DNA of 64,000 bases from Schoenoplectus triqueter (lineage: Eukaryota; Streptophyta; Magnoliopsida; Poales; Cyperaceae): NCBI GenBank assembly GCA_964058805.1, contig CAXKVV010000062.1, forward strand, positions 62,001 to 126,000, in the 5' to 3' direction. The first letter of the stretch is position 1, and each line of letters begins with the position of its first letter. Of this stretch, positions 1 to 64,000 are shown piece by piece. The notes below the pieces were generated by a model. That model made no database searches, was not told the origin of the DNA, and worked only from the letters and a program-made list of their open reading frames with translations. Made by a program: the position numbers and the translations under genes.

Positions 1-575
1 AGTCTCTCTCTAGCTATTCAGTAACTTGTACAATTTGGATAACTATTTTCTATTGATATATAGTACTCTAAAGTCTAAATTAACGACATAAAATTGGCTA
101 TAATTTTAAAATACTTACTGTTCAAATTTCGAAATTTTTGTATCCCAACATAAACCCACATAGATCAAACAAAAATTATCATACAAACTTTATGAATTTT
201 AGAATTTAATTGAATTTTTGTGATTTTTTATACTTAATTTGTCCTAACTATAATAGAAAGACATCACGTATGTATGTCAAAAAGATTAATCGCTCGGAAA
301 TCACTAAAAATAGTTATAAATTCTAAAAGTAGTAATAAAATATTATCCAAGAAGTTTATTACACAAAAATTTTCTTGAGCTAATTAAATCAACATTGTGG
401 ATATGATTTGTAATTTAAGCTAGCTATAAGCATTCCGATCCAAATTCTAGTGAAACCAAGTAATTAGACAATAGCTACAGATGATTTTTTCTTTTATTTA
501 CTTGTATCCAAACTGAGGATAAATTTGCTGACTCTCAGCGCATTATATTTATAATTTTAAATTCTATTTATTTAC
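1..575. other. AT-rich sequence 3' of the last visible RHD3-like exon
   Basis: Probably the next intron of the RHD3-like gene: the exon at 576-658 ends in a GT donor at phase 2. I looked on the minus strand for an exon continuing the family sequence (expected to begin near a YDKEA-like motif) and found none. Confidence 0.5.
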
Positions 576-3500
576 CTGGTAAGTATTTGTTTCTGAAGTA
601 AGAAAAATTCTTCAGCGAACTCTTTTACAGGATTGCATAAATCGATCAACCAATTAACCTACAAAGCATATATAGCAATTGGAATACTCTTTCGTTATTA
701 ATTAATTAATGTTCTTAGTTAGTCAATGAGAAATAGAAACAATGGAAACTTGGATATAGTTTTACACGACCTTCTCTTGATCAAACGAGTCAAGTTCCTT
801 TCTTATAATTTTTTCACACGTGTATTTAGACTTTGCAACCTGCACATATAAATGAATCTAGAGGTGATTAAAATAAGATCAAACTGTGAGGAAGATAAAA
901 TGTAGCCATTAATCAAAATTAAATATATAACAACCTTTTGATCGGCAGCTATAATCTTTTTATCGCAACAGATGTGATCCCATATATTTTTTGAAGAAAT
1001 GGCAAAGGTCGTCGAAGTATATTCTGTTTGTTCTTGATTTTCTTTCGCAGCAAAAGCGGAAAAGTAATCTGAAGAACTTTTACACTGCAGACGTAGAAAA
1101 ATAATTCAGCGAATTAAGTTAACAGATTGTGTTTCAAATTTTATAATTTTAGTTAACATTCAGTAGTAAGATTATTAAAATTTTATATAATATACAATGA
1201 TTATAATAAGAGTCTTTAAATCTATCAGTTGAAAAATATTTTTTTGATTTTAAAGATTTTTGAGTTGCATTGTCAAAATTGTCTAAATAATCCTTTGTAA
1301 TATGTATAGACAGAGTTATGATATGGTGCTACGCATAGCACGAATCATTCCCCGTTCTATGAGTCATTTTTTCATTTTCAAAATTTAAAAGGTTAATCCA
1401 AGCACTCAGTATGATTTCCATCTAGAGTGTCATATGTAAATCATATTGAACAGTTTGGATCAATCATTTACACTTTGTAATGAATAAATAAATCCTAATA
1501 TAGATGTGATTCGTATTATATATAGTACATTGATTGATCTGAACCGCTCACAATATTGTTCATATAAAAATTTTATATTTTAGAATTATTTTACTATTTT
1601 TTTAGAAAGCTACAAAATTACTTCTTTTGAAGGACTCATAATAATAAATTCAGTGATTTTCTAACTATCCAAAAATAATAAAAATATATAAAATTAGTCT
1701 ACAACTAGCTTTTTATATGAAAATTATTTTGAGTTATATAAATTAAATATTTAGACTTTTAAAAATGAAAAAAATTTCTATAGAACGGAGGTAATTAATG
1801 TTGTACATGCAAAGCAGATAGGCCAACTCAAATATTTATGGTGCTTCGTGAAGCACCGTGAAAATGGTAATTCGTACTCAAATGTCTAATTTTAAACTAC
1901 ATATGACCGATTTGTATCACTTAATTTAATCTCCATATGAAAATGTATTATCAAGCCAAATTTTATATTTTTTGAAATTGATTTACAATTTTTTCGGATG
2001 GAAAGAAAATCAATATTTTTGGATAAACTAAAATTCTCAGATAAAGTCATTTTTCTCCCCATTTGAAAAAATAGCAAATAAATTTCAAAAAATGTATAAT
2101 TTGACTTGCTAATATATTTTCATATGAAGATTAAATTGAACGGTTCAGATTGATCATATCTAGTTTGAAATTAGATACTTTGGTCTAAAGTACCACATCC
2201 ACAGTGCTTAGCACCATAACATAGTTATATAGAGAGAGAGTGTGTGTGAGGCTATGGTGCTTTGTGAAGCACAAAATCTTCCGTACTTCATATCTGTATC
2301 TCGAATTTGAAAGTTCAAATAGCAAATCCAAACCATTCAATATGATCCTCATATTAAAATATCTTTGGAGATCAATTTTTTTTGCTATTTTTAGATGGGG
2401 ACAAAGTTTGTCAATCTAATGATTTCTGCACCATCCAAAACTAATTATTTTTTGCTCATCTAAAAAATAGCAATAATTTAAAAATATATATAATTTGATC
2501 TCCAAATATATTTCAATATAAAGATCATATTCAACGGTTTGATCGGTCATTTAAATTTTTAAATTTGAGATATAGATGCGAAGTACGGTAGATTTTATAC
2601 TTCGCAAAATAACATATCCTCGCTAACTAACTATATATATATATGGATGGCAATGGGCCAGGTTGGGCCGAGTTTATATCAAATCCGGAGCCCGACCCTT
2701 ACCTCCGGGCCTAAAATTGATAACCTGGCTCGCCCATGATGCTTGACGGGCCTACCCGCCCGTACCCGTCCCGACCCAACTTTGTCAATGATATTTTATT
2801 GCTAGACTTTTTAATTAAATTATTGCATAATCAATTAATAATTTTTTTGGTTAACGATTTCTCTCTTCTTAATATTACATCTTTAGAGAATGATTATTGT
2901 ATTCAAAATAAAATGTTATTAAACATTTGTACTATCATAGTATAAGTTATTTTTTAAGTCTAAAAATTATTAAAAAGTTTCACAAACTCAAGTACTCAAT
3001 TTATAAATTGTGATATTTAATTAAAAGAATTAATTTAAATGAACATTCTATTAGTTAAATTATTAATTTTACACAATTTGATAAGTTTCTTATATGTAAT
3101 TATACAATTATACATAACATACATAAATACATATTACATATTATCGATATTACGGGTCGGGTGGACAGGCCTCGCCGTAAACCCATACCCGCCTGGCCCG
3201 TACTTTGTCCTAGCCTGGCACTACTCGTTTGACCTCCTGGCCGGGTGGGTTGGCCGTGTCCAGCTAGGTCGGACGGGTCATGGGCTTTATTGCTATCCCT
3301 ATATATATATATGAATATAGATAGAGAGAGATTATTATGAAGACGTTTGCATTTCAGCTCATATGCAAACAAATCAAAACCTATATTTTAAAATCTCAAA
3401 ATGTTTAATTTATGATTTCCATTAAATTCTTCGTATAAAAACCTTGTGGGATACAAAAATTTAGAGTGTTTTGAGATTTTTAAGTCACTCTTTTGAATTA

Positions 3501-4061
3501 AAAAAAACAACACAAACATTAAATATTTATTATTATTTTTAGGGCTGTTATTTCAAAAATACAAAAGAGTGGCTTAAAAAATTTAAAACACTCCAAATTT
3601 TTGTATCTCATAAAATTTTCATATGAAGAATTTAATGAAAATAATAAATTAATTTTTTTGATATTTTAAAATATAATTTTTGATCCGTTTGCATATTGGT
3701 TGAAATGCAAATATTTTTCGAAGTTGTCTCCAAATTTTAATTTATCATGCTCATTAAATGCTTTATATTAAAATCTTGTGGGATGCAAAAATCTAGAGTG
3801 TTTTGAGCTTTGTAACCCACTATTTTTAATTTTCTAAAATAATGTTCAAATATTAAATATATTATTATTATTTTTAGAGTTGATTTTCAAAAATTAAAAA
3901 CCACGACTTAAAAAGCTCAAAACGCTCTAAATTTTTACATCCCATGAGATTTTCATATAAAGAATTTAATTAGAATGATAAATTAAAATTTAGAGGTTTG
4001 ATATATTTTTTGAGTTAACCTCACGGAAGGTCTCCGTGAGTTTAAACTCACGGTATATTTA

Positions 4062-4102
<41 letters not shown>

Positions 4103-4483
4103 GAGTAAATCTACGATGAGTTTAGCTCAAAAAATATATCAAACGATCTCCAAATTTTGATTTTTCAATCTCATTAAATTCTTCATATTAAAATCTTGTG
4201 GGGTACAAAAATTTGGAATGTTTCGAGTTTTCTAAGTCGCTCTTTTCAATTTTTGAAAATCAGCTCTAAAAATAATAATAAAATATTCAATGTTTGTACA
4301 TTATTTTAAAAAATTGAAAAGAGCGACTTAGAAAACTCAAAACATCCCAATTTTTTGTACACCATAAGATTTTAATATGAAAAATTTAATGAGATTGAAA
4401 AATCAAAATTTCAAAATCATTTAATATATTTTTTTGTTAAATTCACGGAAGTCTTCCGTGAGTTTAAACTCACCGTAGATTTA

Positions 4484-4544
<61 letters not shown>

Positions 4545-5622
4545 ATATTTCAAGGCGTTCCTTTCCTCGAGAATGTGACATTGCCACATGAGTGACAGAA
4601 AAGGAGCCAGATGGTATTATATATACATGAGAGGAGGTCAAGAAAAGGGAGCTTTAGTAAAAACCGATTTGAAAATTAGTAGAGGCTGTTTTTGAAAATA
4701 AAACCGCTTTTAAAGAATTGAAACGGGTTTTTAAATTAATTTTTAGAGCCGTTTTTTTTAAGAATCCGGTTTTAAAATGGTTAAGTTTAGAATGTTAGAG
4801 TCGGTTGTTTTATAAAATCGATTCTAAATTTTAGAAACCGAATATGGGCCTCCGTATATGACTCAATTTTAGGATCGGTTTTATAGTAAAATCGGTTTTA
4901 AAAATTTTAACAAAATTTACAATCATGCCACTAAAATCTTTTAGCGGGTCTATTCTGTAAAACTGATTTTAAATAGGCGTTTCTAATTTTTTTTTTGCGG
5001 GTAGTGATATATATATTACCTACGTACTTTGGCATATATATGATCATGTTTGATGTTGATAATTAATAATATCATAATACTCTTGATTCATGATTATCAA
5101 ATAAAGTAAAAAAACGAAAGAAACGATATCTCAAGTGTTACACATAGGACATGGATAATTTGGGTATTGAACTTTTGTTATATGAGTAAAGATCAATTAA
5201 TTGCACGTACGCTAGCTGGCTTGTAATTATTTAATTTGTACGTACCTTCTGCTCGAATTCCCGTTCAAATCCACGCTTATTAGAAGGAAAGTCCCACACG
5301 ATGAACTGCATGCATATACACATATAGATCAGTGTTTTTTTTTTCCTCAAAATATGCCACGAGAAAAAATGTTTTGTTCAACAAAAATGTAATTAAAATA
5401 CTAATTTTCCCTCAATAAAAAAAAGTTTTCCTTCCAGTGAAATCCTTCTTTCGACAAAATTAACTTGTCTGGTACGAGGGATACTATTTATTATTTTATT
5501 GTATACCGTCTTCTTATAATTATGAAATGCATGCGTGGTTTACCTGGAAGTAATCGTCCATGGTCTTGTTGTCTGGAGCTGGATGCACTTTATTTTCCCA
5601 TATCTGTAAGAGTTACACACAC

Positions 5623-5674
<52 letters not shown>

Positions 5675-8600
5675 TTATTTATTTATTTATTATCCTAGAA
5701 GCACCGACTCTATCCATTCTCTTTACTTGATGACATATCTAATTATTTCTGAATTTTAACTTACTTATTTAAATAATTTTTTTATATCAAAATTTTATGG
5801 GATAAATTTTTTTTTCAGTTTTAGAGTTTCATATATATAGTCTGCTATGTTTCCAAAGTTCTGTGTCCGGAATGTTGATACATGTAGGTTGAAATATTCT
5901 TCATGTCAATAACCTATTACCAACTTTTACTATTATTATCATGTAATTATTGTATTTAATAATTTTTAAAAGATGACATTATTGACATAAAAAAATTGAT
6001 ATATTTTTAATTATTTTCATAGTCATCTTTCAAAATCATTAGAAATGAGAAATAAAATTATTTAAGTATTTTAAATATTGGTAACATAAAAATCTATTGA
6101 TATGAAGAATTTAAAAAAAATGCCTGAATCAATATTTTAGAAACAAAAATTTGAAATTTAACATGTAAACATTTCGACCTGATCGAAAAGGTTATCGATG
6201 CACCCCAGCCGAACTAGATAATTAAATAATATATTACGTACCGTTTTCATGTCCCACAGTAGCTGCTCCTTGATGACCTCGACTGGAGTCTAGATGATTA
6301 AAAAAAAAAGTGAACATTCCGTCATCCGGGAATTTAAAGTGTGTATGTTCCATATTTAAAAGTGTCAATCATTTATCTACTTTTTATGTATTAACTATTA
6401 TTATTTTTAATTATAATGAACAATTATTAATTACAATTATATATGATTGTTAAATGTTGAAATTTAAAATTTTTATTTACAAAAAAATATATAAAATACT
6501 TTAACTTTAATCAGTAATAATTACACTTTTTATTTAATAATTGTATTATTATACTTAAGAAATCCTATTTATTGTTCTATTAGTGGATCAACATTGAGGT
6601 TAATTCTTCAAGGTCTACCTCATAATCATAGTCACGCACTACAATGATAATTGTAGTTTTTGTTGCTTCAATCTTTAACCTTCCCTGCAATTGCAATATG
6701 AAGTCAGTGAGAGAAAGTCAAGGCTTTGTGGATAGTTAATTTTCATTCTTTTTTAAAATTTTCTTTTCAAATAATCCAATATTATCTACATTTTTTTCCT
6801 CTAAATAAACTTAATTACAGTTTGACGCACAAAACTGGTAAAAGTATTTAAAACTGGAATAAACTGAGCATACTTCGGATAAAATTATCACCTGTACAAT
6901 GTGGTGATAAACAAAACCTTATGAGTTATGAAATCACAAACCTTAAACTGTCACTCTGATTTGACAAAATAATCAACTATTCAATTCGAGACATATCCTA
7001 GAAATTCTAGGGTGTCAAAACTTTAACCCAATCTGTTTCAATTCGAATTTGATCTTTAAATTAACTCGAAAATAAATAAATTGGTATGGATAAAGATTTA
7101 TTGATCCATTGCGGATCATGTCGGATATATATAAAAATTAACGAATTAATTTATAATTAATGTTAACTGATATATGATTAAATCTTATTTATACACTAAC
7201 TATATCAATTAACATTAATTAGAAATTAATTAATATTTAATTTACTTAAAAAAATTAAAAATAATAAATGAATACATAATTATTTTATATGGGCCGGATT
7301 GGATCGACCTGTGACCGTTTGGGTCGAGTCAGGTCAAAGAAATTATGACCAATTTTAAATAATTCGGATTGAATCAGATTAAGAAAAATAATAAAGTATT
7401 GATGATCCAACCCGACCGCATTCATTGACACTCTTTTCATTTCTTTCATCGGTGACTTCTGTGTTGGGGTGTCAAAAATTAATTTGACCCGGCTCAAAAT
7501 GATCTGAGAATAAATGGGTTCGGATATTTATTAAAAAATTTTGATCTATTATGGATCAGATCGGATATGGATCGACCCGACCAAACCAATTTAATTATGT
7601 TTTTTATGTTGTGATTTCATGCTAATCAAATATAATATATATACTAATTAAGATTAATTATTTATTAAGTAATAATAAATTACTTACAATATACAAAAAT
7701 GATGAACGTATACTTAATTAGTTTATTTTGATCGGATTGGATGAGATTGACCTGTACTACATTTGAGCTGGATCGCATCAAACAAAAATTTTAACCTGAT
7801 TTTAAACGAATCGTATCAAATAGAAATAGATCGGTTAAAAAATAATAAAATAATAATGATTCGAATCAAATCTAATGGGACGTAACCCCGCCAATTAACA
7901 CCCCTACTTTTAAGTCATCATTAGTAACTTTCCGGCCCTAAAAGGAAAGAATGGCAATCCCCCCTTTTGGATAGACGACGCCGCCTCAGCGATTTAGGAT
8001 TGTTGGACGTTGGACATCTGATCGTACCTCCGTGCTTTGATCTAACGATTTCCGTGCATCTGAATATTAACTATTATATCCTATCTATTTTACTTTATAC
8101 AATGGATATTTAGATATAGGTTCCGCATATGGATTGCATCTTCTTCGTCGCTGCTCCAATTCTTATATGGTTTCCTCACAGATATGCTCCTTTGACTTGG
8201 CATTGAACAAGGTCCATCTAGAATCGCCAGTCTAAGTCGGTCTCCTCGCTTGTCTCTCTCCTTAATTTCTTCGTTACACGCAAATTTAATTTGCCTTTCT
8301 CTCTCTCACCGTTTGCATCGATATAGATCTAATAGTTTCCATTGCTTTTGAAAAACGAAAATATTTTGCGTCCATCAATCATTGCTTTTGAAAAACGAAA
8401 ATATTTTGTGTCCACCAATAGATTGTAAACAAGTTGAGTCGAATTGAGTTGGATCAAGTTCGTGCTCAGTTCATTAGCTTAATGAGTAGAGCCGAGTTAA
8501 CTCACTAATTACTTCCGAACTAAAAATTTTAATTTGGGATCGACTCGTTAAATTAACGAGTTAATCAAAATGCAAGTTAAGACTCATTAATAATATTTCT

Positions 8601-11600
8601 TATGATATTTTATACTAAAATTTATATCAAAATTATTAAAATAACTATGAAAACATATTTCACAAAATTTCATATAATAATTAAAGTATATATCATACTA
8701 TATAGTTACTATACTAAAAATCATTATAATAAAAATATATAAATAATAAATATTAATAGTTAACAGAGTTAAACGATCTGAGTCAGCACAAGCTCAAACT
8801 GAACTCATTAACTCAACGAGTTTAACTCATAAATGAATTGGTTTATTAACTTAACAAGTTTATGTAATATTTGGGAATGAGAAAACCTGTACATGTAGTT
8901 GCACATTAATTTCTTGGTCCGCGCGAGGAGCCATTCGATGACAAACAAAAAGATATAAAAAAGAGAGAGAGAGAGAGAGAGAGCCAATCGTACGTGATGT
9001 GATTTGTAGTTTTGGTTTGTTTAATAACTCATAACTTGTATATATTTAATGGCGAAAATAACAGCGTACGTACCTGAAAAATTAATTCAATGAGCTCAGC
9101 ATTTGCGGCATTCGACCGACCAATGTCATGAAACCACCTACAAATATATAATATGCACTGTTGTATCACATATATTGGATCATCTATATCTGGACAAATT
9201 AAGATCCACATTTTTTGTTTTCCTTTAATATATCTTTTCTAAATATATAACTAATTAAATCCATGCAGAAAAGTATTAAATGAACTAACATGTTTAATAG
9301 CAGAACGTCCGAAACAACCAATGCAAATAGTGCGGTTTGCTTTTCAAATTTTGTTTCACCCTACAAGTAAAACAAATAAAATTATCAAAAGATGTACAAG
9401 CAGAAATACGATATGCGCGCGATTGCGTCTGCAATAAACGAAACAATATACTTTCGTTTATAAGAAACTAGCTACAGTCATTTTGTTTTGGGTACATCAT
9501 TCAACAAGATAAATTATCAATATAACATTGCAATCAGTTCAATATTTATTTTATATGAAAAACATAATTATGCATTGCATAACAAATGTTATTGAAAAAA
9601 AAAAAGGTCTAAATAATAATTTCTAGTCATCACCGTAATATTTCAAAAAGCAATAGCGCTATAGCCAGCGGAAGCTATCATATAAATTAGACTTTCATAG
9701 AGTAATTAAATAATAATAAATTGATTATGGACTTATAAATTTATAGTTAATCAGTAAAAACTCAAGTTTGTTATTCATAATATCACTGATATCGTAAAAG
9801 TTAAATTATTTTTCTATTCAAATAATCTAAATAACCATAAATCATATCATTTCTTTTTTAAGATAAATAATAAAATAATATTATATAAATTTGGGTCTCT
9901 CAAGTTATACAAAATTAATTTTAAATAAAAATAATAAACTATATCGAATAACGTATTATTTTGTTGTTGCATGCTATACGCTATTGCGGCCCACTATTAC
10001 CCTATATTGATCATAGTTTGAAATAGTTAGCGCAAAGTTAGCCTATAACATAGCTTTTGAGGTTGGAAAATACTATAACGCGCTATTTAGAACCTTAGTT
10101 ATTGGGACAGATGGATATAGCTAGAGTTAGATTTAGGAAGGGATGAAATATTCTTGGAGAGAGAGTAGAAGGAAATCAAGAGAAGAGATCAAAACGGAGA
10201 GTAATACTTTTTATCTTGTTTTTCCTGTTTCTTTATTTAATCATGAATATTTTTAATTTCTCCTCACCATAAGAGAGAGTAGTTATGCATCTAGTGTTAG
10301 ACATTTTAGACTCGATACTTGCTATGTAATTAATCTTATCCTTTGTATTTTTATCTATTATTTCAATGAATTACATTGTCGTTAAATTAAACTTGTGCTT
10401 GATTAAATTGCTTAATATTATATTAGTAATCCACTTTGGATTGAAAATTCTAAATAGAATATATTTGTAAGATGCAAATTAATAGTAGGATGATGACAAG
10501 CTGAGATAATTATTCATATTACTAACCATAATCTGATAATACTCAGATCGAAAAGCAGTATCTATTTCTCGGTGAAATACTCAACTATGATTTTAGTCTA
10601 GATGGGATTTTCTCTAAATTTTTAGAGTAACTAGTAAGAAGTACCTAACCTTGAATAACCAATCTTTAGTAGTTTTAGAAGTACCCAGCACTTAAGGGCT
10701 TGAATCACTGGAGCGAAGTACATAATTGTAAAGTCTAAATTGATTTAAGTACTATATTAAATCCTAATCGGATAATTAATATTAAATTACGATAACCTCA
10801 CATACCTAAGGGCAAAAATATAAACTAAGATTAATGCTCCAATTGACAGTAAAGCCGAAACCCTAAGTTTTCGCCAATTTGTGTTAAGTCAAAATTATGT
10901 TCAACTCGATCTTTAGTTTAGAATTAATTTAGTTCGAATATGAAATCAAATTTACTGGTTATCTTAGGAAAATTATCAGCATCTAATACTTTAAACCAGT
11001 CCTTGTAGGGCAGACACTAGTACACAATAGATCATACGCTGATGGCTATCTACTGTATGTATTTAGGTTTAAATTATTAGTTTGTAATACGCTGATGTCG
11101 ATTTTTGTTCTCTAATAGTACGATCGATGCTATTTGTTTATATTAGTACAAGTTTTTTTTCATTACATCAGTATCTTATTATGAAAAAAAATCTTGTACT
11201 GATATAAACAAATAGAATCGATCGTACTTTTAGAGAAAAAAATCAACACAAAAGTGATAATAATGTCGGATTTCAAAAATCTAAAAAATATTTTTTTATG
11301 CAGATATTCTTAAGTTAATTGATTGTGTTTTAAATTCATATAATTTGGATGTCATTTGAAAGTCCATCAAAAGTCATCAAAATTATAATATAACTTTAAC
11401 GGTTTAACTTTAGCGATCTTTGATGGAATATCAAATGACACTCAAATTATATGAAATTTAATACACAATCAATTAATTAGCTTCTGAATATATTTATAAA
11501 TATTTTTATAAATTTATATAAAATTAATTGTCCAATAGGACTAAAATAAATATTGTCGAAGGATTTCCACCTTTTTTTAACTAATTTGCCCTATTGACCG

Positions 11601-14600
11601 TGTGTGAACCAAGTTTAATCGGCCTAGAAAACAATGAGCGTCTGTTCTTTTTTCGATACAGTGCGCTTGGACTATCATTAGTGGTGGCAATCAATAAATT
11701 TTTTTAAGTAACAAGTAGAACCTGTTAGTTGTATTAGTGCAAAGAAGATGGCAATCAATTTAATTGGGCCTGACTGGTTTGGTTGACGAAGAATTTCGGG
11801 ACAAATGTTGAGTTGGATTGGGTCTTCTGATAGACAAATGGTTCACCTAGAACAACTTATTAATCAAATATGATATCTTCTGATGGAGTCTACTTTTATT
11901 TGAATTTATTGTTTGTTCTGCTCCATTTCCTATTATTTATTCTTTGCACAGAAAGATGCTATATCATGAGATTACAAAAAAATTGTTAGTAAGAAGAAAG
12001 CTACCTCTGCTCTTTCCTTTCCGTCACAACCTTCGACATCCATAATAATCATGTTAGGATTGATACATTTAGCTATCCAGATCCCTTTTGTGGTTTGCTT
12101 CCTACATATTGATGCATTCAATATGAAATATTAATCACCGAGTTACTTCGCTAAAAGGCTAAAAGGGCAGTTGTAATTATTTAAAAATCAAGGTAGACAA
12201 TTTGAGATGGAAGTAAAATGGGAGAAGAAAATATCATACGAAGAAAGAAACACATTTCAGTATGCATAAATGTAAAGATTAATATATTAGAATAAGTAAT
12301 TCTAGTATGAGTTTTAACATCTCCAAATTAAGTTTGATGAACTTAAAATCCAAAGCACTTCGATAAACTTAACTCAAAGGTATATTTTCGGATTTGATTT
12401 GTGTTGCTTAATAAATTCTTTAAAACAAAATCTCATGGATACAAAAAAAAATATTTTTCATTTTTTTGAATATTTGTTTCTAATTTATAAATTAACTATA
12501 TTTGTATGCAAGTATTCAGTATTTTATTATTATTTTAGAATCATGTTCAAAAATTGAAAACAAATAATTAAAATATTAACAAAGAAAATTTGTGTATTTG
12601 ATGAGATTATGAGATAAATAATTTATTATGTATAAATTAAATTTAAAGATGTTAAAAAATATTTTTGAGCCAAATTCACCAAGAGCTCAGTGAGCTTGAA
12701 CTCATAGCAGCTTCACTCAATATTTTTTTTTATGTGAGCGAACTTGAAACAGATCAAAACCAATTTTGGTTCCTAGAAGTGCTTAAACTGCAAGTACTGT
12801 ATATTAATAAACTTATTACCTTCCTTTAGCAGCATTTAGCACGTCGAACTTGGTCTTAAATAACTTGTTTAGCAAATAGCTTTTTCCTAGAATTGAAGAT
12901 GTGAAAATCAAAACTATCAGCAGTTTAATTTGCTCATCAAATTAGTATAATTTTCAAAGGAAAAGCTTCTTGAGGGAGAAAAAGTTCCACAATTAATTCC
13001 TATTTATTTTGAAGATCTTAATAATCTTCAGGAATGAGAGCTTATTTAATCAAATATTTCAAACATGACTAGGTAACAGATGTACAAAACTTGGAATCGG
13101 TATCGGAATCGGAATGTTGTCCATGGAATCAGAAATAGGTGACTCGGTTGGAATGGCCGAATGGATGGAACCTACTGGACTGACTTCAAAAAAGTATTTG
13201 ATATTTTTGTACAATAAAGAAAATATGAGAAGACAATAACTTCTAATGATGTAGTATACGATGTGTACACATGAAAACCCAAAAATTGTTAATTAGCCAT
13301 TTTCAAAGATGGGACAACATGAATAATTAATTAATTTAGAAATAAATATGTAAGAGTTATAAATCCCAAAATTTTGAACTTTGCTCCTATATTGCCCCGT
13401 CACGAGTACATTATGACCTAGCTAGTTAACAAATTGTAACAAACAAATATTTTTTTCGACATCGATGCTATCATGGTTTTTGACGAACCACAAGTAATAT
13501 ATTAATGTTTACAAGTCTATATATATGGTCTATGACTCTATGCCTCTATACCTCAAGCTTGTTAAAAAGGATCTGATAATTGTCCCTCTTGAAAACCTCT
13601 TAACGGCACTCCAACAGGATGTGAACGAGTATTCGATCTCCACCTCACACGAATATGGCTCTAAATCTGCTGTTTTTCTTGGAGAAAAAAGAGGATCCTC
13701 CTTTTCTTTGTTAAAAAAAAATTAAATTATAAAAATAGAAAAAAATTATATATATGTTCTTTTACTTCTAGATTGATAGTCTGTCAAATTTTATTTAATT
13801 TCATTAACGTTTGGTAGTTCATCAAAGAGTGTCAAATTTAACGGTCTTTCATTGATTTTTGCAACGGTTCCAATTTAACGGTCTTTGATGAACTAGCAAA
13901 CGTTAATGAAATTGAATAAAATTTGACGGACTAGCGACCAACAAGTAGAATAACATATATATAATTTTTTTCCTATTTTTATAATTTTATTTTTATTTTT
14001 TTACAAAGAAAAGGAGGACCCTCCTTTTCTCCAACAAAAAAACAGATTTGGACCCCACGAATATATTTTCCCGTGTTTACAACTCCACGACTTTCAAGAA
14101 ACTAGGGTTTTGACTCTACCCGATCTGATCCGAACTCGATTCGACCCGAATGATTCAAAAATAAACGGGTCGGGTATGGGTTTAATTTTTTGATCCAAAT
14201 CGGGTCTGGTCGGATTCGGGTCAACCCGACCCGACTTATTAATTATATTTTTTGATGTAATTTTGTGATTTAATACTAACACAAACTTAAATATACACTA
14301 ATTATATACTAATTAAGATTAATTATAAATTAATTAATATTTTATTACTTAAAATTATATAAAAATAATGAATAAATATTGAATTATTTTACATGGGTCA
14401 GGTCGGATATAGGTCAAGATTTTTTAACCCGAATTTGATCGGGTCGGATCAAGAAAAATAATAAAATAATATGACCTCACCCGAACTCGACCCATTGATA
14501 CCCCCTACAAGAGACCAACACTTTTAAGGGCCGGAGGAGGAATAATGATGGAGGATGGGAGGGGAGGATGTGGTAGAGGTTGCAGAATTCGATCTGATTC

Positions 14601-16368
14601 GAGAAACCCGTCCGATCTGTTTGGATCCGGTCCGATCTGATTTGATTTTTAAAAAAAGTCAAACTTATCCGACTCAACATGAACATGATCTGACCAGACC
14701 TGATCTGAGATCAAATGACTTTCAATCCAATCAAAATCTATCAAAGATCTGAAAAAATACAATAAATAAATTGATCCGACTCAACCTGACTGTGATTCGA
14801 CCCGGCCTGATTGCCACCATAAAATGTGGGATAAAGTATAGAGATGTGGGAGGAAGAAAGAAGAAAAAAAATTAGATAAAAGGGGACGCCAAGTCACAAA
14901 TAATTTCTCATTAACATATTAAGAAATCTCAAAACTTTTTATTTTTTGAAAACTTTTATTTTTTATCAGAATGTCGTATGAATATTCATTTTTTTTCGAC
15001 TGACTAAAAGGAACTGAATTGTTTTTTTTCAATCCCTAGCATTTTTTTGAGGAATCAAAATAATATTTGGGGCCCTCAAAAAAAAAATCACTTAGGACCT
15101 AAATTTATATTTCGGATTCTTCAATTATTTTTGTCCCGATTATATTTCATCTTTTTCACAAAAATCGGTGAAGACGGCTCCAGTTAAAAAAAAAATGACA
15201 TTTGACTTGAGAAAATAAATTGTAAAACAGAAGCTTTTGTTGAACAAAATGATTAATTAGGCGCATACTCTGAGAGGTTGTCTCGGGTCTGGCCAATTCT
15301 GACCCACTCGGCTGAGTCGACTTCAAATAGTCTGATTCTTTAAACAATGGATTTTATGAATTACTCTCTGCCGTATAAATGCAACCACGGGAAAAAAATT
15401 ATGGAGCAAAAAAATATTTTCTAAAAAATACAAAAATAGAAAAGTATCTTGCATATAATAGAATAATTGAATTATTTTTTTGATGTTGTAGCAAGGACCA
15501 GAATTCGTTTCCGGGTCAGGGCCCTAGTCCGGAAAAAAATATTTCGGACCATCATCTATTTTCCAATCAAAACATCTATTAGTCACACAAAATCACGAGG
15601 TGTCATAGAAAATCTGAAATTTATTGACTGGCCTGGGTTTTCTTTACGGACCCGGGGTGAGAGTTGGCTCCGATTTTATTTACGGACCAGGGTTGAGTTC
15701 AATATTTGTGTTATTACAATTAAAAATAAATATTAGTTTTTGTCTGCATACTCAAATTGACCGATATTGTACATGTGTTTGATCGATCAAGCTAATCTAT
15801 ATAGATTAATTATCACACATTAAGTTTTGGATGATTAGCCAGTTATAAATTATTTAATTTTACAAGTTTGGTAAAGTTATAATATTTAGTGCAGTGCAAC
15901 ATGTTTATAAAAGAGAACGATCATTTAAGTTGTATATATTTTGGATCCATGTGTTTGATCAAGGAACTTATTGGTTCTCCTTCTCCCTTGACTTTTGTTG
16001 AAAGTAGAAATTCTGCTACTGATGAAGGAAACAAATTAAATACTAGATATATAGCATATAATTCATACAGTAACTTAATTAATGTCAAGCTAATACTGCA
16101 CAATTACGTGCGCAAATTATCAGGACTCAAAATCTGCATATTTTTCAATACTGCAAATTACGTGCGCAAATTTCAGCAGACAAGTTAGTACTTTAAAAGA
16201 AGAAAGAATATATGGGGGGTTGTGGAAACCAATACATGGATAGAGATTTATTAACTACCGCTGCTTTGTGGACCAATGATGGAGATCACAGTGTAGTTCT
16301 CCATGTGCTTGACGAAACTCGCAGTTTCACTTGAGAACTTGCCATCTCCGCTTATCATCTGTATCTTC
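576..16368 (-). CDS. RHD3-like: RHD3/SEY1-like (atlastin-type) GTPase gene, 12 exons, partial
   Basis: Exons in transcript order: 16259-16368, 12820-12886, 12005-12101, 9290-9360, 9074-9137, 6619-6684, 6242-6289, 5544-5603, 5246-5305, 935-1084, 771-839, 576-658. All internal junctions are GT/AG and the phases join with no stop over 945 coding bases. The translation follows the plant RHD3/SEY1 family, dynamin-like GTPases that fuse ER tubules. The P-loop GPQSSGKS is assembled across exons 1 and 2. Exon 3 has QTTKGIW and [10 protein letters not shown] (G3), exons 4-5 give NMWFHDIGR, and exons 6-7 give the G4-type [10 protein letters not shown]. Only the GTPase domain and the start of the helical part are here. 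The helical bundle and membrane hairpin (family about 800 residues) should lie left of position 576. The sequence is divergent from typical RHD3 (GKSY for GKST), so it is probably a paralogue. Exon 1 opens at an AG acceptor; either an upstream first exon exists or translation starts at the ATG at 16356-16358. Confidence 0.86.
1322..1812. repeat. Foldback MITE 1 of a three-copy intronic cluster
   Basis: Terminal arms are inverted copies: ATTCCCCGTTCTAT near 1346 and ATAGAACGGAGGTAAT near 1780. The left end begins with TATGGTGCTACGCATAGCAC, itself a short palindrome and the signature of the next two copies. It lies in the 4.2 kb intron of the RHD3-like gene. It has no coding capacity. Confidence 0.55.
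1837..2222. repeat. Foldback MITE 2 of the cluster
   Basis: The left end TATGGTGCTTCGTGAAGCAC and right end CAGTGCTTAGCACCATAA are inverted. The arms continue inwards with TTAATTTAATCTCCATATGA against TCATATGAAGATTAAATTGA. Total about 386 bp, internal to the same intron. Confidence 0.6.
2251..2617. repeat. Foldback MITE 3 of the cluster
   Basis: The left arm GCACAAAATCTTCCGTACTTC is mirrored by GAAGTACGGTAGATTTTATAC near 2579, and the interior remains palindromic (GATCCTCATATTAAAATAT against ATATTTCAATATAAAGATC). It is of the same family as the two upstream copies, judging by the GGTGCTTYGTGAAGCAC end. Confidence 0.6.
2644..3300. mobile_element. Non-autonomous TIR element with GGATGGCAATGGGC ends
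   Basis: It starts GGATGGCAATGGGC and ends GGGCTTTATTGCTATCC, an imperfect terminal inverted repeat. GC-rich subterminal stretches (CCCGCCCGTACCC, GGGTCGGGTGG) surround an AT-rich centre. It is flanked by TA dinucleotides. No transposase; short open frames inside it are not genes. Confidence 0.5.
3330..4500. repeat. Array of three related palindromic MITE units with CT/TA microsatellites
   Basis: Three units (about 3361-3670, 3720-4075, 4096-4495) share the core TTGTGGGATACAAAAATTTA and its inverse. The best preserved is 4096-4495: AGTAAATCTACGATGAGTTT at the left mirrors AAACTCACCGTAGATTTACT at the right, so almost the whole 400 bp folds on itself. (CT)n and (TA)n tracts separate the units (4060-4101, 4483-4540). 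It lies inside an RHD3-like intron. Confidence 0.6.
4634..5006 (-). mobile_element. Non-autonomous CACTA element (MITE)
   Basis: The right end reads GGGTAGTG, whose reverse complement CACTACCC is a CACTA terminus. Read inwards on the minus strand it gives TTAGAAACGCCTATTTAAAA, nearly the same subterminal sequence as the autonomous CACTA at 39058. The interior is full of degenerate AAACCGNTTTTA motifs. The left terminus is weak (AAGAAAAGGGAGCTTTAGTA). No coding sequence. Confidence 0.6.
5614..5692. repeat. Microsatellite (CA)n-(TA)n-(TTTA)n
   Basis: Compound simple repeat just outside the RHD3-like exon at 5544-5603. An open frame crossing it is an artefact of the repeat. Confidence 0.9.
7008..7433. 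mobile_element. hAT-like MITE (GGGTGTCAA ends), copy 1
   Basis: Ends AGGGTGTCAAAA and TTGACACTC are inverted. Subterminal CCCGACC and GGGTCGAGTC motifs face each other. It lies in the intron between RHD3-like exons 5 and 6, next to a second copy. Confidence 0.5.
7466..7906. mobile_element. hAT-like MITE (GGGTGTCAA ends), copy 2
   Basis: Ends GGGGTGTCAAAAATT and AATTAACACCCC are inverted. The interior resembles copy 1 (GGATCGACC, TTAACATTAATTA-like stretches). The two copies sit about 30 bp apart. Confidence 0.5.
8341..8420. repeat. Tandem duplication, 40 bp period
   Basis: ATTGCTTTTGAAAAACGAAA starts at 8341 and again at 8381; the two units differ at few positions. Intronic. The surrounding 7.94-8.30 kb is less AT-rich than the rest of the intron, but I see no open exon there. 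Confidence 0.85.
10100..11095 (+). repeat. Degenerate LTR-like segment (Athila-type), intronic
   Basis: It aligns by eye with 17560-18155: both have TTAGTAATCC followed by a GGATT motif, a GAAACCCT block, and near the end the string CTATNTANTNTTAG with AAATTATTAGTTT. Order and spacing are similar, so these are diverged copies of one LTR type. No primer site can be recognised after this copy. Confidence 0.4.
11098..11250. repeat. Foldback hairpin
   Basis: GTACGATCGATGCTATTTGTTTATATTAGTACAAG is mirrored in the right half (CTTGTACTGATATAAACAAA then ATCGATCGTAC), about 45 bp per arm. Intronic, in the 2.6 kb gap between RHD3-like exons 3 and 4. Confidence 0.65.
11305..11480. repeat. Foldback hairpin
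   Basis: The left arm has ATTGATTGTGTTTTAAATTC and ATAATTTGGATGTCATTTGA. The right arm has TCAAATGACACTCAAATTAT and GAAATTTAATACACAATCAAT. The loop lies near 11390. Neighbour of the hairpin at 11098. Confidence 0.6.
12300..12720. repeat. Degenerate palindromic MITE
   Basis: AAATTCTTTAAAACAAAATCTCATGGATAC and its diverged inverse around 12590-12660 frame an AT-rich centre. It resembles the 3.3-4.5 kb family (CTCATNGGATACAAAAA). It fills most of the 718 bp intron between RHD3-like exons 2 and 3. Confidence 0.4.
13657..14053. repeat. Long near-perfect foldback element
   Basis: The outer arms carry AAATCTGCTGTTTTTCTTGG and CCAACAAAAAAACAGATTTG. Further in, GGATCCTCCTTTTCTTTG faces CAAAGAAAAGGAGGACCCTCC, then AACGGTCTTT faces its inverse at the centre (about 13850-13880). 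The arms are about 180 bp. It sits in the first visible RHD3-like intron. A short open frame over its left arm is not a gene. Confidence 0.7.
14104..14507. mobile_element. hAT-like MITE rich in GGGTCGGGT motifs
   Basis: The left end TAGGGTTTTGACTCTACCCG and right end GACCCATTGATACCCCCTA are roughly inverted. GGGTCGGGT and ACCCGACCCGAC motifs sit near the ends. AT-rich centre; no transposase. Confidence 0.4.
14560..16258. other. Rest of the first visible RHD3-like intron
   Basis: A GATCTGATTCG/CCGATCTG-rich stretch (14575-14816) looks like another degenerate MITE of the 14.1 kb type. Beyond it I see only AT-rich sequence. The short open frames have no family resemblance I recognise. Confidence 0.4.
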
Positions 16369-16439
16369 CTGTGAAAAACCTCCATTTATCAATTATTGAT
16401 GTAGTTGAATACCTAGGTGTGGATTATGCTCAGCAATGT

Positions 16440-16943
16440 TCCGAACTTATGATGATATAAGAAAGTGCTTTATTTAGTTATTTATAGGGCTCTCAATGGG
16501 TGTTGGGTAAGATACCCGTTAATTAGACGAAGGCTTATCCGGCCCGTTGAAAAGTCCGCCCTTGACAGCCATGCACCAATGATGTCTATCTCCTTGGAGA
16601 ACCCAAACTTTACTTGACTCCGGGGCCATTCTTTCTTTTCAATTTGTCTTATTATTTTATTTCTTTTTCATGCATTGGTAGCCCGAAAAGAAATTTCAAA
16701 TTATTGTGGCCTGTGCTTAAGAGTTGACCCTGGAGTCAAGTAAAGTTTGGGTTCTCCAAGGAGATTGAGATCATCGGTGCATTCAATGGCCCCGCAGCAA
16801 GACCGACTCAGTAACTCGGCTACTTATGTGTTAATGGCTGTCAAGGGCAGACTTTTCAATGGGTATCTCAACCAACACGGCAACACCCTTTGAAAGCCCT
16901 GTAAATAAATAAAGTACTTTCCTGTGTCATCACAAGTTCAATT
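16440..16943. mobile_element. Foldback MITE, about 0.5 kb
   Basis: The outer arm CGAACTTATGATGATATAAG faces GTGTCATCACAAGTTCAA; inwards, TTATAGGGCTCTCAATGGGT faces AACACCCTTTGAAAGCCCTG. A third block, CCTTGGAGAACCCAAACTTT (16592), faces AAAGTTTGGGTTCTCCAAGG (16743). Arms about 170-190 bp with a 120 bp centre. A partial relative lies near 49.2-49.4 kb. It sits just upstream of the first visible RHD3-like exon. Confidence 0.7.
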
Positions 16944-17169
16944 AAAAGGTTGATACAATGATTTAAGTACTATATTTTGGTTTAATTTCATTTTTTAGTT
17001 TTTTAGAATTTAAATAAGATTTAAATCATGAAGTTTAAGTTACTATCTAGATTTTATTATTTTTCATAATTAGATAGGCAATAGAAAATGAAAAAGAAGA
17101 TGCAAATTTGAGTTAAAACGGAAATCGAATAAGAAAGTTACAAACAAAACGGTAAAACTGAGTGCCAGA

Positions 17170-18155
17170 GTCAATATCTGCGGAGAGCAGATGGTCAGAA
17201 CCAGAGCGCTAGAAATGATTTTCTACGGACCGAAGTCAGATGGGCGGTTTCAGTTTGACCTCCTAATGGTTATTTGCAGCTTTTTGGAGATTCGTTGGGA
17301 GTTTTTGGGCGTTCTTGGTATCCTTTTTCTCCTTATAACGAGAGGAATCAGAAAAATAACTGTCCTGGACATTATTGGGCAGTTTCTAGAGAGAAAATTG
17401 ATTTTTCTTCAAGAGAGAGAAAGAAAGCACATGAAAAGGATATCAAAAATTGGGTGTAACTTCTTTTTATCATTGATTTTATTTGTAATTTTCTCTTTTT
17501 CATGGAAGAGTAGTTGTTATTTTAGGATAGTAGGTATGTAAATTTAAAACTTATTGCATTTAATTGTATTCATTTGTTCTTAATTTCTGTGAATTATTTT
17601 TGTGATTGAAATTGAAATGTGCTTGAATTGAATTCTTATGTTTGTATTAGTAATCCGTCAGGATTAAAAATCCTAGATAGCGTAGATTCATAAACAACAA
17701 ATAACTCTTAGAATGGTACATATTTTGAGATAATTAATTAGATTTTTAACCTAAATCTAACCGTACCCGGACCCAAAAGTGATATTTAGAGTATTGTGTT
17801 AACCCCTAATCAGGAACTTGACATAAAAATAGATGATAATTCTCACTAAACTAAGAATATACCTATGAATAGTACGATTGATGCACAGGTAGATAGTGAT
17901 GTCGAAACCCTGGATCCTTTCCATCTTGATAAAACCTCATTTTTTGTCCAAGCCACTTTGATTATATTCTAATTAGTTTAGATAAAATCTCATATTTTAC
18001 TATCTAGCTTATGAAAATTATTTATGTTAATGATTTAAATTAGTCTATGTGAAAATGATACCTAAGTACTATGCAGTAGGTCATGCGGTTGTGGCTGACC
18101 ATCTATTTTAGTATTAGAATAAATTATTAGTTTAAAAAATATCACAATAAGATTT
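17170..18155 (+). repeat. Degenerate 5' LTR of an Athila-like Ty3 element
   Basis: This block immediately precedes a degenerate primer site at 18158 and a gag remnant. It shares ordered motifs with 10100-11095. Its left limit is not defined. The open frame of about 116 codons at 17191 lies inside it and has no recognisable domain. Confidence 0.4.
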
Positions 18156-18157
18156 TT

Positions 18158-18175
18158 GGTGTCGTTGATCCCCGT
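18158..18175 (+). other. Degenerate Athila-type primer-binding site
   Basis: TGGTGTCGTTGATCCCCG matches the Athila consensus start TGGCGCCGTTGCC with C-to-T type changes. It lies between LTR-like sequence and a gag remnant, the expected place. Confidence 0.5.
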
Positions 18176-18469
18176 AGTTTAAACATCAATAGAGCCAAAA
18201 GTATTTAAGACTATATGTACTTTAGATTTTTCTATATTTTATAATATTTTTACCCTTTTTTGATGTTCTTGCAGAGCGAACACTGGCTAGTGATCGGCTG
18301 TTGCTAATCTACATGAGATCAAAGCAAAGACGCCACACACCAGCTGCGAAATGACTACATCAGCATCTAGACTTTGGTGACATAATCAACATGGTAGTGA
18401 ATGACAAAGACAACCGTCTTTTGAAGGATTTCACTACATCTCATGCGGGAGAACTTAACATGAGATATA

Positions 18470-19050
18470 CCATTTTCTGCGGTGGCAAATAACTTCGAGT
18501 TGAAGCCGACCCTTATCAACATGGTCTATCAAAATTAGTTTGTTGGTCGTCCACATGATAATCCAACTCAACACCTTGCTAACATTGAAGAATTATACAA
18601 CACATTGAAGATGAACAAAGTTGCTTAAAATGCAATCAAGCTTCTCTTTCTGTTCTTTTTGCAAGATTGAGCGAAGGGATGGCTCAAATCTCTAACACCA
18701 AATGTAGTGATTGCATGGGCACACATGTCTTCGCTATTTTTGTCCAAGTATTTTTCTCCTTATAAAACTGCAGTAATAAGAAATCAAATTACTAATTTCA
18801 AGCAGAAGGAAGAGAAGCCCTTAAATGAAGCTTGTGAAAGATATCAAGAGCTTCTAGGGATGTGTCCCCATCATGGCTTCGAGAAGTGAAGGCTTCTTCA
18901 GACTTTCTATGAAGGGCTCACAAACAACAGAACGATGACAATTAATGTGGCAACCGGTGGGACTCTCATGAATAGAAGGATTTCTGGTGTTTACAACCTT
19001 ATTGAAGAGATGACCTTAAATCAAGTGCACTGATCAACTGAGAGAGAACC
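18470..19050 (+). pseudogene. gag: Athila-like Ty3 gag remnant
   Basis: Read in one frame from 18470 it gives NNFELKPTLINMV, then HLANIEELYNTLKMN, AKGWLKSLTPN, YFSPYKTAVIRNQITNF, ACERYQELLGMCPHHGFEK, and LLQTFYEGLTNN with a TGGTLMN motif. This is the order of the Athila-lineage retrotransposon gag domain. In-frame stops occur near 18630, 18670 and 18887, so it is dead. Protease and polymerase are absent: the sequence runs into a CACTA-like terminus at about 19087. The context (LTR-like sequence and primer site upstream) makes this the 5' third of an old truncated element. Confidence 0.75.
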
Positions 19051-19086
19051 AACAAGAACCCAAGCACCTGGTAGAATTGAGACAGA

Positions 19087-19400
19087 TCTACTAGAAAAAA
19101 GACTTATAGTTGCGGTTAAAATTAACTTTGCATCGGCTATAATAGTCACTACAATATCTTAGTAGCGATCTTTTTGTATCTTAATTTCCGACACTATATA
19201 TTTGTACCAAAAGAATGTAGTAGCGGAGTATAACCGCTACAAGATTTCACATAGAAGCACTTATTGCCGCTACTAGACTTAAAAATCTGCTGGTGAGGAT
19301 TTCTTAATTGCGACAATAAATATCGCTACTACTGAAGTACAAATAGCACTATATGTGCGAGGATAATCATGTTACTATAGAAATTTAAGTAGCAATTATA
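19087..19400 (+). mobile_element. CACTA-like 5' terminus with TAGTAGCGG subterminal repeats
   Basis: CTACTAGAAAAAAGAC resembles the CACTACTAGAAAAA terminus with a damaged first base or two. It is followed by several AGTAGCGR and GCGGTTA motifs on both strands, like CACTA subterminal repeats. It truncates the Athila gag remnant. I did not find its partner end. Confidence 0.4.
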
Positions 19401-20740
19401 TAATTATATATTTTTTTCACCATTATAAAGATCATACTAACAATTTCAATAATTTAACATTTTTTACCATTCTGACAATTAAATACTTTGAACAATATAT
19501 AAAAGAGCCATAACAAATATACATGATTTTAAGATCAATTCAGCATAAACAAATTATCATATATAATATATATGGTAAAACATTCACATATATACTTCAT
19601 CCAACATAAATAATCTTTTGAGGACTAAAATGCTTTAAATCCCATATGTCGATGACAGTAAGCTTCCTCTCCCAAACTTGAAGAGCACTATATTATGAGT
19701 GAGGATCCTTCAAATACTTCTAAAAGCTATGCATTCATAAGAACTCAACATATATCGGTCCATACAGTCCTGTTTTCATTGAAAAAAATAATTATGTAAG
19801 CTAATACATAATTAGGTTGTCATGCACTCTAAGAAGTCAATATGTGCAATGCAATTTAGAAAAATGCACACTCACTTTTATTGGGCAACATTCACATGCA
19901 ATGTATGATTTAGTTGAATAATGCAAAAATCACAAACTTTTAACCTAATAAATTTGTCAAAACTATAAGAATTCTACACTCAAAATTTCATATCAAAAAT
20001 TAGACAACAAATCAAATACCGATTAAAAATAATAAATATGCACATACATATAGAAAATCACGTCCTTTGGGGTATTTTGCTCTCTTTTGTTTGGGCAGCG
20101 GGCGAACAGAGAAAATAGGGTTTTAAGGGCGTGAATTGAACTCAACTCACGCCCTTTGTTAGGCCGTTTGTGAAAATAAATTTGCTCTTAGACCGTCTCT
20201 GTAGTTAAGATTTATTTTTGGTCCGTTTAAGTAAAAAAAACACTAAATGGGACAACAACTTTTTTTTTAAAAATCTTCTCGTTGAGAAATAAATGGAGAC
20301 AGCAGTTAACTATAGTTTATAGCAACTATTTATAAAGTTTATTCTAGTTAACAAAAAGTGATTACACATTTTCATACTGAAATTTGTCCAGTATACATTT
20401 TATCATTAATGAATACATTTTATTAGTAATGTTCTATATCAACTCTAAAAAGTGAACATCAAGAAAAACAATAATAAATAAAATTAAAAAATATCATACA
20501 TATTTGACAACATTTATTTTGATTAAAAATACAATGAGAAAATGAAGAATTTATATTAAATTTTCATATCTTATTTGCTAATATGAAGAATTAATATTAC
20601 AACTACAACAAGAAAAACAACTAAAATATGTAATAGAACAAAAAATATCAAGTAGAAATTACACAACAATTAAGAAGAAATACAATAATGCTATTTATTG
20701 AAATATCTCTACAATGAACATTATATTACTGTAAAGAAAA
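19401..20740. other. AT-rich sequence with one short hairpin
   Basis: No gene seen. A 10-bp perfect stem, AAGGGCGTGA and TCACGCCCTT with a 12-base loop, lies at 20125-20156. The rest has no repeat structure I can define. Confidence 0.4.
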
Positions 20741-21490
20741 TAAAATTAATTAGCTTTTTCTTTTCCTTTAAGAAGCTTCATTTGCATGTACTTCTTGAAA
20801 GCTTCCATAAATTTGTCTACAAGATGTTTGTATCGTGAATTGCGCGGTCCGCCCCTCCCCCTTAATTTAAGAGGAGGTTTTAAGTCAATCCCAACAGGTG
20901 TACAATTAATCAAATCTCAAACTAATATTTTTTATGCACCTTTCCTTCTAATTAATACATTTGGATGATGGTCAAAGTAGCAACATTAGAACCTATAAGT
21001 GCATCATCAACAACATTATAAGCACCATTTACTTCTACAAATTCACTTCGATCAATAACACCATTTGAATCCCGAACTTCATTTAAACATTGACCTTGAA
21101 GTATATTTTCAGTTTGATCTTCAACTTCATTTACACCTCTCCCTCTACCTCTACCTCTACCCCTTTCTGCACCAGCAACATTTGCAACACTTCTTCCTCT
21201 TCCAACTCCTCTCCCACTTCCTCTACCCCTACCATTTCCTGCATCTAGACAATAAAATAATATGAATTACAGAATTATATCAGTGTATTTCAGGTTAAGG
21301 TCTGTGTTAGGTTAGGGTTTGCACCAGTTTATATTAAAGCATTATAACAATGTAAATTATAGAATTTTATAAATATATATTAAGGGTTATAAAATATTAC
21401 CAGCAACTTCAATAACTGAGTTCTTATAATCACCATTTGCACCATTTTCTCCTCTTGTCTTAACCCTCCCTCTACTAGAAACTTGATTAA
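20741..21490 (-). pseudogene. Glycine/arginine-rich transposase-like coding fragment (3' part)
   Basis: The minus strand reads, from 21490 down, SVNQVSSRGRVKTRGENGAN, then after a likely intron a GRGRGSGRGVGRGR and RGRGRGRGRGVNEVEDQTEN stretch, DSNGVIDRSEFVEVNGAYN, and near 20780-20900 PPLKLRGRGGPRNSRYKHLV ending KGKEKAN and a stop. The composition and a PRNSRYK motif suggest the C-terminal part of a FAR1/MULE-type or related transposon protein, but I do not recognise it firmly. The 5' part continues at 34935-35197 beyond a retrotransposon insertion. It may belong to the CACTA-like remnant at 19087. Confidence 0.35.
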
Positions 21491-21495
21491 CTGAC
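21491..21495. repeat. Target-site duplication CTGAC, left copy
   Basis: CTGAC directly precedes TGTTCACCCC, the start of the 5' LTR, and recurs at 34935-34939 right after the LTR end CGCACA. Confidence 0.85.
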
Positions 21496-24400
21496 TGTTC
21501 ACCCCTGAAAGGTCGGAGGAAGAAATACAAGAGAAAAAGCCAATATCAAACCCTATGAGCTGAACTAATACAATCCCTGTGCAACAAGGAATGATGTCAA
21601 TTCAAGCCAGTATTTTGATACAACCAATCATAAGAAATCTCAATGTGATCTTGCTTTCAAGGCTAACCTGGTGCCAAAGCTGTGAGCAACCACCTAACCA
21701 TGCTTTAATTTGTGTCAATTGCTGATAAGTAGTCAGCTCTTTGACCAAATTACCCTCATGTTAAGGGATTGAAAGTCAATTTCACAAGACTGATCAGGTG
21801 CCAAAGCTGAGAGCAACCATCTGATCAAGTCAAGATTTGTATCAATTGTTGACAAGTAATCAACTTTTGATCAAATCAAACCCTAATAAACATCAGTGAT
21901 GGTGTTAATTGGGGTGGAGTTTCTGCAAGGAGAATTTATTTGGCAGGGACACTGAGCTACTATTGATAAAATTGGGATTTATTCAGAAGAAAGTAGGGTA
22001 TTGTGATCAGAGAATTTTTAACACAAGCAAACAGGGGTAAAAATGGAATTAAAATTACAGGGATGATCATCATGAATTTAGGGATTTTTTGTGAAAATTT
22101 CATGATTTTTGGATGAAGGGATCTATTAAAATCAATTGGAGAAAGAAAATTAGATCAGTCCAAAGGCTGAGATTCAATCAAGAGCTTTAAGGGTGCAACT
22201 TGGAGCAAAGGATCTAATTGGGTGCAAATTGGGGACAAAAGACACAAAAATACCTAAATGGCGCTGGAAAGAAGTTTTTTTGAAGAAAGGAAGATTTATG
22301 TAAACTTGGCGCACTGTAAGTGTTTCTCATTAAACCCGACATGTGGGGTCAGTTCATGTGCGCCGAGTTTACCCGAAATGTGGCTGCTCCCCACTCCTTA
22401 TTTCTCCTCTTACACACGGGCCCCACCTGTCAGGGGGCTCTCTCCCTTCCTCTTGATTCGGTTTACAAACACCAGGTCCATTCGGACAAAGGGACAAATT
22501 CAATCTCCTTCCCCGATTTTCCTCTCTTTTGCCCGATTCTTCTCTGATACTGAAGGTGAAAATGGAGCTCAAGAAAATTCTATAGGAAGGCCCCTCATTA
22601 TACACCAATCAAGAGCTTGCAAGGAGGAGAATATAGTGAAGTCATTATTTTGCCGAATGGTGCTTCATAATGCACTCGCATCCAAGGTGAAGGGAGCTCG
22701 GCCAAAATTCAATTGAGGCAATTTAAAGCTTAATCACTCGAATTAATGGCTCATGAAGTATCTCTGAACCTCCACGACACTGCCTAGACCTTTAAACCTA
22801 AGCCTCAACATCTCTAGACCCGAGATTCACCAACTTGCCAACCGGCCATGAAGTGAAATGTCCAAAGTCAGTGTCAGATTGTGCAGATGGCCAGACAGGT
22901 GAATTGAACTTATCCCTGGGGCTAGTGTGATGCTAATAATGCTTGCAATTGGGAGAATGTATCAAGAGATAAGAGAAATTGATCCAAAGTTTTAAATCGG
23001 GTTTTAGATGGAAATAAGGGTCTAGGGCGCCTAATTGGATCTTCCTATTACCCAAACCTATTAAGAAGGATATTGAGGTGATGTTTAGATACCTAGAAGT
23101 TTCTAGAAGAGTCCAGAAAGAGCAAATGCTATGGATGGTAATTAAGTGGCAAAAGTGTAAAACCTGCTAAAGTTATAACAAACTCACAACTGCCAATCTT
23201 AGTTGCTGGAGGTTAGTAATTGTATCAAGGTGGCTCAGTAGACCACAGGGAACACCAGGAAAATGATTAAACTGGAAATCAAAACACCAAGTGCAGATGG
23301 GATAAAAGGAGGTGAAGTTGACAGAAAACAGAAGAAAACATCAATTGCCAAGTTGGCAATCCAAACTTCAAGCACTCCCCTCAACAAACACAGTTGAAAT
23401 CAATCCTAACCACTCAATTGCTGCATCAAGGGATGAGATGAAGCCACCTCAGTGATCCGTGGCAGAGAAGAAGCACAAATCATGCCAAAAGAAGCACAAT
23501 TCAATAATTGCACTTGACTGAGCCCTATAAAAGTCCTGGACAGCCAGTAGAAAAAAAAAGAGATCAATTTTAGAGGAAGCACACTTTCCTTGAGAGCAAA
23601 AGAGCTAGAGATACGATAAGAATTACCAGTACAGTGAGATAGAGATCTGCTGTAATTGAGAGCAGGCAAGTTTGACATTATCAGAGAAGTTATACATTTG
23701 CTAATTGGAAAGTATACAATTGCATTACAAAGAAGGTTTGTTGTTATGCGTTAAAGACCGGTAGGATAATAATTCTTCCATTTCTTTTTCTCTTGCCATC
23801 TGAGCTTAAAACTCTTTTCTCTTCCTTCCTTTCTTGCTGATTTGATGTTTGATGATCCTGTTCAGCGAGCCACTGGCCCAAACAAATAGTTTGGCGAGCC
23901 TTTAGGCCTGAGCCAATCACATCATCAATGAATTGACATTTTTTTAGATTAAACACTAAACAAGTCTCTCTTCCTTTCAATTTAACTGAGCCTGATTTCT
24001 ATTACAAGATTGAACAATAACTACTACTGTGAATCATGAATTTTGAATTAGCATTTTGATCTTTCAATTTTCTTCACTGATTTCATCAGTTCTTTTCTTG
24101 AATTGTGCTGACTGAGAATTAAATGAGTATTAATGGATAAAGTCTTTAAGCACATCTTGTGAGCCATTGGCCCAGGTAAAACCTGGTGAGCCTCTAGGCC
24201 GAGATAGATGCAAGTGAAAGAAAGGGAGAACAGATAGATCACCTATCATCTGTTGAGAATTATCACTAGTTGTAGCAAGAACTCTAAAATTCTGGTAAAA
24301 AGACAGTGAATTGGCGAGATTAAGAAGCAAGTACATCACTACAAGGCAGGAATATAACATTAACGTGAGATCAATTCATCAATACAGCGACAGAGATGCG

Positions 24401-25593
24401 ATTGGTACCAAATCGGTACTGAGGTGAAGACCGGTACAGGCAACGCCATGTCTTCACCGCATGGATCTTTAATCAAGTATCATCAAGGGATTGGAAACAC
24501 CAAGACGACGCCAACCCCATTGTCTGATCTGCCATCGGCATCTCCGATCACCGGCGACACCCTTTTGCGCAGATCTCAAAGCGCGATGAAGAAAAGAGTC
24601 GAAGAGATCATCTGGCGCGACTGTTAAAATGAAAGCACCAATCTTGGCGCGCTTGCACCAATCCTGAAGTAATTCAACGACGTTAGAGTGATGAAAAGCT
24701 TAGATAACAAATAGAATACATCACACGCATTCATCTATTTCAGCACAAATCTTGAGAATATCCAATGGATGCAAGAAAAGGGAAAAGGGGCTGTGCTGTC
24801 AGCCCAGAGATAAAAAACGACGAAATGGGCTAAGTTTACTTAAAATCAAATGAACCCAAAAATCTAGCCTAACAGCGAAATAAAATAATAAAAATAAGTT
24901 TGGGCCCAAATTGCAGAATAAAGAACTCAGCCCAACAGTGAAAGGAAGAAAATGAAATGGGCTCAGTCAGTAAAAATAAAAAAAAAAAAAATCTCAGCCC
25001 AATTCAACTAAGCCCAACTCAGTAAATAACAGAAAATTAAAAATAAAGGGGTAAATAAATCATTTGGAAATGTTCCCAAACTCCAAATTGACTCAAATTT
25101 GTTTCTAAATTTTTTTTGTTTTTCATACTATTTTTCTATATAAAAACATTTCAATTTTAAGAATTTTACAGTACTGAAACAATTTAAAAGCAAAATGACA
25201 TTGTTTGCTTTTCCCTATTTGACCAAGCTTTGACTTGCTATTTTGGCTATTATAAAAATCCTAAAAATTCAAATAAAATCATAAATAATAGCCAAATTAT
25301 TTCCTATTATTTTTGTAAGTAATTTTCTACAAAAATAAATAGAGTTTAGAAATAGTAAAAATAAAATTCTATTACTTTAGCTATTATAAAAATCCCAAAA
25401 ATCTAAATAAAATTCTATATAATAGCTAATCCATTTTCCTATTATTTTTGTAAGTAATCTTCTACAGAAATAAATAGAGTTTAAAAAAATAAAAAATAAA
25501 TTCACCTTTGTAATAGAGATAATAATGAAAGGTATTATCTTAATAATAAAAATCAATAAAAAATGTGATAATCTTTTTACATTTTAGAGGTGA

Positions 25594-26049
25594 ATAGATA
25601 TGCTCACACGAGGGGTGTAGAGCAACACAATAATTTTACACAAGTAATGCAACGTATTAGAACAATTAGTCGAGACAAGAACATCTTGACGCTCGTTGAA
25701 GAATAACAAGGCTACGACATCAACATGAAGAGATATGTCGACTTTGAGGAAGAAGAACATTACGATGTCTGAGAGAAGTGACATCTTAATGACTCGGTGT
25801 CATGAACAAGTAATTCATGACTAAATACGCTCACACAAGGGGTGTAGAGCAACATAGTGATTTTGCACAAGTAATGCAACATATTAGAATAATTAGTCGG
25901 GACAAGAACATCTTGACGCTCGTTGAAGAATAATCAAGGTTACGACATCAACATGAAGAGATATGTCGATTCTAAGAGAGAAGAACATTACGATGTCCAA
26001 GAGGAGTGACATCTTAATGACTTGGTGTCATGAACAAGTAATTCATGAC
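25594..26049 (+). repeat. Two 228-bp tandem units in the LTR
   Basis: The units end at 25821 and 26049. Each contains CAAGAACATCTTG, GATGTC(9 nt)TGACATC and GTCATGAA-CAAGTAA-TTCATGAC, i.e. several self-complementary cassettes. The copies differ at scattered positions but keep these stems. Confidence 0.85.
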
Positions 26050-26123
26050 CACTTGAGCTAGTAAGGCTGAACTCATCCGTCGATAAGTTTGTCTTCTGGT
26101 TCATTTCCCAAGATTGTGAGATT

Positions 26124-26760
26124 GAATCGTTCTGTAGTAGATTCATCCACAAAATAGTGAATGTGAACCGTTCTGTAGTAGGTTCCTTCACTAACACACG
26201 CTTCAATGTCAAGCTGGTTTAGTGCTTCAGGTTTGACGTTGTGTGCAGTTGTGTTCCTAGGTTTATGAATCGGTTTAGTGCTTCGAATTCATGATCTAGA
26301 AGATCGGTGAGAAGAAACACGTGGACCAAACCCACCCTTCTCCTGATTCACCAACCTCAAGATCAACCGGCCTAGTGCTTCGAGTTGTATTTTGTGTGAT
26401 TGGTTGTTGACTAGTTAAGATCGAACCGTTCTGTAGTAGGTTTATCTTCTAGATCAACCGAGTTTGAGTCGTTCTGTAGTAGACTCACCTCAAACTCCTC
26501 TGAAGAGATTAATCTGATCTGTAGTAAGGTTATCTCTCGAGGCGGTAAAAGACTGAACCGATCTGTAGTAGGTTCGTCTTTCATGGGATTAACTTCTGAA
26601 TCATTCTGAAACAGGTTTATTTTCTGAAACAACTGAGGTTGAGTCGTTCTATAAGTAGACTCACCTCGAACCCCTTCGAAGAGTTTAATCTGATCTGTAG
26701 TAAGGTTATCTCTCAAGGCGGTAAAGACTGAACCGATCTGTAGTAGGTTCGTCTTTTACG
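26124..26760 (+). repeat. Array of short hairpins with a conserved loop and variable stems
   Basis: Ten cassettes consist of a 5-bp arm, an 11-12 base spacer (usually GTTCTGTAGTA or GATCTGTAGTA) and the complementary arm. Arms: GAATC/GATTC (26124), GAACC/GGTTC (26165), GAACC/GGTTT (26423), GAGTC/GACTC (26466), AATCT/AGGTT (26511), GAACC/GGTTC (26555), GAATC/GGTTT (26598), GAGTC/GACTC (26641), AATCT/AGGTT (26687), GAACC/GGTTC (26730). Several have outer stems too, such as GAGTTTGAG/CTCAAACTC. Interleaved is a second type with loop CGGTTTAGTGCTTCGA and arms ATGAAT/ATTCAT (26265), CAAC/GTTG (26364) and GTCAA/TTGAC (26208). Part of the array is also a tandem repeat of about 178 bp. Confidence 0.85.
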
Positions 26761-27076
26761 GGATCAACCTTTCGGTGAATCCAGACGACCACTTGACCAT
26801 CATTTAACTATACTATTTGCTTCTCCCTTTTAAAGATCCAGAGGTGCCTCGAGGTTAACAGCCCAGGGTAATTAACGGTGGGGGCTTGCGCCCACCGGAA
26901 TCTACAAGAACTCACAATCACTAAAAAAACCCCTGAATGTGCATCCAAATCGTTCTAAACGGCAGAATCGGCCGGCATTAAACAGATGCACGCTTGGGAG
27001 GGATCTCCGTGTCCTTCTTCCGCATCCCATCGCCCAGCGGCGGTGCGGAGCGCGCGAAAAAGGGTCGCACAGGATC

Positions 27077-27094
27077 TGGCACGCCCGGTGGGAC
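27077..27094 (+). other. Primer-binding site of the Tat-type element
   Basis: TGGCACGCCCGGTGGGAC starts five bases after the LTR end CA. This string is a common minus-strand primer site in plant Ty3 elements of the Tat branch. Confidence 0.8.
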
Positions 27095-27152
27095 CTAGAT
27101 TCTCCTCTTATCTTTGAAAGAGAGAAGCAAATAGAATAGTTAAAAGATACAA

Positions 27153-29948
27153 GTGGTCTTCTATGCGCTAAAAATGACTAATGATTTTCGAGTATTTTCG
27201 TTTTTGCAGGAAATGGCATACTTTGGGAACTTCAACCTCGCTCCTTACACCGTCACCCCTGCACAGAGCCCAGAGGGCAAACTATTCATGTTCTTCGGGA
27301 CTATCCCGCAAGAACTCACCTTCTACGGCCCAGCTCCAGTGGCCACAATCACTCCCGCAACCGTCCGGATCTCCATCCCGGACGAGGAAGAGGACTCAAT
27401 TACCCTAACTCCTAAGGGTATTTCTAACAATGTCATGGCCTCTCCTACTACCTCCCCAAAGAGGAGAAGGCGACCGTCTAAGAAGACAGCCCCAACGGCC
27501 GCGACCCAAGCTATCCGCAGCTCTCAAGCGTCCAGGAAGAGGGCCCTGGATGCATACCAAAACCAGCTGGTGGCTAGGCCAGCCATCCCAGTCTCTAACA
27601 AGTTCACGGCACTTCATATAGTGGCTAAAAACTCAGCCACCGGCCAGCTCCGCCAGGCATGGGAGGTGCCTAAGCCCACACCTCGCCCAACTCAAAGGCC
27701 TCAACACCGCCAGCACAAGTCTCAAGCCCCTGCAGAAGCCATCTGCAAGGCTCACAAGGCCCTCAAACAGAGAAGAAGCGTCAAGAACGCTAGGTCGAGA
27801 CAATACGTCTCCCACCCCAGTCAATCTCAAGATATGGCTCAGCCGCAAGCCATCATCCCGACTCTGCACCCAAGGAGGTTTACATCAAAGGCAACACCTA
27901 GCGTCCAGCAGGTGTGGGTCCCAAAGGGTTCCCAACCAACAAAATCCCAATCTCAAACCCAGCCCAGCAAGGCAGGCAACTCGAACACTCCGTCCGAGAG
28001 TGTATTCAGCCGCTTAGGTCAGAAGAGTGTATTCAGCCGATTAGGCTCGAGAGTACCACTCAACAACCTAAAAATAACTGCCCCTGACCAAACGAAGAAG
28101 AAGAGAAGAACCGCTCGCTATGAAGAGCACTTCTCGGTCAACACCATCAGTATAAGCTACGATACTGATCCAGACACCGATACTGAGGTGAATATGGCCC
28201 AGGACGACCAGTCCCCGCCTAATCAAGCTCACGTCACCAATACCAACAAAAATAATGGTAGAAAAGGGAGACCTCCCAAGAGAGTCAACAGCAGGGAAGG
28301 GGAAGATCACAATGAAAACCCTGATTTCTTCGATAATGAAGATGACGTTGAAACACGTCCCGAAGTGCCCGTCGATGAAATTGAAATATTAAAAGGCCAC
28401 ATCGAGGCACGGGATGAAGAGCTGATTAGGCAACGGGAGCTAATCGCTACCATGTTGAAACAAAATGAAGAATTGATTAAGGCGGTCAAATCCTTGCAAG
28501 AATCACAGGACGCCAATTTCAAAGCTGGTAGCTCCCGTCAAGAAGGGGTCCACAGTACCAAAAGCAATCATAAGGGAAAACAACCCGTCAATTCTAAACC
28601 CCATCCACATAGAACAATAGAAGTGGAGGCTGAACCAACGGGAATATCCCGGAAAGAGATTCAAGCCATGATTGCCCAGCAAATGCAAATAGCTGGAGGT
28701 GGATACGCTATCCCTCCCGTTAAAAACTGTGGACATCCATACCCTGCGATATACGATTTAGAAGAATATCCTAAAGGGTATGTGATCCCCCGCTTCAGGA
28801 CCTTCTCCGGAGAGGGCAATAAAGATCTGAACCCTGAACAACACCTGGCCTACTTTGTGGCCTCGTGCGGTAACACGGGCGGCAATGATGCACTATTGTT
28901 GAGACAATTCCCTCAAAGCTTGGTGGGAACTGCTTTCCAATGGTACTATTCATTAGAAAACAACAGCATCAGGACCTGGGATGAGATGGCAGACTCGTTC
29001 AGGGCACGGTTTGTTATGGTGTCTGACAAGATAAACATAGCCGATCCGGCAAGCACTAAACCCAATAAAGGGGAGTCAATGACAGATTTTATTAATAGAT
29101 GGCGGAACCTCAGCATCAAATGCGACCGCACATTAACTGAAGATGAGGCCGTCAACCTAATCATGAAAAACATTGACGGGTGGATGGGCATGCTGCTTGG
29201 TGTGACAAAGGTCAACACGTTTAAAGACTTGCTCAGGTCGGTATCCAATATGGAGAGGATGTCACCGCACACTGTGCCAAACTTCATGAACAACAGGCCG
29301 CAACGAGGAGCCCGAGCTGAAACCAAGGTGGCATTTACCTCGTTAAAAGATAAAATGGTTGCTAACACGGATACTCAAAGTGGCAACAACGGCACAAATG
29401 GCAACAATTACAATAAGGGACCTAGGCCCAATACAGCAGGGAGTTCACGGAGTTTTGAGTCCCTCAAACAAAAGAAATCTAAGCCGTACTCCTTCAGAAA
29501 AGATAAAGTTGCCCAAATCTTCAGAGGGGCACTAAAGAACGGTCTAGCCCTACCGGCCAGTAAACGCCCAGAAGATGCCGATAAATCGGACGAACCCAAC
29601 TTCTGCCCATACCACAGAGTACTAGGGCATCCAATTGAAGATTGCTGGGTCTTCAAAGATTGGGTCGAAAAGGCGTACAAGAATGGTGAAATTACTTTAC
29701 CTAAAGGGTTCTTGCAAAGCCCATCGGCCCATGAACATGCCAATATGATCTCTCACGAAGAAGAGAAGATCCCGGGGCAATTAAGTGAAGACCAGGAAGA
29801 ACAATGGACTACGCACTTATCGAAAAAGTCGATTAAAATGCTTAAAGCCCTTAAGAAAGAACCCGGCATGAGATGGAAAGACGACATCACGCCAGTGGTC
29901 CCACCAAAACCTAGGGTATACTATAAAGTGGACCAGAGCCAGGACTAG
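27153..29948 (+). CDS. gag: Tat-type gag polyprotein, 931 residues
   Basis: The first half is basic, Pro/Gln/Ser-rich and probably unstructured, with a small internal repeat (SVFSRLGQK-SVFSRLGSR at about residue 285). A coiled-coil-like acidic stretch lies at 410-460. The retrotransposon gag domain covers about residues 549-705 (RFRTFSGEGNKDLNPEQHLAY, FPQSLVGTAFQWYYSLE, MTDFINRWRNLSIKC). A CHHC zinc-knuckle-like motif, CPYHRVLGHPIEDCW, is at about residue 817. The frame ends at TAG 29946-29948, but the same frame stays open beyond it to the next start, so gag and the following ORF were probably one polyprotein, or are joined by readthrough. I took the upstream ATG at 27153; the one at 27174 is also possible. 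Confidence 0.85.
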   Translation: MVFYALKMTNDFRVFSFLQEMAYFGNFNLAPYTVTPAQSPEGKLFMFFGTIPQELTFYGPAPVATITPATVRISIPDEEEDSITLTPKGISNNVMASPTTSPKRRRRPSKKTAPTAATQAIRSSQASRKRALDAYQNQLVARPAIPVSNKFTALHIVAKNSATGQLRQAWEVPKPTPRPTQRPQHRQHKSQAPAEAICKAHKALKQRRSVKNARSRQYVSHPSQSQDMAQPQAIIPTLHPRRFTSKATPSVQQVWVPKGSQPTKSQSQTQPSKAGNSNTPSESVFSRLGQKSVFSRLGSRVPLNNLKITAPDQTKKKRRTARYEEHFSVNTISISYDTDPDTDTEVNMAQDDQSPPNQAHVTNTNKNNGRKGRPPKRVNSREGEDHNENPDFFDNEDDVETRPEVPVDEIEILKGHIEARDEELIRQRELIATMLKQNEELIKAVKSLQESQDANFKAGSSRQEGVHSTKSNHKGKQPVNSKPHPHRTIEVEAEPTGISRKEIQAMIAQQMQIAGGGYAIPPVKNCGHPYPAIYDLEEYPKGYVIPRFRTFSGEGNKDLNPEQHLAYFVASCGNTGGNDALLLRQFPQSLVGTAFQWYYSLENNSIRTWDEMADSFRARFVMVSDKINIADPASTKPNKGESMTDFINRWRNLSIKCDRTLTEDEAVNLIMKNIDGWMGMLLGVTKVNTFKDLLRSVSNMERMSPHTVPNFMNNRPQRGARAETKVAFTSLKDKMVANTDTQSGNNGTNGNNYNKGPRPNTAGSSRSFESLKQKKSKPYSFRKDKVAQIFRGALKNGLALPASKRPEDADKSDEPNFCPYHRVLGHPIEDCWVFKDWVEKAYKNGEITLPKGFLQSPSAHEHANMISHEEEKIPGQLSEDQEEQWTTHLSKKSIKMLKALKKEPGMRWKDDITPVVPPKPRVYYKVDQSQD

Positions 29949-30029
29949 GTTCTTAAGAAAAGAAAGAAGCATAGAAACAACAAGTCCAGAAAGAATAAAA
30001 TTGAAGAATGCGAGCAGGGCAGTCCCGAG

Positions 30030-32636
30030 ATGATTACCCTTCAACACTTCATCTCCAAAGAGGACTGGGAGAAGTTAACCCTAGGTCAAAGGAAAGAAGA
30101 TGTAGATGAAGAAGTGAATAAAGAAGAAAGCGAAGAGATCTGGGGTGCTTCGTGCAACATGGTATATTCTTCCCACGACGAAGATATGCCAACATTAGAG
30201 GAGATGTTCTTCCTAAACGACGAAGGGGAGGCAAGCACCTCTGGGACCAAAAATGAAGAATGCAAGGCTGTGCTCCGGTCCGGGACTTATGTACCCGAGA
30301 GACAAGCTCCCAAGGATTCCGATAAGGGAAAAGACAAAATCCAGAATAAAGGCAAAGAGGCCGAGAGCCTAAGCAAGAACCCAGAAAAGACCCGGCCGAC
30401 GAGCGAAGAATATAATGTGTTGGCACATCTGCGTAAGATTCCAGCGCTATTAAGCATATTCGACGCATTGATGATGTCACAAGACCTAAGGGAGGTACTA
30501 ATCCAAGCCTTGCAAGATCCTGAGAGGTACAAGTCATACTTCATCGAGCAAAATATGCAGGAAGCTCTATTCACCGCCAAGCGGGCCGCATGCATAAATT
30601 TCACAGATGACGACCTCCTGATAGGCACCGTCGACCACAACCGCCCGTTGTACATCACCGGAAACTGCGGTGGGCAAAAGATTGGCCGCATCCTGGTCGA
30701 TGCAGGGTCCTCGATCAATATCATGCCGCTTAAAACCCTGAAGACTATCACCTTAGATGTGAAGAACTTATCTGATGAAAAGGTGATTATTCATGGCTTC
30801 AATCAAAACTCCCAAAAGGCCCTGGGAGCTATAACTCTGAACCTGCAATGCGGAAGCCTAAAAGCGCCTACCAAGTTCTATGTCATTGACGCTGAAACTT
30901 CTTATCGAGCATTGTTGGGCCGCTCGTGGCTTCACAGCAATCAGGTCATACCCTCTACTCTGCACCAGTGCCTGAAATATATTGAGAATGGTAAACAAAA
31001 GAGAATTGACGGAGACGTCAAACCATTCGGGGTGCATGAGATTAAATTCAATGACACCCAATATTTTCTGCCTAAATCCGCTACGGCGTCAAGCCGACCA
31101 ATAATAAAAGCAGGTCAGAAACCTTTCAATAAAAGCCCTAAATTTGATACCTCGTCCGGAGAAGAAGAAGAGGTCAAATTTAATATTAAACCCCGAGGCG
31201 TTCGAACTCAAAGACCCGGAAGAAAGTCGGGTGAGGAAGCAACCTTCCGTTTCAAACAGGTGGCTACATATAAAGCCCAAACAAAGTCGAGTGAAATCAA
31301 TTCGAGTGATTCTGAGGAGGAGATCATTTTCAACTTTAAACCCGCCAATATCTCTCAAATTCAGATCACAGAGGCAACTTCAGGAGAAGATTCTGAAGAT
31401 TCCAACGACTCGGGCGACATCACCTCGGGAGAAGAATCTGGCCATGGTCGTCAACCCTGGGAAGAAGAATCTGACGAAGAGATCATCTATCATATCCTCA
31501 AGAAGCCATATAAAGGGCCTGAAACAGATAATGAAAGTGAGGAGTCATTTATGATCAACTTGGGATCCGGTAGCGGAAGGGATAACCCAGTTAAGCCAAA
31601 GCCTGTAAGCGAAGAACGCTCGTGGCGGGAGAATTTTGAAGCTCGCGTCTGGAACGTAATCGATGAAATGAGACACCAGATTGAAAATAACAGGAGGGAA
31701 GTATCTGAGCAATGGGAAGTGATGCAGGATATTAAAGTGCAACACAATGAAATTATGATAATGATTGAAAACCTGCAAACCGCAATCTATAATTCCGAGC
31801 TACTCAAAGAAATGACGAGCGAACCCCGCGCCGAGACCCCTGAAAGACAAACACCCGATAGCGGCAAACGGGTAATTGTTATAGTGGATGAATCAAGGGG
31901 GGAAGAAACGAAAGTCAAACAATCGGCCGTCATGCAAACCCTCAAAGCCAAGAAGAGTAAACCATACTCTTTCCTAAAAAATAAAACAGCTCGGATATTT
32001 GAGCAGGCCCTAAAGAGCGGATTGACACTTCCCGCTTGTAAAAGACCCGCGGACATAGAGAGGGCTAGCGAAGGTGAATTTTGCCCTTATCATCGCATAC
32101 TGGGTCACACAATTGAAGAATGCTGGGTATTCAAGGATCTTATAGAAGAAGAGCACAAAAACGGAACAATTCAACTCCCGAAAAGCTTTCAACAAGACCC
32201 AGCTCCGCATAGCTCGAATAACAAAGGCAAAGGGGTTGCCTATACGATCTCGCACACTCCCGTACCTAGCAAACCCAAAGTTGCGAGACGAAAGCCAATC
32301 AAAGAAATCTACCGCTCCAACTCAGTCATGAATATTGAAATAGAAGAGGAGATGGCGGCGCTAGAGATCACTGCGGTTCCCGAAAGGCATTTTAAAGACC
32401 TCATGCCAAAGGAAGTAAACCACATCCAGACTCTCAAGACCTTTGTTGTGCCGACAAAGGTAGAGCGCATCAAAGGGAGAACTATCATCCATAAGGCTAT
32501 AATTTTCTATCAGAGCGACTCAACTCAGTCTCTGAAGAACCCTGATCACAACACTTGGAAGAAGTGGGTGATAGAACAAGAGTCAGAGAATGCAACGAGC
32601 AGTGACGCTGCATCTCATCCCTTTGGAAAGGAGTAG
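30030..32636 (+). CDS. pol: Protease-containing ORF with a second CHHC module
   Basis: In the same frame as gag, 868 codons. The retropepsin-like active site lies at about residue 224 in GRILVDAGSSINIMP, followed by YRALLGRSWLHS. A long acidic, Ser/Glu-rich linker (about residues 370-530) separates it from a second copy of the gag-type module, KKSKPYSFLKNKTARIF then CPYHRILGHTIEECW (about residue 685). The end shows KDLMPKEVNHIQTLK and related sequence. It stops at TAG 32634-32636, after which the frame remains open (YKLAKRAKCLRDISKAE). Neither the linker nor the second zinc module is part of the usual Ty3 protease region. Confidence 0.8.
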   Translation: MITLQHFISKEDWEKLTLGQRKEDVDEEVNKEESEEIWGASCNMVYSSHDEDMPTLEEMFFLNDEGEASTSGTKNEECKAVLRSGTYVPERQAPKDSDKGKDKIQNKGKEAESLSKNPEKTRPTSEEYNVLAHLRKIPALLSIFDALMMSQDLREVLIQALQDPERYKSYFIEQNMQEALFTAKRAACINFTDDDLLIGTVDHNRPLYITGNCGGQKIGRILVDAGSSINIMPLKTLKTITLDVKNLSDEKVIIHGFNQNSQKALGAITLNLQCGSLKAPTKFYVIDAETSYRALLGRSWLHSNQVIPSTLHQCLKYIENGKQKRIDGDVKPFGVHEIKFNDTQYFLPKSATASSRPIIKAGQKPFNKSPKFDTSSGEEEEVKFNIKPRGVRTQRPGRKSGEEATFRFKQVATYKAQTKSSEINSSDSEEEIIFNFKPANISQIQITEATSGEDSEDSNDSGDITSGEESGHGRQPWEEESDEEIIYHILKKPYKGPETDNESEESFMINLGSGSGRDNPVKPKPVSEERSWRENFEARVWNVIDEMRHQIENNRREVSEQWEVMQDIKVQHNEIMIMIENLQTAIYNSELLKEMTSEPRAETPERQTPDSGKRVIVIVDESRGEETKVKQSAVMQTLKAKKSKPYSFLKNKTARIFEQALKSGLTLPACKRPADIERASEGEFCPYHRILGHTIEECWVFKDLIEEEHKNGTIQLPKSFQQDPAPHSSNNKGKGVAYTISHTPVPSKPKVARRKPIKEIYRSNSVMNIEIEEEMAALEITAVPERHFKDLMPKEVNHIQTLKTFVVPTKVERIKGRTIIHKAIIFYQSDSTQSLKNPDHNTWKKWVIEQESENATSSDAASHPFGKE

Positions 32637-33257
32637 TATAAACTAGCAAAAAGGGCAAAGTGTTTAAGAGATATATCCAAGGCCGAGGCCAAGCGCTTCG
32701 ATGAACTCTGGAACGGCGGCCAGAATAAAGTTATGGGCCTGGATGGTAAAATAAAATACACCCGAGGGTTAGGGTATAACTGCGATGACGCAGTATGCTT
32801 TGAGGGGTCCCTCAACGAGCGCCGAACGGAAGAAAGCTGTTGTATGACTTCTGTTGAAGTTTTAGACAATGAAACAGAAGAGGACAATACCCCAGTCCTG
32901 AAAAATGCTTTGAAACAGCTAGAAAAGGAACCTAATACGGTCGATGAGTTAGCTGAAATCAATCTGGGGACGGAAGAAGACCCATGACCAACTTTCATAA
33001 GCACATCATTACCAGAAGAGGTGGCTGACAGGTTGAAGACATTCCTTAAAAGCTACATGGACTGTTTCGCTTGGAGTTATAAAGAAATGTCTGGATTAGA
33101 TCCCAACGTAGCAGTTCATTACTTAAAGATTGATCCCACTTTCAAGCCAATCAAGCAAGCACCGAGGCAGATGAGAATAGAACTCGAAGAAAAGGTCGTA
33201 GAGGAAACAAAGAAACTCATTGACGCAGGCTTCATACGGGAAGAAGAGACGCCATAA
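32637..33257 (+). pseudogene. pol: Linker between protease and reverse transcriptase
   Basis: The same frame continues: GLDGKIKYTRGLGYNCDD, an acidic stretch, then TPTFISTSLPEEVADRLKTF and YMDCFAWSYKEMSGLDPNV, the conserved lead into Ty3 RT (VHYLKIDPTFKPIKQAPRQM). It is interrupted by TGA at 32985-32987, where the family usually has an Arg in DPRPTF, and ends at TAA 33255-33257. No indel is needed to follow the frame. Confidence 0.75.
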
Positions 33258-33260
33258 TGG

Positions 33261-33845
33261 ATGGCTAGCATTGTCCCGGTTAAAAAGAAAAATGGGCAGA
33301 TTCGCTTTTGTGTAGATTTTCGGGACTTAAACAAGGCGTGCCCCAAAGATGATTTTCCGCTCCCAGTAACCGAAATCATAATTGATCACACATCATCTTA
33401 TGAAGTCTTCTCCTTCATGGACGGTTACGCGGGTTATAATCAAATTAAAATGGCGCCAGAAGATGAAAGGCACACAGCATTCCGCACGCCAATTGGCATT
33501 TATTGTTACAAAGTCATGCCGTTTGGGCTCAAAAATGCGGGTGCCACTTACCAACGGGCGATGACAAAAATATTTGACGATCTGATCCACAAGATAGTGG
33601 AGTGCTATGTGGACGACCTAGTCATCAAAGCCATGTCATATGAAGAACACCTCCAATATCTTGAGGTCGTCTTTAACCGCCTAAGAGAACATGCGCTCAA
33701 ATTAAACCCGTTGAAATGCGCATTCATGGTATCATCAGGTAAATTTCTAGGGTTTGTGGTGCGCCACAGGGGAATCGAAATAGACCCGGGTAAGATCAAA
33801 GCAATAACTGAACTATCCCCGCCAAAGAATTTAAAACAATTATGA
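33261..33845 (+). CDS. pol: Reverse transcriptase domain
   Basis: Ty3-type RT fingers and palm: SIVPVKKKNGQIRFCVDFRD, LNKACPKDDFPLP, FMDGYAGYNQIKMAPED, MPFGLKNAGATYQRAM, and the catalytic YVDD at about residue 116. It is bounded by in-frame stops TAA 33255 and TGA 33843. The second falls in KQL-SLQGQLAYIRRF, where the family has Arg (CGA), so it is a C-to-T nonsense change. The polymerase motif itself looks intact, but a full polyprotein cannot be made without suppressing stops. Confidence 0.9.
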   Translation: MASIVPVKKKNGQIRFCVDFRDLNKACPKDDFPLPVTEIIIDHTSSYEVFSFMDGYAGYNQIKMAPEDERHTAFRTPIGIYCYKVMPFGLKNAGATYQRAMTKIFDDLIHKIVECYVDDLVIKAMSYEEHLQYLEVVFNRLREHALKLNPLKCAFMVSSGKFLGFVVRHRGIEIDPGKIKAITELSPPKNLKQL

Positions 33846-33860
33846 TCCTTACAAGGACAG

Positions 33861-34597
33861 TTGGCGTATATCAGGCGGTTTATAGCCAACCTATCGGGTA
33901 AAATCCAACCCTTCACCCGGTTGACTAAGAAGAATATCCCGTTTAAGTGGGATGGCGAGTGCCAGCGAGCCTTTGAAGAAATCAAAGCTTACCTACTCAA
34001 CCCTCCAGTATTGGCAGCGCCCATACCCGGGAAGGAACTCATTCTATATACGACCGCCCTAGATGGATCCTTGGGAGCCTTATTGGCACAAGAAAACCAG
34101 GATGGTAACCAAAATGCGCTATATTACTTAAGCCGCATGATGGTGGGAGCAGAACACGGGTATTCGCCGATTGAAAAGCATTGTTTAGCCCTAATCTTCG
34201 CGGTAAAGAAATTAAGGCACTACATGCTAGCCCATAAAATCATCTTAATATCCAAGGTAGATCCTCTCAAATACCTGATGACTCGGCCAATGCTGACGGG
34301 TAGGCTGGCCAAGTGGGCGATCATTCTTACTGAGTTTGATATCACCTATACACCGCAAAAGGCAATTAAGGGGCAGGCGCTGGCAGATTTCTTGGCTGCA
34401 CACCCGATTCAAGACGACTCTCCATTAAAATGTGACTTTCCCGATGAGGAAACTTTACATATTGAAGAAGGAAATCCTATATGGGAGTTGTACTTCGATG
34501 GCGCTTCGTCAATCAAACCGATCACAGGCCCGGGAGTTCCAACTGTGCGAGCTGGCGCAGGACTAGTCTTCGTGACCCCGGAAGGCGGAATCCAGAC
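33861..34597 (+). CDS. pol: RNase H domain plus truncated second RNase H-like domain
   Basis: In the RT frame. The first RNase H covers LYTTALDGSLGALLAQEN, YYLSRMMVGAEHGYSPIEKH, CLALIFAVKKLRHYM and WAIILTEFDITYTPQKAIKG-QALADFLAAHP. A second, archaeal-type RNase H starts at about 34480 (WELYFDGASS, GAGLVFVTPEGG), as in the Tat branch. It is cut at about 34588-34598, where sequence jumps into the 3' LTR. The frame by chance runs to 34670, but those last residues are LTR. Integrase is absent. Confidence 0.88.
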
Positions 34598-34934
34598 GAT
34601 CTGTAGTAGGTTCGTCTTTTACGGGATCAACCTTTCGGTGAATCCAGACGACCACTTGACCATCATTTAACTATACTATTTGCTTCTCCCTTTTAAAGAT
34701 CCAGAGGTGCCTCGAGGTTAACAGCCCAGGGTAATTAACGGTGGGGGCTTGCGCCCACCGGAATCTACAAGAACTCACAATCACTAAAAAAAACCCTGAA
34801 TGTGCATCCAAATCGTTCTAAACGGCAGAATCGGCCGGCATTAAACAGATGCACGCTTGGGAGGGATCTCCGTGTCCTTCTTCCGCATCCCATCGCCCAG
34901 CGGCGGTGCGGAGCGCGCGAAAAAGGGTCGCACA
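34598..34934 (+). repeat. 3' LTR remnant (last 337 bp)
   Basis: Identical in length to 26735-27071 with one difference by eye: 8 A and 3 C at about 34786-34796 where the 5' copy has 7 A and 4 C. Ends CGCACA, followed by CTGAC. Confidence 0.92.
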
Positions 34935-35197
34935 CTGACATTTCAGAATTAACAATAGCTTGAGAAGAACAATGATCACCAACACCATTACATTAATTAC
35001 AACATTATATAAACAAAAGTGTTCTAAGAAATATGAATTGATTATAAAAAACATAAATATGTTACCATAAAACTTATTTCTAATAGCAACAAATCCATTA
35101 TATACTTCATCAGCAATTTCTTCATTAAAATAACCATAATCATGTATTTCTTCAATCATTCCATTACATTTCCTGTACAAAAGGTTATACCTGCAAC
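34935..35197 (-). pseudogene. Glycine/arginine-rich transposase-like fragment (5' part)
   Basis: Continuation of the fragment at 20741-21490. Removing the retrotransposon and one CTGAC rejoins the minus-strand frame as QAIVNSEMS then VNQVSSRGR. An upstream exon reads YNLLYRKCNGMIEEIHDYGY and NEEIADEVYNGFVAIRN after a TTGCAG acceptor, somewhat like the helical segment of FAR1-type proteins. The splice site between the two parts is not clear. Function not established. Confidence 0.35.
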
Positions 35198-35286
35198 ACT
35201 AAAAAATAAAAACAAAATAAATCATATGATATTAATATTGAAGAAGAAGGTACTTATATAAAAAATAAATATAGTTACTTTGTATC

Positions 35287-35748
35287 TGTTGAAAGATAAA
35301 CTTAATTTTAGTATTAAAGTTAAATAAATTAGGAAATAAAGGGAGACTCTTTGGCTTCAGCACTTTGGCAGAATTTTAAGGCTGATTAATGACAGCATTT
35401 GAATAGGCAAATGGACGTAGAATTTAGCGTATAACCTATGGATGGAAAGATTTTGAAGTCTCGTTTCTAATGGTGTAATTTATAAGTCATTTGGAGTTCG
35501 CTACAGAGAGTTATGACGATTTTAGTGAAAGGGTGTCAGCTGAAAGGGTGCTGTTTAGAATTCTGTTTTTATTATATATTTTTATTACGAATTTCAAGAG
35601 TCTTTTCAGATATTTATGCTATATAAAGAGTTGTATTCTGTTGTTTTGTAAGCAAGAAAGTGATAAGAGTCAATAGAAAGTATTTGCTTATTTTTATCCA
35701 CCTTTCTCTTATCTTTTCTCATTTATCTACCAACCTCTAATTCTATCA
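35287..35748 (+). repeat. Copia 5' LTR, about 462 bp
   Basis: It starts TGTTGAAAGATAAACTT and ends TTCTATCA four bases before the primer site. The left limit is set by the typical TGTTGAAA start, not by comparison with a second LTR. Confidence 0.65.
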
Positions 35749-35751
35749 AAT

Positions 35752-35767
35752 TGGTATCAGAGCAAGG
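35752..35767 (+). other. Copia primer-binding site (initiator Met tRNA)
   Basis: TGGTATCAGAGCAAGG is the standard plant copia primer site, complementary to the 3' end of initiator methionine tRNA. Confidence 0.92.
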
Positions 35768-35772
35768 TTCAA

Positions 35773-36715
35773 ATGACCACAAAAACCTCAAATATTTCCT
35801 TCCAATATCCAGTTCTAACCAAAACCAATTATGATAAATGGTCGCTGTGAATGAAGGCTATCATTGACGCTCATGGCTTGTGAGACATTGTCGAGAAGGG
35901 ATACGAAACCTCCCAAGACGAGACCGTTCTTACGGTGGCTCAAATAGCGGCGCTGCAAAAGAAGAGAAAAGACGATCAACGCACTCTAAGTATCATTCAT
36001 CAAGGTGTAGATGACGACATGTTTGAGAAGATTGCCAATGAGACGCGAACAAAAGATGCATGGGAAATTCTAAGAAATTCGGTGGTTGGAGCTGAAAAAG
36101 TGAAGAAGGCTTCAAACTTTAAGAGCCGAGTTTGAGTCGATTGTGATGAAGGAGAGTGAGTCGATAGGAGACTACTTCACGCGAGTATTGGCGGTGGTCA
36201 ATCAAATGAAGAGGCTTGGTGAAAAGATAGAAGATGTGAGAGTAGTAGAGAAGATTTTGTGATCTCTCAATCCGAAATTCAACCATATTGTGGTGGCAAT
36301 TGAAGAATCGAAGGACCTTGAATCCATGACGGTTGATGAGTTGAATGGATCTTTGTTAGCACATGAGGAAAGAATAAAGAGAAGCCAACAAGAGACGGTG
36401 GATCAAGCATTGAAAGCAAGGTTTTCTTTTAATCCAAAGGGAAACGACAAAGGAGACCGAGGTCAAGGACGAGGAAGAGGCTGATGTCGAGGCCGTGGGT
36501 GCGGCCAAGGACGTGGAGAAGGTCATGGACAAGGTAAAAATGATGAAAGAAGTAATAACAAGAACAACAATACACGCGGTAGAGGACGTGGTCATGGAAG
36601 AGGCGGCCGATCAAATTGGTACAATGTTGATTGTTATAATTGTGATAAATATGATCATTATGCAAGTGAATGTTATTCCGAGAAGAAGACGAAAGAGAAT
36701 GCTAATTTTGTAGTC
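35773..36715 (+). pseudogene. gag: Copia gag pseudogene with CCHC zinc knuckle
   Basis: It begins MTTKTSNISFQYPVLTKTNY followed by WSL-stop-MKAIIDAHGL-stop-DIVEKG, the copia gag N-terminus with two TGA stops. Then DDQRTLSIIHQGVDDDMF, TKDAWEILRN, an apparent frame change near 36110-36130, LRVVEKIL-like sequence and [18 protein letters not shown] Gly/Arg/Asp linker precedes the CCHC knuckle C-YN-C-DKYD-H-YASE-C at about 36640-36680. The damage means no functional gag. Confidence 0.8.
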
Positions 36716-36739
36716 AAGGAGGAAGTCGAGAATAATGAT

Positions 36740-37990
36740 GTGGTGTTATTGGCTAACAAGGAGAATGATCCCGAGAAGGAGAATGTTTGGTACCTCGACA
36801 CGGGTGCAAGCAACCACAAGTGCGGCTACAAATATAAGTTCATCGAATTGAAGGAAGAAGCAAATGGTCATGTTTCTTTTGGTGATGCCTCCAAAGTGCG
36901 TGTAGAAGGTGAAGGTAACATTTTGATTAAGTTGAAAGATTGGATACAAAAGTTTATTTCAAGTGTTTATTATGTCCCAAAAATGAAGAGTAACATTTTG
37001 AGTTTGGGACAATTATTGGAATGTGGTTACACGGTGTTTATGAAAGACCGATCTCTTCATTTGCGAGATAATAGTAATCAGTTAATATTCCAAGTTGAGA
37101 TGGCCAATAATAGAATGTTTAAATTGAATTTGATGAATATTGAGACAACATGTTTAAAGGCTTGTGTAGAAGACAGAAATTGGTTGTGGCATTTAAGATT
37201 TGGTCACAAGAATTTTGGAGGACTAAAAGAAATGGCTAATAAGAAGATGGTACGGGAATTACCATCAATTGATTCTCATGATAAGTTTTGTGAAGGGTGT
37301 GTGATTGGCAAGCACTCAAAAAATAGTTTTCCAAAGATGACAGAATGTCGAGCAAGGAAACCTCTCGAGTTGGTGCATACCGACATTTGTGGACCGATCA
37401 AGCCGAACTTAATTAGTGAAAACCGGTATTTCATAACCTTTATTGATGATTTTTCTCATAAAACTTGGGTTTATTTCTTGAAAAAAAAATCAGAGGCTTT
37501 TGCAATTTTTAAAAAATTTAAAGTTTTTATTGAGAAGCAATGTGGTTTTTATATCAAGGTTTTGAGATCGGATCGAGGCGGTGAATTTATTTCGGCCGCA
37601 TTTAACTCTTTTTGTGAAGAACATGATATTCGGCGTCACTTGACGGCGCCATACTCGCCACAACAAAATGGAGTCGCGGAGCGCAAGAATCGGATCATTC
37701 TCGACATGGTTCGAAGTATGCTTAAGAGTAAGAATATGCCAAAAGAGTTTTGGGCGGAAGCGGTAGATTGTGCCGTTTATTTGTTAAATTGGTGCAAGAC
37801 ATCAAGCTTCGAGAACTTAACACCACAAGAGGCATGGAGTGGTTTTAATCCTTCGGTATCACATTTGAAAGTATTCGGTAGCGTAGCATATGCGCACATA
37901 TCGGACTAAAAGCGTGTGAAATTGGATGATAAAAGTTTAAAGTTGATCTTTATTGGGTATGATGAGAGGTCTAAACCATATAAATTTTTT
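36740..37990 (+). pseudogene. pol: Copia protease and integrase
   Basis: The aspartic protease motif NVWYLDTGASNH is at about 36787. The GAG-pre-integrase motif LWHLRFGHKNFGGLKEM and HSKNSFPK follow. The integrase core has the catalytic acids in LELVHTDICGP, KVLRSDRGGEF and SPQQNGVAERKN. The frame stops at TAA 37907-37909 (family CAA, Gln, in PDQKRVKL) but continues in frame to about 37990, where it shifts. The 389-codon part itself is clean. Confidence 0.88.
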
Positions 37991-38001
37991 GATCCCACAA
38001 G

Positions 38002-39057
38002 ATGCATATTAGTCGTGATGTACAGGTGAACGAAGAAGCGATGTGGGATTGGAGCAAAATGATGGAGATTTGTCATGAGAAGACAAGAGATGAGATACAC
38101 ACACCGATTAGCATTCCATGCAACAATGATGAATATGTGCCACCAATTACATCACATGAAACATCTTCATCAGATGATGAGACGAGAACCCCCAAAATAA
38201 GGAGCATCCATGACTTGTACGAGGCTACAAGTGAGTTACATATGGTGTGTCTCTTGGCTCAAGACGATAACATCTCCTTTGAAGGGGTGATTAAAGATGA
38301 CAAATGATGAGCCGCCATGGATGATGAGATACATGCAATCGAGAAGAACGACACTTGGAAGCTCACCTCTCTTCCTAGAGGTCATAAGACAATCAGTGTC
38401 AAATGGGTGTATAAGAAGAAGATGAACCCTCAAGGTGAAGTTGAGAAGTACAAAGCAAGATTAGTGACGAAAGGTTACAAGCAACAAGTCGGTGTCGACT
38501 ATGAGGAGGTTTTTGCACCGGTGGCTCGAATGGAGACCATTCGACTTTTAATTGCTCTCGCGGCTCAATCAAAATGGCGTATTTATCAAATGGATGTGAA
38601 GTCGGCATTTCTTAATGGTGTGTTGGAAGAAGAAATATACATTGAGCAGCCTCTCGGGTATTTGAAAGAAGGCGATGAAGGTAAAGTTTTGAAATTAAAG
38701 AAGGCTTTGTATGGTTTGAAGCAAGCTCCTAGAGCGTGGAATACCTGGATTGATCAATACTTTAAATCACACAGTTTTGTGCAATGCCCTTATGAACATG
38801 CGTTATATGTGAAGATTGAAAATTGAGATAAGTTGATTGTATCTTTGTATGTTGATGACTTAATTTTTATGGGTAGTAGCGGTGCAATGATTGATGAGTT
38901 CAAAAGGGCCATGAAGAAAGAGTTTGAAATGACCGATTTGGGACTTATGTCCTATTTTCTTGGTCTTGAGATAAAGCAAGGAGATGAAGGAATTTTTGTT
39001 TCTCAAGAGGGTTATGCAAAAGCAATTTTGAAAAGATTCTAGATGGAGGATTGCAAG
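38002..39057 (+). pseudogene. pol: Copia reverse transcriptase, truncated
   Basis: After the frameshift come HISRDVQVNEEAMWDW and the linker, then the RT: VKWVYKKKMNPQGEVEKYKA, RLVTKGYKQQVGVDYEEVFA, PVARMETIRLLIALAAQ, MDVKSAFLNGVLEEEIYIEQ and KKALYGLKQAPRAWN, with YVDD near 38850. In-frame stops are at 38305-38307, 38824-38826 and 39040-39042. Sequence ends at MEDCK, where the CACTA terminus starts, so RNase H is missing. Confidence 0.88.
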
Positions 39058-39080
39058 CACTACCAGAAAAATTGGATTTA

Positions 39081-39360
39081 GAAACGCCTATTTAGAACCG
39101 ATTTTTAAAAAACAGGTGTTAAAAGGTGAGAGTGGCATATTTATATATTTTATTAAAATTATTAGAACCGGTTTTGTTTAACAACCGGTTATAAGTTTTT
39201 TTTATTAAAACCGGTTTTATAATAACCGGTTCTATTTCATTTTATTAAAATTGGTTTGTTTACAACTGGTTCTAAAATATTTGTTTTAGAACCGGTTTTA
39301 TTAAAACCGGTTCTATAATTTTTAAAAACAAATTATTCCCATTTTAAAAAACCGGTTCTA
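39081..39360 (+). repeat. 5' subterminal repeats of the CACTA element
   Basis: At least eight copies of AACCGGTT-centred motifs (e.g. TTTAGAACCGGTTTTATTAA) in both orientations. In CACTA elements such arrays bind the TNPA-type protein. Confidence 0.75.
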
Positions 39361-39967
39361 AATTAAGATTAGGGTTATTTATCACACCTTCCTCTCACAG
39401 CGCCGCTCTTTCATCTTCATTTTCACTATTCACCATTAGAAGCTCTCTGTTCCATCTGTTCCCAGCTGCAACAACATCATAATTATTGCATAAATTGATT
39501 ACATATATGTAAATAAAATTATATATGTGTAATTGATAGTATTATCATATAAGACCAAACTATCGGAATTTTTATTAATTTAGGTCCATACTCGTTTGGG
39601 ATTAATCCAATAGAGATTAATCCCAAATAGTCCACGATTTGGGACTGCTTTTTGAATACTTTGTCTCATTTAGGATAGTGAACATATACTAGCTATAATT
39701 TGGCGTTTGAAAAAAAATTGGTTAGTCTTTTCCCTAATGTTCCTACGTGTACATACGTATATGAAAATTTACGTTGACGTACTCGGGGAGCATAGGGGAA
39801 ATGCTGCCGAATTTTTTTCAAACATCAAATTAGCTTGTATATGTTTACTAATGAGACGAAGTATTTAAAAAGTGAGTTAAGGTGGTTGACCGGCCCAGAA
39901 TTAGACCTTAAATCTGAAACCCTTAATTCTAAACCCTAATTGTGAGATTGATATTTGTTTTTTACAG

Positions 39968-42900
39968 ATGGATCGCAATACTTGGATGTATAAAATCAAA
40001 AGGAATACAATTGAATATTTGAGGGGAATTGATGAATTTTTGGAATGTGCCTCAGAAGATATGAGAAATAGGGGTGCACGGACACTTGTTTGTCCTTGCG
40101 AAGATTGTCAAAATTTACGGAGATTTAGAAATATCAAACAAGTGAGAGATCATTTAATTCGTGGCGGGTTTATGGATCGATACATCTGATGGGTACGGCA
40201 TGGAGAAAATATTGAAACTGTTGATAATACTGAAAATAGTAGAAATATTGAAAATGTTGTACGAGATGAATCTGAAGGTGATGACTTAAATTTAGACAAT
40301 GATGAATGGGATGTATTGGAGAATGAAAATGTGAGAAATACAAAAAATATAGACAATGTAGAAAGTGAACAATTGGATGAAATGATGAATGATATTGCAG
40401 CGGATTTTGTCGATATTCCTGAAATTTTTAAAAATTTGGATAATGATTCCAATGTGCCATTATTTCCCGGTTGTACAAAATTTACGAAAATATCTGCAGT
40501 TTTTAAATTGTATAACCTGAAAGCTAAAAACGGATGGAGCGATAAAAAGTTTACCTCTTTATTAGAACTTCTAGGAGAAATGCTTCCAGAAAATAATTTA
40601 ATACCGGACTCCACATATAGAGCGAAGAAATTATTATGTCCCTTGAGTATGGAAGTGGAGAGAATTCATGCATGTCCGAATTATTGCATATTATATCGAA
40701 ATGAGTACAATGATTTGGATAAGTGTCTGAAATGTAACGCTTCACGGTACAAACCGAGAGATAATGAAATAGAAGTTCGAAAACGACCAGCAGCAAAAGT
40801 GTTATGGTATTTACCAGTTATTCCAAGATTTCAGCGTCTATTTGCAAACTCAAAAGACGCTCACTTATTACGATGGCATGTGGATGGCAGAAAAGATGAT
40901 GGAATGCTCCGTTACTCTGGGGACTCTCCCGAATGGAGAAACATTAACAGAATATTTAAAGATTTTGGCGATGAACCAAAAAATTTACGATTAGGGTTAT
41001 GTACAGACGGGATGAACCCTTATGGCCTTATGAGTAGTGGTAACACAACATGGCCTGTTTTATTGTGTATTTATAATCTCCTCCCCTGGTTATGCATGAA
41101 AAGAAAAAATACATAATGTTGTCATTGTTGATTTTAGGTCCAAAATAACCTGGTAATGATATAGATGTTTACTTGGCTCCATTATTGGAGGATCTGAATA
41201 AATTATGGAAAGATGGTGTGAGGATATTTGATGCCTATTTAAAAGAATATTTCATCCTTCGTGCAGTTATTTTTTGCACGATTAATGATTTTCCCGCCTA
41301 TGGTAACTTATCGGGTCATAGAACAAAAGGAGAAAAAGCGTGTCCAATTTGTGGAGAAGAGACTCATACGATACGATTGAAAAACTGTGGAAAAAATATT
41401 TATTTGGGACACCGTAGATTTCTTAATCATAATCACCCCTACCGACGGAAGAAGAAAGCTTTTGATGGTACGGTTGAGCTGGAGAAAGCACCAATATCAT
41501 TATCCGAAAAATAAATATATTCTATTGTGAAAGATATATATGTCCAATTAGGTAAGAAGTTTCAAAAGAATATCCCTAACGGTGTTTGGAAATAGAAATC
41601 TGTATTTTGGGAGCTTTCTTATTGGCCGTATTTGGATGTTAGACATTGTTTGAATGAAATGCATATTATTAAGAATATTTGTGAAAGTTTGGTTGGGACT
41701 CTATTGAATATTCAAGGAAAAACGAAAGACGAGGTGAATGCAAGAAAAGACATGGTTGCTATGGATATTTGGTCAGAGCTAGCACCACAAGAAGATGAAA
41801 AATGAAATTACTTACCCCCAGCGTGTTATACATTATCGAAGAAGGAGAAAATTAGTTTGTTGGAGTGTCTAAAGTCGATTAAGGTTCCATCCGGTTATTC
41901 CTCGAATATCTCCAAAAAAGTTTCGATGAATGATCTAAAGTTGTTTGGTATGAAGTCGCATGATTGTCACGTTTTGTTGACACATCTACTTCCGGTTGCA
42001 ATCCGAGGAATTCTCCCCCAAAATGTCAGACATTCTATCAATAAATTGTGTTTTTCCTATAACTCGATCGGCTCGAAAGTGCTTGATCCCGTCACGTTTG
42101 GCGAACTACGGTCAGATATCGTGGTTACCTTATGCGAGTTAGAAATATATTTTCTGGTGTCATTTTTTGACATAATGATTCATTTAACTGTTCATCTCGT
42201 GAGAGAGATACGATTATGCGGTCCTATGTTTTTACAGTATATGTATCCATTTGAGAGAGCGATGGGTCAATTAAAAGGATTAGTCCGAAGCCGATCTAGA
42301 CCCGAAGGAAGCATAGTTGAAGGATATATTGCAGAAGAGGTTATTGAGTTTTATACCAGTTATTTAGAAGGAGTTGAACCGATTGGTCTCCCTAAGTCTC
42401 TACATGAGGGTAGAATCCAAGGTGTTGACACAATCGGATATAAATTGGTAACGGTTGGTCTTGAATTGCGACAAAAAGCATATCTTAAGGTCCTGCAACA
42501 ACTCGCTATTGCGGCTCCTTACGTGAATGAGCATTTAGCAGTTATAAGAGAAAATAATCCTTTGAAAGATGAAATCTGGGTTATCAACGAACATAATTTA
42601 AAATTTATAAAATGGTTTACCGAAAGAGTAAATTCTCAGATATCCAACACAATCGATGAAACAGTTAAATGGTTAGCATATGGCCCAGGTGCGATGATGC
42701 ATACTTATCAAGGGTACGATATGAATGATTTTAACTGGTATACTAAGAAACAAGATGGAAAAAGTACCGTTCAAAATAGCGGAGTCACAGTAGTTGCTAT
42801 GTCCGGTGATGAAGACATGTCAATATCATATTACGGGTGGATTGAGGAAATATGGGAGTTAGATTTTATGAAATTCAGGATTCCTTTATTTTTGTGTAAA

Positions 42901-43260
42901 TGGATTGAAAATCGACGTGGCGTAAAAAAAGATAAAGAAAGTTTTATCTCTGTTGATTTCAACCGATTAGGTTATCAGCATGATTCTTTTATACTAGCAA
43001 ATAGAGAAGCCAAACAAGTGTTTTATATCACTGATCCAGCCGATAAAAAATGGCATGTTGTTCTTCCGGGCAAAAGACGTATTGTAGGTGTTGGAGATGT
43101 TGTTGACGAAGATGAATATGATCAGTTTGATGAAATACCACCATTTTCAACAGGTTTCAAATCTGTACCCGTTACTGATAATGATGAGACAAATTATTTG
43201 CGTTCAGATCATGAAGAAGGTGTGTGGGTCAAAAAAAAATCGAACAAAAAGAAATCTTAA
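39968..43260 (+). pseudogene. CACTA transposase TNP2 pseudogene
   Basis: It starts with the transposase-associated domain (MDRNTWMYKIKRN, LVCPCEDCQNLRRF, HLIRGGFM). The TNP2 domain follows: NLKAKNGWSDKKFTSLLELL, ACPNYCILYRNEY, LRWHVDGRKDDGMLRYSGDS, LGLCTDGMNPYG, NDIDVYLAPLLEDLNKLW and ACPICGEET. The C-terminal DUF4218/DUF4216-type parts are in 41857-43260 (THLLPVAIRGILP, YMYPFERAMGQLKG, GYDMNDFNWYTKKQDGK, FILANREAKQVFYITDP). Breaks: TGA 40187-40189, a one-base frameshift in an A-run near 41100, TAA near 41147, TAA 41512-41514, a TAG near 41596 and a TGA near 41804. The 467-codon C-terminal part is clean. Confidence 0.9.
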
Positions 43261-43576
43261 TGTGAGTTACCTTATGTTTCACTTGTATATTCATCATTTA
43301 TCATTTTATATGATTATATTACTGAATTATTTTTTTAAATAATGTAGATGAAAAATGAGAAAATGACGTGCGATGAATATTACTATGTTGTTTATGTATA
43401 ATTTATTTAGAGTTTTATTGAATATTTTTCTATTAATTATGTTATATTATTTAGTATATATGAATGCAACCGGATCTAATTCTTAATTGTGTTGTATTAT
43501 TTATTATATATGAACGCTAAAATATAATGGATACTTTGAAGATATTTAACTTTTTAATATAAATTGAATTTAGATA

Positions 43577-43805
43577 TAACTATTTATTTTATATAATTTA
43601 TATTTTAAATATATATATATATAACTATTTGTTTTATATAATTTATATTTTAAATATATATATAACTATTTATTTTATATAATTTATATTTTAAATATAT
43701 ATATAACTATTTATTTTATATAATTTATATTTTAAATATATATATATAACTATTTATTTTATATAATTTATATTTTAAATATATATATATATATATAACT
43801 ATTTA
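43577..43805. repeat. Minisatellite, about 44 bp unit
   Basis: About five copies of TATAACTATTTATTTTATAT followed by AATTTATATTTTAAATA, differing mainly in the length of a TA tract. It lies 3' of the transposase and before the internal AACCGGTT cluster. Confidence 0.85.
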
Positions 43806-43844
43806 TTTAAATTGATTTTATAATTATATTTTGTAAACCGAATC

Positions 43845-44150
43845 GAACCGGTTAATTGGAATTCAATTAGAACCGGTTATTTAAAAAACCGGTGTTGAAA
43901 TTCCATTTAGAACCGGTTTTACAAATAACCGATTCTAATTGAATTTTCTAATTAGAACCGGTTATTTATAAAACCGGTTCTAATTGAGTTTTCAATTAGA
44001 ACCGGTTTTTTAAATAATTGGTTCTAAATGAATCCAATTAGAACTAATTATTCAGAAAATCGGTTCTAATTTCTTTTATGCGGCGGAAAAGGTATTATTT
44101 TATATATTAATTTTAGAGCCGGTTTTAAAAATAACCGGTTCTAATTCTTA
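43845..44150. repeat. Internal cluster of CACTA subterminal-type repeats
   Basis: AGAACCGGTTATTTA-type motifs occur at least seven times, in both orientations, as in the element's two ends. It lies directly upstream of a C/T-rich leader (44160-44375) and the second gene, so it may act as that gene's promoter region, or mark an old end from a nested event. Confidence 0.7.
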
Positions 44151-44700
44151 TTTTACCGACCCACCAAACCCTTCTTCCCATTCTTTCCATCTCATTTCTA
44201 CCAGAGAACCCGGGAGCCGCACCTCCTCCATTAAACCCTGAACCTCTCTTTCATTTTTTTCCCTCCTCTTTCCTAGCTCTCTCGCCCTCCTTCGCTACCT
44301 CGCCCGCCGCTACCTCGCTCTCCGCTGCCTCTTGTGCTTCTTCGCTACCTTTGTGCTTCCTCACTGCCTCTTATGTGTAAGGTAACAAATATTATTTTTT
44401 TATTTCACAATCTTTGTGGTGTCAACCCTATAATGCAAAATCAATAAATTAATGGACAGTTAAGAGTAATTAAGCCAAATATGTAGAATAAAAATATGAA
44501 ATAAAATTTATGTGTAAAATTAATTACTGTTATCGGTAAATAAAGTATAAAATAAATTTATTTATAATTATTATTTATTTACTCTTATCAACCATAGTTC
44601 AAAATTTCTAAACCCTAATTGGATATCATAATATATCTGAAAATTTATTATAAATATGCTAATTGAATTCTTTATAATTTTATATAGTACTTTGACAATA

Positions 44701-46417
44701 ATGGAAGAAGGAACGGGAAAAAGATTAAGAACATCTTTGTCGGGTTTTCGCGGGAGTAAAAGAGTTGATGAGAGACATATTGAGTTTAGAAGTGACGGCG
44801 TACCGATTGGTGATAATGCATCAAAATTTGTGAATTATTATGTTATCTTGGTAAGAGATCGGGTACCATGCACAATTCAAAGTTGGAAGAATGTCAATGT
44901 AGAGCTTAAAAATGAGCATTGAAATGAAATTAAGGTATCTCCTAAATGATACACTAGTTAATACTATATTTATGCACTAATTTATTTGTTTATTTCAGGA
45001 ATGGTGGAAAATAAAGGACGATAAGTATAAAAGAAAAATCCTAGTGTTAATGGGTGCGCGTTGGAAATATTTGAAAACTAGATTGGTGAGAGAATACATC
45101 ACCAATGCAGATCCGAAAAAACTGAAGACTCCGTGTGATGACTTCAATATCACATTGGAGCAGTGGTAAGAGTTTGTGAATAAAAAAGTCAGCGATGAGT
45201 TTAAAGTAACCAAAAAAACTTTCTAATGTAATATTTGTCCATTAGTATTGACATGCGATAAGTGCGATTAGTATTAACCAAAAAAACTTTCTAATGTAAT
45301 GATATTTTTCAATTTGTATTGACAGGCGATAATTGCGCAAGCACGAATAAATGCTGAAAAGAATTTATATCCTCACAGACTAGGTTCGGGCGGTTATAAC
45401 ACCGCAGAGAAAAAATGGAAGGAGAGCGACGTTGTTTCATCGTCCTCATCCTCCTCAGGCATCATTTCAAAAGCCGACATTAGAAACTTTAGATAGTGCA
45501 TGGCTAGGGCAAAGCCGACAGCCGAGGGAACTTATGAAATTGTGAATCCGGCGACTAAAGAAGTACTTCAACGAGCAGTATGTTTAAAAAATCATTCAAA
45601 ATATATACATGTTACTTGTTATGAAATGTTAGATATCATATCGATTGAAATACTTGAATGAGCTATATACACTATAATGACATGAAACGATAATTCAAGA
45701 AGGATCATTTCAGCTGGACCGCTATAATGACATCTTGACCAGTTCCATTGGGACGGCTGAGCATCCGGAAAGATTGAGAGGATTTGGTGGCGCCGGTGTG
45801 AAAACTGTGTACGGGAAGGGGTCGAAAGGGAAAGCTTCTCACGCTGAATGCATCAGCAAAGCTGAGTTCAACGAGTTATTGGGACAACAAAGGGTGGAGA
45901 TGACAACGCAATTTAATGATTTATTTCAGAGAATGTTGAGACAAATACCGACTGATTCGGTATACATACCACCTTCCATGCCACCTTCCATGGATGAAGT
46001 TATCCTCCCGACTCAAGGTAGCTCCAATACCATACATCCGCTTCAGACTATCATGGTCAATTTATTTATATATTTATTCTCAATTAATCTAAGTTTTGAA
46101 TGATTACTGAAGTATAATTCATATACTTAACAATTAATTATTTTTTATTTCAGGAATCTACACCCTGCAATATCCTTGTTGAGATAGATGATAAACGATA
46201 TGAGGCGACAATCGGGAGGATTATTCCGACTGGACTCGCCGAGTATATGCACGGCTCTCCAGTCTTACTCGATGAGGTCCATGTTACTCCCGATGAGGTT
46301 AAAGATGGATTTCACCACATTTGTGTTCTGTTTCCTCTGCCAAATGAACCGAAGTGGCTCGGTGAGCTTGTTGGATTCTTTATCAAATGACCTATACACC
46401 TTATCGAGCTTTGTGAG
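44701..46417 (+). pseudogene. Transposase_24 (Ptta/En/Spm, TNPA-like) pseudogene
   Basis: It starts at ATG 44701 (MEEGTGKRLRTSLSGFRGSK). Exon 1 has HIEFRSDGVPIGDNASKF and the VPCTIQSWKNV motif typical of Transposase_24. After TTTCAG at 44999 comes EWWKIKDDKYKRKILV and MGARWKYLKTRLVREY. Later exons give AIIAQARINAEKNLYPHRLG, GTYEIVNPATKEVLQRAV (about 45530-45580) and LDRYNDILTSSIGTAEHPER with GFGGAGVKTVYGKGSKGK (45713-46055). Then ESTPCNILVEIDDKRYEATI and GLAEYMHGSPVLLDEVHV follow (46154-46390). Stops at 44920, near 45168 and near 45495 show it is broken. In CACTA elements this protein pairs with TNP2 and binds subterminal repeats. Confidence 0.72.
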
Positions 46418-46489
46418 GTATTTTTCATTTATCTCTATAATTTTAAAATTCATAAATTATTTGTTCACTAATATGTTTAAATGCAAGAT

Positions 46490-47730
46490 AATACACCAAA
46501 AAAATCTATGTCCAACAAGAAAAACATTCGAGTCAGACCCAATTTTAAAATCTCGTAGAGAGTCGCTTCTTGATGATGACACCTTACACTGTCTTTCTAG
46601 ACGTTCATTATTTCTATATAAGGTGATCATGATGTAGTCCGTTAGTACGACTTATTTTCCTATCGCATTCTCGGAGCTATTCTTCTACGATGGTGATGCT
46701 TATGTATACGTGACGGATATCATCGAGTTTTTTAAGGATGAATGGCTCAATGTCTCGATTCTACAGATTTTCTGCATGTAAGAATAGAATCATAATATTT
46801 CTTTTAGCATTTTAATAATTATTTTAAGACTAATTATTGTATATATTGTAGGGTTTCCCACGATATGTGCAAGAGTTTTTTAATTGACAATTGTAAATTT
46901 ATCGATCCATATTTTTGCACGAAAACACAAATTCAAAGTGATATCGAGCGCACAGTAAATTATTTGGGACAATGCTTTGTTAAATGCGAGAATCCAAACT
47001 CCTACATGTTTCTTCCGTACATTGAAAAGTTAGAACTTCAAAACTTAATTCATTTGCTTATTTATCTATTTCTTAATTGCTTAATCTCTCCATATTAATA
47101 CATATAAATTGTAGGGGGCATTGGATTCTTTTGATTGTGCGGCTCAAACCCTCTGTTGTTTATGTCGTGGACTCATTGAATCGTAAAGATGAAACATATA
47201 TTATCCAACCAGTATTAAATATGTAAGTTTTTTCTATTATCTTCGACAATTTATTATGTACTGTAATTGATAACTCATATCATTGTTATATAAGGGTCTT
47301 ACGCTATTATTGGATTGAAAAACAATTCGCTCAAGAAAAAAAACTCAAGTTCACTTGGAAAACGATTCAGGTGTGTAATTCCAAATTTTAAATGACTTGA
47401 TTTTTTTCAGGTGTGTAATTTATAACTTTAAATGATTGTTATATAAGGGCCTTACGCTATTATTTCATTTTTTTTCTTGTAACATTTTAGAGTACAAACC
47501 AACCAAGCGGTAACGAGTGCGGCTATTATGTTATGAAATCGATGCATAATATAATAACTACATATTCTAGCAATAAAAATTTACCACAGGTATAAAAAAT
47601 AAACTTCATATTAATTTTTAATTCTTTTACATATTTGTTTGCTTAATCAAACTAATGAAATTTTAATTTTTTAATAGGATATCAAACCAGCTCCTCAATC
47701 TTATTCACTGGAAGATATCGAAGAAAATTA
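46490..47730 (+). pseudogene. Ulp1-like (C48) cysteine protease region
   Basis: Split into short exons. Readable parts: FYDGDAYVYVTDIIEFFKDE (about 46680-46740), MCKSFLIDNCKFIDPYF (46865), GHWILLIVRLKPSVVYVVDS (about 47116-47180, holding the catalytic His and Asp), YYWIEKQFAQEKKLKFTWKT (about 47300) and NQPSGNECGYYVMKSMHNI (about 47500-47560, with the Gln and catalytic Cys). It ends LEDIEEN and a stop near 47730. The triad is recognisable, so this is a SUMO-protease-like domain as often carried by plant transposons. Whether it joins the preceding Transposase_24 gene in one transcript cannot be told. A run of stops near 46550-46640 suggests decay. Confidence 0.72.
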
Positions 47731-47954
47731 AGGAGATGGTTGTAAATTATATTGCATCTAATATTTGATAATTTATTTTATATTTTTTTCTGTTATTTGT
47801 AATGTTTAGTTACTTATATGATATTGATCAGTTATTTAGTGAGTTATATCAGTTTATTTGTGTTATATTTTTGTATGTGTTTGTTTATATATATGGCTGG
47901 TATATGGACCAGTCACAGAAAATAAAAAATTTATTAAAAAAAATAATATATTTA

Positions 47955-48240
47955 GAGCCGGTTATTCAAAGAAACCGGTTTTATTGTGTTATTTTTATTA
48001 GAATCGGTTATAAACATAACCGGTTTTAATTCTAAAAGAGATTAGCACCGGTTTTAAATGAAGTAAAATAGAACTGGTTATTCAATAACCGGTTTTAATT
48101 GTTCAAAGTAAATTAGCACCGGTTTTATTAAACCGGTTTTAAATATTTTATTTTAACACCGGTTATAAACCTTTAGCACCACTTACTTTTAAAACCGGTT
48201 TATAACCGGTGCTAAATTGTTTATAAAACCGGTTTTAATT
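47955..48240. repeat. 3' subterminal repeats of the CACTA element
   Basis: AACCGGTTTTA motifs repeated at least ten times, matching the 5' array, just inside the TTAGTG terminus at 48259. Confidence 0.75.
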
Positions 48241-48259
48241 CTTTTTTTTTCTATTAGTG

Positions 48260-50278
48260 ACATTTCTGTACCATTGGAGGTTCTAATACCAGTTAAAAAC
48301 ATATTGAGAGAAGAAACTTGTGTACACGGCTAAAAAAATAAATTTAAGTTCAAATAAAACAATGAATTTATATATAAATGAATATATAATTAAATTTTAA
48401 AAATACTGGCACGGACTGTATACCAGTATTGTTACAGAATGTAATTCAGTTTGAAAAATGCTGGTACAGGTTCAAAAATGAATAATTACAGTTTAAACAA
48501 ACATAATTTGACAATAATTTCTTAGCTAATGGCATTTCATAAAGGATAATGTAAAAAATATTCCAAATTTCTGGTAAGAAATCAAAATTAAAATTCTTAT
48601 GAGCAAAATCAAAATTAATGTCAAATAGGAATAAATTTGTAAAGGACAATATCAAACTTTAATAATAGGATACAAATCGACGCAGAACAAGGAAAGAATG
48701 GCGGAGAGAATGGCCTGACTGAGGACAACGGCATGAGAGAATGGCGTCGTTATGAAGATGCAACGAGGCGAGTCGCGATGAAGAAGCATGTAATGAGGAC
48801 GATCCCGATGAAGACCGATGCAATGAGGTCGATCGATCGTCTGTACAGGATTTAGTTGCGAGGCAATACGATAGAGAAAGTAAAGAAGAACGGAATCGGA
48901 AAGAAGCGACGAAGAAGGAAGGAAATATTCGGACACGTGTAGTAACTAATTCAAATACATGTAATTAATATGTTAACGGTTTGGAAGGCAGTTAAGGGTG
49001 GCAAAAGATGGGCACACAAAGATTTTCTCTTCACTAAAAATAGTCGAGAGTTGTCAAATTTGTGCAATTGATGCAGGACGGCCGATGAAAGCGGTACGGA
49101 GACATTCGGGCTCGTTGATAGATCTGCCCTCGACTGCCACAAGCGGTTGAGCTGTCATTTTCCTGAAAAATTATTAAATTCTTTTCTGCTATTCTTGCCC
49201 GTTAATAGATTTGTACTTGACTGCCGTAAGCGTCACTGGCAGTTATTTTCGTGCGGGCCCATTGAATGCACTAATGGTCTTTGACGGACCCAACATTGAC
49301 TCCAGCGTCAACTCTTGTGAAGAGGCCTAAATTATTTGTTTCTTGTCAATTAATGCATGAAAAAGTAGTCCAAACAATAAACGCAAGTTGGCAATGAATG
49401 ATCAGAATTAGGGCTGTTATTCGAGCGAGTTCATAGCAACTCGAACTCAGATCGCAAGTAACTCGAGTTGGACTGACTCGAATAACAGACTTTCATCTGA
49501 GTCAAATATTGAACTCGAGCTCAGCTCAGTGCTAACTCGGGTCAGCTCACAACTCGCGTTTTTGACTCGGATTTAGCAAATATTAAGTGTTTGTAGAATT
49601 TGATATTAAATTGAACCTAATTTTTGGTATTGATCTAAATCTAAAATTTGATATTGCTCCGAATCTAGAATTTAGTAATCATCTAAACCTATAATTAAAT
49701 ATTTATCTAAAACTAACATTTGATATTAATTTGAATCTATAATTTGGTATTTATCTGAAACTAGAATTTAAAATATCAAGCTCAATATGAATATTATTTA
49801 ATTTTCAAATTTAAATGTGGTATTTACCTGAACCTGGATATATATTTTTTGAACATGAATATGATAGTTATCTGAATCTAAATTATTATTTTGAACAATA
49901 AATATGGCAGACTAATGTGGTCCGGATATCAACCTTTTCTTCCTTTTGAAGGACATCAGACATCTCGTAGTTTGTTAGAGGTACATTTCAAACTAATCTT
50001 AAAAAATAATTTATAATTAAATACGTGTGTTAAGTTAATACAAAATAAAAAATTATAGAGAAATGTAAATATTATTCAATTTCACACACATCATCCAATT
50101 GTGGCCTACTTCTCCATGATTGAGACCAGATTGTAGTCGCTGGAGCTTTTTCATCTCACCAGACTTTGTGAGATTTATTGGGTCTTAACATAAGTTAATA
50201 AATCACTAAATATTATTAATTAAATAGATTTATCAAAGAATTTGATAAGTATGTCAAAATGATGAAAGTCGAGCTCCG
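48260..50278. other. Mixed non-coding relics
   Basis: The first 30 bases could be copia continuation (ISVPLE in one frame). At 48740-48850 a degenerate 30-bp tandem repeat (GATGAAG with GATGCAATGAGG). At about 49190-49420 sequence related in inverse orientation to the MITE at 16440 (GCATTCAATGGG, AGAGTTGACGCTGGAGTCAA). At 49430-49570 an ACTCGAGTT-rich segment like hAT MITEs. No gene seen; open frames here are short and unsupported. Confidence 0.4.
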
Positions 50279-53200
50279 GGGAATTAAACCAAAAGAGCCA
50301 AATTATAGGCAAGAGCCAAAATATAGGTCTCTAATTCAAGTAAAATTCATCCAATTCAGGTAGAATTCATCTGATTTATATAGAATTCATCCGATTTGGA
50401 TAGAATTCATCCGATTCAGATAGAATTCCAACCTTTGCCCAGTCATGTGCGGTTTTGAGCATGGGTTGATTTTTAATGTATTTTTAGGGGTTTTCCCTCT
50501 TCAAATTTGGTGAAATTTAGCAAAGATATGGTTAAGACATGTTATAACCTCCCCACTGTAAGAAACCTTAGAATTTATCGGAATCGTCTTAACTATTTCA
50601 TGTATTAAGAACCATTATATCTAAGTGTTAGAATTCACAGTGAAGGACGAAAGGAACAAGAATAACATTCTCAATTGCCCTAACTACTGATTGAGAAGAC
50701 GTTTGTAGATTGTTCTAGGTGGATATCGATGGAGAAAATCTCAGTTGGTCTCTTGATGTCATGTGCACATCTAGTTTGTTTCTTGCACTTTCCATGACTC
50801 AAATGTACATCAAAGATATAATAATTTAATTTTTAACTTATATTCAGTTTAATTTAATCACATATAAGATTCTTTTAATATTTTAAAATTATACACTAGT
50901 TACACTGAAAAAAACCTAAAAATAATATTAGAGCTATTTATTGTTATGTGTGATTTGATTATGGTAAATCATCAAATTTATATGATTTTTTTCGTTCTTA
51001 AAGATAATTTTTTGATGATCATGCATGAATTATCTCATAAAAGACATAAATTTTGACTGATTTAAGTTGTTAAGACCAATTTTCTAGAGTTGTTGATAAG
51101 TTTAACATGATTTGCTTGTAAAAACTCATTAGATTTGATCTTAGATCCACCTTTTTATCTTTATTAGGTCAATTATTATTGTGGCTGGTCATTAGTTGTC
51201 ATCCATGATATTTCCTTTTGATTTTGGCACCCTGATATTAATGGGTTCTTGATTAGACACTGATATGGAAGTTTATTAATTTTTTGACAGCGACTTGACC
51301 ATGTAGGACTGCATTTCTGTATGATTTGGTGATTACATTGAAAGTTAATCAATTGTGCATGATTATTATATTACAAGATTACGAAAGACTATAATGGTTT
51401 GTGCAAGCGCTGCACAATATTAACTTTATTTTCTAAGAGCGAATTTGTATAGCCCAACATTCTAAATAGAGATTATCGTGTCATCGTGACACAGTCCTAA
51501 AAAGGTTATCATGCTATATTGTATTATATCGAAATATATCCCACAAAGAGTAAATAAATAATATCAATATTTTTTTATCTAATGATTAATGGAGTAGATA
51601 AATAAATAACACAAAATAATTGAAAGTACTGTCTAATTTTATTTTAAATTAGGTTTGTTTAGTTTAAATTGGGTTTATACTACGTTATTGTCAAGTTTTA
51701 GTTGTTATTTCAGATAAAAAAATAGAACCCAAGAAGAAAGCAAGAAAAAAAGTATAAGTCGGGGCTAAACCAGAGCACTGATAACTAAGAAGAAAGAAAA
51801 TTTGATTCAAAATTTATATGAAGTGATTAAGATTATATGTTAATATTATAGAGCTTGTTCTTAGTATTTTTTTTTCAACACACTTTGAATCACCTTAATT
51901 AGAGTTTGGATGAACTAGAGATGATCATTTAAAATTTCTTATGAAATGTGAACTAATCAAAATGTACAATAGCGTGTAATATTATTGTTATATGCTACAT
52001 GAAATAGCAATTCTCTATCACCGCTATAACACTAATAGCATAAATAGCACAATGTAGGTATAAAGCATAGTGTATGGCACCCAAAAAGTATTATAACATC
52101 GCCATAGCGTACTATTTAAAACCTATTTAAAACCTTAGTATAGATATAGGTTTAAAATCTTATGTGTTGTATTAAATGCATGTGAATATTTACAATGATG
52201 ACCTAAAGTGCCCAATGATATTAATAATTAAATAAGAGTCCTGTCTACCTTCTTCTAAATTTAATTTTGGTCTTACATGTCAAATTTTATTTAGGATTAG
52301 AATCAGAGACTTACAAGTTTAGTTTATTTTTCTCATTGAAATAGTTCTAGATGAGAATGATAATTAGATATTATTTTTAATCATGAAGATGATTGAAAGA
52401 CGATGATTCTAACTCTTACAGATGATAAGATTTAACATACATGAAAGAGTCAAAAATGGGTGCATCAAAATTTTAAAAAATATTATCACTTTGGGAAAAA
52501 TTAATTGATAAGTTTCTAATATGAAAAAAATATTTTTTAATCTTAGGTAAGTTACATAATATCTCTTTCACGTTCTTTTTAAGTTTCATCTCATTTGGAG
52601 CAAAAAAAAAAACTCAAAATCGACCAAAATATGAAAAATCACACAAACCGACCTTGCAAGACTGGACTCATACGGGCCTAGTCTACATTTGCACGGTTTG
52701 ATTGGAGGCTTAGTTTCCAGCTTAGTCCGCACCCTAACCAAGAATCTTCTCCAAAGCTGGATTCATCTATTTTGATATACATATCAAATTCTTTGAGAAA
52801 TATACTTAATTATTCGTATCCAATGATTAATTAACTCATCTTAAGATCTAAAAACTTATATCAATTAATTAAAGAATATTTATAAACTTTATTTTTGTAT
52901 GGTGTGACCCTTTAGAACTTGCACCACTTAGCAATGAAATTATAACTCTTTTAATTCTCAAATATCACAAGTGATATCTAACAATGTGTATTATGACTAT
53001 TAAGTTATACCAATATATAAGTATGATACAAAATATCGTAGTCCTACATAACGATAATATTCTTGCATTATTCTTTATAAATGAATATCATCACTAAATG
53101 TGGCAAAACCTGACTCGAGAAACTTAAAAAGAGATGAAACTTAAAAAGAACGTGGAAGAGATATTATGTAACTTACCTACTATTATAAAAGGATTTTTTT

Positions 53201-54393
53201 TTTCATACTAGAAACTTATCAATTATTTTTTCCCAAAGAGCTAATATACTATCAAAATTTTGATGCACTCATTTTTTACTCTCTCATATACGTTGAATCT
53301 TATCATATGTAAGAGTTAGAATCATCATCTTTCAATCATCTTCATGATTAAAAATAATATCTAATTATCATTCTCATTTAGAACTATTCCAATGAGAAAA
53401 ATAAACTAAACATGCATGTCCCTGATTCTAACCCTAAATAAAATTTGACATGTAAGTCCACAATTAAATTTAGAAGAGGGTAAATAAGACTGTTATTTAA
53501 TTATTAATATCATTGGACACCTTAGGTCATCATTACAAAAATTCACATGCATTTAATACAACACATAAGATTTTAAACATATAACTATACCAAGGTTTTC
53601 AATAGTACGCTATAGCGACGCTATAATGCTTTTTGTGTACCAGACACAATGCTTTATACCTACATTATGCTATTTATGCTATTAGTGTTATAGCGGTGAT
53701 AGTGAATCGCTATTGCATGTAGCATATAACATCAATATTACACGTTATTGTACATTTTGATTAGCTAGTGTATAATTTTAAAAAATTTCAACTAAAATAT
53801 TCAAAGAATCTTGAATGTGAGTAAATTAAACCCAATACAAGTTCAAAACTAAATTGTTATACCTATGATACATGTTTGAGTCAAGGAAAGTGCAGGAAAC
53901 AAAGTAGACGCGCACATGACATCGAGAGACCAACCGAGATTTTTTCCATCGATATCCACCTAGAACAACCTACAAACGTCTTCTCAATCACTTGTTAGGG
54001 CAATTGAGAATGTTATTCTTGATCCTTTCGTCATTCACCATGAATTCTAACTCTTAGATATAACCATTCTTAATACATGAGATAGTTAAGATGATTGCGA
54101 TAAATTTTCAGCAGAACCTCAGCTCTAGGGAATTTAATTCTAATTCTTCTTGCAGTGGGGAGTTTATAACACGTCTCAACCATATCTTTGCTAAATTACA
54201 CCAAATTTGAAGGAAGAAAACCCTAAAAATGAATCCAAAATCAACCCTTGCTCAAAACCGCACATGACTTGGCAGGGGCTGAAATTCTAGCTGAACTGGA
54301 TGAATTATATATAAATCAGATGTTCTACCTGAATTAGATGAATTTTACTTGAATCAGAGACCTATATGTTGGCTCATTTAATTTGGTTTAGTC
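50279..54393. mobile_element. 4.1 kb inverted-repeat (foldback) element
   Basis: The left arm (50279-52590) and right arm (53128-54393) are inverted copies about 80-85 percent alike by eye. Paired blocks: ACATATCGGT-type ATATAGGTCTCTAATTCAAG/CTTGAATCAGAGACCTATAT, CATGTGCGGTTTTGAGCA/TGCTCAAAACCGCACATG, CTAGGTGGATATCGATGGA/TCCATCGATATCCACCTAG, and TGTGTTGTATTAAATGCATG/CATGCATTTAATACAACACA. The left arm has about 1.05 kb extra (50900-51952). The 540 bp centre has no gene that I recognise. No clear target duplication; it could be a foldback or a MULE-type long-TIR element. Confidence 0.75.
50900..51952. repeat. 1.05 kb segment present in only one arm of the inverted repeat
   Basis: The right arm passes directly from the block equivalent to 50880-50899 to that equivalent to 51953 onwards. 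The segment begins TTACACTGAAAA and ends AATGTGAA, with CTAG/CTAA at the junctions. No coding sequence. Either an insertion in the left arm or a deletion in the right. Confidence 0.6.
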
Positions 54394-55333
54394 CGCACAG
54401 GCACAACTAAAATATGCAGCAAAAGCTTGGGTAAAAAATGGATCAGCTCCATGTGTACTTCGATGCAACAAGCAAATAGCATGCACTTACCCATGCCTGA
54501 ATACCTATGAAACAAAGTTGCACGCTACTAAATAACAGTCGCATAGGGCCCATGCCACTAGTTTGTGGCGTGCATAACTAGATAATACTAGCTTGGGCTG
54601 ACACATGCAACTGATATTATTCACCTGACTCAAAACCAAAGCAGTGGCATGGTTATTATCTATTTATCTCTTGAACCTACCCTTACCAGTGCATATCGAT
54701 GCTATTAGTTATTCCTCTAGAAATCTGATATTTTAAAATAATATTGTGATTATGTTGGTGGTTGCTTGGGTTTGTTATGTTCATAGTCGCTAGGGTATAA
54801 TTGGTGCGCAAATTTATTATATTTAGCGTGTATATCATTTACTACTTACTTTGAATGCATAATATATATTATGTCGTATTACCTGATCATCAATGTTGCA
54901 TATATACCATATGAAACATTTCATTCCTTCCTTTTATTTCCCTTTAATATAAGATTGCCCAAATCAATAATATCCAATCATACAAATGTATTACAAACAT
55001 CCTCCATTCATCACAAAATCTATACATTTAAAAACACATTCATTCATATTTAATATAATTCATAAATTTCATTCAACTATAAAAAGTGAGCACCTCACAC
55101 TTACAAAAAGATGGGGCATCTTAGCCTCCAATTCCAACGTATCATCAAATACCATCTAACAAACAAAGAGATCCCGACCTATTTTCACACAACACCATTC
55201 ATGCTAATTGGTGTTTCAAAAATCAAAACCAAAAGCATTATCCAGTAATAAACTTCTTTAGTAATTTTTTCCATCGATACTAACCAAAATATATCCTAAC
55301 TATCATAATTCGTTAGATCATTTCTAACGAATC
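54394..55333. other. Sequence downstream of the Transposase_24 gene, nothing recognised
   Basis: AT-rich, with no CACTA terminus, repeat or open coding exon I can support. It should contain the 3' end of the minus-strand transcript that ends its CDS at 55334. Confidence 0.4.
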
Positions 55334-58214
55334 TTACCTGATAAGACTATTCAGCATATTCGGATCCAAGCCAGTACCTGAGAACCAGTGATTGAGTCCA
55401 ACTTGGATATTTGATGGATTGTGTTGCTCTTCAGTCCCTTGCATGCCCGTTGTTGCACCCTCCTGCACTTGATTTGGCAGTGACTGCCTATTATCTTGTG
55501 CATCCTCCTGTTGCGGTGCTTGAGCTGATGGTTGAATCTATTTTAAAGTTTGATCATAAATAAAATTTATCACTATGGTTTGTTTGCTGATATATATACT
55601 ATTTTTTTTAATTGTTAGAATTTTCATATTAATAACCGCTGCCAACAAATTAACAACAATAATTATGCAATATGTAGTTATGATATAGGCCCCCAGTTTT
55701 ACCTTAATTCCACATTAATTCCCTCAATCTGGTTTCTCTGCATTTTCTTAGTAAAATAAGGGGTCAGAAAAATAAAAAAATATCAACATTTTAAGAGAAT
55801 ATTTCTTGTTGGTTGAATAAGATATATAACATCAAATTAACTCTGTATTCTTGTAAGAGAAATCCTTTCTACCAGACTGGTTATTGGAAAGCTACAGGAA
55901 AAGACCGCATGGTTAACTTTCAGAAACAAGCTGTTGGTACGAAGAAAACACTTGTGTACTATACTCTCATTTGATTAAATGGGGGCCGAATTTCTTTAAC
56001 TCTATACTCTCATTTGATTTTTATCCCAAGTACAAGCAAGAAGTTTAAAATTTTGAAAAACTAACTCATCGAAGAATACTAACAGTAACTCTTACTATAA
56101 GAATAATAATGTATATACTTATAAAAAAAATTATTGTACAAGAAAAGTGTTTAAATATGTTGCAGAGCATTGAAAAAGAGGTGATTTAATTACTCACATT
56201 GAATTGAGGCATCTGCACACCCATAAATGCAAACAACTGGGAGAAGAGAAAATTGTTGTGATTGTTGCGCTCACCCTCAAGACGGTCCCTTCTTGCACAT
56301 TCCTCTGCAAATTGACGTTCTTTTTCTTGCATCATTGCTGCAACTTCTTCAGCTGAATAAATTCCTTGGTTTTGTTGTTGTGTCAATCCAGAGGCAGAGA
56401 GAGAGCTAGCCATTGACTGAGTAGGCCTAGCACGTCTGTCAGAATGTGGTAGGCTGATATGATCAAGCTTGCTGCCAAAGCCAAACTTCCTACCATGACT
56501 TGATCCACCAGAAGCCATCAACCAAAGTAGCTCTTTTGACTTATCAGCATGTTCTGGATCACGCTCCAACTCCTTAACTTTCTCCTATAATATATCACAA
56601 AATGTGCAGTGAAAAATATATACTTGATATTTCTTTTTAGATTTGGAAGGTTATAATGTCTACATGAGAAAAAAAATCTAAATCATAACTTATTAATATC
56701 CAATAATCATTAATTTTAAAAACATATAAGTTAGTACTTACATAGATTTCTCTTGCTTTTGGGTCTGGGAAGTCCAAGGATGTAGTAATGTTGCTAAATT
56801 CTCCAGAGTCATCATTTTCCACCCTCTCATCCTCTTCTTCAATAACATCGTTTCCCCTTCTTCCCTCCTCCAGTTCATTTCTTTCCTCAATCTCTTCTGA
56901 TTCATCCACTTGTTTCTTCTTGGGTATATGGAGGAGGATGAAGAGTTTTTCATATGTTGCTTCCCGCTTTAACTTTTTACTCTACACACAAAATAAATTT
57001 AACACAGTTAGAATATTAATGAAGAACATTTATTGTATGCACCAACAAATCTTGTACACAAAAAAAATTTAATATAATTTTTCATAGTGTTTGATGAATT
57101 ACCAATCTAGTGTGATGTTTGTATGCACTAGCAGATCCTGCATAGTGTGTGACTACTCTACCAGAACGACATCGATTATCTTTATTTTTTTTTGACAGAT
57201 CCTGCCAACTCTTAGTGGACCATTCTTGACATAGTTCTGCCCAAAAATCAGGATTGTTGCACCACACGGGCACTTTTTTCTTCCATTTCTCTACGTCATC
57301 ACCAAAATCTTTGATGCATTTTTTCCTTGCTCTGCGTAGGCCTGCCATATAACCTCTATTAGCTATTCTATCTAACACCTCACGACCCTTAGCATCAGTT
57401 AGTTCTTCTGTTTCGTTATCAAATCTGCGCCATCTGTATTTTGCCTAGATTGGAATGTAAGTTATGTAGTAAGCTTTTGAAGGTTTATTTTTATAAAATA
57501 AGATAGAAAAATAACGCATATTGTATGGCTCCTAATGTTGGAATGAAATAATAATTAAATAAGGGTACAAGAAAAATCATTTCATTAAAACAAGGATTGC
57601 TCCTAAGGGTATCAGAAAATTCATTTCATTTCATTACATGCTGTATTGCTCCTAATCTTTCTTGCCTCCTAATATTTTTTTTATATAACACATGAGTACC
57701 ACGACCAAAAGATTCATTTCATTAGGTAATTAATTAATATTTAGTATAATAGAAGGGTACAAACTCAATGTTGTGTAGTCTGAATCTAAACTCAATGCTT
57801 CTATAAAATTCAATGTTTCATGGTCTACAACCTAAATTCAATATTGCATAATTAATATAAGGAAGGTACCAAAAATTGGTCTTGAACAACTTTCTTGGCA
57901 GTTCTATCCCAGCTATTGTAGCTTCGCAGCGGTGCCGGCATCGCACGAAGAGCTAATTTAGCAATTGTACCTACAATCATATTACAGTAAGGCTCAGAGT
58001 CAAATTCAGCAACTCCTATTGGCCAAACCTCAGGCTTTTTGGCATGAACAATCTCAACATCTCGGATCTTATTTGGGCCTCTTACAGTAGGCTTCACTTG
58101 TGCAACCTCAACCTGTGCATCTTCAAGTTGGAGTAGTTGACCATTTGTTGTGGCCTGCAATTCTGTTGTATATCGAGTAGCCCGGGCTCTCTTTGGTCCT
58201 TTGGAACGTGCCAT
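55334..58214 (-). CDS. Transposase_24 (Ptta/En/Spm, TNPA-like) gene, five exons, intact
   Basis: Exons in transcript order: 57870-58214, 57103-57444, 56742-56981, 56198-56584, 55334-55537. All introns are GT/AG in phase 0 and the 1518 coding bases give 505 residues with no internal stop. Exon 1 carries the start of the domain ([20 protein letters not shown], then [13 protein letters not shown]). Exon 2 carries its core ([54 protein letters not shown]). Exon 3 is acidic with a DPKAREIY end. Exon 4 has [20 protein letters not shown], a likely coiled coil, and a Ser-rich stretch. The last exon is Gln/Asn-rich. In CACTA elements this protein binds subterminal repeats. It is clean while the relative at 44.7 kb is broken. 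No CACTA termini were found around it. Confidence 0.85.
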
Positions 58215-59318
58215 TTGTCGAATTTTGCTAATAACATATAGAGCACATTAGTGAAAAATTTAATAAAGACGGGACCTAAATAACATGTATTCAACAAATA
58301 GTTCATCTAACATAAACCAATAATTGTAAATTTGGGAAAAATGCTTGTCAAGCTTACTGCATAGTTGAAAACAATAAAGGAGGAAAAAATTATTTTCAAA
58401 TTGTAAGTAAGAATTTTTAGATAATGAATTGGATTACTTCTCTAAATTGTCCAATATAAGGCACAAATATGATTTGCGATGTGAACAGAAATCTCTTAAT
58501 TCTAAATTGATTACCCACTTACTATCTATTTGGACTCTTTATTTTTGTAATGCATGGAGAGGGGCTTTTACTGTAAAAGAAGAAAAAAAAATTACATTAC
58601 ACCCCAACATCAAAAGTGTCAACGAGGCACCTATAATGGACAGACATTATATATCAATAGTTGGTGTTGAATCCTTCAACTTAGAAGTCAATGCTCTAAA
58701 ATAACAAAAGTAATTACGAAAATTGAAAATCTTTATTATCTGGCAAGTTATTGAGAGGCATAAAACAAATATTTGTCCAAATGAGACCAAAGCCCAAATC
58801 AAATAGAAAAAGAAAGGTAGCGGAAAGAATAATCATGAAAGGTTCCAAATTTACCTTTTTTTAACCAGCGATGATCAGATCAAATAGCCCAAGTCCCGGT
58901 GGAAGAAGTATTGAAAGTCAGAGAGTGAAACTTGAAGAATCGAAAGATAATAAAACCCTAAGTCTCGGTGGGAGGAGAAAATAGGAGAGTAGCGGGCGGA
59001 GCGCCGACTGGGTTATATATGTGAGTCACTTTTGGCGGATATTACATGGCCTAAAATTTTATCTAAAGTTTATCGAGAATGAAGGCAATTACAGCTCTAT
59101 GCAATCGTATTATATGTGAGTCAACTTTATTTATTTTCATTGCATTTTCATAGAATGAAATTAGTACAAGGTGAAGCATAGAATTTTTGGGGGGAAGTCG
59201 ATCAGAGGGAAATTGATCAACTTTATTTATATTCAGACGTGAATTACCAAGTTTATTGAAACTAATTTCATGCAATGATATTCGATAATAATATCATTGT
59301 ATTATTATTATTATTATT

Positions 59319-59373
<55 letters not shown>

Positions 59374-61110
59374 ATATTATTATTATTACTACTTATAACC
59401 AATACTACTTATAAATAATATTAATTTTTATTTTAAAAAAATAGTTGTCACCGGGAACATATGATCTACTAAATTCATGCTATTTTGGATCAGTGTAAAT
59501 TGAATCCAAAAGAAAAATACAAATATACATGATGGCAACTTATATTATCAAATAAGAAATGATCAAAATTATAAATTAATGGTTTATGTGTTTTTTTGTT
59601 TGATCGAACAGTTATGAAATGACCAAAATTATCAAAAAATTACTATAATATGGAAAGATCCAATATGTACGAAGTAATCATAATAAAATTACCATAATGA
59701 AGATTCATGAAAAGAAATGATTCATCAAAGGTGATGGAAACCTTGTCAAGAACTTACACAAGAGTATGTAACATAAAGGATAGTTTCATACTTTCATGAC
59801 AAAGTGTATAGTACAATATATTCAATAACAAAGAGTCAAAGATCCATCCCGTTCAACTTGTAGATCATCAAAAAATAATCATTCTGTACAATTTTCAGTA
59901 AATTTAGAGTTGATTTTAGTATTCATCTCATGCTTTAAAACTCGCATCAATGAACGGCTATAATTTTATGTCACATGATGGGCATTGTAACATGCAAGAA
60001 ATCATGAACAAATTTCATCGTTGTAAAAAGATTCCCTGCTGATCTTAACTAAAAAAAAATTGGAGTAAATTTTCATGTATTCTTGTTTGATCAATTTGTT
60101 CTAAATTGGATGGCTACGATTTAATTTATGTTCAATGATGACGTAATGACATGAAAAGTGAGCAATTTTTTTCAGATTAAGAACATATAGTAGATAACCA
60201 TCATAATATTATTTTTATTTTTATTTTTTATGATTAATAATATTCATTGTAATATTTTGTACAGGTCTAAATACCATGATTCATTATAACACGTAGGATT
60301 AGAAATAAACAATCATGATTTAAATGGATGCCTCCGTGTTATTTCAATCGCAAGGGATACAATACAACATATTATTTTAATGGACTGAGCATTCTTCTTC
60401 TCTCACTTTAGTAATGTAAAATGTTGTCATTAAATCCGAGCTCTACAAAGTAGATCAGGGTGTACAGATCACTCATCGATCTAAATCAGGTGAACTAAAA
60501 TTGAATTGTATTATATTAAAATTTAAATAATAATAGATTGGCCTACAAAGTAGATTCGGTGTTTCACAGAGGAGAAGTTATATCTCATTCCATTACTTAG
60601 AACATTTTCAATTTCGGTGGTCACAACTCTATTCGCTCTCGCAACTCCAAATTTGCAACTCTCCGAATTCGTTCACCAGGTACTGTTTTGTTCAATCACT
60701 AGCGATTATTCTCTCCTACAATCATTTCTCATACCTTAGTTGAAATTTTAGAGTTTTTCAAATTGTTCGGTTTTAATTGAAATTCTAGGGTTTTTGTTCT
60801 CTCCTACAATCACTAGGGAATGTTTGAGTTTGGTTGGGGTTTTAATAGAGAAGCAAGCATGTCAGCAGGTAAGAGCACCAGAGTAGGGATAGGTTTGGGT
60901 GGTTGATTACTTGATTAACTATTAACTAATCAGCGGGCTGGGCACTTTTATGGAGGAAACCTGAGAATGTTTTCTTGTTTGTTTGAAATTCATGTTAATC
61001 ACCAACTGAATCCAAATTAAACCTCTAACTGAATCCAAATATGTAATGTAATCAGTTTAGTGAACCTCTAACTGAATCCAAATTGAAATTCATGTTAATC
61101 ACCAACTGGT
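58215..61110. other. Spacer between divergent transposon genes
   Basis: It probably holds the promoter and leader of the minus-strand Transposase_24 gene (about 58.86-59.05 kb, with GGGAGGAG and GCGGGCGGAGCGCCG) and, at 60.58-60.90 kb, the leader of the plus-strand gene. A palindromic ATT/AAT microsatellite lies at 59293-59392. The open frame at 58429-58704 has no recognisable domain. Confidence 0.4.
59293..59392. repeat. (ATT)n-(AAT)n palindromic microsatellite
   Basis: ATT repeats turn into AAT repeats at about 59322 and back into ATT at about 59353, so adjacent blocks are mutually complementary and the whole can fold. Confidence 0.9.
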
Positions 61111-62079
61111 ATGGCACCAGCAATGAGCGGTCCAGTGTCAGATTTCACAGGTAACAAAGTAGTAGTTTATTTATCAGATCAATTGGTAACAAAATAGTAG
61201 TTAATTTCTCACATGTAGCATCATCAATAACATTATGTTGGATGCATTACTTGTCCGCAATGTTGGTCCAGGCCCCACAACAATGGTCGCTTCAGGTGTT
61301 GGAAAACAGATGTTGGCCATTCGCAGTCAGTCAGCTAAAGTACTGACAAGAAAGAGAAAGTTATGTGTCATTAAGGTTATTTTCTATTAATCACATGTAA
61401 AGTTGTCAATTTCATCTGTTGTTATTACTTTTTTGCAAGAATATAGTACATATTATGAGTGTAATTTTTAGCATCAGAGTCAAATTGAGCAACACATGGA
61501 AGAGTCAGCATCTTCAAGTGCAAACAGTCCCAATAAGGGGCAAGCAAAGAGCGAGGCTGCATCGAGGTCGACTGCACCTGACATGGATTTTCGTTCTAGA
61601 ACACGCTCATCACCCTCACCTACCAAGCCTACTAAGAGCACTAAGAGCACCGCCTCATCAGCAGAACCAAAAAATATAGTGTACAGCATGGAGCAAATTA
61701 ATAAATTGATGGCACAACATGCAAAACAACTAGCTGAGAAGGAGAAACGCCACGCTGAGGAGCTGGCCAATGCAAAGAGAGCATTTGACGAAGCTGAAAG
61801 GCGTAACCAGGAGAAGTTAAGAGAGCTCGAGGCTCGATGCAATGCTAATGAGGCTGCCTCTCAAATGTGCTTCCATGCCCTATTTGCAGCAACTGGGTTG
61901 AAAACCAGCAATATGGTAATTTTCATTACTAATTAATATTAATATATCTCTCATTAGACATGTAGTTACTGGCTTACTTAATGTGTTTGGGTTTTATTTG
62001 TCTGTAGGGCGAAAGTTTCATGCAAGGTGCCAAGAATGTTGACAAGGAAGGAAAGAATCAAAAGAATGACGAAGCCTAA
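61111..62079 (+). CDS. Small coiled-coil protein, transposon-associated
   Basis: Confident exons: 61219-61375 (IINNIMLDALLVRNVGPGPT, KVLTRKRKLCVIK), 61472-61915 (HQSQIEQHMEESASSSANS, Ser/Thr/Pro-rich, then a coiled coil around KQLAEKEKRHAEELANAKRA), and 62008-62079 (GESFMQGAKNVDKEGKNQKN, stop TAA 62077-62079). All splice sites are GT/AG. The first exon is uncertain: 61111-61150 ends at a GT donor and fits the frame as SSVRFH, but the start codon may be further upstream. The C-terminal half resembles the tail of TNPA-like proteins (coiled coil, then LFAATGLKTSNM), while no Transposase_24 core is seen. It lies between a Transposase_24 gene and a TNP2 gene. Confidence 0.65.
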
Positions 62080-63223
62080 ATGTGAAATTGCTAGGGATAC
62101 TTTTAGAACCTTTCAAGTTTTAATTCGGAAGACATTATTTGTTGTATGGAATTTATTTATTTTAGTCCTTGATGTATAATTTATGTAGTTTATATTAGAA
62201 AGACATTATTTTGCTAATGGACGTTTCCACTATTCTCTCATGAACTAAATGAGAGAACAATAATTAAACGTAGTATAATTTATTTACCTTATCATGAACT
62301 AAATGTGATAATAAGAATTAAATGTGTGAATAAGAATTAGATGAAGTATGGAGCTAGAAGTATGCGTGAATAAGACGTGAATAAGAATTAAATGTGTAAT
62401 AATTTTAAAAATTATGGAGCTAGAAAATTTGGTTACGAATGGTGCAAGGTGATAAAAATATAATATATAAAAAACATAATTCTGATAAGGATAGATGCCA
62501 TAGAAAAAATAATAAAAGATAATATATAAGAAACATAAAAAACTTTGGTAATGAATGGTGACATATAGTCCGCTATACACCCCTTCCAGCTTATAAGCGA
62601 TAATTTTTTATTTTTTCTCTTTCGACGATCTCCTACCAGTTGTAACCCTTCGCACAACACCCCTTTGCAGCCACACCTTCTTCGCTCGCAGCCAACATCG
62701 ATCGCCTAAATTGGTGCTTGTGCCCTCTACCAGTACCCTGCGACACCACCTTCTTCGCTCGCGCCTCCCTCTGGAGATAAGCCCTCTTCTCCATTCTTTC
62801 TTCCCTTGATAGCTGGAGCTGTCAGATCTGCTGCTCATAACATATTCCAGCGGTAATTTTGAGTTACTCAATATCCAATCATCTATTATAATTAGTACTT
62901 TAAACTAACTTGTGGTTATACAACATTGTCGATGTTGATTATGCAATGTCTTTGAATCATCATAATTGCCCAATTAATGTAATTCATTTAATTAGAATCT
63001 GAGCTATAAAGCCTAATCACTACTTTAAACTAACTAATTTATTGAATCTATAATATTATTGATCTAATTGAGCCATGGTTATATAACATTATTGAATTAG
63101 TCTAATTAATTGTGCAATCAGTTTGTAAGGAAGAAGCAAATACTTGATTACATAGCTTTCTTCAACCTACCTTTTTGTCAATGTTAAGAAAAAATAATAT
63201 CATTCTTAAATATTATTTAGGCA
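62080..63223. other. Leader region of the TNP2 gene
   Basis: AT-rich up to about 62590, then a C-rich leader (62600-62830, with CCTTCTTCGCTCGC repeated near 62686 and 62748). A probable intron follows, ending TTATTTAG at 63220 just before the ATG. No other gene seen. Confidence 0.45.
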
Positions 63224-64000
63224 ATGAATGAGGATCGCAGTTGGATGTACCAAAAGTTCTCGTCTGATGGAACAATCGACGCACGTTGGTGTAATGGTGT
63301 CCTACAATTTGTTGAGTACGCATTTAACAATAGACCTACAGTCTTGGTCCGAGAAGGTAAGGACTGCATCTATTGTCCATGCAAAGGTTGTCAAAATATA
63401 TATATTGTCGATCGCCCAACAGTCACCAAACATTTATTAAGCACTGATTTTTGCCCAAATTACTTGCGTTGGACTGAGCATGGAGAAGGTTATCTAAACA
63501 GGGCTTCATCTTCATCAGCTCTCAATGAAAATCAGCAAAGAATGGAAGAGATGTTAATGAATATGTCTGGTCATGCCTTCAACTGGGATGATAGTGATGT
63601 AGAGCAGCAACCTAACCCAGAGGCTGCAAAATTCTTCTCCATGTTGGCTGCTAATGAGGTACCATTGTGGGAAATCAAATTTGAGGGAGATAATACTATA
63701 AAATGTGAAAATCACACTGTGTTATCGGCTGTAATAAAGTGTCTATCATTGAAGGCTGAGCATCAAATGAGCCAAAAATGTTTTAATGGAATGATGGAAA
63801 TTATCAAAAGTGTCCTTCCAAAATCAAATAAATTACCCGAGAATTTTTACCAAGTAAAGCGATTGGTTCAAGGGCTTGTCATGGATTATGAAAAGATAGA
63901 TGTTTGCCCAAATTTTTGCATGCTCTACTACAAGGATCGTGCTAATAAGGATAGATGTGATGAATGCAAAGAAGAAAGATATGAACCACCATCTCATAAG
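63224..64000 (+). CDS. CACTA TNP2-type transposase, 5' part, open to the window edge
   Basis: ATG at 63224, directly after an AG acceptor; 259 codons with no stop to 64000. The transposase-associated domain covers about residues 1-90 (MNEDRSWMYQKFSSDGTID, CIYCPCKGCQNIYI, HLLSTDFCPNYLRWTEHGEG). The start of the TNP2 domain follows (LPENFYQVKRLVQGLVMDYE, VCPNFCMLYYKDRANKDRCD-EC). The cysteine pairs CPCKGC and CDEC match the family. Unlike the TNP2 copy at 39.97 kb it has no break. The full protein should continue several hundred residues to the right. It also differs clearly from that copy, so the two are different CACTA families. Confidence 0.88.
   Translation, partial: MNEDRSWMYQKFSSDGTIDARWCNGVLQFVEYAFNNRPTVLVREGKDCIYCPCKGCQNIYIVDRPTVTKHLLSTDFCPNYLRWTEHGEGYLNRASSSSALNENQQRMEEMLMNMSGHAFNWDDSDVEQQPNPEAAKFFSMLAANEVPLWEIKFEGDNTIKCENHTVLSAVIKCLSLKAEHQMSQKCFNGMMEIIKSVLPKSNKLPENFYQVKRLVQGLVMDYEKIDVCPNFCMLYYKDRANKDRCDECKEERYEPPSHK

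Follow-up and report, generated by a model that had tools for sequence, protein, structure and literature searches.

A repeated-loop hairpin array in the 5′ LTR of a Ty3/gypsy retrotransposon of Schoenoplectus triqueter, a putative cis-acting RNA element

Host element and anatomy of the array

The window analysed here, a stretch of 64,000 nt of Schoenoplectus triqueter DNA, contains an LTR retrotransposon bounded by a CTGAC target duplication, located left of 21496 and after 34934. Many LTR copies stop at the identical base, and 5′ LTRs then continue with GGATC and a primer-binding site. The parts of the element in the window are as follows.

21496..27071, + strand: 5′ LTR of a Ty3/gypsy element, 5576 bp, TGTTCACCCC...GTCGCACA, delimited by the target duplication and copy ends
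27077..27094, + strand: primer-binding site, TGGCACGCCCGGTGGGAC
27153..29948, + strand: gag ORF, 931 aa, Retrotrans_gag
30030..32636, + strand: ORF with a retroviral-type aspartyl protease, under the curated cut-off
33261..34670, + strand: reverse transcriptase (RVT_1) and RNase H ORFs
34597..34934, + strand: 3′ LTR remnant, matching 26734-27071 at 99.7%

The 5′ LTR that carries the array belongs to an element classed as Ty3/gypsy on the basis of its LTR ends, the CTGAC duplication, the primer-binding site, Retrotrans_gag, RVT_1 and RNase H, the integrase part being absent from the window copy. In this copy RNase H is followed at once by the final 338 bp of the 3′ LTR, and the intervening stretch, integrase included, is missing. 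In a protein search the closest named sequences to gag come from Dioscorea alata, at 43 and 41% identity; JGI metagenome proteins match gag at 82-92% over 25-57% of the query. A CCHC zinc knuckle (CX2CX3-5HX3-5C) was looked for in all three + frames of the window copy across 27072-34700 and not found.

Several features of the surroundings were also noted. Twelve bases at 34588-34599, before and into the 3′ LTR remnant (GAATCCAGACGA), recur at 26777-26788 of the LTR, a site 43 bases away from the matching junction point, either by chance or as a trace of the deletion's origin. The sequence left of the element (21399-21495) starts like the right flank of another LTR copy, in L003 (C60:544805-548485), which then continues into the right flank of the window and represents a related locus without the window's insertion. 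A further copy, L047, has a duplication of its own, CCTAC, and resembles a solo LTR. Elsewhere in the window a CACTA-like transposon (Transposase_21 ORF at 40316-41116; DUF4218/DUF4216 at 41857-43260) is flanked at 39159-39324 and 43846-44071 by inverted and tandem repeats centred on AACCGGTT, possibly subterminal repeats.

Reading and folding of 26114-26756 identified fourteen possible hairpins: ten of type 1 (c7 being degenerate), three bearing a type-2 apex, plus one long hairpin of neither kind.

26114..26152, + strand: c1, type 1, inner stem GAATC/GATTC, loop GTTCTGTAGTA
26155..26193, + strand: c2, type 1, inner GAACC/GGTTC, outer TAGTGAA/TTCACTA
26199..26245, + strand: t2a, type-2 apex (GGTTTAGTGCTT)
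26257..26299, + strand: t2b, type-2 apex
26302..26348, + strand: long hairpin without either shared loop, with double paired changes in sister families
26350..26404, + strand: t2c, type-2 apex, 19-21 of 21 pairs unchanged in each of eight sister loci
26408..26456, + strand: c3, type 1, inner GAACC/GGTTT, outer AAGAT/ATCTT and TGACTAG/CTAGATCA
26460..26497, + strand: c4, type 1, inner GAGTC/GACTC
26505..26536, + strand: c5, type 1, inner AATCT/AGGTT, outer GAGAT/ATCTC
26549..26580, + strand: c6, type 1, inner GAACC/GGTTC, outer AAGAC/GTCTT
26598..26618, + strand: c7, degenerate cassette, GAATC ATTCTGAAACA GGTTT
26636..26666, + strand: c8, type 1, 12-nt loop GTTCTATAAGTA, inner GAGTC/GACTC with the inner arm from 26641
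26681..26712, + strand: c9, the copy of c5 in a 175-bp duplication; RNAfold on c9 alone favours a different fold
26723..26756, + strand: c10, the copy of c6 in the 175-bp duplication

Type-1 hairpins share one plan, consisting of a variable outer stem, usually a 1-nt 5′ pyrimidine bulge, a 5-bp inner stem and the loop GNUCUGU(1-2 nt)GUA, typically GWTCTGTAGTA in the window. The original prediction of ten cassettes with a fixed spacer held for their location and for eight exact loops, G(T/A)TCTGTAGTA (cores at 26131, 26172, 26430, 26473, 26518, 26562, 26694 and 26737), but one cassette, c8, has a 12-nt loop and another, c7, is degenerate. The arms it quoted as varying while staying complementary are correct, AATCT/AGGTT and GAACC/GGTTT each hold one G-U pair as it had proposed for imperfect cases, and the outer stems it mentioned are present and longer than claimed, usually with a 1-nt bulge between inner and outer stem. 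Its second cassette type is real, but the exact "16-base loop" occurs only at 26271-26286, the two others being off by a few bases; in most cases folded, a 3-bp stem with a 5-nt loop closes inside it. Stems are 10-21 bp long, with bulges, adjacent type-1 cores are spaced 41-46 bp apart, and c8-c10 sit in the 175-bp duplication, which is recent.

Counting G-U as a standard pair, the nine clear window cassettes have 45 of 45 inner pairs (mean under permutation 35.9; 0.00015 of permutations did as well) and 40 of 45 outer pairs (mean 35.2; 0.005). The six cassettes outside the 175-bp duplicate gave 30/30 inner pairs (permuted mean 24.8, 0.0087) and 26/30 outer pairs (permuted mean 22.8, 0.026). 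The folding energy of the array (z -4.5, + strand) does not stand out within the element: two parts of gag gave -4.2 and -3.3, and a part of the LTR further upstream gave -5.0. The signal lies in register and covariation rather than in global stability. A search with the whole Rfam library (E≤1) over 24500-27200 gave one lncRNA-family match below the gathering score and no hammerhead or other ribozyme, and ARAGORN identified no tRNA in 20000-40000. The low ATG count of the array (5, expected 12.4) was discarded as uninformative, since CAT is also low (4).

Covariation and constraint among copies

The genome searched (an 82-Mb assembly of 2086 contigs) contains 1,250 sites with the 11-nt loop (568 + 682), compared with 48 (7 + 41) in reversed controls, and 2,908 sites with the 12-nt variant, compared with 40 in the reversed control. 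A pattern covering t2b and t2c occurs at 300 sites and at none in the control; on several contigs, t2b sites lie 17-22 kb apart on one strand and were read as LTR pairs, and other spacings also occur. A purine-before-loop pattern was rejected as background only (26 sites, 25 in the control) and exposed another dispersed repeat (G000 C276, C329, C582, C662 and others), in which GTTCTGTAGTAAT stands between ATATT and AATAT arms; its loop has letters in common with the array, by chance or descent.

Pairing was assessed in 165 distinct 35-mers, taken from the first 100 of the 568 and the first 100 of the 682 sites plus the loci, after removal of four background sequences. Inner arms paired at 805 of 825 positions and outer arms at 705 of 990, compared with maxima of 687 and 630, respectively, in 1000 permutations that did not keep relatedness. 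Uncompensated cassettes also occur in the genome (e.g. GAACC/AGTTC, GAACT/TGTTC, GAACC/GATTC), and one-step intermediates are common. The left-bulged register was the single best of three in 127 of the 165 cassettes, and the unpaired base 5′ of the inner stem was T in 135, C in 24 and A in 6. A set of 34 distinct cassettes with the 12-nt loop gave a similar picture, with 165/170 inner positions paired and a permuted maximum of 153.

For covariation, 104 of 183 candidates with at most two loop mismatches were added, giving 269 cassettes. Covariation was observed in this set, in which the top five of 496 column pairs are all predicted stem pairs (inner 3, inner 1, inner 2, outer 5 and outer 1, in that order). 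Under a tree-based null (60 replicates) their E values were 0, 0.12, 0.88, 2.0 and 5.05, so that at E 0.05 inner 3 is the one significant pair.

Ten window hairpins (c7-c10 excluded) were then compared with eight of eleven sister loci (L060, L061 and L065 left out; L056, L059, L066 and L067 trimmed beforehand). The 1054 cells of this comparison comprised 827 unchanged, 82 one-sided paired, 91 one-sided unpaired, 36 double paired and 18 double unpaired; because the sister loci are mutually related, these cells are not independent events. Double changes from one Watson-Crick pair to another numbered 31 in register, compared with 4, 14, 9, 3, 1 and 1 in controls slid by -3, -2, -1, 1, 2 and 3. 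Compensation across copies, which the original prediction had made its test, is borne out by the Watson-Crick double changes. Some copies do have uncompensated changes, the 91 one-sided unpaired cells, as decaying copies would. The compensatory change above controls that marks a conserved structured RNA was thus found, the tree-based null giving one pair with E <0.05. Strand was assessed from the balance of G-U and A-C, since a structured RNA would favour G-U on the transcribed strand. Distinct one-sided changes outside CpG were 23 G-U and 18 A-C in the sister comparison, which establishes no strand preference, and on the cassette tree inner stems gave an excess of G-U (36 against 19.6), a contrast confounded by CpG at the loop border.

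For sequence constraint, 43 matches came from a search in which 40 of 665 first-pass candidates were scored, so the copies studied are the closest ones. Forty-two distinct copies were aligned. Repeats of others were set aside (the window's own L001, L004, and every locus from L040 onward apart from L043), as were one exact duplicate and any match with <330 aligned bases; seven of ten further stretches (L053, L054 and L056 left out) brought the alignment to 49 rows. Mean pairwise difference was 0.054 in loops, 0.050 in inner stems, 0.089 in outer stems and 0.119 in the rest of the array. Loops and inner stems together are constrained, at 0.052 compared with 0.097 at base- and CpG-matched sites (0/5000 draws as low). 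One-sided changes in the inner stems of close copies were G-U in 21 cells and A-C in 16, a similarity that is the pattern of decaying copies. Hairpin number differs between copies: in L050 (C42:133390-134330) the 175-bp module occurs in triplicate, and 14 type-1 cassettes were listed for the enlarged array. A further family (L059, L060, L065) has runs of short hairpins (e.g. TGAACT-loop-AGTTCA) some 40-110 bases apart. With the ranking of predicted pairs, the excess of Watson-Crick double changes over slid controls and the constraint on loops and inner stems, the analysis of copies agrees with the earlier suggestion of selection on structure, and the hairpin structure is very probably under selection.

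Loop change between families and position in the transcript

The loop itself changes between two families at the six positions compared. In L069-L073 the 12-nt loop occupies all six scored positions, and the window has the 11-nt loop at c1-c6 (c8 having 12 nt); L049 and L052 carry 12-nt loops at c2 and c6 only, and loop lengths are mixed in L056 and L059. Between the window and L069, inner stems at the six orthologous positions differ by 0.17 of 10 bases and loops by 2.83 of 12, whereas inside a single element the differences are 0.53 (window) or 1.47 (L069) for loops and 3.8 for stems. When three elements were compared at six positions, the loop difference was 1.24 within an element and 2.33 between elements at the same position; the corresponding values for stems are 3.93 and 0.44. 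The loop contrast is absent between the window and L063 (0.67 between at the same position; 0.53 within the window and 1.73 within L063). Single pairs also vary, the outermost pair of c2 being T-A in the window and C-G in L062 and L063. Judged by these sequence differences, the loop in the 12-nt family behaves as a trait of the element and the stem as a trait of position. Since an element's own 12-nt loops vary among themselves, simple conversion would be a poor account of this pattern and a common ligand a better one. Most 12-nt loops read UCUGUU, in which the core UCUG-UR is not kept.

The LTR has just two TATATAA boxes, at 25137 and 25416, and lacks AATAAA beyond 25555, which would place the array in a long 5′ leader. 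The least variable 60-base block of 25050-27071, however, adjoins the downstream end of the array and has a TATA-like stretch at 26806 (TATATAG in L064).

26790..26849, + strand: block with mean pairwise difference 0.016, the lowest of 34 blocks

This block is a possible core promoter, and if it is used the array would fall near the 3′ end of the genomic RNA. From LTR biology, the full-length RNA would include the array under either promoter placement.

Possible roles and known systems

We propose that the array would be a cis-acting RNA element on the retrotransposon's own genomic transcript, in which selection would keep the stems paired so that the same loop, GNUCUGU(1-2 nt)GUA, is displayed many times and the second loop type three times. 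Each repeated loop would dock one and the same trans-acting partner, for which the element's own Gag is the likeliest candidate, and the array would mark the full-length transcript to be packaged or dimerised in virus-like particles. That the array acts as RNA is probable, and one common ligand for the loops is reasonably likely; Gag as that ligand, or packaging as the outcome, is possible and is suggested more tentatively, and the reading as a whole falls a little short of an even chance. Gag docking was placed first because a self-encoded ligand would best explain the loop change; the zinc knuckle not found in the + frames of the window copy and the absence of UCUG-UR from most 12-nt loops count against Gag. 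In a more speculative and rather unlikely extension, the array would be a multivalent RNA "address code", in which about ten hairpins show one loop to the element's own Gag and families switched code position by position, from the 11-nt to the 12-nt loop, often with G second, each packaging its own RNA and not that of relatives.

The main rival is a host protein, for which the same RNA array would serve export, stability or cap-independent translation instead of packaging. All support for an RNA array counts equally here, and use of TATATAA at 25137 or 25416 would make the array part of a long 5′ leader, a usual place for translation elements; a loop change between families of one genome would, however, be easier if each family encodes its ligand, a host protein being common to all, and we regard a host ligand as unlikely, though a serious alternative. 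The 41-46 bp between adjacent cores and the highly conserved block with its TATA-like stretch directly after the array, together with a strand-neutral substitution pattern, would also suit a DNA-level element, with the loop as a transcription-factor site about four helical turns apart upstream of a promoter and the arms forming cruciforms or framing the site. A reader of double-stranded DNA gives no reason for complementary variable arms with a one-sided bulge, and cruciforms with 11-nt loops and bulges would extrude poorly; this reading is improbable.

The original prediction had offered a copying process as an alternative to selection, and template switching, to which reverse transcription is prone, or quasi-palindrome correction could restore arms in a genome where modules do duplicate (the 175-bp repeat, and its three copies in L050). 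Correction would, however, erase the bulge, which is mostly kept, and copying does not account for the reduced diversity at loops and inner stems or for loops that changed while their stems did not. One-step intermediates, besides, are common; this half of the earlier proposal is disfavoured and, in our judgement, very improbable. As repeated imperfect hairpins can be Dicer substrates, the array might instead be a small-RNA precursor for host silencing, but bulged stems of 10-21 bp are mostly short for Dicer, the loops are as constrained as the inner stems and an element is not expected to select for being silenced, leaving this the faintest of prospects. The cis-acting RNA reading lends itself to a ready test: several thousand loop sites, with natural variants and intermediates in one genome, allow one short loop RNA to be tried against one protein, and the array would give a view of structure-ligand coevolution within a single genome.

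Cis-acting RNA structures in LTR elements are already known, retrozyme hammerheads sit in LTRs and Ogre LTRs are long. No repeated-loop hairpin array of this kind was found described in searches of the open-licence PMC literature on LTR hairpins and repeats, packaging, lineage and motif. The array resembles retrozymes, which carry hammerhead ribozymes (PMC4918200), in being structured RNA within plant LTRs, and differs from them in the lack of a hammerhead or other ribozyme match in 24500-27200. As passages of PMC6317226 describe, plant LTR elements reach about 24 kb, and the Ogre/Tat lineage is very large and has an archaeal-type RNase H between RNase H and integrase. The present element shares with Ogre/Tat a 5-bp target duplication and large non-coding regions (PMC6317226), and it may share the very large size, as judged from the 5576-bp LTR and from t2b pairs 17-22 kb apart among other spacings; in the main text of that paper the word hairpin occurs 0 times. 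The BARE retrotransposon of barley has conserved dimerisation and packaging signals and, like the array as proposed, represents cis-acting RNA signals in a plant LTR retrotransposon, but it is Ty1/copia rather than Ty3/gypsy and the passages on BARE include no repeated-loop array (PMC3735527). In the murine leukaemia virus packaging signal, paired elements flank two UCUG-UR-UCUG nucleocapsid sites (PMC3236853). The array has about ten copies instead of two motifs and belongs to a plant LTR retrotransposon in which most 12-nt loops lack the UR and the + frames of the window copy showed no CCHC zinc knuckle. Like the viral signal, it would show a short single-stranded motif by means of paired flanks in more than one copy per RNA, and its 11-nt loop contains UCUG-UR (PMC3236853).
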